From Nitrospira japonica (lineage in GTDB: Bacteria; Nitrospirota; Nitrospiria; Nitrospirales; Nitrospiraceae): a stretch of DNA of 64,000 bases. The stretch is from the NCBI RefSeq assembly GCF_900169565.1, contig NZ_LT828648.1:1180876-1244875 (forward strand), written 5' to 3'. The notes under the pieces are model-generated. The model worked only from the letters and a program-made list of their open reading frames with translations, had not been told where the DNA came from and did no database searches. A program made the translations under genes and the position numbers. Within the stretch, counting starts at the first letter, position 1. The number at the start of each line of letters is the position of its first letter. Shown here piece by piece: positions 1-64,000 of this stretch.

Positions 1-117
1 CGCAAAAAACGGGTCGTTGCTATTTTCCAAAGACATATAGTGTTTCTATTTTTACATTCTTCACTATGGTTCAGCCGTTTTTATGAGGCTCGTGAACATG
101 AACTCCAAGGCGAAAAT

Positions 118-717
118 CTAATAGCGGCCGGAGGCGCTACTGTTATTGTCGAGTAGGCCATCCGCTCCCGAAAAGAAATTGTTCACGGCTTCCATTACGT
201 CCTTAATATTCGGTACATCGAAAGGTACATCGGGCAAACAAACCAATGCCCCTTTTTTATCCGTCGAGTAACGAAAAGAAAAGGAGCTTTTATCAAGTTC
301 GTGGAAGTCCTTAACGACATGCTCCACGGCCACTAAGCACTCAGTATCTCCATCTGCTTCAAGGGCAATCATTATCTTCTTACAGACTTTCCAAAGCTGC
401 CAAAGGTTATGGTTCGCGTAATCCTCCGCAGGGATGTCGGTGTATCCTCTGTACCGGTCGATAATCCATTTGAGCGCCAACTCTAACCCGTGCCGGTAGC
501 AGAAAAGGATTGGATAGACGAGTTCATGTCGAAGCGCCCGCTCATTGGGATGACACGCCTCGACCAACATCCTGCCAGCTTGCATATACCCATTCCAAAT
601 GTGCGCGTGCCGCGCGATTTCATGTTCAGCGAATGAGACAGATCGATGCCAGTCATTCTCAGCGCGGAGTAAGCGGTCTCCCTTCTTGGGCCACTTGTAC
701 TCGTTCTCGGATTCCAT
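118..717 (-). CDS. HEPN-like alpha-helical protein
   Basis: A 199-residue, mostly helical soluble protein with no signal peptide or membrane segment. The central stretch around YRHGLELALK (about residues 74-83) resembles the helix of HEPN-like proteins, which often carry an Arg/His motif and sit beside toxin or defence genes. The family match is by resemblance only and the RNase motif is not clear-cut. The ATG at 717 is supported by a strong ribosome site (GGAAGGAG) seven bases upstream. It is transcribed away from the sce7726-sce7725-RES operon to its right, so the two do not share a transcript. It could equally be an uncharacterised helical protein with no nuclease role. Confidence 0.6.
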   Translation of the reverse strand: MESENEYKWPKKGDRLLRAENDWHRSVSFAEHEIARHAHIWNGYMQAGRMLVEACHPNERALRHELVYPILFCYRHGLELALKWIIDRYRGYTDIPAEDYANHNLWQLWKVCKKIMIALEADGDTECLVAVEHVVKDFHELDKSSFSFRYSTDKKGALVCLPDVPFDVPNIKDVMEAVNNFFSGADGLLDNNSSASGRY

Positions 718-852
718 CGTTTGACTCCTTCCTACATGTTCCCTTCGTCGTCTTGTGACCCTAAAAATCCATCAGAGCCTTCCTCTGTGATCATCTGGGT
801 GCGGAGCCAGAAAGGCTCCGATGGTGGGGGCCTCCATCTAACGGAGGAAACG

Positions 853-1026
853 ATGAAACTTATTACACGATTTGAAATGGTATCCAAGTCTACAAGTGAG
901 CTTTACGCGCTACAGCGCGAAACATTCAATGCGCTTTGTGCCAGGAAGCCGCATAGCAGCGAACAGCGCACCTGCCTTGCATCGCTCGCCAATCTCGAAG
1001 CCGAAATTAACTCGCGAACGCCATAA
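853..1026 (+). CDS. Small conserved hypothetical protein (57 aa)
   Basis: A 57-residue ORF starting MKLITRFEMV, with a clear Shine-Dalgarno (GGAGG at 843-847) placed correctly before the ATG at 853. A longer reading from 721 is possible, but its extra N-terminus has no ribosome site and unnatural composition. I recall short proteins of this type (MKLITRYE start, then a Leu/Ala-rich helix ending in LASLENIRAEL-like sequence) as a widespread hypothetical family in soil and water bacteria, of unknown role. It lies just upstream of the sce7726 operon on the same strand, with a 75-bp AT-rich gap that probably holds that operon's promoter. Confidence 0.6.
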   Translation: MKLITRFEMVSKSTSELYALQRETFNALCARKPHSSEQRTCLASLANLEAEINSRTP

Positions 1027-1101
1027 CAAACGGTACATTTATCCCTTATGAGCTGGTAACGATATGAAAAATAATGACATTATGATATAAGCAGGTGCAT
1101 A

Positions 1102-2055
1102 TTGGAATATATTGCGTTAGAGTTTATCCGAAGGCATCCCCATTCAGGCCGCATCAGTATGATCATGACCAACCTGGTATCAGAGCAATTAGCTGCGCTA
1201 TCGCATCTCTTCTCCTCAGGTGTGGTCCGAGAAATGGCGAGAAAAGGCAGGTCGTCTATCTTCGCGAGATTGGCGAATGAATCTGGCCTTCAACAGTCAT
1301 TGCCTTCATCTCACCTTGTAAGGGACTTGTTCGATATAGCATTCTCACTGCTAAAACGCGAAGGTTACCGGCACGAGTATATCTATAAAGCCGCGCTGAC
1401 CCACAATATATTACTCGGCACACACCGACTGAGAACGGCGTCAATGCTAACTGAATTTCGCATAGGTGAATGTAAGGCGGATGTGGCAATTCTTAACGGC
1501 ACGTCGACTGTTTATGAGATTAAATCCGAACGCGATTCTCTGAGCAGACTAGAGCGACAAGTCGCGGCGTACTCGAAGGTTTTCGCTACAGTATATGTCA
1601 TAGCTGCTGAGGGACACGTTCCTTCAATTCTAAAATCAGTACCACCATATGTTGGCGTAATGCGTCTCAACAACCGCTACCAGATTCAAAAAGTAAGGGA
1701 GGCATTAGATCAGCCAGAGCGTACTAACCCGGATGCAATATTTGATTCGATACGAACACAAGAAGCACGCGCGATCCTTCTTGCCCAGGGAGCGAAGCTT
1801 CCGGTGGTGCCCAATACTGAACTGAATGGAGCACTTCGGGAATTGTTCGTTAAGCTGAAGCCACACGAGGCGCACGACGGCATGGTGCGTGTCCTTAAGA
1901 AGACGCGTACACTCCTAAGACTCTCTGACTTGGTCGCTCAGCTTCCGTATTCACTTCAGACCGCTGCCCTTTCCGTACCCCTTCGAAAACTAGATCATGT
2001 GAGGCTTGTCTCCGCAGTGAACACTCGATTAAAAGACGCAATGGTTTGGGCGTAG
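1102..2055 (+). CDS. sce7726 family protein, PD-(D/E)XK nuclease-like
   Basis: About 317 residues, matching from memory the sce7726 family named after a Sorangium cellulosum gene. The region GECKADVAI...VYEIKSE (about residues 122-143) shows Asp127, then Glu139-x-Lys141 at the end of a predicted strand. That is the hallmark spacing of PD-(D/E)XK nuclease-fold proteins, so DNA or RNA cleavage is plausible but not shown. The N-terminal half is helical. The start is uncertain: the longest frame begins with TTG at 1102, while ATG at 1159 would remove 19 residues. It is followed after four bases by the sce7725 family gene and then a RES-domain gene, so the three are surely co-transcribed. Confidence 0.8.
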   Translation: MEYIALEFIRRHPHSGRISMIMTNLVSEQLAALSHLFSSGVVREMARKGRSSIFARLANESGLQQSLPSSHLVRDLFDIAFSLLKREGYRHEYIYKAALTHNILLGTHRLRTASMLTEFRIGECKADVAILNGTSTVYEIKSERDSLSRLERQVAAYSKVFATVYVIAAEGHVPSILKSVPPYVGVMRLNNRYQIQKVREALDQPERTNPDAIFDSIRTQEARAILLAQGAKLPVVPNTELNGALRELFVKLKPHEAHDGMVRVLKKTRTLLRLSDLVAQLPYSLQTAALSVPLRKLDHVRLVSAVNTRLKDAMVWA

Positions 2056-2059
2056 TCGT

Positions 2060-3004
2060 ATGTATCATCCATATTTCAGAGGAAAGCAGTACGAGCTGAT
2101 AACCATAAGAGAAATGGCCTCTATTCTTCAGGAGGCGGATTTTTGCCCGATAATCGAACCAGTCAAGGAAACCTTGAATGGGCTTAACAGAACGCTGAAA
2201 GCTGTTGCAGAGGTCGAGGGACGCGCCATATTGATCGTAAATCCTCACCATGGCGACCTTTCGGAATCAGGGAAACCTTTGACAGAGCTTTTACAAGAGG
2301 AGTTTCTCGACTTACCTGGAATATCAGCGGGGATTCTTCTCAAGCCCAACATGTCGGTGACCGATGCGCTTAAATGCTTCGAAAATCATTCTGATCACTC
2401 ACCTTGTTTCATACATGCAGGCTTTACCGACGCCAAAACCTTGTCTGGCAGGTTAGACCTGTCGATGAAAGATCAATGCCATATCTTTGTTGATCGGTTT
2501 TGCGGAAAGCTTTACCAAAAGCATTTCAAGCAGGCAACTAGAATACTTTTAAGAGACGGATTTCAAAAAAAGCGCAATCGGGATTACGAACAACTTGAGT
2601 TTTTTTCCGATCTTCATGCCACCTTCGAAGAAGAAGGCATGAATGGATTCGGCGATTTTTTGATTGTCGGTGATGATTATAGCGAAACAGGCGGTCCTGC
2701 ATATGCAGTCGCTATCCATTTGACGTTTATAGATTCTGACCAGGACGATGCCATGCAGATTTATCATTTCGTGTCAGACCGACAAGATACACCCCAAGAC
2801 CCTGCAGGAAAGTTTGCCGAGGCACTGGATAAGATGATCTCGATCCTGAATAAACGAAACTCCAAGGTGGAGGAGACATCAGCGGTCCAAGAGTTTCGCG
2901 AGCTCCAGCACCAAGGGCACTTCCCTGGTTTGGGATATATCAAGAAACTTTCGATGAATCATCACATCGAGACGCTTGCCCGCTACTTTACCCCGGCGAC
3001 TTAG
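2060..3004 (+). CDS. sce7725 family protein
   Basis: A 314-residue protein starting MYHPYFRGKQYELITIRE, the characteristic opening of the sce7725 family (consensus roughly MYxPYLRGKQFELIALRE). The family is known as the constant genomic partner of sce7726 proteins, and its biochemical function is not established. No signal peptide, membrane segment or familiar catalytic motif is visible. It begins four bases after the sce7726 stop and ends six bases before the RES gene, so all three form one operon. By position it could be an adaptor, inhibitor or sensor for the PD-(D/E)XK-like partner. That role is inferred only. Confidence 0.8.
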   Translation: MYHPYFRGKQYELITIREMASILQEADFCPIIEPVKETLNGLNRTLKAVAEVEGRAILIVNPHHGDLSESGKPLTELLQEEFLDLPGISAGILLKPNMSVTDALKCFENHSDHSPCFIHAGFTDAKTLSGRLDLSMKDQCHIFVDRFCGKLYQKHFKQATRILLRDGFQKKRNRDYEQLEFFSDLHATFEEEGMNGFGDFLIVGDDYSETGGPAYAVAIHLTFIDSDQDDAMQIYHFVSDRQDTPQDPAGKFAEALDKMISILNKRNSKVEETSAVQEFRELQHQGHFPGLGYIKKLSMNHHIETLARYFTPAT

Positions 3005-3010
3005 ATCGCC

Positions 3011-4048
3011 ATGAAGTGCTGCCCAGAATGCTTCGGTGATCGCGGTCTTCGCCACAACATCTTCCCTCTTCTTGCGACAGAAAAAGGCGCATGCTCATTC
3101 TGCACAATGGAGAATCAGGCGCTCCTAAACCCGAAGCAGTTGCAAGACTACTTTGAGCTCCTGGTAAGTGCGTATCGCCCGGACGCGAATGGAAAGCTGC
3201 TCGTCCATTGGTTTCGGAATGATTGGGGTTTGTTTATGAACCCAATTATGAATGATGCTAAAGCAAAGGAGCTTCTTGGCGAGGTGTTAGATGACGGTGA
3301 CATTGTTCGAAAACCCTTTCTGCCTTCCGAAATTGTCGACAAGGATAGGTTAAGCGAATGGGAAAAACTTCGAGAAGAATTGATGTATCGAAATCGGTTT
3401 TTCCCCGATGTTGAACTCGACGAGGAGCGACTAAAAAACCTTCTTTCTCATCTAAGCGTCACTGCAGGGGAAGTTCCTGACGTGTGGTACAGAGCACGCA
3501 TAAAAACAGAAGATGTTCCATTTCCGATTGAGAAAATGGGTGCGCCAGACAAAAGGATTGCGGGACATGGACGTGCAAATCCGGCAGGTATCCCATACTT
3601 ATATCTCGGGTCAAATCCTAAAACCGCCGTATCTGAAATTAGACCTCACACAGGCGAAAAGGCATGTGTGGCCGACTTCAGAACTCCTGCTCCTCCTGAG
3701 CTTAAGCTTGTTGATCTACGCCAACCAAGAAGGACGGTGTCGCCATTTCTATTAGCAGAAGCGCTCGACATTCAAAAAATGAGAAACGATTTGCCCTTTC
3801 TTGAACGTCTCGGGTTGGAATTGACCACACCGGTCTTGCCTCAAGCAGCAGCTGTTGACTATACCCCCAGTCAATTTTTATGTGAGTTCATTAAGCAGTG
3901 TGGCTATGACGGAGTTATTTATCGCAGCTCGGTCAGCGACGGAATGAATTTAGCCCTCTTCTATCCCGAGAAAGCACAACCCGGGTCAGTGGTTGATTAT
4001 ACAGTTACCAGCGTGACCGTTGCGGTAGCTGAGACGGGCTCTCTTTGA
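3011..4048 (+). CDS. RES-domain protein with N-terminal zinc finger
   Basis: A 345-residue protein. The N-terminus carries two Cys-x2-Cys pairs (CPEC and CSFC within the first 35 residues), a probable zinc ribbon, followed by a helical segment. The C-terminal half (about 155-330) is a RES domain: WYRARI, then PYLYLGSNPKTAVSEIRP, then CGYDGVIYRSS. RES toxins such as MbcT and Xre-RES partners degrade NAD+ by phosphorolysis using conserved Arg, Tyr, Glu and Ser/Asn residues, and candidates for these are present. No Xre-type antitoxin gene is adjacent. Instead it closes the sce7726-sce7725 operon, suggesting that those proteins control or trigger it. NAD+ depletion here is inferred from the family. 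Confidence 0.82.
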   Translation: MKCCPECFGDRGLRHNIFPLLATEKGACSFCTMENQALLNPKQLQDYFELLVSAYRPDANGKLLVHWFRNDWGLFMNPIMNDAKAKELLGEVLDDGDIVRKPFLPSEIVDKDRLSEWEKLREELMYRNRFFPDVELDEERLKNLLSHLSVTAGEVPDVWYRARIKTEDVPFPIEKMGAPDKRIAGHGRANPAGIPYLYLGSNPKTAVSEIRPHTGEKACVADFRTPAPPELKLVDLRQPRRTVSPFLLAEALDIQKMRNDLPFLERLGLELTTPVLPQAAAVDYTPSQFLCEFIKQCGYDGVIYRSSVSDGMNLALFYPEKAQPGSVVDYTVTSVTVAVAETGSL

Positions 4049-4109
4049 GAAATTGACCCCGCTGAGCTCTGAAGCAAGTCCGGATCGCTCCTTTTTCTGC
4101 TCCTAAGCA

Positions 4110-5237
4110 CTACTGTTCGTAAGAGCTTCCACTGGTTCGCAAAAACAAGTTCATCTTGTCTATGTCGTCCATGCTGGAAACGTGATGGAGAAAGGCGATA
4201 TTAGCCTCGTGCGAAGCATCGATCAAATTGCGGAGCAGCTCAGCATTTTTCAAGCTCGCGCCAGTGAGTGAAACTCTGGTTTGGGAGATGACCTCGCGCG
4301 AGTTCTGCGCGAAGTAGCTGTGCATCTTGCCAATGAGACCGACGACGATGTCGGAAACCTGTATCCCAGGCTCCGATTTTGAGTCTGCAAACCTGTAGTG
4401 CGTTATTGGCACGCCATTGGATGTAGGCCTGATCGCTTCAATTTCATCCCGAATGGAATCTTCCATATCGAGGATGTGGCTGGAATGTTTGAAGATCGCA
4501 ATGCGGGTCAGATAGATAGCACCGAAGCTCTTGATCAGAAGATACGGCGTAAACCCTTCTATGAAATCGAGGCTAGGAAGGTTGCGTCCGGCTTGCAGCA
4601 TGCCCTTGAGCATCATTGCATTGAACTCAGGCAACACACCATCACTGCCCTCTACCAGCCTGAGCAGCTCATCAAGAAATGGCTTTCGGTTTTCCGGCGT
4701 GAGGTCGGGATAACTGTAGCGGAAAAATATGTCCGTCGTGGCTGGCAAATTCGCGCGCAGCAGCGTTGCCAGATCGGCCTTCAGCACGGCGTGCAATTCC
4801 ACCAGACGGGGCTCCTCTAATCGATAGAGCACCGAGTCCATTATATCGACCAGCGAACAATATAGCGGGTCTAGCGCATGATAGTGAACCATCAAGCCGC
4901 TATCGGAAATCCACTTTAAGAACGTGGTGAGCTTTTCGGACTTGAGCAGGTCCAGAAATTCTCCCTTTGCGACGTGTTTGAGCTTTATTTCGTCGGCGCT
5001 TGTCTGAATGCGCATCACATCGCGCAGCGACCGAATATCAAGTGGACGCGGCGTGCCGCTATGGACGATGCCGCCCAAAACGAAGATCGCAGGCTCTGCA
5101 ATATTTAAACCCTGCGCATCGAGGCGGAGCTTTTTGATGTTGTTCGTTTCGTCGTGATAGAACGTGTAAGGCTGATCAGCGTTCGATAAACCATACATCC
5201 CAATGTGCGCGTCTCGTATTTCCTCGATGTCCATCAC
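4110..5237 (-). CDS. DUF3800 domain protein
   Basis: A 375-residue protein. The opening YTFYHDETNN (about residues 24-33) matches the acidic first strand of DUF3800 proteins, and the late motif FADSKSEPGIQVSDIVVGLIG (about 284-303) matches their second conserved block. DUF3800 is thought to have an RNase H-like fold with acidic catalytic residues, and it is common in defence islands and mobile elements. Its ATG overlaps the stop of the upstream HExxH gene (ATGA, 5234-5237), so the two are translationally coupled. The gene runs convergently toward the RES gene, with about 60 bp between stops. Confidence 0.75.
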   Translation of the reverse strand: MMDIEEIRDAHIGMYGLSNADQPYTFYHDETNNIKKLRLDAQGLNIAEPAIFVLGGIVHSGTPRPLDIRSLRDVMRIQTSADEIKLKHVAKGEFLDLLKSEKLTTFLKWISDSGLMVHYHALDPLYCSLVDIMDSVLYRLEEPRLVELHAVLKADLATLLRANLPATTDIFFRYSYPDLTPENRKPFLDELLRLVEGSDGVLPEFNAMMLKGMLQAGRNLPSLDFIEGFTPYLLIKSFGAIYLTRIAIFKHSSHILDMEDSIRDEIEAIRPTSNGVPITHYRFADSKSEPGIQVSDIVVGLIGKMHSYFAQNSREVISQTRVSLTGASLKNAELLRNLIDASHEANIAFLHHVSSMDDIDKMNLFLRTSGSSYEQ

Positions 5238-6871
5238 AGCACATTCACGCTGCTAGGCCGCACGTCGTAGACGCCCTCAAAAGAGCGTTCGGCAAACTCT
5301 TGAATTTCCTGATCGCTGCCCTTTTGCGAGAGCCAACGATAATTGTAGGTGAAATGACCCGGCTGCGTGATCCATTGACGGGTCAGATCGTAAATGACGT
5401 TGTTCACATAGAAATCGTCGAAGGTTTCCTGCACATCCTTCTCGCTGCGTCCAGGTAAGAGCCTTGGGAACACGCCATCGTCGTCTTCCTTATCGACAAA
5501 CAACGCGCCGTGGCGCTCAAACAAAGTCAGTGCGTCCATCGATAGGCGATCCCCGCCCATCCAAGTTCCGGGCCAGCAGAAGAACTCAGGGCGGAGATAC
5601 TTGTCACGCATGAAGCTCAAAAAATGCGGAAAGAGGACACGCGCCGCAGAGTTCCCTTTCGAAAATCGGAACGTCTCGTATTCTGCCATCAATGGTTTGA
5701 ACTCAGGAGTTTCAATCCAGCGAGAAAAGTCGCGTGCGATACTGAGCGGCGAATGCTCGACCATGGCATCGCAAAGCTTTCGGCTCACCTCGCCGTACTC
5801 TTCGCGGGAGTAGTTTCTGATACTTCCAAGAACATCTGGGCACTTGAGACGTGCAAGCCTGCACAGCCATACGAAGCGTGCGCCGGGCTCGACATCGCGT
5901 ATGAAAGTCGGGAAGTGGACCAAGGGAAATGGAAAACCTGATCCTGGATTTATCGCCACATCGCAGATCAAAAGGAAGAGCGCGATTGTCGGGTGATCAA
6001 TCGAAGAAGGCCGTTCAAGCTCTGTAAGCTGGAGGAACGTTGAAAAGGCGCTGCCGTAAACGCCATCAAACATACCCGCCTCGTCGGCGGCCTCCATGCC
6101 GAGAAGTCCGCCCGTTGCAAAGTGTAGATACTGAAGCTGCACCATGCGGGCCTGGCCTTCAAATATCTCCTGTGCCCCAATAGGGTAGAGGGAGACAGGC
6201 GAGCCATAGTAATATCCTTCCGCCTTTTCCTCCCGAAGCTTGCGGAAGTGATCGCCCCAATCCTTGGGGTGCTGCATGACACAAAAGTTTGAGTCGGAGA
6301 CTGAGGCCAGCAAGAGCACACAGTTGCCGAGCGCAATTTCATATGAATGCCCGAGGCTTTCGAATAGCGGACTTTGTACGAGTTCTTTCGCACTCAGTGG
6401 GCTGACGGTTAGTGCCCTGAATGAGTCCATATCGAAGTGGTTATTGATTATGATGTTCGCCGTACCGCTCGGCGTTCCGTAGCCGCCTGCCGGCAACGTG
6501 TCGGCCAACTTCCGAATGGGCTTCTTGAAGCCGACGCTGGCGGTCAAGCTCTTCAAATGATCGTAGTTCGCGTGCGCCTGCGCAGGATAGGTCATGCTCA
6601 GTAGCAGCCCATAGGTCGATCCGACATGCTGCCACCAGTGAATTGTCTCGTGCAGATATGTCGAGAAGGCCTCTACGCCATCGAGGTCAACCATGCTCGA
6701 ATTTACGATGCCGCTAGGCATGGACGACAACTTGCTGCGGACTGCAGGCGAAAGGCGAAGAACAAACTGAATCGTACTATAAAGGCCGCGTCCGTTCAGC
6801 GTTGCGGCAAACGCCCCATTATTCGCTAGAGGACTGAAGTCATCGAGAAACTCGGTGCGCTCTCTAGGCAT
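5234..6871 (-). CDS. Putative HExxH metallopeptidase-like protein
   Basis: A 545-residue protein with no signal peptide. Residues 74-78 read HETIH within YLHETIHWWQHVGS, a canonical HExxH zinc-binding helix, so a cytoplasmic metallopeptidase-like function is plausible. The third zinc ligand is not obvious; EGQARM and EAADEAG lie downstream as candidates. The rest has no recognisable domain. It is coupled by a four-base ATGA overlap to the DUF3800 gene, indicating that the two act together. Upstream, eight bases away, is a 47-codon truncated ORF and then an hsdS remnant, so the pair sits in the scar of a restriction-modification locus. Calling it a defence pair is inference from context. Confidence 0.65.
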   Translation of the reverse strand: MPRERTEFLDDFSPLANNGAFAATLNGRGLYSTIQFVLRLSPAVRSKLSSMPSGIVNSSMVDLDGVEAFSTYLHETIHWWQHVGSTYGLLLSMTYPAQAHANYDHLKSLTASVGFKKPIRKLADTLPAGGYGTPSGTANIIINNHFDMDSFRALTVSPLSAKELVQSPLFESLGHSYEIALGNCVLLLASVSDSNFCVMQHPKDWGDHFRKLREEKAEGYYYGSPVSLYPIGAQEIFEGQARMVQLQYLHFATGGLLGMEAADEAGMFDGVYGSAFSTFLQLTELERPSSIDHPTIALFLLICDVAINPGSGFPFPLVHFPTFIRDVEPGARFVWLCRLARLKCPDVLGSIRNYSREEYGEVSRKLCDAMVEHSPLSIARDFSRWIETPEFKPLMAEYETFRFSKGNSAARVLFPHFLSFMRDKYLRPEFFCWPGTWMGGDRLSMDALTLFERHGALFVDKEDDDGVFPRLLPGRSEKDVQETFDDFYVNNVIYDLTRQWITQPGHFTYNYRWLSQKGSDQEIQEFAERSFEGVYDVRPSSVNVL

Positions 6872-6879
6872 TTTTGCTC

Positions 6880-7023
6880 TTACCCGCCGACTTCACATGC
6901 TTCTGTGACCATACGACGAAGGGCATTTCTTTGCCACGCGGGGCGTTTCTCCGCCCAGAGCACTAGGTCTGCGAGAGCGGCCTTTTCGGTTAGGGTAGCG
7001 GATTGGTTCGGAGTGGCGCTCAT
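6880..7023 (-). pseudogene. Truncated 47-codon ORF, probable remnant of an hsdS-linked gene
   Basis: A short frame from an ATG at 7023 to a stop at 6880-6882. It encodes a segment with the motif LWAEKRPAWQRNALRRMV. From memory, this Trp/Arg-rich motif opens larger ATPase-type proteins encoded directly after hsdS in type I restriction loci. Here it stops after 47 residues, eight bases before the HExxH gene. The most economical reading is that a deletion removed the rest of the gene. It could instead be a genuine small leader protein of the HExxH-DUF3800 pair. Confidence 0.45.
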
Positions 7024-7074
7024 GTGTTCACAAACCCTGCTTGAACGCCTTGTTGGGGGTTGCGGAAAAAGCAG

Positions 7075-7605
7075 TCATGAGAACACCCGTTCCAGTATTG
7101 CGGGCAGAAGTGCTTTGTTGGCGGTTCGGATCGCTGCATGCTTGTCCTTGAGCGCAACAACTTCGGCATGGAGGCGGTCGAAAGTCTGCTGGACAATGAG
7201 CCGAGGTAAGGGCACCTCAATAGCCATTAAGGACGGAGCCGTCATCGTTCGGTTACGGGCCCAAGTACCTGGAGAAGCCGCGTAAACCTTGTCGAATCCA
7301 TCTGGAGTAGTGAAGTAGTACCAGAGGAAGCCCGTCACGGCACAATCAGTCTTAGATTCGCATTTAAGCATCCGGTGGTTGCCGACGCAGCCATCATCTT
7401 CTACTTTGGCAATTGCAATGGCCTGCTCCCACGCCATGACCCAGAACTTTGTTAGTCTGCGGAACAGACGACCATGGGACTCGGAATTAACCTGCCCTTT
7501 GCAACATTGACCGTACCGCTCGCTGTACAAGCTCCGGACGGGATGAACCACCGTTGCGAACGGACTCATGATATAGAGGGATCTAGCTCCCAGTACACGG
7601 ACACT
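7075..7605 (-). pseudogene. hsdS: C-terminal remnant of a type I restriction specificity subunit
   Basis: The frame open from about 7605 to the stop at 7075 encodes the 3' third of an HsdS protein. It shows DDGCVGNHRM (typical of a target recognition domain end), a helical FLWYYFTTPDG segment, IEVPLPRLIVQQ and a C-terminal coiled coil closing with LLPAILERVFS. Full HsdS proteins are about 400-450 residues with two recognition domains; only about 165 residues remain. No hsdM or hsdR lies in the window. The upstream part has degenerated or been deleted, and AT-rich non-coding sequence follows. The remnant shows the locus once carried a type I restriction system. Confidence 0.6.
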
Positions 7606-8018
7606 TTACGGACACCTCATGGCCAATACTTCCAAACCCTCATACATAAAATAATGAAAGCGGTTCGAGATATCTGCGTACGGACGCTTTCCAGATATAG
7701 GCAAGTGAAATTGATATGCAAAAGCTCTCACCGACACACGAAGGTGCCGATTATTTCTGTTGCAACGCGGACTAGTAATTATCATGTGAAGATTTATCTG
7801 TGTGATTGAGAGAAAAAGGCTCACTGAAGCCCACTCCAGTATGACTCGCCATGCTTAGCAGAGTGGGAACAGCAACACAACCATTTCATCTTTACCTCGC
7901 TACAATTGCTTCGAGGCGACCTGTGATTGCATTCTAGTATATGCAACTCTCTTTCTACATCACTGACTGTTTCTGACACCTCCGCTGCCAGAGTTCTGAG
8001 TCACGATTTCCGTGTCAC
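7606..8018. other. AT-rich intergenic region
   Basis: About 410 bases between the hsdS remnant and the CHAT gene stop, with no convincing gene. Around 7590-7622 the minus strand carries two GTGTCCG heptamers four bases apart, the second extended to GTGTCCGTGTAC. The same arrangement recurs near 44128-44160. An imperfect hairpin (CTGAGT ... ACTCAG, about 7996-8022) overlaps the CHAT stop and may help end that transcript. Confidence 0.4.
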
Positions 8019-11000
8019 TCAGTTTAAGGGCGAGGCGTTGCCAATCACGACAAAGGCAGCCCAATAGTAGGGATGAGCCAGCGTCGGATTCTTTTGCATG
8101 GCAATCTGTACGACGCTGAGCGCAGCGGAGGGACCCATGCCCGTCTGTAGTTGTTTATAATAGGCGACCATGAACTCCTTCGTGGTCGCATCATCGACCT
8201 TCCAGAGACTGACCACTTGTGCACGTACGCCGGCCAGGACCAGCGCTCGACGCAGCCCATAGACACCTTCCCCGTTGTGCACATCTCCCACCCCGGTTTC
8301 ACACGCTGACAGGACAGCCAACTCTGTGCCGTCCAGATCAAGACTGGCCATCTCGAGTGCCGTGAGAATGCCATCGTCCTTGGGCCCCGAGCGGAGTTGG
8401 TTCGCCCCGGCTAATGCGAGACCCGAGCGCAGGAGTGGGTTCTCCTGACGAAGGCTGAGAGGGCGCAGCTCCGGTGCAAAGCCAGCCGCGCGTGCCGAGG
8501 CCGTGAGATCCATAGGTTGATCCGACAGAAAAAACCCATGCGTGGCCAGATGCAGGATCTGAGGGCCGTGGACCTGCTTCACGGCTGCCTCGGTGGCAAA
8601 GCTCTCCGTCATCATCTGACTCGGTTGTAGTTGAAGAAGCGCACCCAGGACCTCAGCCTCTTGCGCGGTGCCGGGCAACGGTGTAAACCGTAACCCGCCG
8701 CGCTCCACATCCGCCGAGCGGCGTGCTTTGACTATTTCTCCTGTCGCAAGCGAGTCCAGAGGGCCAAAGTCGGGATTCGCTACCAGCAACATCGGATGCT
8801 GTGTGGTGGCCGAAGATGCCGGCCGCAACAGATCGCGGCCACTCGTGAGATAGGTAATTTCATATTGCTCAGCCAGATACTGCCCTTGGCTATCCTGAAG
8901 CACACCAAACGGCAGGAGATTGAGTGCCCCATCGGGTGAGATCAAGAGCTGGGTGGCTGATCCCACATGTGGATAGAGCGTCTGGAGTAATCGGCGATGG
9001 AGTGCTTGCGCCCGCATCTGCACCGTTTTTGTCCCACCCGGGTGGCGCACGGCGGCAAGTAGTGAAGCAACCTCCGTGTCGATGGCTTGGGCTTCCCCCA
9101 GATCAACTAACACCGCCGATCCGCTAGGCTTCAGCAGGTAGACTGCATAGCGAGGAGCGCCCCAGCTGGGTTCATTATTGATGGCTTCGGGCTTGAAGGG
9201 TTCATAGTGCACCCATTCAAGAAGCACCGCTCGGGGTGGAAGTGCGCGCTGGACCTTTTCCAGCGTGACTGGGTCGAGCTCAGCGCGGAACCGGCCACTG
9301 CGACTACTAAGTTGCGTTTCGAAGCTGCTGATCTGCTGCTGCAACGCTACGAGCTGTGTCCGATACTGCTCCAGGCGGAGCGGCCCGGGCCCACGCATAT
9401 TTAAAGTGGCCCAGTCTGTCGTGGCTGCTTGATAGTTCGTCAGCAGCTCTTGGTCTTCCGGCGTCAGCCTCTTGCGCAGGCGCAGGAGGCTGTCCGTCAA
9501 GACATCTAAGATACGGCCTTTGCGCTGCAGCACGACCTCCAGTCCCAAGCTTGTCGCTGTCGGCTCATGCAACGCTGCGGCTACTGCAAAGCTGGTCACC
9601 ACAGTGGATTCTACGAGTGTCGCCAGATATGCTTGCTTCCGTTCCTCATCACCCTGCACCAATACTCTTCGGGCATTGAGATCCTCGATGTGCACCGCTC
9701 GTTGGAACTTATCCAGGGCATCGGCCGAACGGGATTGGCGCCAGGCCAGAAAGGCCAATTCGTACAAGACAATTCCCGTGTCTGGATGCTGCGGCCCCAG
9801 GACTTTCTCCCGAATCGCGAGGGCGCGTTCATACAGAGGCTCCGCCTTGGCATAAGTACCAGTGGCCTTATACAGCCCCGCAAGATGGCTCAGGCTCGTC
9901 GCCATGGCCGGATGGGTCGGGCCGAGGACCTTCTCCTGGATCGCGAGGGCGCGTTCATACAGAGGCTCCGCCTTGGCATAAGTACCAGTGGCCTTATACA
10001 GCCCCGCAAGATTGTTCAGGCTCGTCGCCGTGGCCGGATGCTGCGGCCCCAGGACTTTCTCCCGAATCGCGAGGGCGCGTTCATACAGAGGCTCCGCCTT
10101 GGCATAAGTACCAGTGGCCTCATACAGCGCCGCAAGATGGCTCAGGCTCGTCGCCGTGGCCGGATGGGTCGGGCCGAGGACCTTCTCCTGGATCGCGAGG
10201 GCGCGTTCATACAGAGGCTCCGCCTTCGCATAGGCGCCGGTAACGTGATACAGCGTCGCAAGATTGTCTAGGCTCGTCGCCGTGTCTGGATGCTGCGGCC
10301 CCAGGACTTTCTCCCAAATCGCGAGGGCGCGTTCATACAGAGGCTCCGCCTTGGCATAAGTACCAGTGGCCTCATACAGCCCCGCAAGATTGTTCAGGCT
10401 CGTCGCCGTGGCCGGATGCTGCGGCCCCAGGACTTTCTCCCGAATCGCGAGGGCGCGTTCATACAGAGGCTCCGCCTTGGCATAAGTACCAGTGGCCTTA
10501 TACAGCCCCGCAAGATTGTTCAGGCTCGTCGCCGTGGTCGGATGCTGCGGCCCCAGGACTTTCTCCCAAATCGCGAGGGCGCGTTCATACAGAGGCTCCG
10601 CCTTGGCATAAGTACCAGTGGTTTCATACAGCTCCGCAAGATTGTTCAGGCTCGCCGCCGTGGTCGGATGCTGCGGCCCCAGGACTTTCTCCCGAATCGC
10701 GAGGGCGCGTTCATACAGAGGCTCCGCCTTGGCATAAGTACCAGTGGCCTTATACAGCCCCGCAAGATTGTTCAGGCTCGTCGCCGTGGCCGGATGGGTC
10801 GGGCCGAGGACCTTCAGCTGGATCGCGAGGGCGCGTTCATACAGAGGCTCCGCCTTGGCATAAGTACCAGTGGTTTCATACAGCCCCGCAAGATTGTTCA
10901 GGCTCGTCGCCGTGGCCGGATGCTGCGGCCCCAGGACTTTCTCCCGAATCGCGAGGGCGCGTTCATACAGAGGCTCCGCCTTCGCATAGGCGCCGGTAAG

Positions 11001-11645
11001 GTGATAAAGAAGCGCAAGATTGTTCAGGCTCGTCGCCGTGTCTGGATGCTGCGGCCCCAGGACTTTCTCCCGAATCGCGAGGGCGCGTTCATACAGAGGC
11101 TCCGCCTTCGCATAAGTACCAGTGGCCTCATACAGCCCCGCAAGATCGTCTAGGCTCGTCGCCGTGGTCGGATGCTGCGGCCCCAGGACTTTCTCCCGAA
11201 TCGCGAGGGCGCGTTCATACAGAGGCTCCGCCTTCGCATAAGTACCAGTGGCCTTATACAGCCCCGCAAGATTGTTCAGGCTCGTCGCCGTGGTCGGATG
11301 CTGCGGCCCCAGGACTTTCTCCCGAATCGCGAGGGCGCGTTCATACAGAGGCTCCGCCTTCGCATAGGCGCCGGTAAGGTGATACAGCGTCGCAAGATTG
11401 TTCAGGCTCGCCGCCGTGGTCGGATGGTTCTGTCCTAAAGCAGATTCGTTAATTACCAGCGCTCTTTTAGCTAGGGAGATGGCTTCGGTGTACTTCCCGC
11501 TATCATATAGGAGCATCACTTTTGTATTTAGCTGCTCGGCTGTTGCTAATTCGTCTTTCTTTCCCCAAGTAGGGGTTAAGGTGGTCAGCGTGGCAATGCA
11601 TGCGAAGAATAGACACCACACTTGATGCAAGGCCAGCTGTCTCAT
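8019..11645 (-). CDS. Exported TPR-CHAT protein
   Basis: A 1208-residue protein. An N-terminal signal peptide (hydrophobic core about residues 9-26) is followed by one divergent and 13 near-identical 42-residue TPR units of the kinesin-light-chain type (pattern YAKAEPLYERALAIREK...). A helical linker and a C-terminal CHAT domain (about 830-1205) follow. CHAT is a caspase-related cysteine peptidase fold; the expected catalytic pair is His1036 in HLATHGFF and Cys1115 in LSACETG, both present. TPR-CHAT proteins include the gRAMP-associated Csx29 protease, but free-standing exported ones like this have no assigned substrate. It is the last of a run of minus-strand genes starting with the caspase gene, separated from its neighbour by 77 bp. 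Confidence 0.9.
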   Translation of the reverse strand: MRQLALHQVWCLFFACIATLTTLTPTWGKKDELATAEQLNTKVMLLYDSGKYTEAISLAKRALVINESALGQNHPTTAASLNNLATLYHLTGAYAKAEPLYERALAIREKVLGPQHPTTATSLNNLAGLYKATGTYAKAEPLYERALAIREKVLGPQHPTTATSLDDLAGLYEATGTYAKAEPLYERALAIREKVLGPQHPDTATSLNNLALLYHLTGAYAKAEPLYERALAIREKVLGPQHPATATSLNNLAGLYETTGTYAKAEPLYERALAIQLKVLGPTHPATATSLNNLAGLYKATGTYAKAEPLYERALAIREKVLGPQHPTTAASLNNLAELYETTGTYAKAEPLYERALAIWEKVLGPQHPTTATSLNNLAGLYKATGTYAKAEPLYERALAIREKVLGPQHPATATSLNNLAGLYEATGTYAKAEPLYERALAIWEKVLGPQHPDTATSLDNLATLYHVTGAYAKAEPLYERALAIQEKVLGPTHPATATSLSHLAALYEATGTYAKAEPLYERALAIREKVLGPQHPATATSLNNLAGLYKATGTYAKAEPLYERALAIQEKVLGPTHPAMATSLSHLAGLYKATGTYAKAEPLYERALAIREKVLGPQHPDTGIVLYELAFLAWRQSRSADALDKFQRAVHIEDLNARRVLVQGDEERKQAYLATLVESTVVTSFAVAAALHEPTATSLGLEVVLQRKGRILDVLTDSLLRLRKRLTPEDQELLTNYQAATTDWATLNMRGPGPLRLEQYRTQLVALQQQISSFETQLSSRSGRFRAELDPVTLEKVQRALPPRAVLLEWVHYEPFKPEAINNEPSWGAPRYAVYLLKPSGSAVLVDLGEAQAIDTEVASLLAAVRHPGGTKTVQMRAQALHRRLLQTLYPHVGSATQLLISPDGALNLLPFGVLQDSQGQYLAEQYEITYLTSGRDLLRPASSATTQHPMLLVANPDFGPLDSLATGEIVKARRSADVERGGLRFTPLPGTAQEAEVLGALLQLQPSQMMTESFATEAAVKQVHGPQILHLATHGFFLSDQPMDLTASARAAGFAPELRPLSLRQENPLLRSGLALAGANQLRSGPKDDGILTALEMASLDLDGTELAVLSACETGVGDVHNGEGVYGLRRALVLAGVRAQVVSLWKVDDATTKEFMVAYYKQLQTGMGPSAALSVVQIAMQKNPTLAHPYYWAAFVVIGNASPLN
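9780..11438. repeat. Tandem 126-bp repeats (13 units) coding for TPRs
   Basis: Thirteen successive 126-bp units, each encoding one 42-residue TPR of the CHAT protein. Units differ at only a few positions, mainly the residue after ALAI (Arg, Gln or Trp), the QHP/THP site and the last helix (YKATGT, YEATGT, YETTGT, YHLTGA). DNA-level identity is far higher than protein function requires, which points to recent expansion by slippage or unequal exchange. Long open frames on the opposite strand are by-products of the repeat. Confidence 0.9.
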
Positions 11646-11722
11646 TCGCTGTTAAGCCTCTGATCGAGTCTTGAGTCCGAGATTTGTCTTGCTTTTTCCC
11701 AGAAGGATAGTCAGAAACTCAT

Positions 11723-13666
11723 TCAGCCCTCTAGTTTCTTGTGCACTAAAGCCGCCACTTTCTTGATAAAGTGGTTGATGACATCAACTGCGAGCTGCAG
11801 TACCTGAGTGACCACTTTCATGATCGACCGCAGCAAGGGGATACCTCCGGGCACAAAAATGAGAATTCCCGTAAGCAGCAGTCCTGCCCCTGCCAGCAGA
11901 AGCAGTGGGTGTTCAGTGGGCCATGACCACCAGGCTTTGGGCGGCGGTGGCACCGTAATACTATTGGTCATCTCGACAGGCATCGGCATTATCGGTTCGT
12001 CACTAGTTACCAGCTGCGCCTCAGGAATCATGGCGACGGTCAGTTTCACCACGAACTGCGCATATGCATTGATGGGCACGAGATTCTGGATATAGCCCCA
12101 CGATCCTCTTTGAAGGAGCGCACCCGAGCGAAGATTGGCAGAGACACCAAATCGTACACGAGCCGGCAATGCAGCCAACACATCATCGGCTGGCGCCTCG
12201 GCCTGCGAGGAGGCGTCTTCTGAAGGGGTGAACCGCTCAGCCAGCTCAGGGTTTTCGGCGATCATAGGCAGTTCGCCAGAGAGGGTGGCCAACGAGGCCA
12301 CCGCTTGCGTGGCCTCATAGCCTTCCGGCGGCTTGTCTAAATCCAGTCCCTTCGCCGACGTCCCACATCGAATCACTTGACACCAAATAGGCTCCAATGC
12401 GGAAGCCCCTGCGCTGCCTGTTATAACAAGCCCCCCAATCCCCGCTCTTGCCGCCACCACATCGAGTCCCACGAACCCTGCTGTGGCTCGCCTTTTTGTG
12501 GTGGTCGTTGATTCCCATGGACGGACCGTAGCGTAGAAGCCTGCCGTATAAATCACGGGCCCGCCATCGCCGTCGTCCCGTTGAACGAGGCCCAACCCAG
12601 GTACTGTGCCGTCTCGCGCGACCTGGCGGTACAGCATGTGGAGGAGCCGTGGATCAGTGCTATGCTCACGGCGACTATACGAGGCCCAGAAGCGCGGATC
12701 CTCCGTGTGCTTGAGCCGCGCGCTGGTTTCATGAGCGAAGTAGGTAGGATCGATGAACCAATGATTTCCTCCTATCTCCTTATCATTAAAAGACTTCACT
12801 GTCGCGTTGGTAAAAAGCGTGATCACCGTGTAATAGTGACGGAGGTCGATGGGCTGTTTACTCTTGCCCAAGGTAATCCTGCGGTCTGGTTTTTCCCACC
12901 ACTCCAACTCGCCAAACCGTACTTGATGGCCTGCGACGCCCGAGATGTGCTGCCTAATAGACTGCTTCCAATCCTCCGTCGCACTGCTAGGCCAGGGCGT
13001 CGACACTTGGAGAGTTAGTCCGGGGATGCCGCTCGCGTCTCCATCAAGATCCACATCCGATGTGTTGCCCTCCAGGTCCGCAAGCGACCACCATGCCCGC
13101 TTGTCTCCCCCCCGTGCGGGAGGCAATGTGCCATGTCCAGACGAGGCTTGGAGCAGTGCGGGCGCGATCATCACCGAGCCCTCTCCTCCAGGCCGTACTC
13201 CCTGTTCCTTCCGTTGCTGTTCGGACTTCGTGAGCAACCGGAACGCACGCCAATCTAGGATAGTTTCGTCTTCACCGGATGCCTCACGTTCTGCCCCTTG
13301 GGGTCGTTGAGTCACTACCGTCAGGAACGTTCCTCGCCCGAGTTCCGTGCCGGAAAATTCATGAGTAGCTTCCCATTTCCCCGCCTCTGTCATACGAAAT
13401 TGAAGAGCTCCACGCTCCGGAATCGTCTCTTGCATGGCAGGGTTGCCAGCATAAAGGGTGATCTGTACTGTCGCCTGAGGATTCTCAGGCGCAGTCCATC
13501 GAATCATGACCGGCGTGGATTCCTGCTTCCGCAATATCAGATTTGCACTCTGGTTCGTCCCTGGCCCCTCACATCCGTATAAGCAATCCACCAACATCTC
13601 TGCCCACGCCGGGGAAAGCCAGAAGACTAGGACCCCGACAAGTGGGACAGTGATGGGGAATGTCAT
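11723..13666 (-). CDS. Exported, C-terminally membrane-anchored protein of unknown function
   Basis: A 647-residue protein with a signal peptide (cleavage probably after PAWA, about residue 22). A large extracytoplasmic region follows, with Cys residues near its start (LVDCLYGCEG), then a C-terminal transmembrane helix (LLLLAGAGLLLTGILIFVPGG) and a short amphipathic tail. No catalytic motif is recognised. The ATG overlaps the stop of the upstream caspase-NlpC gene by four bases (ATGA, 13663-13666), so the two are made together and probably interact at the envelope, this protein perhaps anchoring or regulating the peptidase. That role is inferred from coupling only. Confidence 0.75.
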   Translation of the reverse strand: MTFPITVPLVGVLVFWLSPAWAEMLVDCLYGCEGPGTNQSANLILRKQESTPVMIRWTAPENPQATVQITLYAGNPAMQETIPERGALQFRMTEAGKWEATHEFSGTELGRGTFLTVVTQRPQGAEREASGEDETILDWRAFRLLTKSEQQRKEQGVRPGGEGSVMIAPALLQASSGHGTLPPARGGDKRAWWSLADLEGNTSDVDLDGDASGIPGLTLQVSTPWPSSATEDWKQSIRQHISGVAGHQVRFGELEWWEKPDRRITLGKSKQPIDLRHYYTVITLFTNATVKSFNDKEIGGNHWFIDPTYFAHETSARLKHTEDPRFWASYSRREHSTDPRLLHMLYRQVARDGTVPGLGLVQRDDGDGGPVIYTAGFYATVRPWESTTTTKRRATAGFVGLDVVAARAGIGGLVITGSAGASALEPIWCQVIRCGTSAKGLDLDKPPEGYEATQAVASLATLSGELPMIAENPELAERFTPSEDASSQAEAPADDVLAALPARVRFGVSANLRSGALLQRGSWGYIQNLVPINAYAQFVVKLTVAMIPEAQLVTSDEPIMPMPVEMTNSITVPPPPKAWWSWPTEHPLLLLAGAGLLLTGILIFVPGGIPLLRSIMKVVTQVLQLAVDVINHFIKKVAALVHKKLEG

Positions 13667-16527
13667 GGCTTTTTCTCCTGGATAGCTTGCATGAAAGTCT
13701 CATCTGGCAGGTTCTCTTCGAGACACTGCGATTCCTCGCAAGATGTGTTTAGGGCGTCCGCACTAGGCTGTCCCCGTGACGTCATGGTTTCAGCCGCAAT
13801 CTGACGATACCGCCAGCAGGCCTTCTGCTTCATGGTGGGCCGGTCCCACCGCGTCCAGTCTTTCTTGTATTTGATTAATTGATATTCAACGCCTGTATCG
13901 GACATCTTGCTCTCTTTCACATTCCCGTCCCAGCCGTGCGAGCCCCAGGCAATTCGTTTGACCGGATCGATGACCATGACGGTGTGGCCATCGCCACGGG
14001 TGTCATCGCGAAAGACCAGTACATCGCCTATCTGCGGATCAGCAGGACAGCTTAGAAACTCGTCGGCCATGGGTCCTTGGGGTTTGACCATGTCTACCGT
14101 CGATACGTAAGCGTTCCCTTGCTTGTTGTATGCAAGCCCGGCGCGAGTAAAGGTAAACCAGATGGCTCGTGAACAATCGATGCCTTTTCTCAGATTGTCC
14201 GCATCTGTGGATTCAATCCACGGATGCTGTTTATAACTCACACCGTCGTGTTCCATACGGGAATACTTTGCTAGCGAATCGGCTTGCCAAAGTACTTTAT
14301 AGAGGGCTGTCTTTTTATCGTCCGGCAGGTATGGACGAATATCGAAATTGGCGATGGTATATTCACGCTTGTTGATCTCACTTTGCTGTGTGCCGTCTTG
14401 AGGTGACTCAAGAAAGTTGGCGTTGGCTCGAACTTTAACAGGGAGGCTCGTGCGCGTCCACGCGCTATCCTCGACGACAGTCACTTCGGCTTGTCCACGC
14501 ATTCCCGGCACGAGATAACGTCCCAAGGCATGACCCAAGCCGCTAGTCGTACTAGCGGGATCCCTCAGCGTCCTGGCTCCGTCCGCTACCCTGGAGGTAA
14601 GCGCGCCCCAATCGATGGGATTGGCGACGTGAGTGCCAAACACCATAATCTGATCTTCGATATCTAAGGGGGGAAGACCATGAAATGGTGTGCTAAATAT
14701 CCGACTCCTCCCCGGGTATAATGGTTCATGCAACATGTTGGAAAAACTGAGGATGCCTCCATCGGATGAGAGGATAGCGCCCCCAACCAGCAATGGTACC
14801 CGGGCTTGGGCGTCGAGCGTGACCTTGATTTGATACCGAAAGCATAGGGGTATGTTCTGTGGCTCATTTGGTTTTGCCTGGTCCCACGTGGCTTTTCGAG
14901 CACAGGAAGTTTGACCTGTGGACTCAGGTACTAAACTAACTTGCAGTGTCTCCCCATCCCTGAAGACCCGTCCGCCTTCACCCGTCAGATGCTTTAAGGC
15001 TAGCTGTCGGGCATGTTGCCAGAGATTGTTGGCAATCAAAACCGCCTCAGTATCCCCATCCTGATAATGGTTCCGGATGCGATTCTCGCTGTCCCGAAGT
15101 ACGATGCGGTTATTGTCTTGAACACTTAACTCGAAAGCGACGGGCGTCGTCTCATCTGTGACTAGTTGCACCATGAGCTTCGTGTCGGGATCATCGTCAA
15201 CGATCTCCTGAATCGCGGTGGCGCGTTGAAGTGGAATGCCGCCCGGCTGGGTAGGCGAGCGCAAGCGTACCGATAGCCTGAGAAAAGAATCAGCTGGACG
15301 AATCAACACTGCTAAGTCGCCTTCCTTAATAGGTATGAGGTTTGGACCCTTTCCTATAATGCGACCAGTGGCGCGGAGGCCTGTCGAGTTCTCGACGATG
15401 AGGGTTGCTTTCGCCTTTTTGGGATCCAGGGTGTCGGGGCCAAGAGCTTGGCCGTCGAAGACGCGCAGTTCTGCATTGAGTCCGAGCCCTGGCAATGGAG
15501 GTCCACTGAGCGTGAGATTGGGCAGCTTGATGGCGCTGACGCGAAGTCCCATAGGGTGAGAACGCTTTTCGTTTCCGAAGACGACTCCCGAAAGGTCTCC
15601 GTGAAAGTACGGTACTTGCGAGCTACGGGCGGCTACAAGCGGGCGCACTTGGTAGGACACTTGTGTATACGATAACGGAGGCTTCGGGGCGGCGCTTAGT
15701 ACCGTCATAAGCGCATTGGTGAAGATGCCTCCATCGGGGCTTTCCAGTGCGGAGGTCCCATCTGCTGCTGCTGCTAACAGGACCAGTCCTGGTAGATCCA
15801 TGGGCGTGAACGTTGGACTGCCGTCGGCTTGGCTTGCGGCTGACCCACTGAGAACTGCAGTAGGAAGGGTTTCGGGTTCCTGAAAGCGGGCGGTCAAGGA
15901 GGCAGCATCCGCGCGTGCTGCGGTGCCTGAATTACAGGAGTCCAGGATAACGGTTATACGTTGCGTTCGCTGATGAAGCGCTGCAAGCAGAGTGTTGAAC
16001 TCATCATCGAGCAGATCGTGCACGTCCTGTGTCCGCGAATCATGGAACACAAGCGTTTCATCCGTACCGTCTCCTTCATCACCATTCGTATCTTTTCGTG
16101 TAGAGCCATGCCCAGCAAAATAAACCACAACCACATCGTTCGGCTTTGCACGCTTAATGAGTCCCTGGTCAAATGCAGTCTTGAAATTTGTCACTGTAGC
16201 AGCTGCATCACGTAATAGGCAGACATTTGGCCTTGGAAATCCATAACCTCCTGCGCCTGTTAGTAAGTCATACATGTGTTGCGCATCTAGTGGAGCCCCT
16301 TTTAGTTGTTTGAGTCGAGAATCCTTGTACACGCCTATGCCGACGATGAGGGCAAGCCGACGCATCCCCTCCTTTTCCTCTGCTGTCGTTGTGGGACATG
16401 AGATAGGGAGCGCCTCTGCTTGCACGCTTGCAAACCAGCCCCCACTAAAGATTGACACGAGCACAAGCGCATTGCAGAGCATGGTCAGTCTCGTACTGTT
16501 CCTCGCTCGCCTTTGGCAACCCATCAT
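13663..16527 (-). CDS. Exported caspase-like (C14) protein with C-terminal NlpC/P60-like domain
   Basis: A 954-residue protein with a signal peptide ending near ASVQA (residue 37). Residues 55-310 form a caspase-like domain: strand LALIVGIGVY, His140 in YFAGHG and Cys198 in LDSCNSG, the expected catalytic dyad. A long central region of beta-rich sequence is unrecognised. The C-terminus (about 780-910) resembles an NlpC/P60 or CHAP-type amidase fold: Cys785 in GIDCSRAIWF, His848 in GDGHTVMVID and a following GSHGWD. Caspase peptidase and cell-wall-type amidase in one exported chain is unusual. It is translationally coupled to the downstream membrane-anchored protein. Confidence 0.85.
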   Translation of the reverse strand: MMGCQRRARNSTRLTMLCNALVLVSIFSGGWFASVQAEALPISCPTTTAEEKEGMRRLALIVGIGVYKDSRLKQLKGAPLDAQHMYDLLTGAGGYGFPRPNVCLLRDAAATVTNFKTAFDQGLIKRAKPNDVVVVYFAGHGSTRKDTNGDEGDGTDETLVFHDSRTQDVHDLLDDEFNTLLAALHQRTQRITVILDSCNSGTAARADAASLTARFQEPETLPTAVLSGSAASQADGSPTFTPMDLPGLVLLAAAADGTSALESPDGGIFTNALMTVLSAAPKPPLSYTQVSYQVRPLVAARSSQVPYFHGDLSGVVFGNEKRSHPMGLRVSAIKLPNLTLSGPPLPGLGLNAELRVFDGQALGPDTLDPKKAKATLIVENSTGLRATGRIIGKGPNLIPIKEGDLAVLIRPADSFLRLSVRLRSPTQPGGIPLQRATAIQEIVDDDPDTKLMVQLVTDETTPVAFELSVQDNNRIVLRDSENRIRNHYQDGDTEAVLIANNLWQHARQLALKHLTGEGGRVFRDGETLQVSLVPESTGQTSCARKATWDQAKPNEPQNIPLCFRYQIKVTLDAQARVPLLVGGAILSSDGGILSFSNMLHEPLYPGRSRIFSTPFHGLPPLDIEDQIMVFGTHVANPIDWGALTSRVADGARTLRDPASTTSGLGHALGRYLVPGMRGQAEVTVVEDSAWTRTSLPVKVRANANFLESPQDGTQQSEINKREYTIANFDIRPYLPDDKKTALYKVLWQADSLAKYSRMEHDGVSYKQHPWIESTDADNLRKGIDCSRAIWFTFTRAGLAYNKQGNAYVSTVDMVKPQGPMADEFLSCPADPQIGDVLVFRDDTRGDGHTVMVIDPVKRIAWGSHGWDGNVKESKMSDTGVEYQLIKYKKDWTRWDRPTMKQKACWRYRQIAAETMTSRGQPSADALNTSCEESQCLEENLPDETFMQAIQEKKP

Positions 16528-16767
16528 TTGTCCTCCATGCAGATTGACGCCCTAGCCATCGTTATGCCATTTGATGCCTGTAACGGTCCTGCGGCGGATG
16601 AATCACGATGAGGTATTCCTTTAAAAATAGAGGCCCATAGATGGAATGTAGGAGAAATTAGGTCAAAAGGATTCTTGTAGGTTCCGGACCCTGATTTCTG
16701 TCATGCGTTCTCAACCGACTACCTCAAGTGTAATCAGGGTCATAGGTCTCTACTAAACTGAACTAAT

Positions 16768-17145
16768 CTATCGAACCCGCAGGAAGCTAGTTCTAGAGAT
16801 GTCTACAATCCAGGACTGGGTGAAGCTGGAGCCATATCCCCTGCTGCTACTGGTGTGGTCTCGTAGAATACCTGCTGACCTAAAAACTAGGCTCTGAGAA
16901 AACAAAACGCCGTATACTGACCTTAGTATTAAGTCAGCTTTCACCACTTGAGGAGTATCAATAGTTACTTGGTAGATTTTGTCGAAATGCATCCCGGTCT
17001 CGGTCCTACGGAACTGAGCACTGGATTGATCGTTGCTCTCTGCATGACGCAACCAGGTCTCTGAAGCGGTTAACGTAGCAAAAGCCACCGTTGAACCCAG
17101 GAAGTGTGTCCATCCTCCACGATAAATGCGTTTGGTGTCGTTCAC
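16768..17145 (-). CDS. Hypothetical protein, last gene of the giant-protein cassette
   Basis: A 125-residue ORF with a GTG start at 17145, about 40 bases after the stop of the 595-residue protein gene. Composition is natural and beta-rich (IYQVTIDTPQVVKADLIL), but no family is recognised and the ribosome site is poor, so the exact start is uncertain. If real it closes the seven-gene cassette. About 240 bases of non-coding sequence separate it from the caspase-NlpC gene. Confidence 0.5.
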   Translation of the reverse strand: MNDTKRIYRGGWTHFLGSTVAFATLTASETWLRHAESNDQSSAQFRRTETGMHFDKIYQVTIDTPQVVKADLILRSVYGVLFSQSLVFRSAGILRDHTSSSRGYGSSFTQSWIVDISRTSFLRVR

Positions 17146-17184
17146 GAGAACTTGGCATTGCAGCGCCGAAGTAAGCCTGCTTTT

Positions 17185-18972
17185 CTATGAGACATCAAAA
17201 CGCAACCCACTTGATCCTTCTCCGCGCCCCGGATGTTTGCGTCTGCCAAGCCACAGCAGAGAACTACCGCTGAGCCACCGTGCATGCTGATACGCACGCG
17301 TGAGCCGGACGCCTTCGCGCGGAATTTCCTCTTCGAAAATATCGAGTGAAGTTCCCGGAACTGGATTCATGAGCCGTCCCTGCGCAGTGTCACTTCGTAA
17401 CGATCCGTCTTGACGAAGGGTAGCTCCACGGCGAAACATGATGCCTCCTTCGTTTGGCCGTGCGAGGACGGGAATCAAAGGGACCCAATAGTCAGGAACC
17501 TCCGTAGCCAGGCGCCAAGCCGAGATGTCTTGTTGAGACGTGGGTTGGAAGCCTGGTTCACGCCGTTTAAGTTTTTCACTATAGGCTTCGCGGCGGTTGA
17601 CGGAACGGCCAGAGGGTCCTTCGGCATGGCCTTCAATCCCCCACGCCATGTTAGCCATCTCGTCTCGAATGAGTAGCACCTCGTCGACGGGTTTTCCTTC
17701 AAGAGTACGTCGAAGTGTGGGGGCCAGAAAGAACAGGTCTCGCTCCTCACCGGCCGCGCTTGTGCTCATGTCCGTCCCGCGAGCCAGCGAATGACTGAAC
17801 ATGCGCCAGAACGGCGAGGTTGGGTGCGTGGATGCTTTGATAGAGGGAATCAGGGTGCGCACGCCGAACGTGTCGCTGACGATCAGCGACTGAATCGTTG
17901 ATAGCGAGCCAATGGGCAGTTCGACAGGAATCACGAACCAATCATTGCCATACGTAACGGCGAACTCGATCAATAGCATCCGGGCAAGATCTTCCGGTCC
18001 CGAATCAACAGCGCCAAAGTTGACCGTCGCATCTTCAAACTCCCACCATCGGGTTTCTGGCATACCACTATAGCTCACTGGCGAGGGGATCACGGTTTGC
18101 AAGATCGGAGAGGAATTCTTGCCGTCAGCATCACCATCGGCTCCAAGGGACAACCCTGGGGCAAGATCGAAGTGAAACCAATCGAGGGATCCACCAGGAT
18201 ACTCTTGCGCCCTTAGCACTGTTTCCCGAAAGGTAGCTGGCGGTGTGATCGACGCTAACGGAGCAGAGATAGAGAATGCATATTCCATCCGCTGTGATGA
18301 CCATGCCGAATTGGCGACGACACGGCTGACCGGCTCGCTGACCAGTTGCTCATACCATAGGACAAACACGCGACCGACCTCGCGGACGTCTCCCTCATGG
18401 CTGGAATCAATGCCGAGCTCAGCAGGAAGCGCTCCCTTTCGGAGAGCCGCAACTAAGGCCGCGCCGTCAGGTACTCGCCCAGCCATAATATGGAGAAATC
18501 GCAATGCAGCTGCACCCCATGTGGCGATCTCCTCCGCTGTTGGAGGCGCCATGGGAAAGTGCTTGGTAAACGCTGCGTGGTATCGTGTTCCAAACGATTT
18601 CTGTCCAAGAAGACGAAGAAAGTGTTGACCAGCTTCGGCGGCAGCTCCCAACCCCATAGACGGCTGAGAGGTGGAGTACCGGAACGGCTCTCTTTCTACG
18701 AGGCTTTCAAGCGGCACCTGACCCGCGTCGTAGGCCTCCCCTTGAATCGATGGGGAGGACGGTGTTCCTAGGTGAACGCGCGTCAGTTGAGCTGAATCGC
18801 CACGTAGCACGGCGGTAACGGGAGATCCGCAATCCTGTCCTTGAAACTCCCCTAACTGCCACTGACGAGCCAGCAGCCATAAGGGATCATACACCTTCGC
18901 TTGGAGTGTGTCGGTGAGTGGAGTATGAGTTGCGTCTGGTTCTAATCGTGTCCACGTGGTTATCGAAGGCAT
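17185..18972 (-). CDS. Unrecognised 595-aa protein of the giant-protein cassette
   Basis: A 595-residue soluble protein without signal peptide or membrane helices. Its N-terminus contains the distinctive string VYDPLWLLARQWQLGEFQGQD (about residues 27-47), which I have the impression of having seen in other uncharacterised bacterial proteins encoded beside very large partners. Beta-rich and loop-rich segments dominate, and no enzymatic motif is evident. It starts 15 bases after the 1480-residue gene stop, so it belongs to the same transcript. A structural or scaffolding role is a guess from size, composition and neighbours. Confidence 0.75.
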   Translation of the reverse strand: MPSITTWTRLEPDATHTPLTDTLQAKVYDPLWLLARQWQLGEFQGQDCGSPVTAVLRGDSAQLTRVHLGTPSSPSIQGEAYDAGQVPLESLVEREPFRYSTSQPSMGLGAAAEAGQHFLRLLGQKSFGTRYHAAFTKHFPMAPPTAEEIATWGAAALRFLHIMAGRVPDGAALVAALRKGALPAELGIDSSHEGDVREVGRVFVLWYEQLVSEPVSRVVANSAWSSQRMEYAFSISAPLASITPPATFRETVLRAQEYPGGSLDWFHFDLAPGLSLGADGDADGKNSSPILQTVIPSPVSYSGMPETRWWEFEDATVNFGAVDSGPEDLARMLLIEFAVTYGNDWFVIPVELPIGSLSTIQSLIVSDTFGVRTLIPSIKASTHPTSPFWRMFSHSLARGTDMSTSAAGEERDLFFLAPTLRRTLEGKPVDEVLLIRDEMANMAWGIEGHAEGPSGRSVNRREAYSEKLKRREPGFQPTSQQDISAWRLATEVPDYWVPLIPVLARPNEGGIMFRRGATLRQDGSLRSDTAQGRLMNPVPGTSLDIFEEEIPREGVRLTRAYQHARWLSGSSLLWLGRRKHPGRGEGSSGLRFDVS

Positions 18973-18987
18973 AAGACATCCTTACCG

Positions 18988-21900
18988 TTACGGTCCGTCG
19001 ACGTCAAAGTCTCGATGCTCACCTTGCGGAGAGGGCATGACGTTGTTGCCCGGGTTGAGGAAATTGGTGCTGATCGTATCGTTTTTTGAGTTCAGCGCGA
19101 AATAGAGGGCCGGCAGGTATTGTCCCTGATCGAGCAGATCAGGTGTCACGGCCCGAATGTGAGCCAAATCTAGGGATTCCTGGAGAACTTGCAGGAGGGA
19201 TGTTGACGTCCAGAAGTTTTGCTCAGCAGGATTGGGTGGAACGGCCAAAAGAACCGCTTGGGGTGCGCAGGCATCGGGCCGATCATATTGGAATACGATA
19301 CCGGTCGTTTCTCGCTCATTCGGAACCACCTCCACCCATTCGTCGATCATCAACCCTGCGAGTGGTTCTGTGAGCTGAATCTCTCCTACCAGATGTGCAA
19401 TCAGGGAGAGCCGTCCGGTGGCCAGCGGTTTGTCATCACTTTTCGGCAGTCCGATCCAGCGGTCGCCCGGCTGGTACGGAAGTTGTGCCACCCTCAGTGT
19501 CAGACTATCGCCTGCCCCCAGGGCTTCGGCATTCCGTAGTGCCTCGTCAAGTCGAGCGATAGGCTCACGCACTCGGGCGAGGCGTTGGTGAAAGGTCACG
19601 ACGGCAAACGGATCGCCGCCCTGCAGGTCAGTACTGGCCGCCAAGGCCGTTTCAAGAGCGGCAAGATCTGGAACGATCACCCGAGGACAAATAACGAAAT
19701 CTTCACCAAAGACCAATTTAAGCCGCTCGAGATAACGCTCCAGCCTCGCTTCGTCCGAGAGCCCTGTGGCATTCAAGGCTTTGTCGTTACGGTCGATCTT
19801 TACAAGCCGCGCGGCGGCTTCCTTTTCTATGGATACGCCTTGCGAGATCAGCACCTGTCGAGCGGCATCACTTTCGGCAGATGCCGCGAGCGGAACGCCG
19901 CCGGGGAGCCCGAAGGCAGCCAGTGTCAACATCTCCTCGCGCAACCGTTCAAGTGGGGCGGTCTCGGGTACGGCAAGTGTTTTTTGCATCGCGGACAGAG
20001 CGTCACGAAACAGCATCGCGGCACGGTCGGCACGCTGTCTGAGATCTTCTAAACCAATACCCTCACCTCTCTGCAGATGGCCTAGCGTCAGATCAGCGGC
20101 GTCCAGCGGCCGCACACCCATGATCAAGTGCCGAACCGCACGCACTTGCTCGGTGAACTCAAGCCAACACAGATCAGTGAGAGGCCAAGCGGGATCTCGC
20201 TGCTGATTGAATCTCAGCTCTGACTCGGAGGGAAGATGTGGCAGGCTGCGCCGCACAGCATAAAGGATCCGCTGTTCAAGATCGGATTGCTGTGCTCCCT
20301 CGGTGGATGCCGAGGTGTACACAATATCGAGAGGTGACATCGGAAGTTCGCTGAGTCTCCAGTCAACTAGGCTAAGGAATGCGCCGGTGGACGGGTCTAC
20401 CTCCTCAATCCGACAGCGTACGTTTCGGGGATTGCCCAGCAGCTTTGCGATCCATGCGTTGAGCCACGGTTCGGCCTGTGCTCGTGGCGTATTGGCGTCT
20501 GGCCAATCTAGGAGAGTCTTTGACGGCGAACCTATCACACACAGGCGGTGGGTAAGTCCCGATCCCGAGCGAGGCGTACGCAAGACTTCAAGTTCGGGGG
20601 GAGGAGCCTCGCCTCGTTCCAGTGCATCGAGCGTCGCAGCGGCCCTCGTCGGATTACCGCGGACGATTTGGTGCACGCTCTCCGCGAGCAGTGCATCGCT
20701 GACAGCATCGATGACATTGCCTAGCGACCGCAGCTCCGATTCCAGCGCGGCGAGTTCCGTCGGGCTGGGGGGAAGACTCGTGTCCCCGCCAGCATCGATA
20801 TTCCTCACCTGCTTCCTAAATTCTTCACCATCTTCTATCCAGCGACGATACAATTTCAGTCCATCGACGACATGGGAAGCACGAATTGATTCGGAGGATC
20901 CGTCGGATTCGCCCTCTGCCTCGGTGACCCTGACTGCGGCCAACGGATCGAGCTTTCGAAGCCGGTGAATGAAACGATCCAGTGAATGATCGTGTAGGCC
21001 ACGTTCCAGTCTGTATCCAAGCAGCGCACCCAGAGGCTGACCGGCTCTCACGCCATCCAATAGCCATTGAGCCAGCCTCGCGCGCTCAGAGGAAAGGTTG
21101 ATCGCTAAGAGGTCTTTCTTCTCTAATAGGGCACGAGACAATTGACCGCTACGCAGCACAGCGGCGGTCGCCGCCTGATCCAGAGAGGGAGCATGTATAA
21201 ATCCAGGATTTTCGGCGACCTGACTTAGTGGTTCTGTCTCCCCTGGCGGCGGGGAAACTCTGGGAAGGGGTGCAGTAGCTTGAAGATTTTCCACCCATCC
21301 ATATGCCCCGACATAGACCCCCGTCGGCTTCTGAGTCCGCATAGTCCGAAGACGCCTGGTGGCAAACGACGTAATCCAGGCGTCCAGTCGATGACTCGAG
21401 AGGTCAAGAGTTCCGCGAAAGAGGACGTCGAGTTGCTCGGTGTGGAGACCTGCCAACAATCGCAGACTCTTCTCGAAGTCTCGATTCGCGTCATCTAAGA
21501 ACGAGGCGGCAGGTAGTCGCAAGTTATCAATCGTTGGCCAGGCCCGCCTGATACGGCCCACAGGCGTTTCCACTTTGGTAGATTGATTAAGTTCTATGTA
21601 CTCAGGTTCTTTGCGTTGGCTCGGCGATCGAACGCCCAGCTTTCGTGTGGCAGCGGCAGATAGCTCAAGCAGCAAGGCGTGACGCAGGAGCAGCTGGAGC
21701 AGGCTATACGGTGGTGAGATTTTGAGGAGGGTGCTGAAATCTTGTTTCAACAGCGAAGCGATGGCGGCTTCTTGACCATGCGGTTGAACTATGGGAAGGG
21801 CGTCAATGCGGTGGGCGTCAGTGTCGTGTAAGGCCAACGACAAGGGTGGAAATGGTCCCGGCATAAATGGAGTACGAAGCCCCGCTTGAAGAAGAGACGC

Positions 21901-23430
21901 GGCTGCCATGGCGACATGAGTGTTCGTCCATTTGTTAAATGTGGAATCGGTGGGAGGGCTCGTTTCCCTGGAAAGCATTCCCATGAATAGCAGGAGGTCT
22001 TTGGCATATAGTTCACCCAGTACGTTCCGCACCACGTAGCGAGAAGACAGACCGTCCATAGAAAAGATACGAAGAAAGTCCTCATCGGGATCCGCCGACT
22101 GCCTGATATGGGGCGCAAAGCCACTGGCACTAAGCCACCCGGAGCGATGGCGGCGGAGAAAGTTGATGACTTCTGCTTCAATGTTCGGCTGATCGCCCTC
22201 CCCTGGGACAGGTTTCCACATTTCTAACGAGGTGACAGGTAGAAACCCATAGGGTTGCCGCCCAACTCGAACGGCCGGCAGCGGACCGCTCGCCCGTACG
22301 AAGCCTATAAAATGGCTGCGGGACCATGAGAGAATTTTGTCCATCTCCGCCTCGGGAAACAGTCCATTCAGCATTTGGTCCAGATAGTAGCCCCAGGTCG
22401 CCGGCCACATAGCACGATTCATATGTTGCGCACACAACTGTTCTTTGTTGTCTGCCCCAACAATCCGAGTCAACGCATCGAGCGGAAATCCTAATGCTCG
22501 ACACAACGCGACGCCGTCGCATTGCTGGCTTGTCTGATACAGCGGTTCACCCACCACCGTTCTGACGATCTTCTCAGAAGTGGTCTTACCAGAAGAAAAC
22601 TCCGATTGGATGTCATCCGTGTTATTGGTCCGTGTCCCCTGCGCCAAGATACTTAGCCCTTCAGTGAACTGATGGGCAGTTAAGAGTTCTCTGACACGGA
22701 GGGCGCCACTCTCCGGAGTCAGCGACGCTTTCACCCCGTAGACAATGAGCCGATTGATGAGCAGCGAGCTACCAGGAGCCGGCGGTGGAAAGCGGAGACG
22801 AAGCGCCATCCCCACCTTTTCCGCTTCGTCGAATTCAATCATCCAGCGCATGTCTTCATCGACGGGTATCTGCTCAGGATTCTCTGGAATCTGCGCTTGA
22901 GGATTCGGTCCTACTGGAAGTGGGTCTTTAATGGGCAATCCCGTACCCGTGACCGGAGGCTTCAGACTCACGAAGGCGGTGGCCAACCACCGATCAGGCA
23001 ACACAGATGTTCTGGGCGCGCGGGTCCAGGTGTCCTGCCCCTCGCCGGCCGGTCTGCTTGCGACAGAAGGAAATTGGGGGGGAGCCGTAAACGGCTGCGC
23101 AGGACTCAATTCGATGGAAGGACGATCACCCTGATTCACTGGGGTAAGTTGGAGGGCCACATAGGCCGCGCGTTCGGCGCCGAACCGATCGGCAAGCTGC
23201 GCCCAGGCGACCGTCGTGCGTTCCATATTGCCACCAGCGCGCCACACGAGTTCATGAAAGTGCTTTCCCCACAGGAGTTCCTCGGTGGTGAGCTCTGGTT
23301 CATGGGTATCGATATGGATATCATCGGGGTAGACACGAATCCTCAACTCGGTTCCGAAAAAGCGGGTCTCCAGTCGAACCGGAAAGAGGGCCAACGGATG
23401 ATCAGCGTCAATTAATTTTGGATCGGGCAT
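18988..23430 (-). CDS. Unrecognised 1480-aa giant protein
   Basis: A 1480-residue protein, the largest of the cassette, with no signal peptide. The start MPDPKLIDADHPLALFPVRL leads to a beta-rich section (TRFFGTELRIRVYPDDIHI), and the C-terminal half is more helical with many Arg/Glu-Leu stretches. No known domain or catalytic motif could be identified. Spacing to its neighbours is nine bases upstream and 15 downstream, so it is co-translated with the 931- and 595-residue proteins. A cytoplasmic assembly or a particle released by another route are both compatible with the sequence, and neither is shown. Confidence 0.8.
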   Translation of the reverse strand: MPDPKLIDADHPLALFPVRLETRFFGTELRIRVYPDDIHIDTHEPELTTEELLWGKHFHELVWRAGGNMERTTVAWAQLADRFGAERAAYVALQLTPVNQGDRPSIELSPAQPFTAPPQFPSVASRPAGEGQDTWTRAPRTSVLPDRWLATAFVSLKPPVTGTGLPIKDPLPVGPNPQAQIPENPEQIPVDEDMRWMIEFDEAEKVGMALRLRFPPPAPGSSLLINRLIVYGVKASLTPESGALRVRELLTAHQFTEGLSILAQGTRTNNTDDIQSEFSSGKTTSEKIVRTVVGEPLYQTSQQCDGVALCRALGFPLDALTRIVGADNKEQLCAQHMNRAMWPATWGYYLDQMLNGLFPEAEMDKILSWSRSHFIGFVRASGPLPAVRVGRQPYGFLPVTSLEMWKPVPGEGDQPNIEAEVINFLRRHRSGWLSASGFAPHIRQSADPDEDFLRIFSMDGLSSRYVVRNVLGELYAKDLLLFMGMLSRETSPPTDSTFNKWTNTHVAMAAASLLQAGLRTPFMPGPFPPLSLALHDTDAHRIDALPIVQPHGQEAAIASLLKQDFSTLLKISPPYSLLQLLLRHALLLELSAAATRKLGVRSPSQRKEPEYIELNQSTKVETPVGRIRRAWPTIDNLRLPAASFLDDANRDFEKSLRLLAGLHTEQLDVLFRGTLDLSSHRLDAWITSFATRRLRTMRTQKPTGVYVGAYGWVENLQATAPLPRVSPPPGETEPLSQVAENPGFIHAPSLDQAATAAVLRSGQLSRALLEKKDLLAINLSSERARLAQWLLDGVRAGQPLGALLGYRLERGLHDHSLDRFIHRLRKLDPLAAVRVTEAEGESDGSSESIRASHVVDGLKLYRRWIEDGEEFRKQVRNIDAGGDTSLPPSPTELAALESELRSLGNVIDAVSDALLAESVHQIVRGNPTRAAATLDALERGEAPPPELEVLRTPRSGSGLTHRLCVIGSPSKTLLDWPDANTPRAQAEPWLNAWIAKLLGNPRNVRCRIEEVDPSTGAFLSLVDWRLSELPMSPLDIVYTSASTEGAQQSDLEQRILYAVRRSLPHLPSESELRFNQQRDPAWPLTDLCWLEFTEQVRAVRHLIMGVRPLDAADLTLGHLQRGEGIGLEDLRQRADRAAMLFRDALSAMQKTLAVPETAPLERLREEMLTLAAFGLPGGVPLAASAESDAARQVLISQGVSIEKEAAARLVKIDRNDKALNATGLSDEARLERYLERLKLVFGEDFVICPRVIVPDLAALETALAASTDLQGGDPFAVVTFHQRLARVREPIARLDEALRNAEALGAGDSLTLRVAQLPYQPGDRWIGLPKSDDKPLATGRLSLIAHLVGEIQLTEPLAGLMIDEWVEVVPNERETTGIVFQYDRPDACAPQAVLLAVPPNPAEQNFWTSTSLLQVLQESLDLAHIRAVTPDLLDQGQYLPALYFALNSKNDTISTNFLNPGNNVMPSPQGEHRDFDVDGP

Positions 23431-23439
23431 GTCGCCGTC

Positions 23440-26235
23440 TCACGAGCCGGTTAAGGGCAGCTGGTTTGCGTGAATGGCGAACCGAACAGGGTGCTGCAAG
23501 GTAATGCATGCCATGTGGGCGGCATTGGTCCCCCACCGAGCCTCGGAGCGATTCGCCGATGTGTCGGGTAATGAAGGCTGGCCCAGCGCCACACGCACAT
23601 GACTGAGTGTCATGAGTTCGGCCTCAGAGCGCACCAGATGCCGCCATGTCAGGTCGTTCCATGATTCGATTGGTACGGGCGTGTCACCCACTTTAATCGC
23701 GTCGCCAAGATCGAGGCCAAAAGATGGCTCGCCCGGCTGTTGTTGAATGATCAAGAAATACCCCAGCCCCCCGTCGCCCTGTGCCCCGCCAACGATCTGC
23801 GCTTTGGTCAGATCGAAACCGAAGAAGGTAATGTCGGGCTCGGTAAATCCTCGAAATAGAGGGTACCGTACAGTCTGGGCATTGGCATGATCCGGTCTCA
23901 ACGCTGTCGGCTGGCCGATAGCCGCGGCCGCGTAGACAATCGAGGTGGGGTAGCGTCGAAAAAGCTCGCTCCGGATGAGGACAATCAACGGCAATTTCCC
24001 TGACCTTTGTGTAGCATTATTTCCTAACGTTCGGTTCCATTCGGTGAGAGGGGCGAGCGCCAGCGAAGGGCTGTTCTCCGGCGCCCCGCGTTGGTCCCAG
24101 AACTTCCGGAAGAACGTACCGCGCAAATCGGTGGGATACTCGCGCCACAACAGTTCGCGCCCCATCTCATGGTTGAGACCAACCATGAAGGCTTCAATGA
24201 AGCGCATGTTCGGCTCGACAAGTGCCACACTGTTCGGCTCGACTCGTTCGAGTCCGGGAAGCAACATGTCCGGGGCGAGCGCAATCAGACGCTCTGACAT
24301 TGGATGGGGAAATTGCGGTATAGCGGCCAGCGGCTCCTCGTCGGTCTGCGGTCGAACTGTGCTTGTCGGGGTGACCTTACGAGGCGACAGCGGGCTCAAG
24401 TCGGCAAAGAGCGTTCGAATGTTGACGCTACTGAGACTTTTGGCACGTAGTCTTATGGGTCGGATGCTATTGAGATGATCGACAGCGGCTTGGCGAAATA
24501 CAGCGGAGCCGCGCCTACGCATCCAATGGCCGAGTACCGAGGTATAACTAATTCCTTGAGTTTTCTGCACCGTCGACGGAGTGAGTTTCTTAGCATCGAC
24601 CAAAGGGGTCTTGGCCCCGCCGGAAATCCGCATGATTGAAATCATGCCTGTATCCCGGGGTACAGCGGCGTTGGAGACTGGTTGGCGTGGTTGATCCAAC
24701 AATTTGACCAGAGGACGAGGAGGATGCGTATTCAGATTGGAAGAAGGGAGTGCCCGCCGATTTAACGGCCCGCGCGATCGAGCCACCCGACGCAAGACGG
24801 TTCTCGAAAACGTGGGGAACGTGCTCGATCCAATTTCATCGGCAACCGTCCCCATGCCTTCAGTGGTAGCGTGAAGTTTTGCCAGGCTGGGCCCGACAAT
24901 CTGTAACAGGGCATCGGGGCTCAGTGGGCGCACATGCTTTTCAAACGTCGCGGTCCGTGTGACCTGAGCCAGTTGGCGCAGCCGTCGATCACGGTTGATC
25001 TGTTGGATGGCCGGCAGTTGCTCCCAGGCCGAGGCCATGAGAAATTCCTGATCTTCCTGCACGATGCGTGTCCCTAAGGCAGCTGCAATGCGGTGGCGCG
25101 GATCGAGGTTGAGTTCATGCACCCATGAATGCGACGCTGTGGTGGGAAGTTCAACACGACGGATATCCGCATAAGGACCACCATAGATAGGGGGAGCCAC
25201 GATAAGGTCGTTGGATGGATTCGCACGCGCTTCCTCAGGTGCATTGAGGATTTTGGCGAGCGAACTCCGGAGTGCGTCGGGCACAGCAGAGACAGGTGCA
25301 GGATCGGTGCGAACGGGCAGTAAAACTCCATGCATGGAAATGATCGAGTCGGGCCGATCTGGCAAACCGAAGCCCGGATGACCAATGTCTAGCGGCCGAA
25401 TGCCGACCTCGGCAGGAATAGGGCGTGGTGTTTTGAGCTGGTCGATGAGGAATTCAAAGTCTCCTAGTTGCCCCGTGCTAAATGTCCAGGAGTAGTAAAC
25501 CGGCAGCAAGACCTCCGCAGCATTCGGTACCCAAGCCGGGGCCAGCTCGGCAAGATCTGCATCCGACAATGGAAGCCCAAGGCCCGTCTTGCGGCCCACC
25601 TCAAACGCAGGGATTACGCAGGCGGTGTAGGCGGTTAATGGCTCTAGGCGACGAGGGCACAACAGTCGTGAGACCGTCCGCTCTGGAGCCCCTTCGAGTG
25701 CGGCCTTCAGAGTGGACGTGCTGTCTGCGGAACTGCCGATGATCTCCGCGTGCGTCCAGGCCCAGGATTCCTGAAGATTGGGCAACTCAGCATCTGGGCG
25801 GGCGGGCGCACGAATGTCGAGGACCGGCAGAGCAAGCCCCCTTCGTCTCCCCAGACGGATACCCTCCTGTGGTTTCACAACGGCCAGGACAATCCAGGGA
25901 CGGAGTTGGTCGTTCGATCCCGTTTTGGCCGGGGTGAATAACCATGGAACGTCAGGCCGATCGAATTCGATGTGAGGAAACAAGTTGCTTTCGAATGTCG
26001 TCGTGTGTGGGCGCGGCTCCATGCGCACGATTTGCGACGGATCCAAGGCTGTCACATCTCCAGGCCCGTAGAGACGCAACTCTGTCGGTGGAAGGTCGAG
26101 CGCATTCAGTGTGATCTTCGCCGATATTGATACTTGTGCCGGCTGGTTTCGTGAGAGCGAATCTATCGTGGTGATCGCATTCGCCGTACCGTGCCGAACC
26201 CAGGGGAGAAAATGGCGAACAGTAGTATCGGCCAT
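23440..26235 (-). CDS. Unrecognised 931-aa protein of the giant-protein cassette
   Basis: A 931-residue protein beginning MADTTVRHFLPWVRHG, with a good ribosome site (GGAGG, eight bases before the ATG). The N-terminal 110 residues are beta-rich (AQVSISAKITLNAL...TELRLYGPGDVTAL). No signal peptide, membrane helix or catalytic signature is seen. The first 95 or so codons are part of the 2.5-kb direct repeat and recur in a truncated gene at 36687-37004. It follows the DUF6603 gene after 16 bases and precedes the 1480-residue gene by nine. The function is unknown. Confidence 0.8.
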   Translation of the reverse strand: MADTTVRHFLPWVRHGTANAITTIDSLSRNQPAQVSISAKITLNALDLPPTELRLYGPGDVTALDPSQIVRMEPRPHTTTFESNLFPHIEFDRPDVPWLFTPAKTGSNDQLRPWIVLAVVKPQEGIRLGRRRGLALPVLDIRAPARPDAELPNLQESWAWTHAEIIGSSADSTSTLKAALEGAPERTVSRLLCPRRLEPLTAYTACVIPAFEVGRKTGLGLPLSDADLAELAPAWVPNAAEVLLPVYYSWTFSTGQLGDFEFLIDQLKTPRPIPAEVGIRPLDIGHPGFGLPDRPDSIISMHGVLLPVRTDPAPVSAVPDALRSSLAKILNAPEEARANPSNDLIVAPPIYGGPYADIRRVELPTTASHSWVHELNLDPRHRIAAALGTRIVQEDQEFLMASAWEQLPAIQQINRDRRLRQLAQVTRTATFEKHVRPLSPDALLQIVGPSLAKLHATTEGMGTVADEIGSSTFPTFSRTVLRRVARSRGPLNRRALPSSNLNTHPPRPLVKLLDQPRQPVSNAAVPRDTGMISIMRISGGAKTPLVDAKKLTPSTVQKTQGISYTSVLGHWMRRRGSAVFRQAAVDHLNSIRPIRLRAKSLSSVNIRTLFADLSPLSPRKVTPTSTVRPQTDEEPLAAIPQFPHPMSERLIALAPDMLLPGLERVEPNSVALVEPNMRFIEAFMVGLNHEMGRELLWREYPTDLRGTFFRKFWDQRGAPENSPSLALAPLTEWNRTLGNNATQRSGKLPLIVLIRSELFRRYPTSIVYAAAAIGQPTALRPDHANAQTVRYPLFRGFTEPDITFFGFDLTKAQIVGGAQGDGGLGYFLIIQQQPGEPSFGLDLGDAIKVGDTPVPIESWNDLTWRHLVRSEAELMTLSHVRVALGQPSLPDTSANRSEARWGTNAAHMACITLQHPVRFAIHANQLPLTGS

Positions 26236-28459
26236 GGAGCGCGACCTCCGATCAAGGCGTTACGGCCACAATCTGCAGACCCGCTTGTTCCGTAAAATTC
26301 AGCTTTCTCTTCGCAGCATCAGCTTCAGCGTAGGTAACGAAGTCCGTCGAATTGAGCCGTTTCGTAAGATTGGACTTTGAGACCAATCGGAAGATCTTGC
26401 TCCGAGTCGGCAGTTTTAGGGCGGGAGCTCGGTAGCGGTTTGGCCCGGAGTGTTTGGCTGCGTGCAGACCAGCTGCGCTCCACCGCGAAAGTCGAGCGGC
26501 AATCCCGGCGTCCATCGTATGGCGTGGAGGCGGCGGGCCAGCCGGTTTGGGGATGATCTTTTCTTCATACTCCACTGTAGTCGTGAGTGGAGCGCCATGC
26601 TCCGCCTGTTGGGTTGTAGCCTGGATCCCAGCTTCTAACAATTCAAACGACGGGCTCGACAACTTCTCATCATCCGACATGTCACGAAACTGGGCCGGGG
26701 CAAAGTGATCACGTACCGGTTCGGTGTCAACACCTCCTATGCCGATCTGAAGTTGTTGGATTTGGAATTCCTGCGGCCCGCCAGCGACGGGCGTTGTCCC
26801 AAACCGTGTGATCAGAAGGTTCAACGGCACGACATTTTGTTTGATCGTCAGGAGACCCAGCGGGTGCATGCGTATCCCCGTCGAGTCGTCAATCTCACGC
26901 AGACTCACCAATCTCGAAAGCGTGCGCGGCAGAGCCGCGCTCCACGCGGCCGGCTGGCTCAACGCTTCTCGCAACAGTCTGGCCACATCAGTCGACTCGG
27001 GAACCGGGGGAGATTCCCCTTCGATAAGGGTCGTGTCGAATGACACCGATTTCCTAAAGATCCAGATCTTAAATGTGGCTTTCCCCCGAACATGTAACGG
27101 ACGCGGGCCGGACAGTTCGCCCTCGAAGGACACCATGAAGAGGCTTCGGCCGAAGGCCTTCAATTCCAATGATGCATGCAGCGCCGCGACGAAATGAAAT
27201 GGGTTAAATTGAATCAGCACATCGAAGCCTGCCATACCTTCGACACTGAATTTCGATTTTTTCGCGAACAAATGCACGTGCGCGCCGAACTGGACGGTGT
27301 TGGAAGTGATGGCGAAATACGCCTCGCACCGGAGCTTCAGATCGTCGGAATTCGCTAGTACGATGGCGAGGCGGGGCATCGGCTCAAGTCCAGGGGGAGG
27401 CGTAAAGTCCGGATGCACCCCGCCGATCGCCAGGATAAAAGACGGATTCCGGTTCCAAGTCATCCGCATCCGCATCTCGCCGGTGATGACGTATTTGTTC
27501 AGCAAACGCGAGTCGTGCAGCACCGCATCGAGAAAGGCCCGCTCTTGCGCGAAATCGATTCCGCCAAAGACGTACATCTGGAGGCGGACAAGATCCAGCT
27601 CCTGCCTGGGAAGGATCGCCGAAAGGTGCCCAACCATTAGTGCCCTGGTGCGCACGCCGAATTCCACAATGAAGGCTAAGCGAATGATGGCAAGGGGTGG
27701 AGTGCCCCACGTAATCTGCACGACCGGCCCAAAGAGATGATGATCCTGTGCCGGAGGAAACACCGTGTTGAGTGCACTTAGATATTGAGGCCCATTGCGG
27801 ACCGGATCAGCCGGTGCGAGGATACCGTCGAGCGTGTTGGCGCGCATACCTAGCTGAATGGCGTCTTCGTTCGCTGTTCGATGGATGCCGAGAAGCCCAC
27901 CGATTCCCCGGAGCATGAACCCCAAGCCAAGCGGGATCGGCTTGAAGCCTTCGGCGGTGATCACCACAACAAGGGAAAATCCGTTCTGGCCGCCCGGCAG
28001 CCGCGTATGAATCAGCCCAAGGGCCCGCACGGCGATGCCGCCTTGCATCTCCAGGTAGAGCACACCCGCATACTGAGCTTGCTGAGGATCGAAGGAAAGA
28101 AAGCCTCCCCCATGTACGACGCCGGCATCGATCGTGAGGCCGACGCCGGTGGGAGGCTTGAAACGGAAGTCCAGATCCGCCACACCAAGATTGCCCCCAG
28201 TTTGGGGGAAAGTTAGGTCAGCAGCGAGTCCCACTCGCTCTATCGTTGCTTCTACGGGGCCAAGCCGGAGCACGAGTGTGGCCGATGCTTCTGTTTCCAA
28301 GCCTTTGTCGCCGGCATGCAGCCGGAGATGAACGGTCGGCACCTTCAGCCCACCTATCGCAAGCCCAATTGGTAAGGTTGCGTCCAGCCCCGTGCTGCCA
28401 CGCAGTGTCAGTCCTCGTTCGTTGGACCAGGCCAGGCCGAGATCGAAGTTGGCCCGCAT
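25953..28459. repeat. 2507-bp direct repeat, copy 1
   Basis: This block recurs at 36722-39228 in the same orientation, exactly 10,769 bases away. I saw one difference within it (G at 25987, A at 36756). It spans the 5' end of the 931-residue gene, the 16-base spacer and the 3' two-thirds of the DUF6603 gene. Identity ends abruptly at both edges: T versus G at 25952/36721 and A versus G at 28460/39229. Confidence 0.93.
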
Positions 28460-29614
28460 ACCGTTCGCCGGCAGAATGCTGCTGAGGAAGCCGTCACCGT
28501 TGGCAGGCGCGATGATCAGGGCTGAGGAGAATACGTCGGCAGAAATCGCAAGCGATTGCCGTGTTTCAGAGAGCGAGGTCTCGATTCTGAGCCGTGCGCC
28601 TCCTACCTCAATGCGTGTTGAGCCCGGAGCGCCGAGAACAAACCCCGGTGTATCTTCTTGTCCCTCAAGCGTTGCGGAGAAGCTTGCCGTCGCTTCTGTG
28701 GTCCCTGTGCTCGCCGAGAGCGTTATGCCATGACGGCCGTAGGCAATTACGTCCACCCCAGCTGTGACATGGTTTGAAACTGTCCATGCGCCAACGTCCT
28801 TGGTGGAGGTAATCGAACCAAATGGGCTCATCACCAGGCCGAGATCACCTTGGTCAGCGGACGAGATCCCAAGCACGACACCAGCCTCCGCAGAGGCATT
28901 TGCGAAAAGGTCATCAACATAGACGATTAAGGCATACCGCATTAAGGGTGCCGCGTCACCGAGCAGATCCTCATCTTCTGGGTTAAAGCTATAACAGCAG
29001 GAAACTCCTACCTCGCGAAATAGGCGAGCCAGTCTGAGAAAAAGTTTTTTCGCCATCGCCCCTGCATCAGCCGTTGTGGCAAGAGCGTTGACGTATTCAG
29101 CACAAAGTGTCGTCTTGGGATCCCGCACGAGGTCGATCACGCGATAAATGTGGAAACGGTCGTGGCTCAGTGGATTTTGGTCGTGCTGTTCCTCAGCGGG
29201 TTCTATTAGCGTCAATAGCACGGCCACATGCCGTGCAAGTGGAAATCGGTCCTTCAAGTAGATGGTAATCAAGAGATTCGCCAAATACTCGCCCAAGCCT
29301 TCGACCCCGCTGGGGTTCCCACCGGTGCCTCTTATTGAGCGGATTGCAGCGACTGCTTGCCGTGATACGTCAAGTAAAGACGCGAGATGATTCAGTGAAG
29401 GTGATGGTCGCGCTATCAAGGAAACAAGTTGGGCCCGGAGACCGTCTACCATACCCAGCGCCCCGATAATCCTATCGACGTCTTCTTTGGACGTTGACGT
29501 GCCGATGTCTGTCATGAGCCGGCGTAGCGCCTGTGGGCGCTTAATGGCTCTGCTTGATATAGCGAGAAAGCCATCAATTTCTTCAATGAGTAGATTGAAA
29601 AGGGTCTTACTCAT
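26252..29614 (-). CDS. DUF6603 domain protein (original copy)
   Basis: A 1120-residue protein. Residues 1-370 are helical then beta-rich and specific to this group. From about residue 375 (GDGFLSSILPANGMRANFDL) to about 950 the sequence matches what I know of DUF6603: long beta-strand repeats, LPIGLAIGGLKVPTVHLRL, glycine-rich LGLGFMLRGIGGLLGIH. This pattern is compatible with a beta-barrel or beta-helix-like surface, but no signal peptide is present. The ATG overlaps the stop of the upstream PhoD-like gene by four bases (29611-29614). The last two-thirds are duplicated in a second, chimeric gene at 37021-40557. Confidence 0.85.
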   Translation of the reverse strand: MSKTLFNLLIEEIDGFLAISSRAIKRPQALRRLMTDIGTSTSKEDVDRIIGALGMVDGLRAQLVSLIARPSPSLNHLASLLDVSRQAVAAIRSIRGTGGNPSGVEGLGEYLANLLITIYLKDRFPLARHVAVLLTLIEPAEEQHDQNPLSHDRFHIYRVIDLVRDPKTTLCAEYVNALATTADAGAMAKKLFLRLARLFREVGVSCCYSFNPEDEDLLGDAAPLMRYALIVYVDDLFANASAEAGVVLGISSADQGDLGLVMSPFGSITSTKDVGAWTVSNHVTAGVDVIAYGRHGITLSASTGTTEATASFSATLEGQEDTPGFVLGAPGSTRIEVGGARLRIETSLSETRQSLAISADVFSSALIIAPANGDGFLSSILPANGMRANFDLGLAWSNERGLTLRGSTGLDATLPIGLAIGGLKVPTVHLRLHAGDKGLETEASATLVLRLGPVEATIERVGLAADLTFPQTGGNLGVADLDFRFKPPTGVGLTIDAGVVHGGGFLSFDPQQAQYAGVLYLEMQGGIAVRALGLIHTRLPGGQNGFSLVVVITAEGFKPIPLGLGFMLRGIGGLLGIHRTANEDAIQLGMRANTLDGILAPADPVRNGPQYLSALNTVFPPAQDHHLFGPVVQITWGTPPLAIIRLAFIVEFGVRTRALMVGHLSAILPRQELDLVRLQMYVFGGIDFAQERAFLDAVLHDSRLLNKYVITGEMRMRMTWNRNPSFILAIGGVHPDFTPPPGLEPMPRLAIVLANSDDLKLRCEAYFAITSNTVQFGAHVHLFAKKSKFSVEGMAGFDVLIQFNPFHFVAALHASLELKAFGRSLFMVSFEGELSGPRPLHVRGKATFKIWIFRKSVSFDTTLIEGESPPVPESTDVARLLREALSQPAAWSAALPRTLSRLVSLREIDDSTGIRMHPLGLLTIKQNVVPLNLLITRFGTTPVAGGPQEFQIQQLQIGIGGVDTEPVRDHFAPAQFRDMSDDEKLSSPSFELLEAGIQATTQQAEHGAPLTTTVEYEEKIIPKPAGPPPPRHTMDAGIAARLSRWSAAGLHAAKHSGPNRYRAPALKLPTRSKIFRLVSKSNLTKRLNSTDFVTYAEADAAKRKLNFTEQAGLQIVAVTP

Positions 29615-31986
29615 ACTCCCCTAGGATTCGGCTCAACCCAAGGTTCAAGGCTAACCTCGTAGAGGGTCTCGACCCATAGGTCTCCGCGATCGGGGTGCCA
29701 CCAGCGCAATTTGTGATTTATTTTCTCAGCACTTTCAAACTCGATCTCGCCGATATTGTTGCGCCCTACGATTTCTTGTTTCTTTTTGAGAGTGCGGTTG
29801 TATCTTCGGATGATTTCGGAAGCCTCACGATAAGCTCTTGCCATCATTTTGAAGGGATCTTCCGTACCGTCGGTAGGGACGAGAGGGATTAAGGGACGCG
29901 GAGAAAGTGAAACCCCTTTGTTGGAGGCGATAAGATACTCGAGACTATACCGATAACCGGGCTCGTCGGAAATGAACACATTTTTTGCATACACGGTGGC
30001 GCCGTCGATTGGTCCTATATAAAATTCGGGCCGGTGAGGGGGAACTAAGGGTTCTCCCCACCACGGAGCAAAATCATATCCGTCGCGATGCACCCCAATG
30101 GTGTCATTATCTTCATTCTTAAATGGACTCGTCACTAGCTGAGCAATTATTGCTGTTGCAGGCTGCGCTTCCAAATCCTCAAATCGTGATTTGGCTTTGT
30201 AGACGAGGCGGGAGGCGAAGCTATGATGGACGTCGCCAGACAGCACAACTATATGACCGTAGTGTTTCGTCTCTCCGAGTATCGGCAGCATATCGGTAAG
30301 AGTGACAAGGAGACGATCAAATGCGGCTGAAGGGCACTCCCATGCCTCATATATATCGGGGTAGTGTTCGAATGTATTAGATGCCCCGCTATGGGCGCTG
30401 GCCACGCGTATCGGCTGGATTGGTGGCGCGTTAGTGGACAACACGACGAGCAGCGCTTTATTTCCATGTTTAGGTCTCTTATCGTAGATTTGTACCTTTA
30501 ATTGACTCGCTGAAAGCATATGCGATCCCTCTTCATCTTTCTTGAATGAGCGCCACGTGCGGGTGTCCGTGAAGATCACATGATGCTTAGGGCCCTCGAC
30601 GGTAAAGTTGTACACGAGCGATTGTCCCTCATCATGATAGAGGTCGTAGTCAGACGACAAACCAAGCGCATCATTAATCCGATGCACTCCGATGAGAGTG
30701 AGGATGTCTGGAGAATGTGCTCCGTATTGTTCTGCTGTCCCTTTGTCAAGAAGTTGCAGAAGAGCGGTACCTGGAAGCGCTGAATTGGCTGCCTCGAATT
30801 GCTCAGGTGCATTCCCCCAATGTTGACAGAGTGCGTAGGCAACAAGGGCGTTCTGCACGATGCGCAGGCCGAGGTCAGAACTATACACATCACTGCAGAA
30901 TTGGCGTGTCATGTTCCAATCGTCAGTTATCTCATGATCATCGAACATCATGTAGGTTGGAATATTTGCCAGCGCGCGTCGAACTTGGGGTAGTGTCCTA
31001 AAAAATTCAGCGACCCGTTCTGTCCTCGTCTGGATTGTCTTACGCTTCAACGTGGAGAGCCCATCTTCCTTGGGAATAAGTGTATAGACCTCGGCGGCGA
31101 GCTCATCGAATGTGGGCATTACGCTGGGCCACAGAACGTCGGACCAGACGAATAGATACATACTCAAATATTCACCCAGAGACATCAGATGATTCTCCAT
31201 GGCGGAAGATGTGAAGCCCGGCCTGATAGAAAAACGTCCCGGACCGGGGGATAGGAGGACGAATGCACGGAGACAGGCAGGAATAGGATGGTTAAAGTCG
31301 TAAAAGTCGTCAGAAGTACTGGCGCCGATTTTGCGGGCAGGACCTATAATCCCTGGAACGTATTCTTGACCGATCAGAATCTTGGCAGCATCAATGAGGA
31401 CCATCAACAGTGATTCCGATACATCATCTGCGTAGATCTGATCACCCGTAAGCAAGAGTTGATGCGGGCGAGCCAGTGGCCGCTGGCTCGAGGTCGCCTG
31501 GGCAATCAAATCATCAAGAATGGCAAGAGCGTCCTTCCCGCGTCCATGCGGCTTGCGGCAAGAGCCCTGTATCAGCCGTAACTGGTTTAGATCTTCTGGC
31601 GGCAAGCAGAAGCTAGGCAGATCGTACGGCTCGTATGCAAGTTTTGCCCTGATGTCGATTACATCAGCAAGTTTCGTCGTAGTGCCATTGGATCGGAATT
31701 CAACCTGATATCGGTAGACAATATTCTTTTCAAGTTCAACCCGAGGAGGAATAATGGTTGCCGTAACTGCAACCAAATGAAGGTTTGTTCCGATGGCAAT
31801 AGTTGGACGAGTCCCGCTCATGACTGGCTGACCCATGTCATTTAGAACCTCGAGGTAGACTTCGGAGACCGACTCTTTCAGAGCAAACCAAACAGTTACT
31901 GAATCAGGTGTGACCTTACGCAGCATGGGGCCAGCGAGCACGAGCGGAAGAGTTTCCAAACGACCCTTAAGCGAAGTCCACTTCAT
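29611..31986 (-). CDS. PhoD-like metallophosphatase
   Basis: A 791-residue protein with the calcineurin-like metallophosphatase signature of the PhoD group: LTGDQIYADD (179-188), FDDHEITDDW (348-357) and VLSGDVHHSF (581-590) supply the expected Asp, His and Asn/Asp ligands of a two-metal centre. An N-terminal beta domain (about 10-115) precedes the catalytic part, as in many PhoD-like proteins. Unlike secreted PhoD alkaline phosphatases it lacks a Tat or Sec signal, so it probably acts in the cytoplasm on a phosphodiester or phosphomonoester substrate. The ribosome site (GGGAG, six bases before the ATG) is good. It is coupled to DUF6603 by ATGA. A decayed copy of its 5' end lies at about 43000-43190. 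Confidence 0.88.
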   Translation of the reverse strand: MKWTSLKGRLETLPLVLAGPMLRKVTPDSVTVWFALKESVSEVYLEVLNDMGQPVMSGTRPTIAIGTNLHLVAVTATIIPPRVELEKNIVYRYQVEFRSNGTTTKLADVIDIRAKLAYEPYDLPSFCLPPEDLNQLRLIQGSCRKPHGRGKDALAILDDLIAQATSSQRPLARPHQLLLTGDQIYADDVSESLLMVLIDAAKILIGQEYVPGIIGPARKIGASTSDDFYDFNHPIPACLRAFVLLSPGPGRFSIRPGFTSSAMENHLMSLGEYLSMYLFVWSDVLWPSVMPTFDELAAEVYTLIPKEDGLSTLKRKTIQTRTERVAEFFRTLPQVRRALANIPTYMMFDDHEITDDWNMTRQFCSDVYSSDLGLRIVQNALVAYALCQHWGNAPEQFEAANSALPGTALLQLLDKGTAEQYGAHSPDILTLIGVHRINDALGLSSDYDLYHDEGQSLVYNFTVEGPKHHVIFTDTRTWRSFKKDEEGSHMLSASQLKVQIYDKRPKHGNKALLVVLSTNAPPIQPIRVASAHSGASNTFEHYPDIYEAWECPSAAFDRLLVTLTDMLPILGETKHYGHIVVLSGDVHHSFASRLVYKAKSRFEDLEAQPATAIIAQLVTSPFKNEDNDTIGVHRDGYDFAPWWGEPLVPPHRPEFYIGPIDGATVYAKNVFISDEPGYRYSLEYLIASNKGVSLSPRPLIPLVPTDGTEDPFKMMARAYREASEIIRRYNRTLKKKQEIVGRNNIGEIEFESAEKINHKLRWWHPDRGDLWVETLYEVSLEPWVEPNPRGV

Positions 31987-32389
31987 GGTGTACTCCCATT
32001 GAGGTGACCATCATTAGGAGTACACGAACCTGCTCCTACTGATGACACTTCTGCCCAGTAATTGTGCGCGGCAGTGAAAGTAGTTTGAAATGCGGAGGAA
32101 TAGGTTGCTACACCAACTGCCAATTGATGCATTTCAGCCTCAATGATGGCAACGGCTCGCTGAAGAATTGAAGAGGAAGGTAAATTATTCGCTGCGGACT
32201 AAGGTGTCAATATAAATAAATCTAATACGTGTAATTTAACTGATCTTTTACCCCTTCTAGGCGAGCAACCGGTCTATCGTCGACAGGTCGTGCACAGAAG
32301 CCACATCCGTTTTGGATGGGATTTGCAATCGAACTGTTCTGTACATTGACCACTGTACTAACACCTGGCTTTTATCGGCCTAACAGCGC
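31987..32389. other. Intergenic spacer between CHAP-like and PhoD-like genes
   Basis: About 400 bases with no gene on either strand. It includes a conserved tract (about 32040-32235, ending AATACGTGTAATTTA) that recurs in diverged form at about 43250-43450. Conservation of a non-coding tract between copies suggests a promoter or other regulatory site for the PhoD-led operon, but no clear -35/-10 pair could be fixed. Confidence 0.5.
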
Positions 32390-33226
32390 CTACGAATCGT
32401 AGCTAATAAACCCTTTGGTTATTTCCGATACCTTTCTGCCGGTTCTCCGGAAAACGCCAATCCCTTCTCGACCGCCTGAGAGGTTCGTGTTTCCTTCGAT
32501 CGTAATCAACCGATCATCACGAAAGCCTTCTACCAAGCCCATATGACCGTTTCCTCCTCCAGTGCTCATAGTAAAGATGAGCCCAGGTTTCAGAAGTGAC
32601 AAATCGTCAAGCAGTTCTTCTGGAAGTATCAGCCTAGCGCCTGCTTTGGCCGCCTTCTTCCAATGATCGAGGACGCCTGCCGTGCACACAACGGGATTAG
32701 CGATTCCCACCCTAGCCGCAGCTCTTTCAAACGACCAATATACAAAAGCGGCACACCAGGGATAACTTCCTGCCGAGGGATCCAAGCGAACTGATCGGAT
32801 ATATTCGTCGACTTGAGGCCCCCGATTTGAACCTGCAGGGTCTTCCATGACACCGACTTGCGAGGCAGCAATATTAAGACATGCTTTTAATAGCAGTGAG
32901 ATAGGCTGATCAGTGATAGCAGGTAGCGCCTGTTGACCGAACAACGCTGTCCAGGTCAGAGGACCTACTACACTGTCCACTTTCAATGCCTGACCCTGCC
33001 CATCTACTGTTCGAGCCTGAAACAGTCGAACGGCAGATCGCGTCGAACTGTTAAAGTCACCGCTGACTAAAAGCGGCCCACACCCTACTTCATTGAGTCG
33101 CTGCTGCACAGCCCGTACAGAAGCGTTGTCTTTTATACCGACTTTGATGATGTGTCCTGGATAAGCCCGGCCAGCATTGCGCCCTACATTCCCTCTCCCT
33201 GATGACGTTCGATGACGTGTTGCCAT
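32390..33226 (-). CDS. Peptidoglycan-binding protein with CHAP/NlpC-like amidase domain
   Basis: A 278-residue protein. A basic N-terminus is followed by a PG_binding_1 domain (about 32-97; VRAVQQRLNEVGCGPLLVSGDF, SVVGPLTWTALFG). A CHAP-like cysteine amidase domain (about 112-275) follows, with Cys158 in PWCAAFVYW, His228 in GGGNGHMGLVEG and EGNTN (244-248) as probable catalytic triad. This layout is typical of endolysins and of hydrolases in secretion or contractile systems. No signal peptide is seen, so export would need a lysis- or injection-type route. The ribosome site GAGGAG precedes the ATG. It heads the minus-strand cassette, and its last codons recur as a remnant at 43601-43676. Confidence 0.88.
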   Translation of the reverse strand: MATRHRTSSGRGNVGRNAGRAYPGHIIKVGIKDNASVRAVQQRLNEVGCGPLLVSGDFNSSTRSAVRLFQARTVDGQGQALKVDSVVGPLTWTALFGQQALPAITDQPISLLLKACLNIAASQVGVMEDPAGSNRGPQVDEYIRSVRLDPSAGSYPWCAAFVYWSFERAAARVGIANPVVCTAGVLDHWKKAAKAGARLILPEELLDDLSLLKPGLIFTMSTGGGNGHMGLVEGFRDDRLITIEGNTNLSGGREGIGVFRRTGRKVSEITKGFISYDS

Positions 33227-33606
33227 ATGTGTCTCCTCACAAATCCAGCTGCGAGCACTTGTCCGGGTGAAAAAGAAAACTGAGGCGCATCGACTTCATA
33301 ATGAGAGGTGCGGGAGGATGTTTAGGCTGCCTGAAGTACGAGAATCAAGTCAATACTACAACGGGGGATAAGAATGCATGTTTGGTTAATAAATTACACG
33401 TAATTCATTGCGCCCCCATAGCAGCCCCGCCAGACTAGATTTCCGTTTCCGTTTGGAGTATGGCAATAGCTTGTCGATGATTTAAGCTTCAGCTGATTTC
33501 AGAAGGGAGCTTAAGTGAGTCAAGGAGTATTCATGACCTAGGCGTCCCTGAAACCTAATGTACTCACAGAATTCCCAACCAAATCCAGCGCGGAAGGTAA
33601 AACAAC
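33227..33606. other. Divergent intergenic region
   Basis: About 380 bases between the start of the CHAP-like gene (minus) and the start of the second caspase gene (plus). It is AT-rich in the middle (around 33370-33410) and must contain promoters for both directions. I could not fix any single promoter with confidence. Confidence 0.4.
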
Positions 33607-35328
33607 ATGGCAACGCGACGTACGATAAACAAGCTCGCACTAATTGTCTTACAAGTTCTATGGATCTATACGCCAGCGTACTCCGGCGGCTTACAGGTCA
33701 TCGAGAGTACTGTCCAAATCAGCGGATCCTCAGACCGTCGCTTTCAGCCTAATGCATCTATTTCTGTCTCTTTCAAGGCGACGGACTATTCATATGCGTC
33801 GCCAGAATTTAAATACGTCTTCTTCGCCATTGTTCCGAGGGATGAAGTTTTGGAAAGGGTTACATCCCAACAAGTCACGAAATGGCAATTATTTCATATA
33901 TTGATGAGATCACCTCACAAGGCGGCGAATCAGCTTGCTTATAAATTAAGATTCTCCGCACCCTCGGACTTTGGGCAGTTCAAACTGGTTTATCATCAAG
34001 TGCCCTGGTTTGGAATGAGACGTTTGGAAAATTCTGACAAATTGGGACAACTAGCTCGAAATTCAGAAGATGCTTATAAGTTCATTCGCGAGCATCTGGA
34101 AAGGTTTTATTGGGGCTGGTCGGAGATTGTAAATTTTGAAGTATCCTCCGAAGGACAAGGAACAGATCCATTCACGATTTATTTAAAGGCAAATGGTAAG
34201 AATCCTGCCTTTGCTGACGTCAAAGGAGGTTTACGGCAAAGTCCCCTCAAGATAAGTTGGTCAGTCGGAAGTGAGTCCAAGTTGCGGCCCGACAAGGTGC
34301 TTTACAGATACAAACTATGGCCAGAAGAAAATGATTGGTCTGCTTGGACTAGTGACCGCTCTATCAGGTATCACTTTCTACAGAAAGGATTCCATAACTT
34401 TTCCGTCATGGGAATGTATAAGAGAGGTGATCATACTATAGAGTCGCAGCCAGCTACATTCGATTTTGCTTTGGACGATCACATGGTTGTAAAACCGTCC
34501 TCCGAAGTTATTTTCAAAGGACCACAAACGAAACAATTTACTGTAGATGGTGAAGACGTTCCGCCATCTATTGCATTCGATACCGTTTACGCTCACAGCA
34601 AAGCTCTTATTGTCGGCGTCTGGCAATTCAGCGACAATCGCTTTGCCAGGTTTCCTAAAGAAAAGATAGAAAAAGACATCGAAACGGTAGGGAATGCACT
34701 AAAACTCAACAATTTTGAGGTAACCACTCTTTTTCGAGATCGGCTATCACGCGACGAAATTGCGACGGCACTTGAGATGCTCGTGAATGCAGCATCTAAA
34801 GATGACCGATTGTTTATATACTTTTCATCACACGGTTTCAGAGACAAGACCATGCCATCAGAAGCCTATATTGCAACATCTGACTGCGAAATGGACCATC
34901 CTTCGGTTAAATGTTTGAGATTAACCGACATTGAACATCAAGCTCGTCGAGCGTTAGAAAAGCAGTCACGCCAGGTGCTTATCGCCGCAGACAGCTGTTT
35001 TTCTGGCCTTGGTATCATCACCAAGAGTTCAGGACCCGTTAACCTAGCGAGATTAGCCTCCGCCCAGGGTTTATTCATGATGACAGCTGGCATGGCTGAT
35101 CAATTGGCCGAGATAGATCCCACGCTGAACATGAGCACCTTCACACACTACTTGGCTAAAGGGTTAAGAGGTGAAGCGAGCGTGTACGACAAGAGCGGAG
35201 TAATTACTCTATCAGAACTACTGCTGTATGTTCAGTACAATGTCGCACGAACGACAAATTCACGGCAAATTCCCATGCTAGGAAGAGTGAAAGGGGACGG
35301 TGAAATGCTTTTCCGGCCAATGCACTAG
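33607..35328 (+). CDS. Exported caspase-like (C14) protein
   Basis: A 573-residue protein with a probable signal peptide (hydrophobic core about 9-25, cleavage near AYSGG). Residues 30-310 are beta-rich and include Ig-like or Y_Y_Y-like segments (YRYKLWPEENDWSAW). The caspase-like domain occupies about 330-570: ALIVGVWQF, His409 in YFSSHG and Cys464 in AADSCFSG form the expected dyad. The ATG at 33607 follows GGAAGG by about ten bases. A DUF1353 gene follows after 27 bases in the same operon. Codon use is more AT-rich than in the minus-strand cassette, suggesting separate acquisition. Its substrate is unknown. Confidence 0.87.
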   Translation: MATRRTINKLALIVLQVLWIYTPAYSGGLQVIESTVQISGSSDRRFQPNASISVSFKATDYSYASPEFKYVFFAIVPRDEVLERVTSQQVTKWQLFHILMRSPHKAANQLAYKLRFSAPSDFGQFKLVYHQVPWFGMRRLENSDKLGQLARNSEDAYKFIREHLERFYWGWSEIVNFEVSSEGQGTDPFTIYLKANGKNPAFADVKGGLRQSPLKISWSVGSESKLRPDKVLYRYKLWPEENDWSAWTSDRSIRYHFLQKGFHNFSVMGMYKRGDHTIESQPATFDFALDDHMVVKPSSEVIFKGPQTKQFTVDGEDVPPSIAFDTVYAHSKALIVGVWQFSDNRFARFPKEKIEKDIETVGNALKLNNFEVTTLFRDRLSRDEIATALEMLVNAASKDDRLFIYFSSHGFRDKTMPSEAYIATSDCEMDHPSVKCLRLTDIEHQARRALEKQSRQVLIAADSCFSGLGIITKSSGPVNLARLASAQGLFMMTAGMADQLAEIDPTLNMSTFTHYLAKGLRGEASVYDKSGVITLSELLLYVQYNVARTTNSRQIPMLGRVKGDGEMLFRPMH

Positions 35329-35355
35329 CACTTCACCATAGGAGGTACGACGATT

Positions 35356-36024
35356 ATGTCTAGGCAACCTCACTCTCAATGTTTGGAACGCAGAACGCTG
35401 TTCAGGGTATCCGCCGGTCTTCTATTATTGTTTCCCTACATGCTCATGCGCTATCTACCTCTTCTTAGTGTTGGCATCGTAAGGGCAGAAGAACTCACCG
35501 AAGACAGAGAGATTACAAAGGAGATATGGCTAAACGAATTTTTTCAGATAAAGCCCCCTATTGGAGCACTCCATTTGTTTCGTTTTGCCGATGAGATGTA
35601 TGCCACAACGAAACCTATATCTTGGGTCCCCGCGAAGGGAGAACAGCAGAAAACTTATGAGCAGGTCGACGTACCAATAGGATTTGTTACTGACTTCGCC
35701 AGTGTGCCACGTATATTTTGGCAGTTCTTGCCGCGCGACGGCAAATACACATACCCAGCTATAGTACATGACTACTTGTACTGGACCCAGAACCGCTCTC
35801 GGGAAATGGCGGACCAAATATTACGGATAGGGATGCAAGAGTTTGGAATAGATCCTATTGTGGTCAATGCTGTTTATTGGAGTGTTAGAGCAGCCGGTGA
35901 TATCGCATGGAAGCACAATGCGAAGTTAAAATCTCAGGGTGAAAGGAGAATACTCAAACGTTTTCCAGAGGATCCCTTAATGAAATGGCAAAATTGGAAA
36001 GAACACAATGATGTCTTTGCCTGA
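35356..36024 (+). CDS. DUF1353 domain protein
   Basis: A 222-residue protein. An N-terminal hydrophobic segment (about 17-42) preceded by RRTLFRV could be a Sec or weak Tat signal. The DUF1353 region (about 85-185) shows VPIGFVTDFASVPRIFW, then AIVHDYLYW, with conserved Asp and His-Asp residues typical of this small family, which is found in phages and bacteria and has no known activity. GGAGG at 35341-35345 is a good ribosome site. It sits 27 bases after the caspase gene, so it is probably its partner, perhaps an inhibitor or substrate. That is inference. Confidence 0.82.
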   Translation: MSRQPHSQCLERRTLFRVSAGLLLLFPYMLMRYLPLLSVGIVRAEELTEDREITKEIWLNEFFQIKPPIGALHLFRFADEMYATTKPISWVPAKGEQQKTYEQVDVPIGFVTDFASVPRIFWQFLPRDGKYTYPAIVHDYLYWTQNRSREMADQILRIGMQEFGIDPIVVNAVYWSVRAAGDIAWKHNAKLKSQGERRILKRFPEDPLMKWQNWKEHNDVFA

Positions 36025-36592
36025 TAGGTCCGAGAGCACGGAATCGTTCGTCCGCTGCACACTGCCGATTTCTAGGCTGTGAAAAGGAATTCTGGCAAGC
36101 TGTTTCTGTCATTCTAGCATGCCATGCGACTGGAGTTTCTGCTCGGTGGGTCGCGAACATTCACTATCTCGAATACCCACTCGTCCCATTTTTTCATCAG
36201 GGTGTTATCGCACGCCGGTGGACCTCAAGGGGTACCAACTCTACACCCAATCCTCGCATTCGCCGGTCAGGGTCCGGCGGTTTGTGTGTTCGCTTACACC
36301 AGTCAGAACAGATACCTCAACCTGCAGCTCTGAGTTCGCATCCCTGAAATGAGGCATAGCGATTCTCTTAGGGGTGTTTCGATTACATCTGTTTCCTACA
36401 AAATGTAGTTTTAGCAATGATCCCACTTATCTTCCGGTATTTGCGCACTGCTCAAGGATTGGGTTTAGTAAACAGCCATTATGCGTTGAGAGGACCAAAC
36501 CACGAATCAAATGATTTGCCCATTGCTGCTACCTGAAAAGCGTTTCGGCAATCAGATTCTTGAATGTCGATGATAGGGTTGTTAGGGCAGCA
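36025..36592. other. Intergenic region without recognised gene
   Basis: About 570 bases between the DUF1353 gene and the left edge of the second cassette copy. Short frames exist on both strands, but none has a ribosome site plus natural composition. It may contain eroded coding sequence. Confidence 0.4.
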
Positions 36593-36721
36593 TTACGTTT
36601 GCTTTTCGTTTCGTAGCCCCCAATTGAACGTTTGGGTTTTACTGCCCGGCTTAACCTGCAACACGACATCATTTGCTAACTTGAACTCATAATTCAACGG
36701 ACCAGCTAATTTGGGACGGGG
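36593..36721 (-). pseudogene. 3'-end remnant of an unknown gene, abutting the direct repeat
   Basis: Read on the minus strand, the last 43 or so codons before a TAA at 36593-36595 look like real protein (NYEFKLANDVVLQVKPGS, ending WGLRNEKQT). They are in a different frame from the truncated 931-type gene that runs into them from the right. The simplest view is that the junction at 36721/36722 joined the duplicated block to the tail of another gene whose 5' part is gone. Confidence 0.35.
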
Positions 36722-37004
36722 CAGGCCGATCGAATTCGATGTGAGGAAACAAGTTACTTTCGAATGTCGTCGTGTGTGGGCGCGGCTCCATGCGCACGAT
36801 TTGCGACGGATCCAAGGCTGTCACATCTCCAGGCCCGTAGAGACGCAACTCTGTCGGTGGAAGGTCGAGCGCATTCAGTGTGATCTTCGCCGATATTGAT
36901 ACTTGTGCCGGCTGGTTTCGTGAGAGCGAATCTATCGTGGTGATCGCATTCGCCGTACCGTGCCGAACCCAGGGGAGAAAATGGCGAACAGTAGTATCGG
37001 CCAT
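36687..37004 (-). pseudogene. Truncated copy of the 931-aa protein gene
   Basis: The first 95 or so codons match the start of the 931-residue gene, including the ribosome site, as far as EFDRP. The duplication then ends at 36722, and 11 foreign codons follow before a stop. The product would be a 105-residue fragment containing only the N-terminal beta-rich part. It is most likely non-functional. It remains 16 bases downstream of the chimeric DUF6603 gene, as in the original copy. Confidence 0.85.
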
Positions 37005-39228
37005 GGAGCGCGACCTCCGATCAAGGCGTTACGGCCACAATCTGCAGACCCGCTTGTTCCGTAAAATTCAGCTTTCTCTTCGCAGCATCAGCTTCAGCGT
37101 AGGTAACGAAGTCCGTCGAATTGAGCCGTTTCGTAAGATTGGACTTTGAGACCAATCGGAAGATCTTGCTCCGAGTCGGCAGTTTTAGGGCGGGAGCTCG
37201 GTAGCGGTTTGGCCCGGAGTGTTTGGCTGCGTGCAGACCAGCTGCGCTCCACCGCGAAAGTCGAGCGGCAATCCCGGCGTCCATCGTATGGCGTGGAGGC
37301 GGCGGGCCAGCCGGTTTGGGGATGATCTTTTCTTCATACTCCACTGTAGTCGTGAGTGGAGCGCCATGCTCCGCCTGTTGGGTTGTAGCCTGGATCCCAG
37401 CTTCTAACAATTCAAACGACGGGCTCGACAACTTCTCATCATCCGACATGTCACGAAACTGGGCCGGGGCAAAGTGATCACGTACCGGTTCGGTGTCAAC
37501 ACCTCCTATGCCGATCTGAAGTTGTTGGATTTGGAATTCCTGCGGCCCGCCAGCGACGGGCGTTGTCCCAAACCGTGTGATCAGAAGGTTCAACGGCACG
37601 ACATTTTGTTTGATCGTCAGGAGACCCAGCGGGTGCATGCGTATCCCCGTCGAGTCGTCAATCTCACGCAGACTCACCAATCTCGAAAGCGTGCGCGGCA
37701 GAGCCGCGCTCCACGCGGCCGGCTGGCTCAACGCTTCTCGCAACAGTCTGGCCACATCAGTCGACTCGGGAACCGGGGGAGATTCCCCTTCGATAAGGGT
37801 CGTGTCGAATGACACCGATTTCCTAAAGATCCAGATCTTAAATGTGGCTTTCCCCCGAACATGTAACGGACGCGGGCCGGACAGTTCGCCCTCGAAGGAC
37901 ACCATGAAGAGGCTTCGGCCGAAGGCCTTCAATTCCAATGATGCATGCAGCGCCGCGACGAAATGAAATGGGTTAAATTGAATCAGCACATCGAAGCCTG
38001 CCATACCTTCGACACTGAATTTCGATTTTTTCGCGAACAAATGCACGTGCGCGCCGAACTGGACGGTGTTGGAAGTGATGGCGAAATACGCCTCGCACCG
38101 GAGCTTCAGATCGTCGGAATTCGCTAGTACGATGGCGAGGCGGGGCATCGGCTCAAGTCCAGGGGGAGGCGTAAAGTCCGGATGCACCCCGCCGATCGCC
38201 AGGATAAAAGACGGATTCCGGTTCCAAGTCATCCGCATCCGCATCTCGCCGGTGATGACGTATTTGTTCAGCAAACGCGAGTCGTGCAGCACCGCATCGA
38301 GAAAGGCCCGCTCTTGCGCGAAATCGATTCCGCCAAAGACGTACATCTGGAGGCGGACAAGATCCAGCTCCTGCCTGGGAAGGATCGCCGAAAGGTGCCC
38401 AACCATTAGTGCCCTGGTGCGCACGCCGAATTCCACAATGAAGGCTAAGCGAATGATGGCAAGGGGTGGAGTGCCCCACGTAATCTGCACGACCGGCCCA
38501 AAGAGATGATGATCCTGTGCCGGAGGAAACACCGTGTTGAGTGCACTTAGATATTGAGGCCCATTGCGGACCGGATCAGCCGGTGCGAGGATACCGTCGA
38601 GCGTGTTGGCGCGCATACCTAGCTGAATGGCGTCTTCGTTCGCTGTTCGATGGATGCCGAGAAGCCCACCGATTCCCCGGAGCATGAACCCCAAGCCAAG
38701 CGGGATCGGCTTGAAGCCTTCGGCGGTGATCACCACAACAAGGGAAAATCCGTTCTGGCCGCCCGGCAGCCGCGTATGAATCAGCCCAAGGGCCCGCACG
38801 GCGATGCCGCCTTGCATCTCCAGGTAGAGCACACCCGCATACTGAGCTTGCTGAGGATCGAAGGAAAGAAAGCCTCCCCCATGTACGACGCCGGCATCGA
38901 TCGTGAGGCCGACGCCGGTGGGAGGCTTGAAACGGAAGTCCAGATCCGCCACACCAAGATTGCCCCCAGTTTGGGGGAAAGTTAGGTCAGCAGCGAGTCC
39001 CACTCGCTCTATCGTTGCTTCTACGGGGCCAAGCCGGAGCACGAGTGTGGCCGATGCTTCTGTTTCCAAGCCTTTGTCGCCGGCATGCAGCCGGAGATGA
39101 ACGGTCGGCACCTTCAGCCCACCTATCGCAAGCCCAATTGGTAAGGTTGCGTCCAGCCCCGTGCTGCCACGCAGTGTCAGTCCTCGTTCGTTGGACCAGG
39201 CCAGGCCGAGATCGAAGTTGGCCCGCAT
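36722..39228. repeat. 2507-bp direct repeat, copy 2
   Basis: This is the second copy of the block at 25953-28459, same orientation, with the single noted difference at 36756. Its right edge falls inside a conserved motif of the DUF6603 reading frame (GDGFLSSILPA), beyond which the sequence becomes much GC-richer. Its left edge falls inside the 931-type gene. Confidence 0.93.
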
Positions 39229-40557
39229 GCCCTTCGCCGGCAAGATGCTGCTGAGAAATCCATCGCCGTCAGCAGGCGCAAGGACGAGTGCGCCCGACTG
39301 CGCGTAGATGGCCAGCAGGACGACAGCGGAGGAACCCGTCGCGCGCAGGTCTGCGTCGAGCTGCAGCGCGCCGATCTCGAGCCGCGTACTGGTGCTCGCG
39401 CCGAACACGAATGCCAGCGCACCGGCCGCGGCCTCGCGCTCGATCCGCAGCTTTGCGCTGGCCGTCGCGTCGGCCAGTGCGTCCGGCGCGAGCGCCGCAC
39501 CATCGGGACCGAACACGAAGCCGGGCACGCTGCCTTCGCTTTCGAGCGTGAGGCGCCAGCCGTCGCGCGTCTCGGTGAAGGCGAGCTGGCCGAGCAATTC
39601 GATGATCAGCCCGTGCGCAGCGGCCGGATGACGTGCCGACGTCACACGCGCAGCAACCGCAAACCGCGCCGGAGCGGCCACGCCGTCGCTCACCTGTCCT
39701 GGCAGCACGATAACGAAACGCGGCTCGACGCTCTCGAGGTATGGCCTCAGGTCCACTGACTCGGCCTGCGGGAACTCCACCGCGAGCGCGTCTGCGTCGT
39801 GCTCGTCGTCGCCGAAGTGATCCGACTCGTTGAGCTCGACTGGCAGCGGCGCGCTGGGCGGGCCGACCGCCACGCGGTCCTCGAAGCACTTGAGTCCCAG
39901 CGTGTGCGCCAGCAGCCGCAGCAGTGGAAAGAGGCGGCGCGCCGACTCGTGCGCGTCGGCGGCGGTGTCGAGGCGATTTGGGAAGTAATGCTCGGACAGC
40001 GTCGGCAACGGGCGTTGGAGGATCGCGTCGACCCGCTCCAGTTGCAGCCGATCTCCGCACCACGGTAATCGGACAACCTTCGCACCGTCGGCGACCATCG
40101 GTTGGGCAGACGCGATCTCGGCCGGCGTCACCAGTGTCAACAGGCACGCAGCGCGGAACAATGTTGGGTGACGCACCCGCAGGTGCATCGCGAGCAACTG
40201 CTCAATCAGGTCGCGCCCGAGGTCGCGCGTCTGGTCGGCCAGCGTCGGGTCCTGCACGAGGTGCTCGACTCCGCGCGCTGAGCTGAACAGGTCGTCCGCA
40301 AGCGCGAGAAGGCGCGCGACACCGGACCACGAATCGAGCATCTCTGGCTGCAGGTCGACAATCTCCTGCGCAAGCCCGCCCAGGCGCTCGATCTCCCGGC
40401 GCAGATCGGCGCGGCCGCCGACCTCGTCGGTTCTGCCCATCGACTGCATCAGCAGTTTCACACCCACCGGTCGCCGCGTGGCGTCGACCAGTGGCGCCAG
40501 CAGCGCAACGATCTCGTCACGCAGTGTGACAGGCAGAGTGTTGTCGTTGGTGGCCAT
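37021..40557 (-). CDS. Chimeric DUF6603 protein (second copy)
   Basis: A protein of 1178 residues if started at MATNDNTLPV (ATG at 40557, with GGAGAT upstream and 13 bases after the amidase stop). A longer frame to 40662 overlaps the amidase gene and is unlikely. About the first 440 residues are homologous in layout to the original DUF6603 protein but strongly diverged and encoded by much GC-richer DNA. From GDGFLSSILPAKGMRANF onward the sequence is identical to the first copy. The switch falls at 39228/39229 in a conserved stretch, with the frame kept. This is what homologous recombination between a foreign homologue and the local copy would give. The protein appears intact. Confidence 0.85.
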   Translation of the reverse strand: MATNDNTLPVTLRDEIVALLAPLVDATRRPVGVKLLMQSMGRTDEVGGRADLRREIERLGGLAQEIVDLQPEMLDSWSGVARLLALADDLFSSARGVEHLVQDPTLADQTRDLGRDLIEQLLAMHLRVRHPTLFRAACLLTLVTPAEIASAQPMVADGAKVVRLPWCGDRLQLERVDAILQRPLPTLSEHYFPNRLDTAADAHESARRLFPLLRLLAHTLGLKCFEDRVAVGPPSAPLPVELNESDHFGDDEHDADALAVEFPQAESVDLRPYLESVEPRFVIVLPGQVSDGVAAPARFAVAARVTSARHPAAAHGLIIELLGQLAFTETRDGWRLTLESEGSVPGFVFGPDGAALAPDALADATASAKLRIEREAAAGALAFVFGASTSTRLEIGALQLDADLRATGSSAVVLLAIYAQSGALVLAPADGDGFLSSILPAKGMRANFDLGLAWSNERGLTLRGSTGLDATLPIGLAIGGLKVPTVHLRLHAGDKGLETEASATLVLRLGPVEATIERVGLAADLTFPQTGGNLGVADLDFRFKPPTGVGLTIDAGVVHGGGFLSFDPQQAQYAGVLYLEMQGGIAVRALGLIHTRLPGGQNGFSLVVVITAEGFKPIPLGLGFMLRGIGGLLGIHRTANEDAIQLGMRANTLDGILAPADPVRNGPQYLSALNTVFPPAQDHHLFGPVVQITWGTPPLAIIRLAFIVEFGVRTRALMVGHLSAILPRQELDLVRLQMYVFGGIDFAQERAFLDAVLHDSRLLNKYVITGEMRMRMTWNRNPSFILAIGGVHPDFTPPPGLEPMPRLAIVLANSDDLKLRCEAYFAITSNTVQFGAHVHLFAKKSKFSVEGMAGFDVLIQFNPFHFVAALHASLELKAFGRSLFMVSFEGELSGPRPLHVRGKATFKIWIFRKSVSFDTTLIEGESPPVPESTDVARLLREALSQPAAWSAALPRTLSRLVSLREIDDSTGIRMHPLGLLTIKQNVVPLNLLITRFGTTPVAGGPQEFQIQQLQIGIGGVDTEPVRDHFAPAQFRDMSDDEKLSSPSFELLEAGIQATTQQAEHGAPLTTTVEYEEKIIPKPAGPPPPRHTMDAGIAARLSRWSAAGLHAAKHSGPNRYRAPALKLPTRSKIFRLVSKSNLTKRLNSTDFVTYAEADAAKRKLNFTEQAGLQIVAVTP

Positions 40558-42970
40558 GCGGATCTCCGCGTCAGACGTTCCGCGCACGCGGGCGCGGATG
40601 GTCGGGTAACTGCGGTACGGCGGCGCCGGCCGCGTCGGTGACCTTGTACTTCGGCCACTCACTGGCCCAGGTGGTCTCGTTGAGCCAGCGCATGAACTTC
40701 AACGGTTCGTAATGGAACGCGAATCCGGCCGCGTTGAGCTGCCCGTGCCCTGGCAGCGTGGGATGCAGGCGCGTGACGAGCGAGGCATCGCCCCACCAGT
40801 TGACGAGGTCGGGGTTGACGCCGATGCCTTGCAGGCGCGTGCGCTCCTCCGCCGACGGCGCCTTGGACCATTCGCTCTGGTAGAAAACCGCCGGCAGCAT
40901 GGGCATCGGCGTGCCGGCGGGCAGCGACCAACCCGAGGCGCTGGCGACGGACTGGAAGGCCGGTGGCACGAATCCGGAGCCGAAGGTCTCCAGGCCGATA
41001 CCATGCAGCACCATTGTGCCTTCCTTACGGATCACGCCGGCGTGTCCGAGGAAGTCACCCAGCAGCACGCGGATCGGCGTCTCGTTATTGCGTCCGCTCG
41101 CGCCGACCGCCACGTCTCCGGCGCGCAGCCGCTCGAGGAAGAAGAGTAGTGCCACCGCGTCGGTACGCCAACTTTCGAGCACAGTGGGCCGCCGCGGCGT
41201 TCCCGGCGGGCGCGAATCCCAGGCCGCCTGCTCGATACCGCCGTGCGCGGCACTGGCGTCGTACAGCGCGAGGACGAGGTCGCATTCCTTTTTGCGGATC
41301 AGCACGCGGTTGAGCCAGCAGGGGTTGGAGTCGGTCACCTCGGTGAAGCTCATTCCGTCTGGGCGTGCGAGGTGGATGATCAGCGAGTACACATAAGTGG
41401 GCTCCTGGTCATAGTCGATGCGGCCGGGGTTAGCGGGAAACGAGCCCACGCCTTCGATCTCGACCGACAGCGTGTCGGGCAGATGGAAGATCTCGTGCCG
41501 CACGAGCACGAACGCCATGCTGACCTCGTCACCAGTGTTGGGGAAGCGCGCCGCGACCAGCTCGCCGTTGGCCGGCGCATAGATCGGCACCCCCGCCGTA
41601 CCCAGGTTGAAGGTCGATGGCGACGAGATGTCGCCGAAAATGCCGTTGCTCGAGCGCAACCCGCTGCCTGCCGCGAGCAAAGTATAGGCGCGATCCTTGG
41701 CGTCGAAATCGCGCGTCGACTCGAAGTAGTACTCGCGCAACGGCGTCGTGCCGTCCGCGCGCCGCTCCGGCCGCCGCGCGGTCACCACGGTGACAAGGTC
41801 GTCGCTGAGGTCGAACGGATACCACCACCAGTCCCAAACCTCGCGCGCGAAGCGGTGCCAGTCGAATAGCGGGCCGGGGCAATCGTGGTCAGAGCTATTA
41901 AGCGTGTTCGACCCGGAGAAGCCGTGGCCGTGGAAGCCGCGGTATACGTCGAACAGGGCGGTCCAGACGCGGTTGTGCTCCCTGGTATTGGTGGCCATGT
42001 TGCGCGGCTGGATCGCCGCATCGTAACGCGCCTCAAGCGTCGCGGCATTGGCCGATTCGAACAGCGCCTCATGGATATGGTGCGCGGCCAGCGCACGCAC
42101 GAGGACGGGAAAACGTTCGTCGGCCAGCGCGAGGCGACGGAAGGTCGCCGAGTTGTCGACTGTGCGCTCGCGCCGCGCGTGCGGCAATAGCGGGAAGTTA
42201 CGCGGCAGGTCGTGCCGTTCGCACAGGAACCGCGCGAGGAGCGCCCAGCCGCGGTACTGCTGCTCGGTGAACAGCATGTAGCGGCGGTCGCCCAGTGCCT
42301 CGCGCGCCGGCCCCGCGTAAGTGCGTGTCGTCCACCAACTCACGACCACCTCGCGGAAGGCGCGGTGCGAAATCCACAGCTTCGCGCCCGGCACGTCGTC
42401 GGCGTTCTGGTCGGCGTTCGCCGCCAGCGAGGCCCAGCGGCTGCCTGGCGGCGGCGATGATTCGCTCAGGTTGCCGGTCTCGACGCCGATTGCCCAATTG
42501 TTCGTGTGGTTGCCGTGCAATGTGATGCTCGGCATGTTGATCAGGCCGAAGACCGTCCCGTCACCTGGCACGAAATACTGCGTGCCTATGCCCGGATCAT
42601 CCCGCTTCTCCCAGTCGGCCGGCGGGCCGACGTACCGCTTGACGAATTCCTCGACCCTCTCGCGCGGCGGAAAGCCGCCGGTCACGTGCACAACGACGGA
42701 ACGCACATCGGGCATGAACGTGCCGAAACTCCCCGGGCGCCAGTTGGCCACTCCGGCCATCACCCGGGTCTGCGGGTCATCGCTGAACACGGTGGCCAGA
42801 CGCGTCTGTAGTGAAGTGGGCATGGCCAACCTTTCAAGGACCAGTTCGAACAGCGGCACGGTCTGTCAGCGCGCGCCGCTGCGGTTCAAGGTGCCGAGCA
42901 CCGCCCGGCTGTCTGCAAACCGGATTGCCTGTTCCCCGAGCTCCTGTGATCCAATCGTAGGCGCCTGCCT
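39229..42970. other. GC-rich foreign block
   Basis: From the right edge of the direct repeat to about 42970 the sequence is visibly richer in G and C (long runs of GCG, CGC and GGC codons) than anything else in the window except the adhesin repeats. It contains the N-terminal part of the chimeric DUF6603 gene and the whole amidase-like gene. Both flanks belong to the local cassette or its remnants, so the block looks like an import by recombination. Confidence 0.75.
40571..42823 (-). CDS. Amidase_2-like (N-acetylmuramoyl-L-alanine amidase) multidomain protein
   Basis: About 750 residues from ATG 42823 (MPTSLQTRLA, preceded by GAAAGG); a longer frame reaches 42859. The N-terminal region resembles an amidase_2/PGRP fold: VVVHVTGG with His46, and NNWAIGVETGN with Glu114 (numbered from 42823). 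This suggests cleavage of the N-acetylmuramoyl-L-alanine bond. A middle part is unrecognised. Around residues 450-530, GVPIYAPANGELVAARF followed by a distant YSLIIHLA recalls a degenerate M23-type domain without evident zinc ligands. GC content is much higher than the surroundings. In the second cassette copy it occupies the place of the PhoD-like gene. No signal peptide is seen. Confidence 0.75.
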   Translation of the reverse strand: MPTSLQTRLATVFSDDPQTRVMAGVANWRPGSFGTFMPDVRSVVVHVTGGFPPRERVEEFVKRYVGPPADWEKRDDPGIGTQYFVPGDGTVFGLINMPSITLHGNHTNNWAIGVETGNLSESSPPPGSRWASLAANADQNADDVPGAKLWISHRAFREVVVSWWTTRTYAGPAREALGDRRYMLFTEQQYRGWALLARFLCERHDLPRNFPLLPHARRERTVDNSATFRRLALADERFPVLVRALAAHHIHEALFESANAATLEARYDAAIQPRNMATNTREHNRVWTALFDVYRGFHGHGFSGSNTLNSSDHDCPGPLFDWHRFAREVWDWWWYPFDLSDDLVTVVTARRPERRADGTTPLREYYFESTRDFDAKDRAYTLLAAGSGLRSSNGIFGDISSPSTFNLGTAGVPIYAPANGELVAARFPNTGDEVSMAFVLVRHEIFHLPDTLSVEIEGVGSFPANPGRIDYDQEPTYVYSLIIHLARPDGMSFTEVTDSNPCWLNRVLIRKKECDLVLALYDASAAHGGIEQAAWDSRPPGTPRRPTVLESWRTDAVALLFFLERLRAGDVAVGASGRNNETPIRVLLGDFLGHAGVIRKEGTMVLHGIGLETFGSGFVPPAFQSVASASGWSLPAGTPMPMLPAVFYQSEWSKAPSAEERTRLQGIGVNPDLVNWWGDASLVTRLHPTLPGHGQLNAAGFAFHYEPLKFMRWLNETTWASEWPKYKVTDAAGAAVPQLPDHPRPRARNV

Positions 42971-42999
42971 ATGAGTTATGAAGATAGGGCTCCAAGAGC

Positions 43000-43190
43000 G
43001 ACGGTTGAGCAATTCCCTTCATAAGTAGGTCTTGCTCATTTAGAACTTCCAGAAAGAGAGGGGAGCGATTCTTTAGCGCAAACCGAACAGCCACTGATCA
43101 GGAGTAACCATGCGTAGCATAGGATCCGCAAGCACCAGCGGAAGCTGTTCTAGACGATTTTCAAGAGAGGTCCACGCCATAGCGCTCCCA
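43000..43190 (-). pseudogene. Decayed 5' end of a PhoD-like gene
   Basis: The minus strand aligns by eye with the first 55-60 codons of the PhoD-like gene (31830-31986). Matching tracts include those for the start (ATGGCGTGGACCTCTCTTGA), the LVLAGPMLR-like segment and the WFALKE-like segment. Frame-breaking changes are present and the gene ends abruptly at the GC-rich block. It is not functional and marks the right arm of the duplicated cassette. Confidence 0.65.
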
Positions 43191-43249
43191 TTATGGTGGT
43201 TGTCTTTTGTGTTACGCGATGGGGCAGGAGTGACCACCCCATTCTAGTG

Positions 43250-43450
43250 ATGGCACTTTTGGCCAGTAATTGTGCACGGCAGTGAAAGTTGTGTGCGATG
43301 CAGACGAGTAACTTCTCTACACCAACTGCCAATTGCTGCATTCCATCCTCAATGATGGCAACTGCTCGTTGAAAAATCGGAGAGGACGTAAACTATTCGC
43401 AGGCTTTTAACTTGTCAACCTAAATAAATCAAATACGTGTAATTTAGGAC
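43250..43450. repeat. Diverged copy of the CHAP-PhoD intergenic tract
   Basis: The tract matches about 32040-32235 with scattered differences; shared words include CCAGTAATTGTGC, CGGCAGTGAAAGT, CACCAACTGCCAATTG, TCAATGATGGCAAC and AATACGTGTAATTTA. It preserves order and orientation relative to the PhoD remnant and the CHAP-like remnant. Confidence 0.75.
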
Positions 43451-43600
43451 TTGAGTCTTCTATTTTTCTAAATAATAATCCCGCCTATTGGCGACAAATC
43501 ATATATAGAAGCCACGGTCGATATAGATGGAATCAAATTGAAGTTTTCTATAAAACTGACCAATGTGCTGACTTCTGGCTTTGATCGTTCCTTACAACTC

Positions 43601-43676
43601 CTAGGGATGGTAGCTAACGAACCCTTTGTTTATTTCCGAAAGCTTCCTGCCGGTTCTGCGATACACGCCAACCCCT
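43601..43676 (-). pseudogene. 3'-end remnant of the CHAP-like hydrolase gene
   Basis: About 24 codons before a TAG at 43601-43603 read GVYRRTGRKLSEINKGFVSY. This is clearly homologous to the C-terminus of the intact hydrolase (GVFRRTGRKVSEITKGFISY). Upstream of the fragment, homology is lost. It is the outermost recognised piece of the second cassette copy. Confidence 0.75.
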
Positions 43677-44535
43677 GTAAGCGGATATGTAGCTATTCAA
43701 AGGGAGCCGAATAGAAACAAGCGAAATCTTACCAATCTCAAGCTTGTCCCCTTCCCACGCTTCCCCCTCTTTTCGTCTAATTCGATGTGCTTTCAGCCGT
43801 GACCGGTTGGGAGGCATCACATTTTGTGAATTTCTCCGAGGAGAACACCCCAGTGTTTTTTTGTCGTTAATGTCGCTTGGTTCGTGACCCCGATGCGGTA
43901 AGCGGTCTGGGTCTCATCCCCATGAGGGGTTTCCTTTTTTAGAGAATTTCAAATAGGAAGTGGAGAGGGGGAGATCTGTAGCGGGCTCGGGTAGATTTAT
44001 AGTGCTAGGGTGGAGAGGCTCAGAGGTGGCCCTCCGCCTGCCGCGAAGGTCCCGGCGGGTCTTGTCCTGGGGGGAAGAAGCATGCTTTTTCTGATTCAAC
44101 CAATCTTGCTCGAGTACGGCGGACCTTCGCGGTACACGGACACGAGGCGGACACGCTATGATTATGCCGTGGATTGTTGCGAGCCTATGAAGGCGCATCT
44201 GGTCTGCAAGCTGTAGACAGAGCGGTTAGCGATCCGTTAGCGTGGGGCAGCAACTCAAGATCTAAGTTATTGATTCGTAAGCTTTGCAATAGGTTGGGGA
44301 TAGTATCCCGGCTTCGGCACCAAAATCCCGTGCAATATCGTAGAGCCGATCCACTGGTTCTTTCGTGGCTTTCTTTCAAGGCTAGCGAGGCTCGTCGAGT
44401 ATGGCGAGGCCGTTGCAAGCGGTTTACGAGTCATAGGGCAGCGTTCTGGCCGGGCATCTGATCCGCGGTGCAATCCTGGTTACATACTGCGGAATAGCTA
44501 TTCTCAGGACAACCTGCTACGATATACTCGTTTCA
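43677..44535. other. Intergenic region with eroded sequence
   Basis: About 860 bases with no intact gene. A terminator-like hairpin with a T-run (CTCAT-CCCC-ATGAG, 43913-43940) lies on the plus strand. Near 44128-44160 the minus strand has the spaced GTGTCCG pair also seen near 7600. On the minus strand at about 44262-44375 a 37-codon frame ends in DFGAEAGILSPTYCKAYESIT, which has protein-like composition and may be a gene tail, with no family recognised. Confidence 0.4.
44501..44528 (+). promoter_or_regulatory. Candidate promoter for the RRM protein gene
   Basis: TTCTCA (44501-44506) and TATACT (44523-44528), separated by 16 bases, resemble a housekeeping -35/-10 pair. Transcription would start near 44535 and give a leader of about 190 nt before the RRM gene. 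Long leaders are common for cold-regulated RNA-binding proteins. Not confirmed. Confidence 0.35.
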
Positions 44536-44722
44536 TCGCGGCGGACCTCGCGTGAAACATTTCAATTGAACGGTCCATCACCGATATTGTCTCACCCGGA
44601 CCCGGAAACTGATCGGAAGCCTGACCAAAGCCGCTGTTCGTGATTGCGTCTTCGGCCCTCTCCTTCCTCTCATACCTCGCGCTGGTGTTTTCGACAATGT
44701 CACATTTGAAGGGAGGAACCTC

Positions 44723-45046
44723 ATGGGTTCCAAATTATATGTAGGCGGTCTGCCGTACGCGGCAACCGAGACGCAACTCACCACTCTGTTTGCCGCACAC
44801 GGCAAGGTTGAATCAGCCCGTGTCATCGCTGACAAGTTTACCGGGCAATCGCGAGGCTTCGGCTTCGTCGAAATGTCGACGCCGGAAGAAGCCCAGGCAG
44901 CCATTACGGCTTTGAATGGGTCTCAAATGGATGGTCGGTCACTTACGGTGAACGAAGCGAAGCCGCAGGAGTCCCGCTCCGGCGGTGGAAAGCGATTTGG
45001 TGGCGGAGGATCCGGCAACGATTTCGGCGGTCGGAATCGCTTCTAG
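44723..45046 (+). CDS. RRM-domain RNA-binding protein with Gly-rich tail
   Basis: A 107-residue protein: one RNA recognition motif (residues 4-80) with RNP2 LYVGGL (5-10) and RNP1 RGFGFVEM (44-51), followed by a Gly/Arg/Ser-rich tail ending in GGRNRF. Such short bacterial RRM proteins bind single-stranded RNA and are often cold- or stress-induced, as in cyanobacterial Rbp proteins. GGGAGG stands about seven bases before the ATG at 44723. A terminator hairpin follows directly, so the gene is transcribed alone. Confidence 0.95.
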   Translation: MGSKLYVGGLPYAATETQLTTLFAAHGKVESARVIADKFTGQSRGFGFVEMSTPEEAQAAITALNGSQMDGRSLTVNEAKPQESRSGGGKRFGGGGSGNDFGGRNRF

Positions 45047-45062
45047 TCTCGGGGCTGTTCTT

Positions 45063-45093
45063 GAGAGGGGCATCTCGATAAGATGCCCCTCTC
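45063..45093 (+). terminator. Rho-independent-type terminator after the RRM gene
   Basis: A perfect 13-bp inverted repeat, GAGAGGGGCATCT (45063-45075) and AGATGCCCCTCTC (45081-45093), with a 5-base loop. It begins 16 bases after the RRM stop. The tail is only moderately T-rich (CCTTTCC). Confidence 0.85.
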
Positions 45094-45147
45094 CCTTTCC
45101 GCTCTACTGGCAGCAACTGTTCTGATAGCTTCCCACTCGGCAGCACT

Positions 45148-45303
45148 TCACACAATATCCAGGGTTCTTTGTCCTGACAGAATTTCTTGAGTCAGAAGTT
45201 GCCGAATGCGTGACCTTCTAGGATCACGGTTCAGATACGGATTGTTTCCTGGCAAGGGGAGAGATCCTCTAGCGCTGTGCACACGCTGACGACCTTCAGC
45301 CAT
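45148..45303 (-). CDS. Possible small protein (51 aa), coupled to the upstream small ORF
   Basis: A 51-codon frame from ATG 45303, overlapping the stop of the 92-codon frame upstream (AATGGCTGA). Its composition is basic and protein-like (NPYLNRDPRRSRIRQLL). The overlap suggests coupling, but no family is recognised and non-coding status is possible. Confidence 0.3.
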   Translation of the reverse strand: MAEGRQRVHSARGSLPLPGNNPYLNRDPRRSRIRQLLTQEILSGQRTLDIV

Positions 45304-45574
45304 TCCTGGGGCGTCGTGTAACTCCTTTGCCGCCGGATCGACGTGTCCGGGCACGTCCTTTCATCTCTTGCTCCGCCGATCTCAACAGCGTCTCGTCTCC
45401 AAATCCTTGGCTGGCGAGCGATGACACGGACCTTCTGATTGTTTCAATCGCCGTGGGTTCCGTCACAGCCGGATCGGACAAGCCCAGCAGTTCCCAGCGA
45501 ATTTTCGGTTTCGATGTGGATCTGGTCTTCTTTTTCTTGGGGGCGTTCCGGTTCCAAACGGGTGAGATCTTCAT
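45296..45574 (-). CDS. Hypothetical basic protein (92 aa)
   Basis: A 92-residue, Lys/Arg-rich frame starting MKISPVWNRNAPKKKK, with a plausible ribosome site (GAAAGG) six bases before the ATG. The middle (ETIRRSVSSLASQGFGDETLL) looks helical and the ends are basic and disordered, as in small nucleic-acid-associated proteins. An overlapping frame on the other strand lacks a ribosome site. No family is recognised. Confidence 0.45.
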   Translation of the reverse strand: MKISPVWNRNAPKKKKTRSTSKPKIRWELLGLSDPAVTEPTAIETIRRSVSSLASQGFGDETLLRSAEQEMKGRARTRRSGGKGVTRRPRNG

Positions 45575-45927
45575 CAGAAACCTTTCTTCAGTAGTGAATC
45601 AGCGACTATCGGCATGGCCATGTAATTGTAACAGATTGATGGATGACATGTTGTCGTCTATTGTGAGGGGACCTGAGCTAAGAACATGAGAATTAAGGCT
45701 TTTCGGCCGATTGTAGCCTAGAGAAGGCATGAATGCGCTGATCACGAGTTCACGCTAGAGGGGAGTATACAGCGGAGATCTCAGACTGCGATGCATTGAC
45801 ACTCACCGTGCCGGTCCTATCGAGCAGGGGCACTCACGGCTGCGGGACGCCGCCCACAATCTCACGGATCATGCTGACCTTAACCCCGGCTAACGCTATA
45901 CTTGCGCCCACTTAACCGGGAGGCGGC
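45575..45927. other. Intergenic region
   Basis: About 350 bases between the divergent 92-aa ORF and the lipoprotein gene. No gene, RNA or strong hairpin was seen. It must contain the lipoprotein promoter. Confidence 0.4.
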
Positions 45928-46524
45928 ATGACTGGTGATGTATTCTCTAGAGGGAGCATGAAGCTGTTCCTGCTGATATTCCTGACGGCTGTCCTACAGG
46001 GGTGCGAGTTTTGGGACAAGGAGATCGTCGACGTGTATGCACCGGATTCTCGTCGCGATAAGCAGAGAGAATTTTACATCCAAAGTCTTAATTACCATTT
46101 GGGAAAACCGAAGGCCGATCGTATCCGTGCTATCGGGCCGCCGGATCAGTGTAGAAATCAAAATTCAACGACAGAGATATGTGAATGGACACAAGTCGGC
46201 CAACCCTTGGAACATACCGTCACCTATACCTATGGGAGGGACGGCCTTGCGACCGCATGGAGCTATCGCGGGTCGTACGGCGAGTTTACGAACGCCAACT
46301 ATGAGACGGCCAAGTCAGCCGCCTCCATACCGGGAAAGAATCGAAATGAAGCTGCACGGCCACAAGAGGAGAACTGGGTGCACCCAAGCAAGACCAGCGT
46401 GCAATTCGACGAAGACAACGTGCAATGCCGGACCGAGGTGCAGGGGTATCCAAAATCCATGTGGGATACCGAATCCGACAAATGCCTGAGGCGTCATGGA
46501 TGGACACGAGTCCAGAAGCCCTGA
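45928..46524 (+). CDS. Putative lipoprotein of unknown function
   Basis: Up to 198 residues. The sequence MKLFLLIFLTAVLQGCEF contains a hydrophobic signal and a lipobox (LQGC), so the mature protein is probably a lipoprotein starting at Cys26 (long numbering). Two starts are possible: ATG 45928 has the better-spaced ribosome site (GGGAGG, four bases away) but adds an acidic 10-residue leader, while ATG 45958 gives a textbook signal peptide but has AGGGAG almost touching it. The mature part has several Cys residues (QCRNQ, ICEW, VQCRT, KCLRR) and no known domain. Confidence 0.7.
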   Translation: MTGDVFSRGSMKLFLLIFLTAVLQGCEFWDKEIVDVYAPDSRRDKQREFYIQSLNYHLGKPKADRIRAIGPPDQCRNQNSTTEICEWTQVGQPLEHTVTYTYGRDGLATAWSYRGSYGEFTNANYETAKSAASIPGKNRNEAARPQEENWVHPSKTSVQFDEDNVQCRTEVQGYPKSMWDTESDKCLRRHGWTRVQKP

Positions 46525-46684
46525 CAGGCCGGAGCACATTGTCTGCCTGCGGGGGCCGGAGTGAGTGGATCATTGGTGCGGATTCGTTGCGGGACATTCG
46601 TGAATGTCGGACCGGATGCTGGTATCACTTGTACTTGAACTCCGGCTCTGCGCATCCTAGACAAGGACTCACGGGAGGGGAACG

Positions 46685-47122
46685 ATGAATTGGGACCGAA
46701 ACTTTCCTAGCGCAACTCGCTTTACCATACTGCCCGAGTTCAATAACGAGGCGGTTCGTGATAACAACACTGGCTTAGTCTGGCAACGGACGCCGGATAC
46801 GACGCTGCGGGACTGGCTGGGTGCACGGACCATTTGTGCCAATTTGGTAGTGGGTGGCGCAACCGGTTGGCGTCTCCCCTCCGTCTTCGAACTGAAAAGC
46901 CTTCAAGATCCTTCATTGCCGGCCCCCTTCGTGCCAACCAGCGTTTTTACCGTGCCGTCCAATACCTTCTGGTCGACGACCGAGGTTTCCCCTCCTCCGG
47001 CTGGTCAGGCCGTATGGGTGGTGACATTCGCCGGTGGCATGGCGTTGACCAACGGAACGGCCGGAGGGCAGACCTTCCTTGCTTGGGGGGTGCGAGGCCC
47101 CATGCATCCGGATACGTATTGA
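46685..47122 (+). CDS. DUF1566 (Lcl C-terminal-like) protein
   Basis: A 145-residue protein matching the DUF1566 pattern: DNNTGLVWQRTPD, then a W-rich segment, ATGWRLPSVFELKSLQD and FWSTTEV, ending with a beta strand and WGVRGPMH. The family occurs in extracellular and surface proteins of many bacteria, where it resembles C-type-lectin-like folds. This copy has no signal peptide. GGGAGGGG precedes the ATG. Confidence 0.85.
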   Translation: MNWDRNFPSATRFTILPEFNNEAVRDNNTGLVWQRTPDTTLRDWLGARTICANLVVGGATGWRLPSVFELKSLQDPSLPAPFVPTSVFTVPSNTFWSTTEVSPPPAGQAVWVVTFAGGMALTNGTAGGQTFLAWGVRGPMHPDTY

Positions 47123-47149
47123 ATCGCACTCAGTACTTCTGTCTGAAAC

Positions 47150-48103
47150 ATGAATTCCGTCGATCCCGCGTGGCTGGGATCGGTGGCCGCGTTCACCGGT
47201 GATATCCGACGCCTGATGATCGCTCGGTTCATTCATCAGCGACTCCGCCGCCTCGCCGTGACGCTCTATGGACGTGGAATACCGTCCCGGCTGTTGGACG
47301 CCATTCTCTATCCGACCTATCTGTTTCAGTTTCTCGAGGTCCACAACAGGCTTCCGGTCAGACCCAACCGGTTGTTCAACGATTTTCTGTTCAAGATCAA
47401 ATCAGGTTCCGAACTGAAACACCCTCTGCGAAGGCTCGTCACCGACAAGGAGCTTGGAAAGATCTATATCGAAAAGAAGCTCGGACGCGGGGTTACTCCG
47501 CGGACGCACATGATCTTGCGGAGTGCGGCGGCGGTCGATCGCGATACGCCTTCCGTCTACCCGTCCGTCGTCAAGCCGACACACTGTTCCGGAAGAATCG
47601 TGATCGTTCGTTCGGCGTCCGAGTACGCAGCCGCGTCACCCACGATCAAGAACTGGCTCCAGGAAGATTATTTTCTCGATGATTTGGAGAAGAACTATGT
47701 CGGGCTTGAGAGAAAAGTCATCGTTGAAGAATATATCGACGATTCCTTCGTGCTCGAAGGGTCGCTCCATTGTCTCAATGGCGAGCCCAAAGTCATCAGT
47801 CTGATCGATCGGACGACCAAATCGCGACAGTCGTTCGATGTGAATGCAATGCCCCTTGGGGTGAGCCTGCACTTCCCGCTTCAGGAATTCGAACCCAAGA
47901 GCTGGGAGTTTCTGCCGCAGCTTCTGGAAAGCGCACGGATTCTGGCGTCCGAATTCGACTACGTCAGGGTGGATTTTTACACAGATACTACGCGGATACT
48001 CTTCGGCGAGTTGACGCATCTGCCGGCAGGCGGGACGGGGAAGTTTTACCCGGCGAACGGAGAGATGAAATTTTCCGAGGCATTTTTTCGGTCTCCGCAC
48101 TGA
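47150..48103 (+). CDS. TupA-like ATP-grasp family protein
   Basis: A 317-residue protein resembling ATP-grasp proteins of the TupA-like group, first noted beside teichuronopeptide and polysaccharide genes. Visible features are the KPTHCSGRIVIVRS loop (about 144-157), VIVEEYID (about 189-196) as the adenine/lid strand, VRVDFYTD and LFGELTHLPAGGTGKF as metal-binding end motifs. It probably ligates an amino acid or peptide to a carboxylated sugar or cell-surface substrate. The 3' end overlaps the convergent methyltransferase frame by 116 bases. No clear ribosome site is seen before the ATG. Confidence 0.8.
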   Translation: MNSVDPAWLGSVAAFTGDIRRLMIARFIHQRLRRLAVTLYGRGIPSRLLDAILYPTYLFQFLEVHNRLPVRPNRLFNDFLFKIKSGSELKHPLRRLVTDKELGKIYIEKKLGRGVTPRTHMILRSAAAVDRDTPSVYPSVVKPTHCSGRIVIVRSASEYAAASPTIKNWLQEDYFLDDLEKNYVGLERKVIVEEYIDDSFVLEGSLHCLNGEPKVISLIDRTTKSRQSFDVNAMPLGVSLHFPLQEFEPKSWEFLPQLLESARILASEFDYVRVDFYTDTTRILFGELTHLPAGGTGKFYPANGEMKFSEAFFRSPH

Positions 48104-48812
48104 CAAAGTCCAATCTCCAGTCGATCTTCAGCCCGTTGCCGCTCCGTCTCATGCCGAGCAGGTCCCTGACGTGACGGAGCAAGACCGGCTTTGAAACACG
48201 AATGCCGAAAAACTTCGTCATCCAGATGTAGAGATGCTCTTCGTGTGCAAATATCCATTCATGAACGATCGTCTTGCGAGTGATGCGCCGATATCCCGCC
48301 TGGCTCAGCACGCCAACGAAGTCATCTTTGAGGTAATTCCCGGTGTGTCCCGTCGGAGTGTATCGGCCGACAAATGTGTCGAGAAACCGGCTGGTTGACG
48401 ATTCGCTAGTGACTTCGACCATCAACAAACGCCCGCCCCTTCTGAGCACTTGACGAGTGGCGACAATGAACTGCAGTTGCTCTTGATCCGTCAGGTGGTG
48501 GATTCCGGCGATTGAAAGAACGGCGTCAAAGTGGTCTCTCGGTATTCCGGTCAATTCGTAGTCGGTCTGAATGATATTCCACTCGTCCAACGTATCCGGG
48601 ACGATGAAGTCCGCGAATGTGATCGCTTCAGTGCGAGCGATGGTTTTGACCAGGTTGCCTTCAAACGGCACATTGAGCACGTGTTTCGCGTTCAGGCGCT
48701 TGAGGATGGCATACAAATGTTTGATCTCCGCCATACGAGGCGAATTATCGCCAGCATAGGCGTGGATCAATTCAGTGTTTCTCGCAAAACGTTCCGTGTA
48801 GGTCGTCGGCAT
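47988..48812 (-). CDS. SAM-dependent methyltransferase
   Basis: A 274-residue class I methyltransferase-like protein. HVLNVPFEGNLVKTIAR (about 44-60) stands where the SAM-binding glycine loop normally is, DHFDAVLSIAGIHHL (about 93-107) is the motif IV region, and LRRGGRLLMVEV (about 123-134) is the post-motif strand. The first loop lacks the usual GxGxG. The last 40 or so residues are low-complexity, basic and encoded antisense to the ATP-grasp gene, as if the original stop was lost. The target is unknown; a small molecule or surface sugar would fit the ATP-grasp neighbour. Confidence 0.8.
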   Translation of the reverse strand: MPTTYTERFARNTELIHAYAGDNSPRMAEIKHLYAILKRLNAKHVLNVPFEGNLVKTIARTEAITFADFIVPDTLDEWNIIQTDYELTGIPRDHFDAVLSIAGIHHLTDQEQLQFIVATRQVLRRGGRLLMVEVTSESSTSRFLDTFVGRYTPTGHTGNYLKDDFVGVLSQAGYRRITRKTIVHEWIFAHEEHLYIWMTKFFGIRVSKPVLLRHVRDLLGMRRSGNGLKIDWRLDFVSAETEKMPRKISSLRSPGKTSPSRLPADASTRRRVSA

Positions 48813-49007
48813 CTCGTGCTCGAGAACGGCCGGCTTCGGCCCGGACTGACGTGTCGTTGTGATATGAGCGTCCTACGCTCAATGCCCTAGCGTACTACAA
48901 GACCTTCATCCGCGTACAAAAAAGTCAGCTTTATTGCGCTCCCTTCGTGTGGAACACATGAATAATGTGGAGAAACGCCGCTTCGGCATCAACGGCATTG
49001 CATCTGC

Positions 49008-49355
49008 ATGAATCAAAGTAATGCCTTGCCATGGTGCAGTGTCATGATCGAACGGCGCTACCAGCGGTTCCCTGTGTCGCTTCCGTGCGCTCTGATGGCA
49101 CATGATGGGCCGCATATTACCCGGTCCGTCGACCTTTCCAAGAAGGGCTGCCGAATTCAGAATACCGTCCGGGTCGCCCCCAATACCGTGATCGATCTCC
49201 TGCTCTTTACGGGAGAGGACCTGCCCATCGCGATTCCAGCCGCGAATGTTCGGTGGTGCGGGGCTGACGGTATCGGGATCGAATTCCAAGCCCTCGCGTC
49301 CTATCATCAGCAGCGTCTCAATCTGCTGCTCAATCAGCTTCAGAAGCCGCATTAA
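49008..49355 (+). CDS. PilZ domain protein
   Basis: A 115-residue single-domain protein. ERRYQRFPVSLPCAL (residues 15-29) and DLSKKGCRI fit the PilZ c-di-GMP motifs RxxxR and D/NxSxxG, followed by strands ending in GIGIEFQAL. It probably binds c-di-GMP and passes the signal to a partner protein. An internal start at 49044 (MIERRYQRF) would give a tighter PilZ protein of 103 residues. No neighbouring cyclase is present. Confidence 0.85.
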   Translation: MNQSNALPWCSVMIERRYQRFPVSLPCALMAHDGPHITRSVDLSKKGCRIQNTVRVAPNTVIDLLLFTGEDLPIAIPAANVRWCGADGIGIEFQALASYHQQRLNLLLNQLQKPH

Positions 49356-49558
49356 CGGTCGTTGCCCGGCGCTTCCTTTCGGAAGACCGGCAGGTCGACG
49401 ACTATCGCAGGTTCCCGCTCTCCCACATCTCTTTCATGTGGTCTCAGGCAACGGCTGCAATGCGGTGTACGTCCTGTTAGGATCGATCTTACGGATCAGA
49501 CGACTCGAACGTTTCCACCAGCAAGCAAGGGCAAGCCCTACTCATAGGAGGGATGATT

Positions 49559-50050
49559 ATGCGGACGGCTGCACGCAGTGCGATCATCATCGGCTTCATC
49601 CTGTCCGGACTGGTTTGTTTCGACGGCTGCCCTTCCGTCCGGGCCGAAACCCTGTCGATCCTGAATACAGGCAACAAGATGGAAGGTATTTTGGTCGAGG
49701 CGGCCATGAAGCGGCAGCTTCGGGACGAAGGCCATACGGTGACGGATGAGACGATGGAGGGGTATCTCCTGATTGTCGGCGTCTTGCCCAATATCACGTT
49801 GGGAGGAGAAAAACGCGGAGTGATCGGGAACATCGTGGTGTCGTCGGTCAGCGCACCGGTGTCGGGGAATGCGGCCGGGACCGACCAATGTCACAAGGAG
49901 CCGGAGCGCGCACAACGGATTACGGACGTGGTCGGGGCGAAGGTCTTGTACATCAATAGTACGCTCGCTCAGGCTCCCAACGAGGAGTCGCTTGCGGACA
50001 TTCTGAGCACATTCGCCAAACGCGAGATCCGAACCACCGCCGAAAAATAA
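49559..50050 (+). CDS. Small exported protein of unknown function
   Basis: About 163 residues from ATG 49559, chosen over ATG 49553 because AGGAGGG is six bases before it and overlaps the other. A signal peptide (AIIIGFILSGLVCF, cleavage near VRAET) leads to a mature domain of about 130 residues with one conserved-looking Cys (TDQCHKE) and alternating helices and strands. No family is recognised. It ends 48 bases before the photolyase gene. Confidence 0.7.
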   Translation: MRTAARSAIIIGFILSGLVCFDGCPSVRAETLSILNTGNKMEGILVEAAMKRQLRDEGHTVTDETMEGYLLIVGVLPNITLGGEKRGVIGNIVVSSVSAPVSGNAAGTDQCHKEPERAQRITDVVGAKVLYINSTLAQAPNEESLADILSTFAKREIRTTAEK

Positions 50051-50098
50051 CATGGAAACTCAAGATCGTCGATCGACTTCCGGTCTCGGAAGGATGGC

Positions 50099-51550
50099 GT
50101 GAGGATGCGTGGAGTCGTCTGGTTCAGACGGGATCTCCGCCTCGCGGATCAGCCGGCGTTGACCGCTGCGTGCGAAGAGTGCGACGAGATCATTCCCCTC
50201 TTTGTGTTCGACGAACCGCTTCTGCAATCCCGGGCCTTCGGCGACGCCTGCGTAAACTTTATGCTCGGGTGCCTGGATGACCTGGCGGAGCGTCTGGCCT
50301 CCTTGGGGGTACCGCTGCGATGGCGGCGGGGAGATCCGGCGGTTGAGGTGCCGTCTGCCGTGCTGGAGTGGAAGGCTGACGCCGTGTACTGGAACCGCGA
50401 TTATGAACCCGCGGCAATTTTCCGGGACCGGACCGTTGAGGTCGAATTGATGCAGCGAGGCGTACAGGTTCGCTCTTTCAAAGACCACGTAATTTTTGAG
50501 GCGGACGAAGTCCAAAGCGCCACCGGGGGGCCTCTGCAGCGCTACGGCGCATATCGGGCGCGCTGGTGGACGAAGTGGCAGGCGGCGAAACCGGCCATCC
50601 TACCCGTTCCGAAAACGCTCTCCTCGAGGGGAGCGCAGTGTCCCGTTTCCTGCCCCGTTATTCCGTCTCCGGACATCCTCGGGTACGATCGCGTGCCGGT
50701 CCGGATCGAGCCCGGCGAACGAAACGCCGTCAAGCGATTGCGACGGTTCGTCAAAGGGCCGCTTCACCGGTATGCGGCCGGGCGCAACCGGCCGGCAATC
50801 GATGGAAGTTCGATGCTGTCGCCTCATTTTCGGTTCGGAACCCTCTCGGCGCGCACGGCTGTCCGGGCGGCGCTTGATTCCCTGACCGGTAGCGGGCCTG
50901 TCTCACGCGCGGACGTTGTCACGTGGATCGACGAGCTGATCTGGCGCGAATTCTTCCAGCAAGTCCTTGCCGCCTTCCCGCATGTGGCTGAGGGACCGTT
51001 TCGCGAAACTTCAGCTCCTCCGGCTCGCCAGCCGGGTCAGGAACGGGACCGGCTCTATCGGGCCTGGTGCGAAGGACGAACCGGCTATCCGATCGTGGAC
51101 GCCGGCATGCGCCAGCTCAATGAAACCGGCTGGATGCACAATCGGGTGCGCATGATCACCGCGTCATTCATGATCAAGGATCTGCGACTGGACTGGCGGA
51201 GCGGAGAACGATACTTCATGCGGCAGCTGATCGATGCCGATGTCGCGGCGAACAACGGCAATTGGCAATGGTGTGCCTCGACCGGGACGGACGCGATGCG
51301 CGGATACCGGATTTTCAATCCCGCGCTTCAGAGCAAGAAATTCGATTCCGACGGCGTCTACATCCGAACGTACGTCCCGGAACTCGACAGGGTGTCTTCC
51401 GCGCATATCCACGAGCCGCATCTCATGACTCTCGAAGCGCAGCGGCGTGCCGGCTGCCGTATCGGGTACGACTACCCGGCTCCAATTGTGGACCATGGGC
51501 AAGCGCGGCGGGAGTATCTGGATCTGGCCAAACGACGGGTAGCGCAATGA
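50099..51550 (+). CDS. phrB: Deoxyribodipyrimidine photolyase
   Basis: A 483-residue class I CPD photolyase. The N-terminal antenna-binding domain opens VVWFRRDLRLAD. The C-terminal FAD domain shows WIDELIWREFFQQV, then GYPIVDAGMRQLNETGWMHNR, then DADVAANNGNWQWCASTGTD, all typical of FAD and lesion binding and of the Trp electron chain. It repairs UV-induced cyclobutane dimers using light. GTG at 50099 has a ribosome site (GGAAGG); ATG 50105 is an alternative. Its stop overlaps the start of the DUF523/DUF1722 gene (ATGA), the same pairing as E. coli phr with ybgA. Confidence 0.96.
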   Translation: MRMRGVVWFRRDLRLADQPALTAACEECDEIIPLFVFDEPLLQSRAFGDACVNFMLGCLDDLAERLASLGVPLRWRRGDPAVEVPSAVLEWKADAVYWNRDYEPAAIFRDRTVEVELMQRGVQVRSFKDHVIFEADEVQSATGGPLQRYGAYRARWWTKWQAAKPAILPVPKTLSSRGAQCPVSCPVIPSPDILGYDRVPVRIEPGERNAVKRLRRFVKGPLHRYAAGRNRPAIDGSSMLSPHFRFGTLSARTAVRAALDSLTGSGPVSRADVVTWIDELIWREFFQQVLAAFPHVAEGPFRETSAPPARQPGQERDRLYRAWCEGRTGYPIVDAGMRQLNETGWMHNRVRMITASFMIKDLRLDWRSGERYFMRQLIDADVAANNGNWQWCASTGTDAMRGYRIFNPALQSKKFDSDGVYIRTYVPELDRVSSAHIHEPHLMTLEAQRRAGCRIGYDYPAPIVDHGQARREYLDLAKRRVAQ

Positions 51551-52500
51551 CCGCGCATCCGATCCGCCTCGGCATCAGCCGTTGTCTCCTCGGCGACCAG
51601 GTTCGTTACGATGGAGGGCACAAGCGCGACCATTTTTTGACCGAGGTTCTGAGCCGTCACGTGGAATGGGTTCCCGTGTGTCCTGAGGTAGAAGCCGGAT
51701 TCGGCACGCCGCGCGAGGCCATGCGATTGGAGGGAGGCCCGCGTTCGCTCACGCTCATGACGGTAGAAAGCCGGCGGAACATGACCGAGCCGATGATGCT
51801 GTTCGTCCAACGTAAGGTTGACGCACTGGAAGAAGCAGACCTCTCCGGTTACGTCTTCAAGAAGGAGTCGCCGAGCTGCGGGATGGACGGAGTTCGCGTG
51901 TTCGACCGGCGGGGAAGGGCGGGGCGAAGCGGCGCAGGGCTCTTTACTCGCGCGTTCCGTGAGCGGTTTCCGCTCGTCCCGATCGAAGACGAGGAGCGGC
52001 TGTCGGACGGTATGATTCGAGAACACTTCATCGAGCGCGTCTTCTGCTATCACCGATGGCGTGCGCTCTCGCTGGATGCTCCGACGAGACAGGCCGTGGT
52101 CCGCTTTCACACGATTCACAAATACCTCCTGATGGCTCATGCGGCTGCGCCCTACCGGGCATTGGGTCGTCTCGTCGCCCAAGCACACCGGTATCGGCCA
52201 ATGGACCTGGTGGGACAATACGGCCTGCTTTTCATGAAGGCGTTGGCGGAAATGACGACCAAACGTAAACAGGCCAATGTCTTCCATCATCTGGTCGGAC
52301 ACCTGAAGGGACGGTTGAAATCCCATGAACGTGCTGAGCTGGATGCTGCAATCCATGACTATCATCAGGGCGCGGTGCCTCTCATCGTTCCGCTCACATT
52401 GGTCAAGTACTTTGTGGCAAAGTATGAAATCGAGTATGTCGGGGCGCAGACCTTTCTGAATCCCTATCCCGAGGAACTCATGGTCAGTCACGGCATGTAA
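51547..52500 (+). CDS. DUF523-DUF1722 protein (YbgA-like)
   Basis: A 317-residue protein from ATG 51547, which overlaps the photolyase stop. An N-terminal DUF523 domain (LGISRCLLGDQVRYDGGHKRD; VCPEVEAGFGTPREAMRL; KKESPSCGMDGVRVF), with Cys residues suited to metal or Fe-S binding, is followed by a DUF1722 domain (about 190-305; HTIHKYLLMAHA). The same fusion is known in many bacteria, often next to photolyase genes, and a role in thiouracil handling has been discussed for DUF523 proteins. A longer upstream frame exists but is antisense-free overlap with photolyase and has no support. Confidence 0.92.
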   Translation: MTAHPIRLGISRCLLGDQVRYDGGHKRDHFLTEVLSRHVEWVPVCPEVEAGFGTPREAMRLEGGPRSLTLMTVESRRNMTEPMMLFVQRKVDALEEADLSGYVFKKESPSCGMDGVRVFDRRGRAGRSGAGLFTRAFRERFPLVPIEDEERLSDGMIREHFIERVFCYHRWRALSLDAPTRQAVVRFHTIHKYLLMAHAAAPYRALGRLVAQAHRYRPMDLVGQYGLLFMKALAEMTTKRKQANVFHHLVGHLKGRLKSHERAELDAAIHDYHQGAVPLIVPLTLVKYFVAKYEIEYVGAQTFLNPYPEELMVSHGM

Positions 52501-52523
52501 CGTTCGAAGCAAGGAGTCCGTCG

Positions 52524-53030
52524 ATGGCAAAGGCAAAGGGAGTCATCCTGGTCGGCCATGGGGGCATACCGAAGGATTGCCCGCAGGAACTGGTGACCAA
52601 ACTGAAGCGGTTGGAGGGGCAACGCCGTGCGGCTCATGCGCCCCCATCTCCGGAAGAGCTCGAGTTGGACAAGAAAATCCGGCATTGGCCCAGGACGGAC
52701 GTCACGGATTCTTACCAGGCAGGGCTGGAATCTGTGGCCCGTCAGCTTCGCACGAGGTTAAAGGATGTGTGGTTTGCCGTTGCCTACAATGAGTTTTGTA
52801 CGCCGACCTTGGAGGAAGCCGTCAACGACCTGGTCGCTCGAGGCGCGGAACAGATCATTGTTGCGACCACCATGTTTACACCGGGCGGGTCGCATTCGGA
52901 GATCGAAATCCCCGAAATTCTTGATCGATTGCGTCTGGAACACCCGACAGTGGTCTTGCGCTATGCCTGGCCGTTCGATCTTTCAGCCGTCGCTGATCTC
53001 CTGCACGGACAAGTTGAGAGATTTGTCTGA
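52524..53030 (+). CDS. CbiX/SirB-like chelatase family protein
   Basis: A 168-residue protein with the small single-domain chelatase pattern: ILVGHGG with His12, then IIVATTMFTPGGSHSEIEIP with His124. These two His residues bind the metal in CbiX and SirB cobalt/iron chelatases of tetrapyrrole synthesis. A basic insertion (KRLEGQRRAAHAPPSPEELE, about 28-48) distinguishes it from standard CbiX, so substrate and metal are uncertain. AAGGAG lies seven bases before the ATG. It follows the DUF1722 gene by 23 bases and is probably in the photolyase operon. Confidence 0.85.
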   Translation: MAKAKGVILVGHGGIPKDCPQELVTKLKRLEGQRRAAHAPPSPEELELDKKIRHWPRTDVTDSYQAGLESVARQLRTRLKDVWFAVAYNEFCTPTLEEAVNDLVARGAEQIIVATTMFTPGGSHSEIEIPEILDRLRLEHPTVVLRYAWPFDLSAVADLLHGQVERFV

Positions 53031-53655
53031 ATCGCACAGTTGATTCGGATCGTTCGCCTTCGCCGTTTAGCTACGGGGATCTTCAGAGCGTAGTCCTTCA
53101 GATACACATCTACACGATGTTGGGGTCATTGGTGCTCAAGAAAGTCGTGCACTTATATTCAATGGTCGATGGGCATGAAGGTTGCTGTCGGTAAATGGGT
53201 TTTCTATGGATCCTCACACCACTTCGGCAGGTGCTCCATTATGACGTATTGTGTTTCAGTCGAAGAAATCCGGCCACAAGCATATTCGACCGGTGGACTA
53301 ACGAGCACCACGATTCGAAACTTGGTCGTGAGTTGGTGTTCGACCGAACTTGAGTGGGCCGCCTCCGCAGCCTGCAGCGTGTCGACGCTTCGTAGCCAGG
53401 TGACACGGCATGTCAGAGGATATCTGGGATTGTTGTGGAGAACCGGTGCGTTACGCGGAAAACAACCGCACGATGCATTCAATGTGACGTGCGATGGCCC
53501 GACGACAAGCCATCCTGATATTGGCCAGAACTCTTTGGTCTGCCGAGTGGGGATCGCACCTGCCGGATCCTCAGGTTCGGTCTTTCTCCTGATTCGAATC
53601 CGCCTGCGATCCCCTTCGACTCCGCTAGCCGCGGCCTGACGGGATAGGTGTGTTC
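53031..53655. other. Intergenic region with a large hairpin
   Basis: About 625 bases between the convergent CbiX-like and DUF6496 genes. Overlapping frames of about 150 codons exist on both strands, but neither has a ribosome site or protein-like composition. The notable element is the hairpin at 53549-53614, listed separately. Confidence 0.4.
53549..53614. other. Long structured inverted repeat (possible ncRNA or transcription end)
   Basis: GGGGATCGCA (53549-53558) pairs perfectly with TGCGATCCCC (53605-53614). Inside, CGGAT pairs with ATCCG and TCAGG with CCTGA, leaving a pyrimidine-rich loop. The whole 66-nt element can fold into one long interrupted stem on either strand. It lies between two convergent genes, so it could be a bidirectional terminator, a palindromic repeat element or a small RNA. 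Confidence 0.55.
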
Positions 53656-53835
53656 TCACTTCGAGGGGCGAGGGACTTTTGCCCCCTTTCGCCTGGCTTC
53701 CGACAAGCCGATCGCAACCGCCTGTTTTCTGCTCGTGACGCGCTTGCCGCTTTTACCACTCTTCAATTGGCCCCGCTTTTTTTGATGCATTGCACGCTTC
53801 ACGGACTTCTGCGCGCTTTTACCATATCGTGCCAT
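53656..53835 (-). CDS. DUF6496 family small basic protein (59 aa)
   Basis: A 59-residue, Lys/Arg-rich protein: MARYGKSAQKSVKRAMHQ..., then GKRVTSRKQAVAIGLSEAR, ending RKGAKVPRPSK. This is the full pattern of the DUF6496 family, whose members typically read SRKQAIAIGLSEARKKGAKVP. The function is unknown; size and charge suggest nucleic-acid binding. AGAGGA stands seven bases before the ATG at 53835. Its length equals the family norm. Confidence 0.85.
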   Translation of the reverse strand: MARYGKSAQKSVKRAMHQKKRGQLKSGKSGKRVTSRKQAVAIGLSEARRKGAKVPRPSK

Positions 53836-53919
53836 ATGGCTATCCTCTTCCTCCGTTGAATGTCCGCGCCAATAGCATTATCCGTCGCGCAAGCGACTCC
53901 GTGCTCTATCAACGTTCTA

Positions 53920-54231
53920 TCAATCAGCGCGTTGAAGGGTCGTCGTATGACCTCGATCGGTCACATAGGCTTTCACGTGATCGCCGACAACCACCTTGTC
54001 TATCTTACTGCTCTTATCCACATGGATCCTGGTTTCCTTTCCGTCGTTGTCCTTGATCCAATAGTACTCGCCTTCCATTTTCATTAACGTGCCCGAAACC
54101 GTATCTTTTGTCAGGCGCTCTCCCAAAGTGGGTGAGGCTTCCTTATCCGACATGGGATTTGCCGCGTGAGCGGCGCCGCTCCAACATGCCACGGCTCCGA
54201 CTAGTGAGAGTGAAAGCAACAGGTGTCTCAT
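53920..54231 (-). CDS. Small exported protein of unknown function
   Basis: A 103-residue protein from ATG 54231, chosen because GGAGG stands five bases upstream; a longer frame starts at 54243. It has a clear signal peptide (LLLSLSLVGAVACWSGAAHA) followed by a mature domain of about 80 residues with alternating strands (GTLMKMEGEYYWIKDNDGKE, KVVVGDHVKAYVTDRG). This pattern resembles small OB-like periplasmic domains such as those of YgiW/DUF5666-type proteins. It is probably periplasmic. Confidence 0.75.
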   Translation of the reverse strand: MRHLLLSLSLVGAVACWSGAAHAANPMSDKEASPTLGERLTKDTVSGTLMKMEGEYYWIKDNDGKETRIHVDKSSKIDKVVVGDHVKAYVTDRGHTTTLQRAD

Positions 54232-54418
54232 TGAGTCCTCCAAACTGGTAGATGTGATCTCGCGCTCTTAGATTGATGAATAACATGAGGTGATGGAGTG
54301 ATGGACTGGGAAGAGCCCTGATTGGGGTGATCTCATGCCCCCGACTTTTCGATGAAGAGAGTGGTGCAGCAAGTAGACGGCAAGGCTCATTGAACAGTGA
54401 GAAGCCGTCGGAACGATG

Positions 54419-54458
54419 GGAGTCACCGCCACCCGTAAGGTCAGCGGGCGGCGGCTCC
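54419..54458 (-). terminator. Terminator-like hairpin at the end of the adhesin gene
   Basis: On the minus strand, GGAG-CCGCC-G-CCC pairs with GGG-T-GGCGG and CTCC around an 11-base loop, with a small bulge. The structure spans the adhesin stop codon (54441-54443). No T-run follows, so factor-dependent termination or simple chance pairing are possible. Confidence 0.45.
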
Positions 54459-57400
54459 TTCTTTGCCCACAGGCGCGGAGAGTGTCGTCGCGGGAGGACT
54501 GCAAGAACTGAGAGGGAAGCAGGGGGTGACTTCACGCCGTATGCTTTGCCCGGTTCCTTGCACGTTCACCTGTTTCTCCGTCAGAACAGATTGGGGAACG
54601 TAAGTCGAGAATACGCTGATCATGGGTGGATCCGAAGGTTGCTGACGATACCAGGGGATGACCGATTGCACGTTGAATGAGGGGATGATCCCTCTCACGC
54701 CCGCGAGAGGATCATTGTTCGGCGGCAGCGGGCAACTGTTAAAACACACGGTTCCCGGCGGAACGTTCAGCAAAGTCAGTGCGTTGCCCGGCAGCACCGC
54801 CCCCATCAAGAATGCTGATATGCCGCTCACTGCTCCTGTGGCACGGATGCTGAGTGTGCCTGGGTTAATGTTGACCCTCACCGGCGCTGTTTGGGTGCCC
54901 ACGACTCCGTTAAGCGCTTGAAGGGTCGAGTTTGCACCGGCCGTGACATTGGTGCCGGATCCGACCGCGCTGAACACGGATCCTCCATTTGCGATCACGG
55001 AAACGCTGCCTCCTGTGTTCAATGACCCCAAGGTGACGTCTGTGCCCGCCGTATAGTCGAGCGACCCGGTCGTGCTAGTGGTTGTGGCCGCCGCCGCCAT
55101 CGTGATTGGGCCTCCCGCCGATACTGTGGTGCCGTTGGCCCCGTTTGTGGTCAGAGCGGCAAGCTGTGTCACTGAATTTGTCGCCGCCAGGCTCAGAGTT
55201 CCACCGGTCGATGCTACTGCGCCGGCAATGGTGAGATCCGCGGCGTTCGTCGAAAGATTGCCCGATATCGTCGACGTGCCCAAGATCAAGGCATTGGCAT
55301 CGGTGAGCGCCACGTTGTTCCCGCTGGTGATGGCGACCGTGCTGAAGTCGTTGCCGGCGTTCGTCAAGGTGATGTCGTTACCGGCGCCGGCGGCGAGCGT
55401 GGTGGCGCCAGTGACGGTGAGCGGCCCGGTTTGTGTGAGCGCGCCGGTGGTGGTGACCCCTAACGTGCCGCTGACGGTGGAGGTACCCAGATCCAGGGCA
55501 GTGCTATCGGTGAGGGCGACGTTGTTCCCGCTGGTGACGGCGACGGTGCTGAAATCGTTGCCGGCATTCGTCAAGGTGATGTCGTTGGCGGCGCCGGCGG
55601 CGAGCGTGGTGGCGCCAGTGACGGTGAGCGGCCCGGTTTGCGTGAGCGCGCCGGTGGTGGAGACCCCTAACGTGCCATTGATGGTCGAGGCACCGAGATC
55701 CAGGGCATTGCTATCCGTGAGGGCGACGTTGTTCCCGCTGGTGATGGCGACCGTGCTGAAGTCGTTAGCCGCGTTCGTCAAGGTGATGTCGTTGGCGGCG
55801 CCGGCGGCGAGGGTGGTGGTCCCGGCGACATTCAGGGCGCCGCTCTGGGTGAGGGCGCCGTTGGTGGTGACCCCTAACGTGCCATTGATGGTCGAGGCAC
55901 CGAGCACCAGGGCATTGCTATCCGTGAGGGCGACGGTGTTCCCGCTGGTGATGGCGACCGTGCTGAAATCGTTAGCCGCGTTCGTCAAGGTGATGTCGTT
56001 ACCGGCGCCGGCGGCGAGCGTGGTGGTCCCGGCGACATTCAGGGCGCCGCTCTGGGTGAGGGCGCCGTTGGTGGTGACCCCTAACGTGCCATTGATGGTC
56101 GAGGCACCGAGCACCAGGGCATTGGCATCCGTGAGGGCGACGGTGTTCCCGCTGGTGATGGCGACCGTGCTGAAATCGTTGCCGGCATTCGTCAAAGTGA
56201 TGTCGTTGGCGGCGCCGGCGGCGAGCGTGGTGGCGCCGGTCACATTCAAGGGGCCGGTTTGCGTGAGCGCGCCGGTGGTGGAGACCCCTAACGTGCCGCT
56301 GATCGTGGAGGCGCCGAGCGTGAGCGCATTGATGTCAGTGAGGGCGACGTTGCGGCCGCTGGTGATGGCGACCGTGCTGAAGTCGTTGCCGGCATTCGTC
56401 AAGGTGATGTCGTTGGCGGCGCCGGCGGCGAGCGTGGTCGGGCCCGCGGCGAGGATGGCGCCGGTTTGCGTGAGCGGGCCGGTGGCGGTCACCGCCAGCG
56501 TGCCGGTGGAGGTGGCCCCGGCATTCGCACTCACCCCGCCGATGGTGACCGGGCCGGTCTCGGCCCAGGCGATGTTGCCGCCCGTGAAGGTGACGGTCTC
56601 AAAACTGTTGGCCGTATTGGTCAAGGTAATGTTGCCGCGGGTGCCGGCGGTGCCGCCGAGATCCGTGACGGTGAGGCTCTGCCCGACATTCAAGGTGACC
56701 GGGGCACTCTGGGTCAGGTTATGCGTGGCGGTGGTGCTGCCGGTGAAGGCCGGGGCCGCGGTGGTGACGGAGACCGGGCCGCCGAACTGATTGGCCGTGT
56801 TGCCGAGCGTAATGGCCGAGGGCAGCAGCGGCGGGCCGGCAAAGGTGGCGGTGGTGCCGGTCGTGGTGACCGTGATGTTGCCGGTGCCGGGTAACGGTAG
56901 CGCATTGAGATTCGTATCGGCTCCTAAGACAAAGCTGGAGCCGGTTCCTCCGATGGACGCTTGGGTGCCCCCGATCTGGGTCGTGCCCAAGAGGGTCACA
57001 TTACCGGCCGGCGTCAGGGTGGCATCGCCGACGACGGTGAGGGTGTGGCCGGCCGGCAGTGTGAGATCGCCCGCTGTGGTGGTCGCGGTCAGATTGCCGC
57101 CCACGGTGGAGGTGTGGAGCGTGAGGGCCGCGCCATTGGCCAGGGTCACGGAGCCGAGCGTGGCGGCGGCGGTCGTATCGAAGCCCGCGGCTCCGCCCAC
57201 GGTTAAGGCCCCGGTTTGACTGATCGCACCCCCGGCCGTGACGGCCAGATTCCCGCTGACGGTGGAGGTACCCAGATCCAGGGCAGTGCTATCGGTGAGG
57301 GCGACGTTGTTCCCGCTGGTGACGGCGACCGTGCTGAAATCGTTAGCCGCGTTCGTCAAGGTGATGTCGTTGGCGGCGCCGGCGGCGAGCGTGGTGGCGC

Positions 57401-60400
57401 CGGTCACATTCAAGGGGCCGGTTTGCGTGAGCGCGCCGGTGGTGGAGACCCCTAACGTGCCATTGATGGTCGAGGCACCGAGATCCAGGGCATTGCTATC
57501 CGTGAGGGCGACGTTGTTCCCGCTGGTGATGGCGACCGTGCTGAAGTCGTTAGCCGCGTTCGTCAAGGTGATGTCGTTACCGGCGCCGGCGGCGAGCGTG
57601 GTGGTCCCGGCGACATTCAGGGCGCCGCTCTGGGTGAGGGCGCCGTTGGTGGTGACCCCTAACGTGCCATTGATGGTCGAGGCACCGAGCACCAGGGCAT
57701 TGGCATCCGTGAGGGCGACGGTGTTCCCGCTGGTGATGGCGACCGTGCTGAAATCGTTGCCGGCATTCGTCAAGGTGATGTCGTTACCGGCGCCGGCGGC
57801 GAGGGTGGTGGTCCCGGCGACATTCAGGGCGCCGCTCTGGGTGAGGGCGCCGTTGGTGGTGACCCCTAACGTGCCATTGATGGTCGAGGCACCGAGCACC
57901 AGGGCATTGGCATCCGTGAGGGCGACGGTGTTCCCGCTGGTGATGGCGACCGTGCTGAAATCGTTGCCGGCATTCGTCAAAGTGATGTCGTTGGCACCGG
58001 CCGTCAAGGTCGTGGTGCCGGGAATGATCAGCGTGCCGGTTTGACTGATCGCACCCCCGGCCGTGACGGCCAGATTCCCGCTTGCGGTCAGAGTCGGCAG
58101 CGAGATCGGGGCATTATCAAAGGTCAGGGTCAGATTGCGCAGATTGGTGAGGCCGGCCAGGGTGGGCACGCTGGCGCCGGCATTCACATTGCGCAGGCCC
58201 AGATCGCGGATGTTGCTCGTGGTTCCGCCAAAGGCCATTGCCCCGGTGAAGTTGTTGGGCTGCGTGTCGAGGAGGATATCGGCACCGGCCACGGTCGTGG
58301 CCAGCGTGGTAGTGCCGGGAACGGTCAGCGCGCCGGATTGAGTGATCGTGCCGCCGGCCGTGACAGACAAATTCCCGCCGGCCGTCAATGCTAGTGCCGG
58401 TAGCGAGATCGGCGTATTGTCAAAGGTCAGGGTCAGGTTGCGCAGATTGGTGAGGCCGGCCAGGGTGGGCACGCTGGCGCCGGCATTCACATTGCGCAGG
58501 CCCAGATCGCGGATGTTGCTCGTGGTCCCGCCAAAGGCCATTGCCCCGGTGAAGTTGTTGGGCTGCGTGTCGAGGAGGATATCGGAGCCGGCCACGGTCG
58601 TGGCCAGCGTGGTGGCGCCGCCCACCGCCACCGCACCGGACTGAGCAATCGTCCCGCCGGCCGTCAGGGTCAAATTCCCGCTCGCAGTCAACGCCGGCAG
58701 CGAGATCGGGGCATTATCAAAGGTCAGGGTCAGGTTGCGCAGATTGGTGAGGCCGGCCAGGGTGGGCACGCTGGCGCCGGCATTCACATTGCGCAGCCGC
58801 ACGTCACGAAGGTTGCTCTGCGTACCGCCGAATACGATCGCACTCCCAAAGTCATTGGCCTGGGTTGCCAACAAGACGTCAGTATTTGTAGTGGTGGCCG
58901 TGAATGTAGTGACGCCGGTGACGTTCAGCACTCCCGACTGGCTGAGCGGCCCGCCGGCCGTGAGGCCGAGCGTGCCGCTGACCGTGGAGGCACCGAGCAC
59001 CAGGGCATTGCTATCCGTGAGGGCGACGTTGTGGCCGCTGGTGATGGCGACCGTGCTGAAGTCGTTGCCGGCATTCGTCAAGGTGATGTCGTTACCGGCG
59101 CCGGCGGCGAGCGTGGTGGTCCCGGCGACATTCAGGGCGCCGCTCTGGGTGAGGGCGCCGGTGGTGGTGACCCCTAACGTGCCATTGATGGTCGAGGCAC
59201 CGAGCGTGAGGGCATTGATGTCAGTGAGCGTGACGTTGTTGCCGCTCACGATCGAGACCGGGCCGGTAAAGTTGTTGGCGTTGTCGAGCGTGATGTCATT
59301 CACCCCGGCCGTCAAGGTCGTGGTGCCGGGGATGACGAGATTCCCTGTGTCGGTGATGCCGCCGCCGGCCGTGACCGTCAAGTTCCCGCCGCCGGTCAGG
59401 GTCAGAGCCGGTAGGGCCACCGGGGCACTGTTGAAGGTCAGGGTCAGATTGCGCAGATTGGTGAGGCCGGCCAGGGTGGGCACGCTGGCGCCGGCATTCA
59501 CATTGCGCAGGCTCAGATCGCGGATGTTGCTCGTGGTTCCGCCGAAGGCAATCGCTCCGGTGAAGTTATTGGGCTGCGTGTTGAGGAGAATATCGGAACC
59601 GGCCACGGTCGTGGCCAACGTCGTGGTGCCGCCCACCGTCATGGTGCCGGATTGGGTAATTGAGCCACCGGCCGTCAGATTCACGGCACCACTGGCGGCG
59701 AGCGTGGGTACGGTGATGGGTGCATTGTCAAACGTCAGGGTCAGATTGCGCAGATTGGTGAGGCCGGCCAGGGTGGGCATGGTGGCGCCGGCATTGAGAT
59801 TCCGCAAGCCCAGATCGCGGATGTTGCTGGTGGTCCCGCCAAGAGTGACAGCACCGGTGATGTTATTGGCATGGGTGTTGAGGAGAATATCGGAACCGGC
59901 CACCGTGGTGGCCAGGGTCATGGTGCCGGGAACAGTCAGCGCTCCGGACTGAGCAATCATGCCACCGGCAGTGGCGGTCAAGTTGCCGCCGGCCGTCAGT
60001 GTCAGAGTGGGCAATGTGATGGGCGCGTTGTCAAAGGTCAAGGTCAGGTTGCGGAGATTCGTCAGGCCGGCCAGGGTCGGTACAGTCGCCCCCGCGTTTA
60101 CATTGCGCAGGGAGACATCGCGGAAGTTGGCCTGCGTTCCGGCAAATGAAAAGGCTCCGCCGAGGTTGTTGGCCTGCGTGCCGAGGAGCACGTCGCTATT
60201 GGCTGCCGTCGCCGTCAATGTGGTTGTCCCGGTCACCGTCAGTGCACCTGACTGACTCAGCGTTCCTCCTGTCGTGACGTCGAGCGTGCCGCTGACCGTG
60301 GAAGCGGCAAGAGTGAGCGCAGCGCTGTCAGTGAGGGCGACGTTATTGCCGCTCGTAATGCCGACCGTTGAGAAGTTGTTGGCGGCATTGGTCAAGACAA

Positions 60401-63400
60401 TATTGTTGGCGGATCCCGCGGCCAGAGTGGTCGTGCCACCTACATTCAGCGGACCGCTCTGGGTGAGGGCGCCGTTCGTCGTCACGTCGAAGGTTCCGCC
60501 GATCGTGGAGGATCCAAGAATCAGTGCGTTGGCGTCACGGAGTGTGACGTTGTTCCCGGTGGTGATGCCGATCGTGCTGAAGTTGTTAGCGGCATTATTC
60601 AGCACGATGTTGTTGGCGGCACCGGCGGCCAGGGTCGTCGCGCCGGTCACATTCAGCGCACCGCTCTGGGTTACGACCCCGTTGGCCGCCACGTTGAAGG
60701 TGCCGCTGATCGTGGATGTCCCGAGATCGAGAGCATTGGCATCGGTGAGGGCGACGTTGTTGCCGGTCGTGATGCCGACGGTGGTGAAATTGTTGGCCGC
60801 ATTATTCAAGGTGATGTTGTTGGCGGCGCCGGCGGCGAGGGTCGTGACTCCGGCGACGTTCAAGGCTCCGGATTGCGTGATGGCCCCTGCCGTGGTGACC
60901 CCCAACGTCCCGCTGACGGTGGAGGCGCCGAGGATCAAGGCGTTGGCATCGGCGAGGGCAACGTTGTTGCCGCTGGTGATGCTCGCCGTCGAGAAGTTGT
61001 TGGCGGCATTGTTCAGAGTAATATCGTTGGCGGCGCCAGCGGCCAAGGTGGTGGAACCGGTCACAACCAGGGGGCCACTTTGGGTCAGAGCACCGTTAGT
61101 GGTGACGTTGAATGTCCCGCTGACGGTGGATGTGCCGAGGCTCAGCGCGTTGGCGTCGGTGAGGGCGACGTTGTTGCCATTGGTGATGCCGACGGTAGAG
61201 AAGTTATTGGCTGCGTTATTCAAGGTGATGTTATTGGCGGCACCGGCGGCGAGGGTCGTGATCCCGGCCACGTTCAAGGCTCCGGATTGGGTGATGGCTC
61301 CTGCCGTCGTGACCCCCAACGTGCCATTGACCGTGGAGGTGCCCAGATCCAGAGCGTTGATGTCGTTCAAGGTGACGTTGTTGCCGCTGACGATCGAGAC
61401 CGAGCCGGTAAAGTTATTGGCATTGTCGAGCGTGATATTGTTCGTTCCTGCCGTCAACGTCGTCGTCCCGGGCACGACGACGTTGCCGGTGTCGGTGATG
61501 GCGCCGCCGGCCGTGACTGTCAAGTTTCCGCCGCCGGTCAACGTTACGGCCGGCAAGGCGACCGCGGCATTATTGAAAGTCAAGGTCAGGTTGCGCAAAT
61601 TGGTCAGGCCGGCCAGGGTGGGAACGGTCGCGCTCGCGCTGATATTCCGAAGTTGCACATCTCGAAAATTCGCCTGAGTGCCTGCAAACGAGAGGGTTCC
61701 CCCGAAACTATTGGCTTGAGTATCAAGCAGGATGTCGCTCGCAGCCGCCGTAGCAGTGAAACTGGTTGTGCCGGTCACGGCCAGCGCACCGCTCTGAGTC
61801 AGCACGCCACCCGTGGTGAGGGCCAGGGTGCCACTGACAGTCGAGGCTGCGAGATTCAGGACGTTAGCATCGGTGAGGGTGACGTTGTTGCCATTGGTGA
61901 TGCCGACGGTGGAGAAATTGTTGGCCGCATTATTCAAGGTGATGTTGTTGGCGGCGCCGGCGGCGAGGGTCGTGACCCCGGCGACGGTGAGGGCGCCGCT
62001 CTGGGTCAGGGCGCCGTTGGTGGTGACACCCAGGGTGCCGGAGACGGCCGAGGTTCCTAGCACGAGCGCATTGCTATCGACCAACGCCACGTTGTTGCCA
62101 TTGGTGATGCCGACGGTGGAGAAGTTATTGGCTGCGTTATTCAAGGTGATGTTGTTAGCGGCGCCGGCGGCGAGGGTCGTGACCCCGGCGACGGTGAGGG
62201 CGCCGCTCTGGGTCAGGGCGCCGTTGGTGGTGACGCCCAGGGTGCCACTGACGGTCGACGCGGCGAGGTTGAGGGCGGTCGAATCTTGTAGCGTGACGTT
62301 GTTGGCGTTGGTGATGCCGACGGTGCCGAAGACGTTTCCGGCGTTATTCAAAGTGATGTTGTTGGCGGCGCCGGCGGCGAGGGTCGTGGCGCCGGCGACG
62401 GTGAGGGCGCCGCTCTGGGTCAGGGCGCCGTTCGTCGTCACGTCGAAGGCTCCGCTGATTGTGGAGACGCCGAGGATGAGGGCGTTCGTATCCCGAAGCG
62501 AGACATTGTTGCCATTGGTGATGCCGACGGTGGAGAAATTGTTGGCCGCATTATTCAAGGTGATGTCGTTAGCGGTGCCGGCGGCGAGGGTCGTGACCCC
62601 GGCGACGGTGAGGGCGCCGCTCTGGGTCAGGGCGCCGTTGGTGGTGACGCCCAGGGTGCCACTGACGGTCGACGCGGCGAGGGTCAGGGCATTGGCATCG
62701 GTGAGGGCGACATTGTTGCCGGTCGTGATGCCGACGGTGGAGAAATTGTTGGCCGCATTATTTAAGGTGATGTTGTTGGCGGCGCCGGCGGCGAGGGTCG
62801 TGGCGCCGGCGACGGTGAGGGCGCCGCTCTGGGTCAGGGCGCCGTTGGTGGTGACGCCCAGGGTGCCACTGACGGTTGACGCGGCGAGGGTCAGGGCATT
62901 GGCATCGGTGAGGGCGACATTGTTGCCGGTCGTGATGCCGACGGTGGAGAAGTTATTGGCTGCGTTATTCAAGGTGATGTCGTTAGCGGCGCCGGCGGCG
63001 AGGGTCGTGACCCCGGCGACGGTGAGGGCGCCGCTCTGGGTCAGGGCGCCGTTGGTGGTGACGCCCAGGGTGCCACTGACGGTTGACGCGGCGAGGGTCA
63101 GGGCATTGGCATCGGTGAGGGCGACATTGTTGCCGGTCGTGATGCCGACGGTGGAGAAATTGTTGGCCGCATTATTTAAGGTGATGTTGTTGGCGGCGCC
63201 GGCGGCGAGGGTCGTGACCCCGGCGACGGTGAGGGCGCCGCTCTGGGTCAGGGCGCCGTTGGTGGTGACACCCAGGGTGCCGGAGACGGCCGAGGTTCCT
63301 AGCACGAGCGCATTGCTATCGACCAACGCCACGTTGTTGCCATTGGTGATGCCGACGGTGGAGAAATTGTTGGCCGCATTATTCAAGGTGATGTTGTTGG

Positions 63401-64000
63401 CGGCGCCGGCGGCGAGGGTCGTGACCCCGGCGACGGTGAGGGCGCCGCTCTGGGTCAGGGCGCCGTTGGTGGTGACACCCAGGGTGCCGGAGACGGCCGA
63501 GGTTCCTAGCACGAGCGCATTGCTATCGACCAACGCCACGTTGTTGCCATTGGTGATGCCGACGGTGGAGAAGTTATTGGCTGCGTTATTCAAGGTGATG
63601 TTGTTAGCGGCGCCGGCGGCGAGGGTCGTGACCCCGGCGACGGTGAGGGCGCCGCTCTGGGTCAGGGCGCCGTTGGTGGTGACGCCCAGGGTGCCACTGA
63701 CGGTCGACGCGGCGAGGTTGAGGGCGGTCGAATCTTGTAGCGTGACGTTGTTGGCGTTGGTGATGCCGACGGTGCCGAAGACGTTTCCGGCGTTATTCAA
63801 AGTGATGTTGTTGGCGGCGCCGGCGGCGAGGGTCGTGGCGCCGGCGACGGTGAGGGCGCCGCTCTGGGTCAGGGCGCCGTTCGTCGTCACGTCGAAGGCT
63901 CCGCTGATTGTGGAGACGCCGAGGATGAGGGCGTTCGTATCCCGAAGCGAGACATTGTTGCCATTGGTGATGCCGACGGTGGAGAAATTGTTGGCCGCAT
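54441..64000 (-). CDS. Giant repetitive adhesin-like protein (5' end beyond the window)
   Basis: At least 3185 residues with no stop up to the right edge, so the true start and any signal or secretion domain lie outside. The body is a long array of beta-strand repeats of about 69 residues (pattern GALTQSGALTVAG, TTLAAGAANNITLNN, FSTVGITNGNNVAL, ALxLGxSTVSGTLGV), interrupted by a second repeat type (GLTNLRNLTLTFDNAPI). Such Asn/Thr/Gly-rich repeats fold as right-handed beta-helices in filamentous-haemagglutinin-like adhesins, usually exported by two-partner secretion. The C-terminus (about the last 110 residues) is non-repetitive, with Cys pairs (CFNSCPLPP, PCFPLSSCSPP). No TpsB-like partner is in the window. 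Confidence 0.85.
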   Translation of the reverse strand, partial: AANNFSTVGITNGNNVSLRDTNALILGVSTISGAFDVTTNGALTQSGALTVAGATTLAAGAANNITLNNAGNVFGTVGITNANNVTLQDSTALNLAASTVSGTLGVTTNGALTQSGALTVAGVTTLAAGAANNITLNNAANNFSTVGITNGNNVALVDSNALVLGTSAVSGTLGVTTNGALTQSGALTVAGVTTLAAGAANNITLNNAANNFSTVGITNGNNVALVDSNALVLGTSAVSGTLGVTTNGALTQSGALTVAGVTTLAAGAANNITLNNAANNFSTVGITTGNNVALTDANALTLAASTVSGTLGVTTNGALTQSGALTVAGVTTLAAGAANDITLNNAANNFSTVGITTGNNVALTDANALTLAASTVSGTLGVTTNGALTQSGALTVAGATTLAAGAANNITLNNAANNFSTVGITTGNNVALTDANALTLAASTVSGTLGVTTNGALTQSGALTVAGVTTLAAGTANDITLNNAANNFSTVGITNGNNVSLRDTNALILGVSTISGAFDVTTNGALTQSGALTVAGATTLAAGAANNITLNNAGNVFGTVGITNANNVTLQDSTALNLAASTVSGTLGVTTNGALTQSGALTVAGVTTLAAGAANNITLNNAANNFSTVGITNGNNVALVDSNALVLGTSAVSGTLGVTTNGALTQSGALTVAGVTTLAAGAANNITLNNAANNFSTVGITNGNNVTLTDANVLNLAASTVSGTLALTTGGVLTQSGALAVTGTTSFTATAAASDILLDTQANSFGGTLSFAGTQANFRDVQLRNISASATVPTLAGLTNLRNLTLTFNNAAVALPAVTLTGGGNLTVTAGGAITDTGNVVVPGTTTLTAGTNNITLDNANNFTGSVSIVSGNNVTLNDINALDLGTSTVNGTLGVTTAGAITQSGALNVAGITTLAAGAANNITLNNAANNFSTVGITNGNNVALTDANALSLGTSTVSGTFNVTTNGALTQSGPLVVTGSTTLAAGAANDITLNNAANNFSTASITSGNNVALADANALILGASTVSGTLGVTTAGAITQSGALNVAGVTTLAAGAANNITLNNAANNFTTVGITTGNNVALTDANALDLGTSTISGTFNVAANGVVTQSGALNVTGATTLAAGAANNIVLNNAANNFSTIGITTGNNVTLRDANALILGSSTIGGTFDVTTNGALTQSGPLNVGGTTTLAAGSANNIVLTNAANNFSTVGITSGNNVALTDSAALTLAASTVSGTLDVTTGGTLSQSGALTVTGTTTLTATAANSDVLLGTQANNLGGAFSFAGTQANFRDVSLRNVNAGATVPTLAGLTNLRNLTLTFDNAPITLPTLTLTAGGNLTATAGGMIAQSGALTVPGTMTLATTVAGSDILLNTHANNITGAVTLGGTTSNIRDLGLRNLNAGATMPTLAGLTNLRNLTLTFDNAPITVPTLAASGAVNLTAGGSITQSGTMTVGGTTTLATTVAGSDILLNTQPNNFTGAIAFGGTTSNIRDLSLRNVNAGASVPTLAGLTNLRNLTLTFNSAPVALPALTLTGGGNLTVTAGGGITDTGNLVIPGTTTLTAGVNDITLDNANNFTGPVSIVSGNNVTLTDINALTLGASTINGTLGVTTTGALTQSGALNVAGTTTLAAGAGNDITLTNAGNDFSTVAITSGHNVALTDSNALVLGASTVSGTLGLTAGGPLSQSGVLNVTGVTTFTATTTNTDVLLATQANDFGSAIVFGGTQSNLRDVRLRNVNAGASVPTLAGLTNLRNLTLTFDNAPISLPALTASGNLTLTAGGTIAQSGAVAVGGATTLATTVAGSDILLDTQPNNFTGAMAFGGTTSNIRDLGLRNVNAGASVPTLAGLTNLRNLTLTFDNTPISLPALALTAGGNLSVTAGGTITQSGALTVPGTTTLATTVAGADILLDTQPNNFTGAMAFGGTTSNIRDLGLRNVNAGASVPTLAGLTNLRNLTLTFDNAPISLPTLTASGNLAVTAGGAISQTGTLIIPGTTTLTAGANDITLTNAGNDFSTVAITSGNTVALTDANALVLGASTINGTLGVTTNGALTQSGALNVAGTTTLAAGAGNDITLTNAGNDFSTVAITSGNTVALTDANALVLGASTINGTLGVTTNGALTQSGALNVAGTTTLAAGAGNDITLTNAANDFSTVAITSGNNVALTDSNALDLGASTINGTLGVSTTGALTQTGPLNVTGATTLAAGAANDITLTNAANDFSTVAVTSGNNVALTDSTALDLGTSTVSGNLAVTAGGAISQTGALTVGGAAGFDTTAAATLGSVTLANGAALTLHTSTVGGNLTATTTAGDLTLPAGHTLTVVGDATLTPAGNVTLLGTTQIGGTQASIGGTGSSFVLGADTNLNALPLPGTGNITVTTTGTTATFAGPPLLPSAITLGNTANQFGGPVSVTTAAPAFTGSTTATHNLTQSAPVTLNVGQSLTVTDLGGTAGTRGNITLTNTANSFETVTFTGGNIAWAETGPVTIGGVSANAGATSTGTLAVTATGPLTQTGAILAAGPTTLAAGAANDITLTNAGNDFSTVAITSGRNVALTDINALTLGASTISGTLGVSTTGALTQTGPLNVTGATTLAAGAANDITLTNAGNDFSTVAITSGNTVALTDANALVLGASTINGTLGVTTNGALTQSGALNVAGTTTLAAGAGNDITLTNAANDFSTVAITSGNTVALTDSNALVLGASTINGTLGVTTNGALTQSGALNVAGTTTLAAGAANDITLTNAANDFSTVAITSGNNVALTDSNALDLGASTINGTLGVSTTGALTQTGPLTVTGATTLAAGAANDITLTNAGNDFSTVAVTSGNNVALTDSTALDLGTSTVSGTLGVTTTGALTQTGPLTVTGATTLAAGAGNDITLTNAGNDFSTVAITSGNNVALTDANALILGTSTISGNLSTNAADLTIAGAVASTGGTLSLAATNSVTQLAALTTNGANGTTVSAGGPITMAAAATTTSTTGSLDYTAGTDVTLGSLNTGGSVSVIANGGSVFSAVGSGTNVTAGANSTLQALNGVVGTQTAPVRVNINPGTLSIRATGAVSGISAFLMGAVLPGNALTLLNVPPGTVCFNSCPLPPNNDPLAGVRGIIPSFNVQSVIPWYRQQPSDPPMISVFSTYVPQSVLTEKQVNVQGTGQSIRREVTPCFPLSSCSPPATTLSAPVGKEGAAAR
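55300..64000. repeat. 207-bp repeats of the adhesin gene with 1449-bp higher-order unit
   Basis: The adhesin gene consists largely of 207-bp units. On top of this, the tract from about 61883 to 62551 reappears at about 63332-64000 without differences that I could see, at a distance of 1449 bases, exactly seven units. This indicates recent block duplication by unequal exchange. Long open frames on the opposite strand across 55-62 kb come from the repeat composition. Confidence 0.85.

What the first reader, a model, noticed from the sequence alone, without database searches (positions are those of the whole stretch)
16768..33226. Seven-gene cassette of PG-hydrolase, PhoD-like phosphatase, DUF6603 and giant unknown proteins
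Seven minus-strand genes (278, 791, 1120, 931, 1480, 595 and 125 aa) lie in transcription order; from the PhoD gene to the 595-aa gene the spacing is -4 to 16 bases, so at least five are one transcript. Only three have any recognisable domain: PG-binding/CHAP hydrolase, PhoD-like metallophosphatase and DUF6603. The others are large, beta-rich and lack signal peptides. Large co-translated proteins plus a wall hydrolase without a signal peptide recall particle-like or release systems, but no sheath, tube, baseplate or ATPase is recognised. This is the best candidate here for an undescribed system.
Basis: partly seen in the sequence, partly recalled or inferred. Interest (0 to 1): 0.82.

Follow-up and report, generated by a model that had tools for sequence, protein, structure and literature searches.

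The report
Conserved chassis with interchangeable effector enzymes
Five of the seven genes form an apparently undescribed protein system, found in at least a dozen bacterial phyla and in archaea, in which four giant proteins always occur together while the enzyme in front of them (phosphatase, protease, phospholipase, wall amidase and others) is swapped along with its own matching docking segment.

Summary
DUF6603 (D), A931, B1480 and C595 form a constant core in fixed order across Nitrospirota, Acidobacteriota, Pseudomonadota, Actinomycetota, Bacteroidota, Bacillota, Chloroflexota, Cyanobacteriota, Myxococcota, Verrucomicrobiota, a Nitrososphaerales archaeon and haloarchaeal plasmids. The gene just upstream is variable: PhoD phosphatase here; elsewhere subtilase, M64 peptidase, trypsin-like protease, phospholipase D, patatin, Het-C, oxidases or a wall amidase. 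Near-identical cores carry different enzymes. The first ~375 residues of DUF6603 follow the enzyme (74% identity with the same class, 22% with a different one), while the rest stays about 80% identical. In the window, a second module (36.7-43.4 kb) shows one replacement: an amidase plus its own DUF6603 N-terminus sits behind a PhoD remnant and joins a 2,507-bp stretch identical to the main copy (one mismatch). That N-terminus best matches the one other amidase-linked DUF6603, in an alphaproteobacterium. No sheath, NTPase, immunity gene, phage or defence-library match was found. Best reading: a modular, polymorphic effector-deployment complex. The modular architecture is well supported; assembly, docking and direction of action are inferred. 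I found no description of it in the papers searched.

The parts
29611..31986 (-). Effector slot, here a PhoD-like metallophosphatase (791 aa)
   Evidence: Pfam PhoD 1.6e-9; motifs GSCR, TGDQIYAD, DDHE, SGDVH conserved in relatives; in this slot in 25 of 66 labelled loci, other enzymes in the rest
28498..29614 (-). DUF6603 protein, N-terminal ~372 aa: effector-specific, predicted docking segment
   Evidence: 74% identity between same-effector pairs, 22% between different-effector pairs; helical then beta-rich in the AF2 model
26252..28498 (-). DUF6603 protein, conserved C-terminal part: long amphipathic antiparallel beta sheet or barrel
   Evidence: Pfam DUF6603 E 4e-133; AF2 model; weak Foldseek resemblance to SlpA/FimD/PapC/LptD barrels; alternating strand hydrophobicity
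23440..26235 (-). Core protein A931
   Evidence: 471 relatives found in genome contigs; next to B in 80/80 and to D in 70/72 testable loci by the script
18988..23430 (-). Core protein B1480
   Evidence: fused to C595 in one ORF in a Pyrinomonadaceae MAG (L043:4656-11162)
17185..18972 (-). Core protein C595; no known fold found
   Evidence: AF2 pLDDT 80.5, pTM 0.80; no PDB or viral fold match at E<=0.001
32108..32238 (-). Presumed promoter/leader of the PhoD operon; TTGACA (32205-32210) 17 bp from TAATTT (32182-32187)
   Evidence: Shared with 43317-43446 upstream of the amidase module; the promoter scanner did not score this site
40571..42859 (-). Second module: effector gene with Amidase_2 domain (762 aa)
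   Evidence: Pfam Amidase_2 2.8e-8; homologue next to DUF6603 in Ancylobacter crimeensis (L063, E 4.5e-162)
37021..40662 (-). Second module: DUF6603 paralogue with a different N-terminus
   Evidence: N-terminus 30% and C-terminus 100% identical to the main copy; N-terminus closest to the Ancylobacter amidase-linked one (E 5e-60)
36687..37004 (-). Second module: A931 copy truncated after ~94 residues
36722..39228 (-). 2,507-bp block identical to 25953-28459 apart from one mismatch (at 25987): recombination or gene-conversion tract
42969..43180 (-). Decayed remnant of a PhoD-type gene start, displaced by the amidase
   Evidence: 43094-43180 encodes 29 residues 76% identical to the PhoD N-terminus (tblastn 1.4e-8); frameshifted continuation at 42969-43094 read by eye in the ORF list
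43610..43675 (-). Remnant of the 3' end of a 278-aa-type PG hydrolase gene
   Evidence: tblastn 77% over 22 aa, E 1.6e-7

Best explanation
The five genes are one modular system. The conserved part of DUF6603 plus A931, B1480 and C595 form a constant multi-protein chassis. The gene in front encodes an interchangeable effector enzyme (here a PhoD-like phosphatase), and the N-terminal third of the DUF6603 protein is the effector's cognate docking adaptor. Effector and adaptor move as one cassette and are replaced by recombination within the conserved DUF6603 region. Shown from sequence: fixed core linkage, variable slot, co-variation of slot and DUF6603 N-terminus, and a replacement remnant in this window. 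Inferred: the proteins assemble into a complex, the N-terminus binds the effector, and the chassis deploys the enzyme. Most likely target: other cells or material outside the cell, after release by lysis or an unknown route (about 45%); the alternative is a regulated intracellular conflict or suicide complex (about 30%). I put about 0.85 on the modular architecture and 0.7 on the whole statement without the direction of action.
For: Order D-A-B-C on one strand in nearly all intact loci of about a dozen phyla (70/72, 80/80, 73/74; two of the three exceptions are a gene-calling artefact in L018 and a B-C fusion in L043). Variable upstream slot: PhoD, S8, M64, PLD, trypsin-like, patatin, Het-C, beta-lactamase-like, galactose-oxidase-like, DUF2515, DUF4056. 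At least 24 changes of effector class on the A931 tree, with near-identical cores carrying S8, M64 or PLD. DUF6603 N-terminus tracks effector class while its C-terminus does not; at matched divergence S8 and trypsin-like effectors, which share a C-terminal domain, have related DUF6603 N-termini, about 0.12 normalised bits versus 0.01-0.04 for other cross-class pairs. A check made after the pattern was seen: the amidase-linked N-terminus in the window best matches the only other amidase locus, in another phylum. Replacement remnants and the identical block in the window. B-C fusion. PA14/F5-8C insert in C595 of Caulobacter zeae, lamin-tail domain in C595 of Halobellus, FG-GAP repeats in A of Streptomyces suggest an exposed, target-binding chassis.
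Against: No secretion signal, clear transmembrane segment or export gene was found, so an outward route is unexplained. No immunity gene accompanies effectors that could harm the producer. Some slot members (galactose-oxidase-like, DUF2515, DUF4056, a tyrosinase-like protein judged by eye) are not obvious toxins. Several trypsin-like calls fall below Pfam cut-offs. About ten loci have no recognisable same-strand enzyme in the slot (L084, L099, L102, L108, L114 among them). The DUF6603 model has pTM 0.52, so its global shape is unsure. No wet-lab data.
Confidence: 0.7

Rival explanations
1. Intracellular conflict (immunity or programmed death) system: the chassis senses invasion and releases a tethered hydrolase that damages the cell's own membrane or proteins, using adaptor domains in the manner of effector-associated domains (EADs).
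For: No signal peptides; proteases, patatin and PLD are usual intracellular effectors; a small ~97-aa domain shared by S8 and trypsin-like effectors and also encoded alone resembles the EAD principle in PMC8195603; two caspases and a CHAT-TPR protein lie beside this copy.
Against: No STAND, MoxR-vWA, GTPase or other switch recurs near the core; no PADLOC match; the caspase/CHAT neighbours do not recur elsewhere; amidase and oxidase effectors make little sense inside the cell; extracellular-type domains are inserted in the core.
Confidence: 0.3
2. A surface or extracellular multi-enzyme scaffold used for nutrition (for example phosphate or protein scavenging), with exchangeable catalytic subunits rather than toxins.
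For: PhoD, M64, subtilase and oxidases can be scavenging enzymes; PA14, F5/8C, FG-GAP and lamin-tail domains in core proteins; no immunity genes.
Against: No signal peptides on enzyme or scaffold; patatin, Het-C, PLD and wall amidase fit poorly; fast slot turnover in near-identical cores is more typical of conflict genes.
Confidence: 0.2
3. A cryptic particle, tailocin or contractile injection system.
For: Large co-transcribed proteins and wall hydrolases nearby.
Against: No sheath family in the whole genome while controls ring; no relatives in viral contigs; no viral fold match for C595; no PHROGs match for core proteins. The one record labelled phage (MT835531, metagenomic, marked unverified) holds the cassette without annotation.
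Confidence: 0.05

Closest known systems
Rhs / CDI polymorphic toxin systems (PMC2935791, PMC3967940)
   Same: A constant part with exchangeable toxic ends, displacement by recombination, and orphan modules kept next to a full locus.
   Different: No YD repeats, no two-partner secretion and no immunity gene; the variable part is a separate upstream gene plus the N-terminus of the next protein; also present in archaea and Gram-positive bacteria.
vWA-MoxR / iSTAND ternary conflict systems with effector-associated domains (PMC8195603)
   Same: Constant core, interchangeable effectors including trypsin-like and lipid-hydrolysing domains, and a small adaptor domain that also occurs alone.
   Different: No ATPase or GTPase switch; four large proteins without known function; the shared small domain gave no Pfam match in the proteins scanned and no PDB profile match.
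Tc toxin complexes (from general knowledge)
   Same: Several very large co-encoded proteins that deploy a variable enzyme.
   Different: No Tc/SpvB/Rhs domain detected; the variable enzyme is a separate protein; no predicted structure matched one.
Contractile injection systems / eCIS
   Same: Large operon, effectors without signal peptides.
   Different: No phage-type sheath in the genome, and no tube, baseplate or AAA+ gene in the cassette.

Membership tests
DUF6603 (Pfam PF20248) | Profile match over the curated cut-off | tested here: met
   445 bits against a cut-off of 27; second copy 444.7 bits
PhoD-like metallophosphatase (Pfam PF09423) | Profile match and conserved metal-site motifs | tested here: met
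   37.8 bits against a cut-off of 27; GSCR, TGDQIYAD, DDHE and SGDVH conserved in relatives
Contractile injection system / tailocin / eCIS | Sheath protein | tested here: not met
   No PF04984 match in the complete genome; controls ring in 3 of 14
Prophage or phage-derived element | Core proteins related to viral proteins | tested here: not met
   No viral contigs relatives, no PHROGs hits for core proteins, no BFVD fold match for C595; one unverified metagenomic phage record holds it
Rhs/CDI/Tc polymorphic toxins | YD/Rhs repeats or filamentous haemagglutinin domains in the constant part | tested here: not met
   No such Pfam or NCBIfam match in any core protein
Rhs/CDI/Tc polymorphic toxins | Cognate immunity gene with each toxin | tested here: not met
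   Effector and DUF6603 genes often overlap by 4 bases and flanking genes show no recurrent family
Rhs/CDI/Tc polymorphic toxins | Variable toxic module on a constant carrier, with displaced or orphan modules | tested here: met
   (that the enzymes are toxic is not shown)
Ternary conflict systems (vWA-MoxR, iSTAND, GTPase) | NTPase switch in the core operon | tested here: not met
   None in the window core and none recurrent in flanks
Known anti-phage defence systems | PADLOC model match | tested here: not met
   library of 2023
Anti-phage defence, functional sense | Protection against phage | not testable with these tools
   Needs experiment

The most novel reading that the evidence does not exclude
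An unrecognised class of toxin- or enzyme-deploying machine, shared by bacteria and archaea and unrelated to any known secretion, injection or polymorphic toxin system, in which a giant amphipathic beta-sheet protein (DUF6603) carries a swappable adaptor that loads one of a dozen unrelated enzymes onto a three-protein chassis of unknown folds.
Probability: 0.45. Interest if true: 0.95.

Novelty: categorically new. Interest (0 to 1): 0.85.

Why it matters
A gene set with 471 relatives in a scan of 84,980 bacterial and archaeal species, with four large conserved proteins and an exchangeable enzyme slot, has no description in the 5.39 million open papers searched (no paper mentions DUF6603). It gives a concrete, testable prediction (which DUF6603 N-terminus pairs with which enzyme) and suggests that many orphan phosphatases, subtilases, M64 peptidases and phospholipases are effectors of one system.

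Tried and rejected
Profile searches of all core families against PDB sequences found nothing meaningful; the hits for DUF6603 are mostly designed or natural helical proteins matching its N-terminal helices. The shared ~97-aa effector domain also had no PDB match. Homology between A, B and C themselves: none by profile-profile comparison. Phage or particle hypothesis: no support. Caspase/CHAT neighbours as part of the system: they do not recur. PG-CHAP hydrolase and the 125-aa ORF as components: not conserved. Shared flanking genes: none. An all-phyla count of N-terminal BLAST hits was a weak test, because all N-termini are distantly related (291 same-class pairs against a shuffle mean of 205, maximum 284), so divergence-matched comparisons were used instead. 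Apparent Gemmatimonadota (L082) and Lysobacter (L057) members nest inside the Nitrospira clade and are probably binning errors; they are not counted as phyla.
Full report
Observation. Pfam finds only PhoD, DUF6603 and PG_binding/CHAP; NCBIfam, PADLOC and PHROGs find nothing in the three large unknown proteins. I call the proteins D (DUF6603, 1120 aa), A (931), B (1480) and C (595). The genome is one 4.08-Mb contig.

Conserved unit. A search of 84,980 species genomes with A gave 471 relatives; the best 80 were kept with 10-kb flanks. D, A, B and C lie in this order on one strand almost without exception: D next to A in 70 of 72, A next to B in 80 of 80 and C after B in 73 of 74 loci with room to test. 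One exception is a gene-calling artefact (L018; D is annotated there), one is a B-C fusion in a single ORF (L043), and one locus (L091) truly seems to lack D. Because these 80 are the closest matches to A, the counts describe this part of the family only. The loci cover Nitrospirota, Acidobacteriota, Pseudomonadota, Bacillota, Verrucomicrobiota, Myxococcota, Chloroflexota, Bacteroidota, Actinomycetota, Cyanobacteriota, Goldiibacteriota and a Nitrososphaerales archaeon, and plasmids add haloarchaea, Streptomyces, Rhizobium and Gemmatirosa. Within Nitrospirota it is patchy: 36 of 396 genomes, 35 of them in one family, and only 2 of 7 genomes of the window's own genus. The 278-aa hydrolase and the 125-aa ORF do not recur as parts, and no flanking family recurs.

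Variable slot. The gene just upstream of D, often overlapping it by 4 bases, is PhoD-like in the window and in 25 of the 66 loci I labelled, the window included. Elsewhere it is a subtilase (S8), M64 peptidase, phospholipase D, trypsin-like protease, patatin, Het-C, beta-lactamase-like, galactose-oxidase-like, DUF2515 or DUF4056 protein. Labels come from Pfam on representatives and from sequence clusters; several trypsin-like labels rest on sub-threshold Pfam hits, the shared C-terminal domain and a visible GDSG motif. On a tree of A the class changes at least 24 times, and near-identical cores (branches of about 0.02) carry S8, M64 or PLD. S8 and trypsin-like effectors share a C-terminal domain of about 97 residues (consensus NRRVxVxWHR) that is also encoded alone in three of these operons.

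Slot and DUF6603 N-terminus travel together. In the Nitrospira clade, where cores are similar, residues 1-375 of D are 74% identical between loci with the same effector class (33 pairs) and 22% between loci with different ones (103 pairs); residues 376-900 are 86 and 76%, the tail 83 and 81%. Tandem operons of the form PLD-D, S8-D, A, B, C (L054/L029, L055, L062) show this within one locus: N-terminus 23-25%, conserved domain 83-86%, tail 94-100%. Across phyla, at matched divergence of the conserved domain, S8 and trypsin-like loci have related N-termini (about 0.12 normalised bits) while other cross-class pairs do not (0.01-0.04), with PhoD the most distinct. These pairs are not statistically independent.

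Replacement seen in the window. A second module lies at 36.7-43.4 kb: an amidase-domain gene (40571-42859), a D paralogue (37021-40662) and the first 94 residues of A. Its D has an unlike N-terminus (30%) but an identical remainder, within a 2,507-bp block (25953-28459 and 36722-39228) with one mismatch, while the sequence upstream of the two modules is only 72% identical. Upstream of the amidase lie a decayed PhoD start and the last 22 codons or so of a PG hydrolase gene. The simplest history is duplication, displacement of PhoD and the D N-terminus by amidase and its D N-terminus, loss of most of A and of B and C, and recent homogenisation of the shared block. After seeing the class pattern, I tested whether the amidase-linked N-terminus would best match the only other amidase-linked locus: it does (L063, Ancylobacter crimeensis, E 5e-60, 194 bits; next best 105 bits).

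Structure. C595 is predicted with good confidence (pLDDT 80.5, pTM 0.80) and matches no solved or viral structure at E <= 0.001. The DUF6603 protein has a helical start followed by some 35 strands; many strands of the conserved part have one hydrophobic and one polar face. Its best Foldseek matches are giant beta-barrels (SlpA complex, FimD/PapC ushers, LptD) with low TM-scores (0.26 or less), and global confidence is low (pTM 0.52), so I claim only a large amphipathic antiparallel sheet or barrel. Given archaea and Gram-positive hosts and the lack of signal peptides, an ordinary outer-membrane barrel is unlikely; a pore, a lipid-binding groove or an enzyme-enclosing shell remain open.

Mechanism. 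I infer that D, A, B and C assemble, that the D N-terminus holds its own enzyme, and that the complex deploys it. Extracellular-type domains inserted in core proteins of some hosts (PA14 and F5/8C, lamin tail, FG-GAP), the presence of a wall amidase among the effectors, and rapid slot turnover favour action on other cells or outside material. The lack of export signals and the resemblance to effector-associated domains (PMC8195603) leave an intracellular conflict role possible.

A more distant class has the same logic: in L153 a phospholipase D-like gene (PDB sequence match 5e-18) precedes a divergent DUF6603 protein and an A-like protein.

Novelty. No paper in the held library mentions DUF6603 or PF20248, and combined searches found no description. 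Subscription papers and preprints are not held, so prior description elsewhere cannot be excluded.

Noticed in passing
L152, L153, L154 (G080, G258, G410): A divergent second class: DUF6603-like protein of 1243-1684 aa followed by an A931-like protein of 496-772 aa and further large genes; in L153 preceded by a phospholipase D-like gene.
   Followed up: partly
window 13663-16527 and 33607-35328: Two caspase-domain (Peptidase C14) genes flank the cassette; they do not recur at related loci.
   Followed up: partly
window 8019-11645: CHAT-TPR protein of 1208 aa with 14 near-identical 126-bp repeat units, suggesting recent repeat expansion or homogenisation.
   Followed up: no
window 54441-63890: Giant ORF (3149 aa or more, open at the window end) with 37 DUF5649 repeats.
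   Followed up: no
L026:9696-10631, L030:9417-10340 and 14 others: In one Nitrospira clade a 269-345-aa, alanine/glutamine-rich, probably coiled-coil protein is inserted between A931 and B1480.
   Followed up: partly
L043:4656-11162: B1480 and C595 are fused in one 2168-aa ORF in a Pyrinomonadaceae MAG.
   Followed up: yes
L057, L082: MAG contigs labelled Lysobacter and Gemmatimonadetes nest inside the Nitrospira clade on the A931 tree; probably binning errors.
   Followed up: no
window 3011-4048: RES-domain protein (possible NAD-degrading toxin) in a row of plus-strand genes.
   Followed up: no
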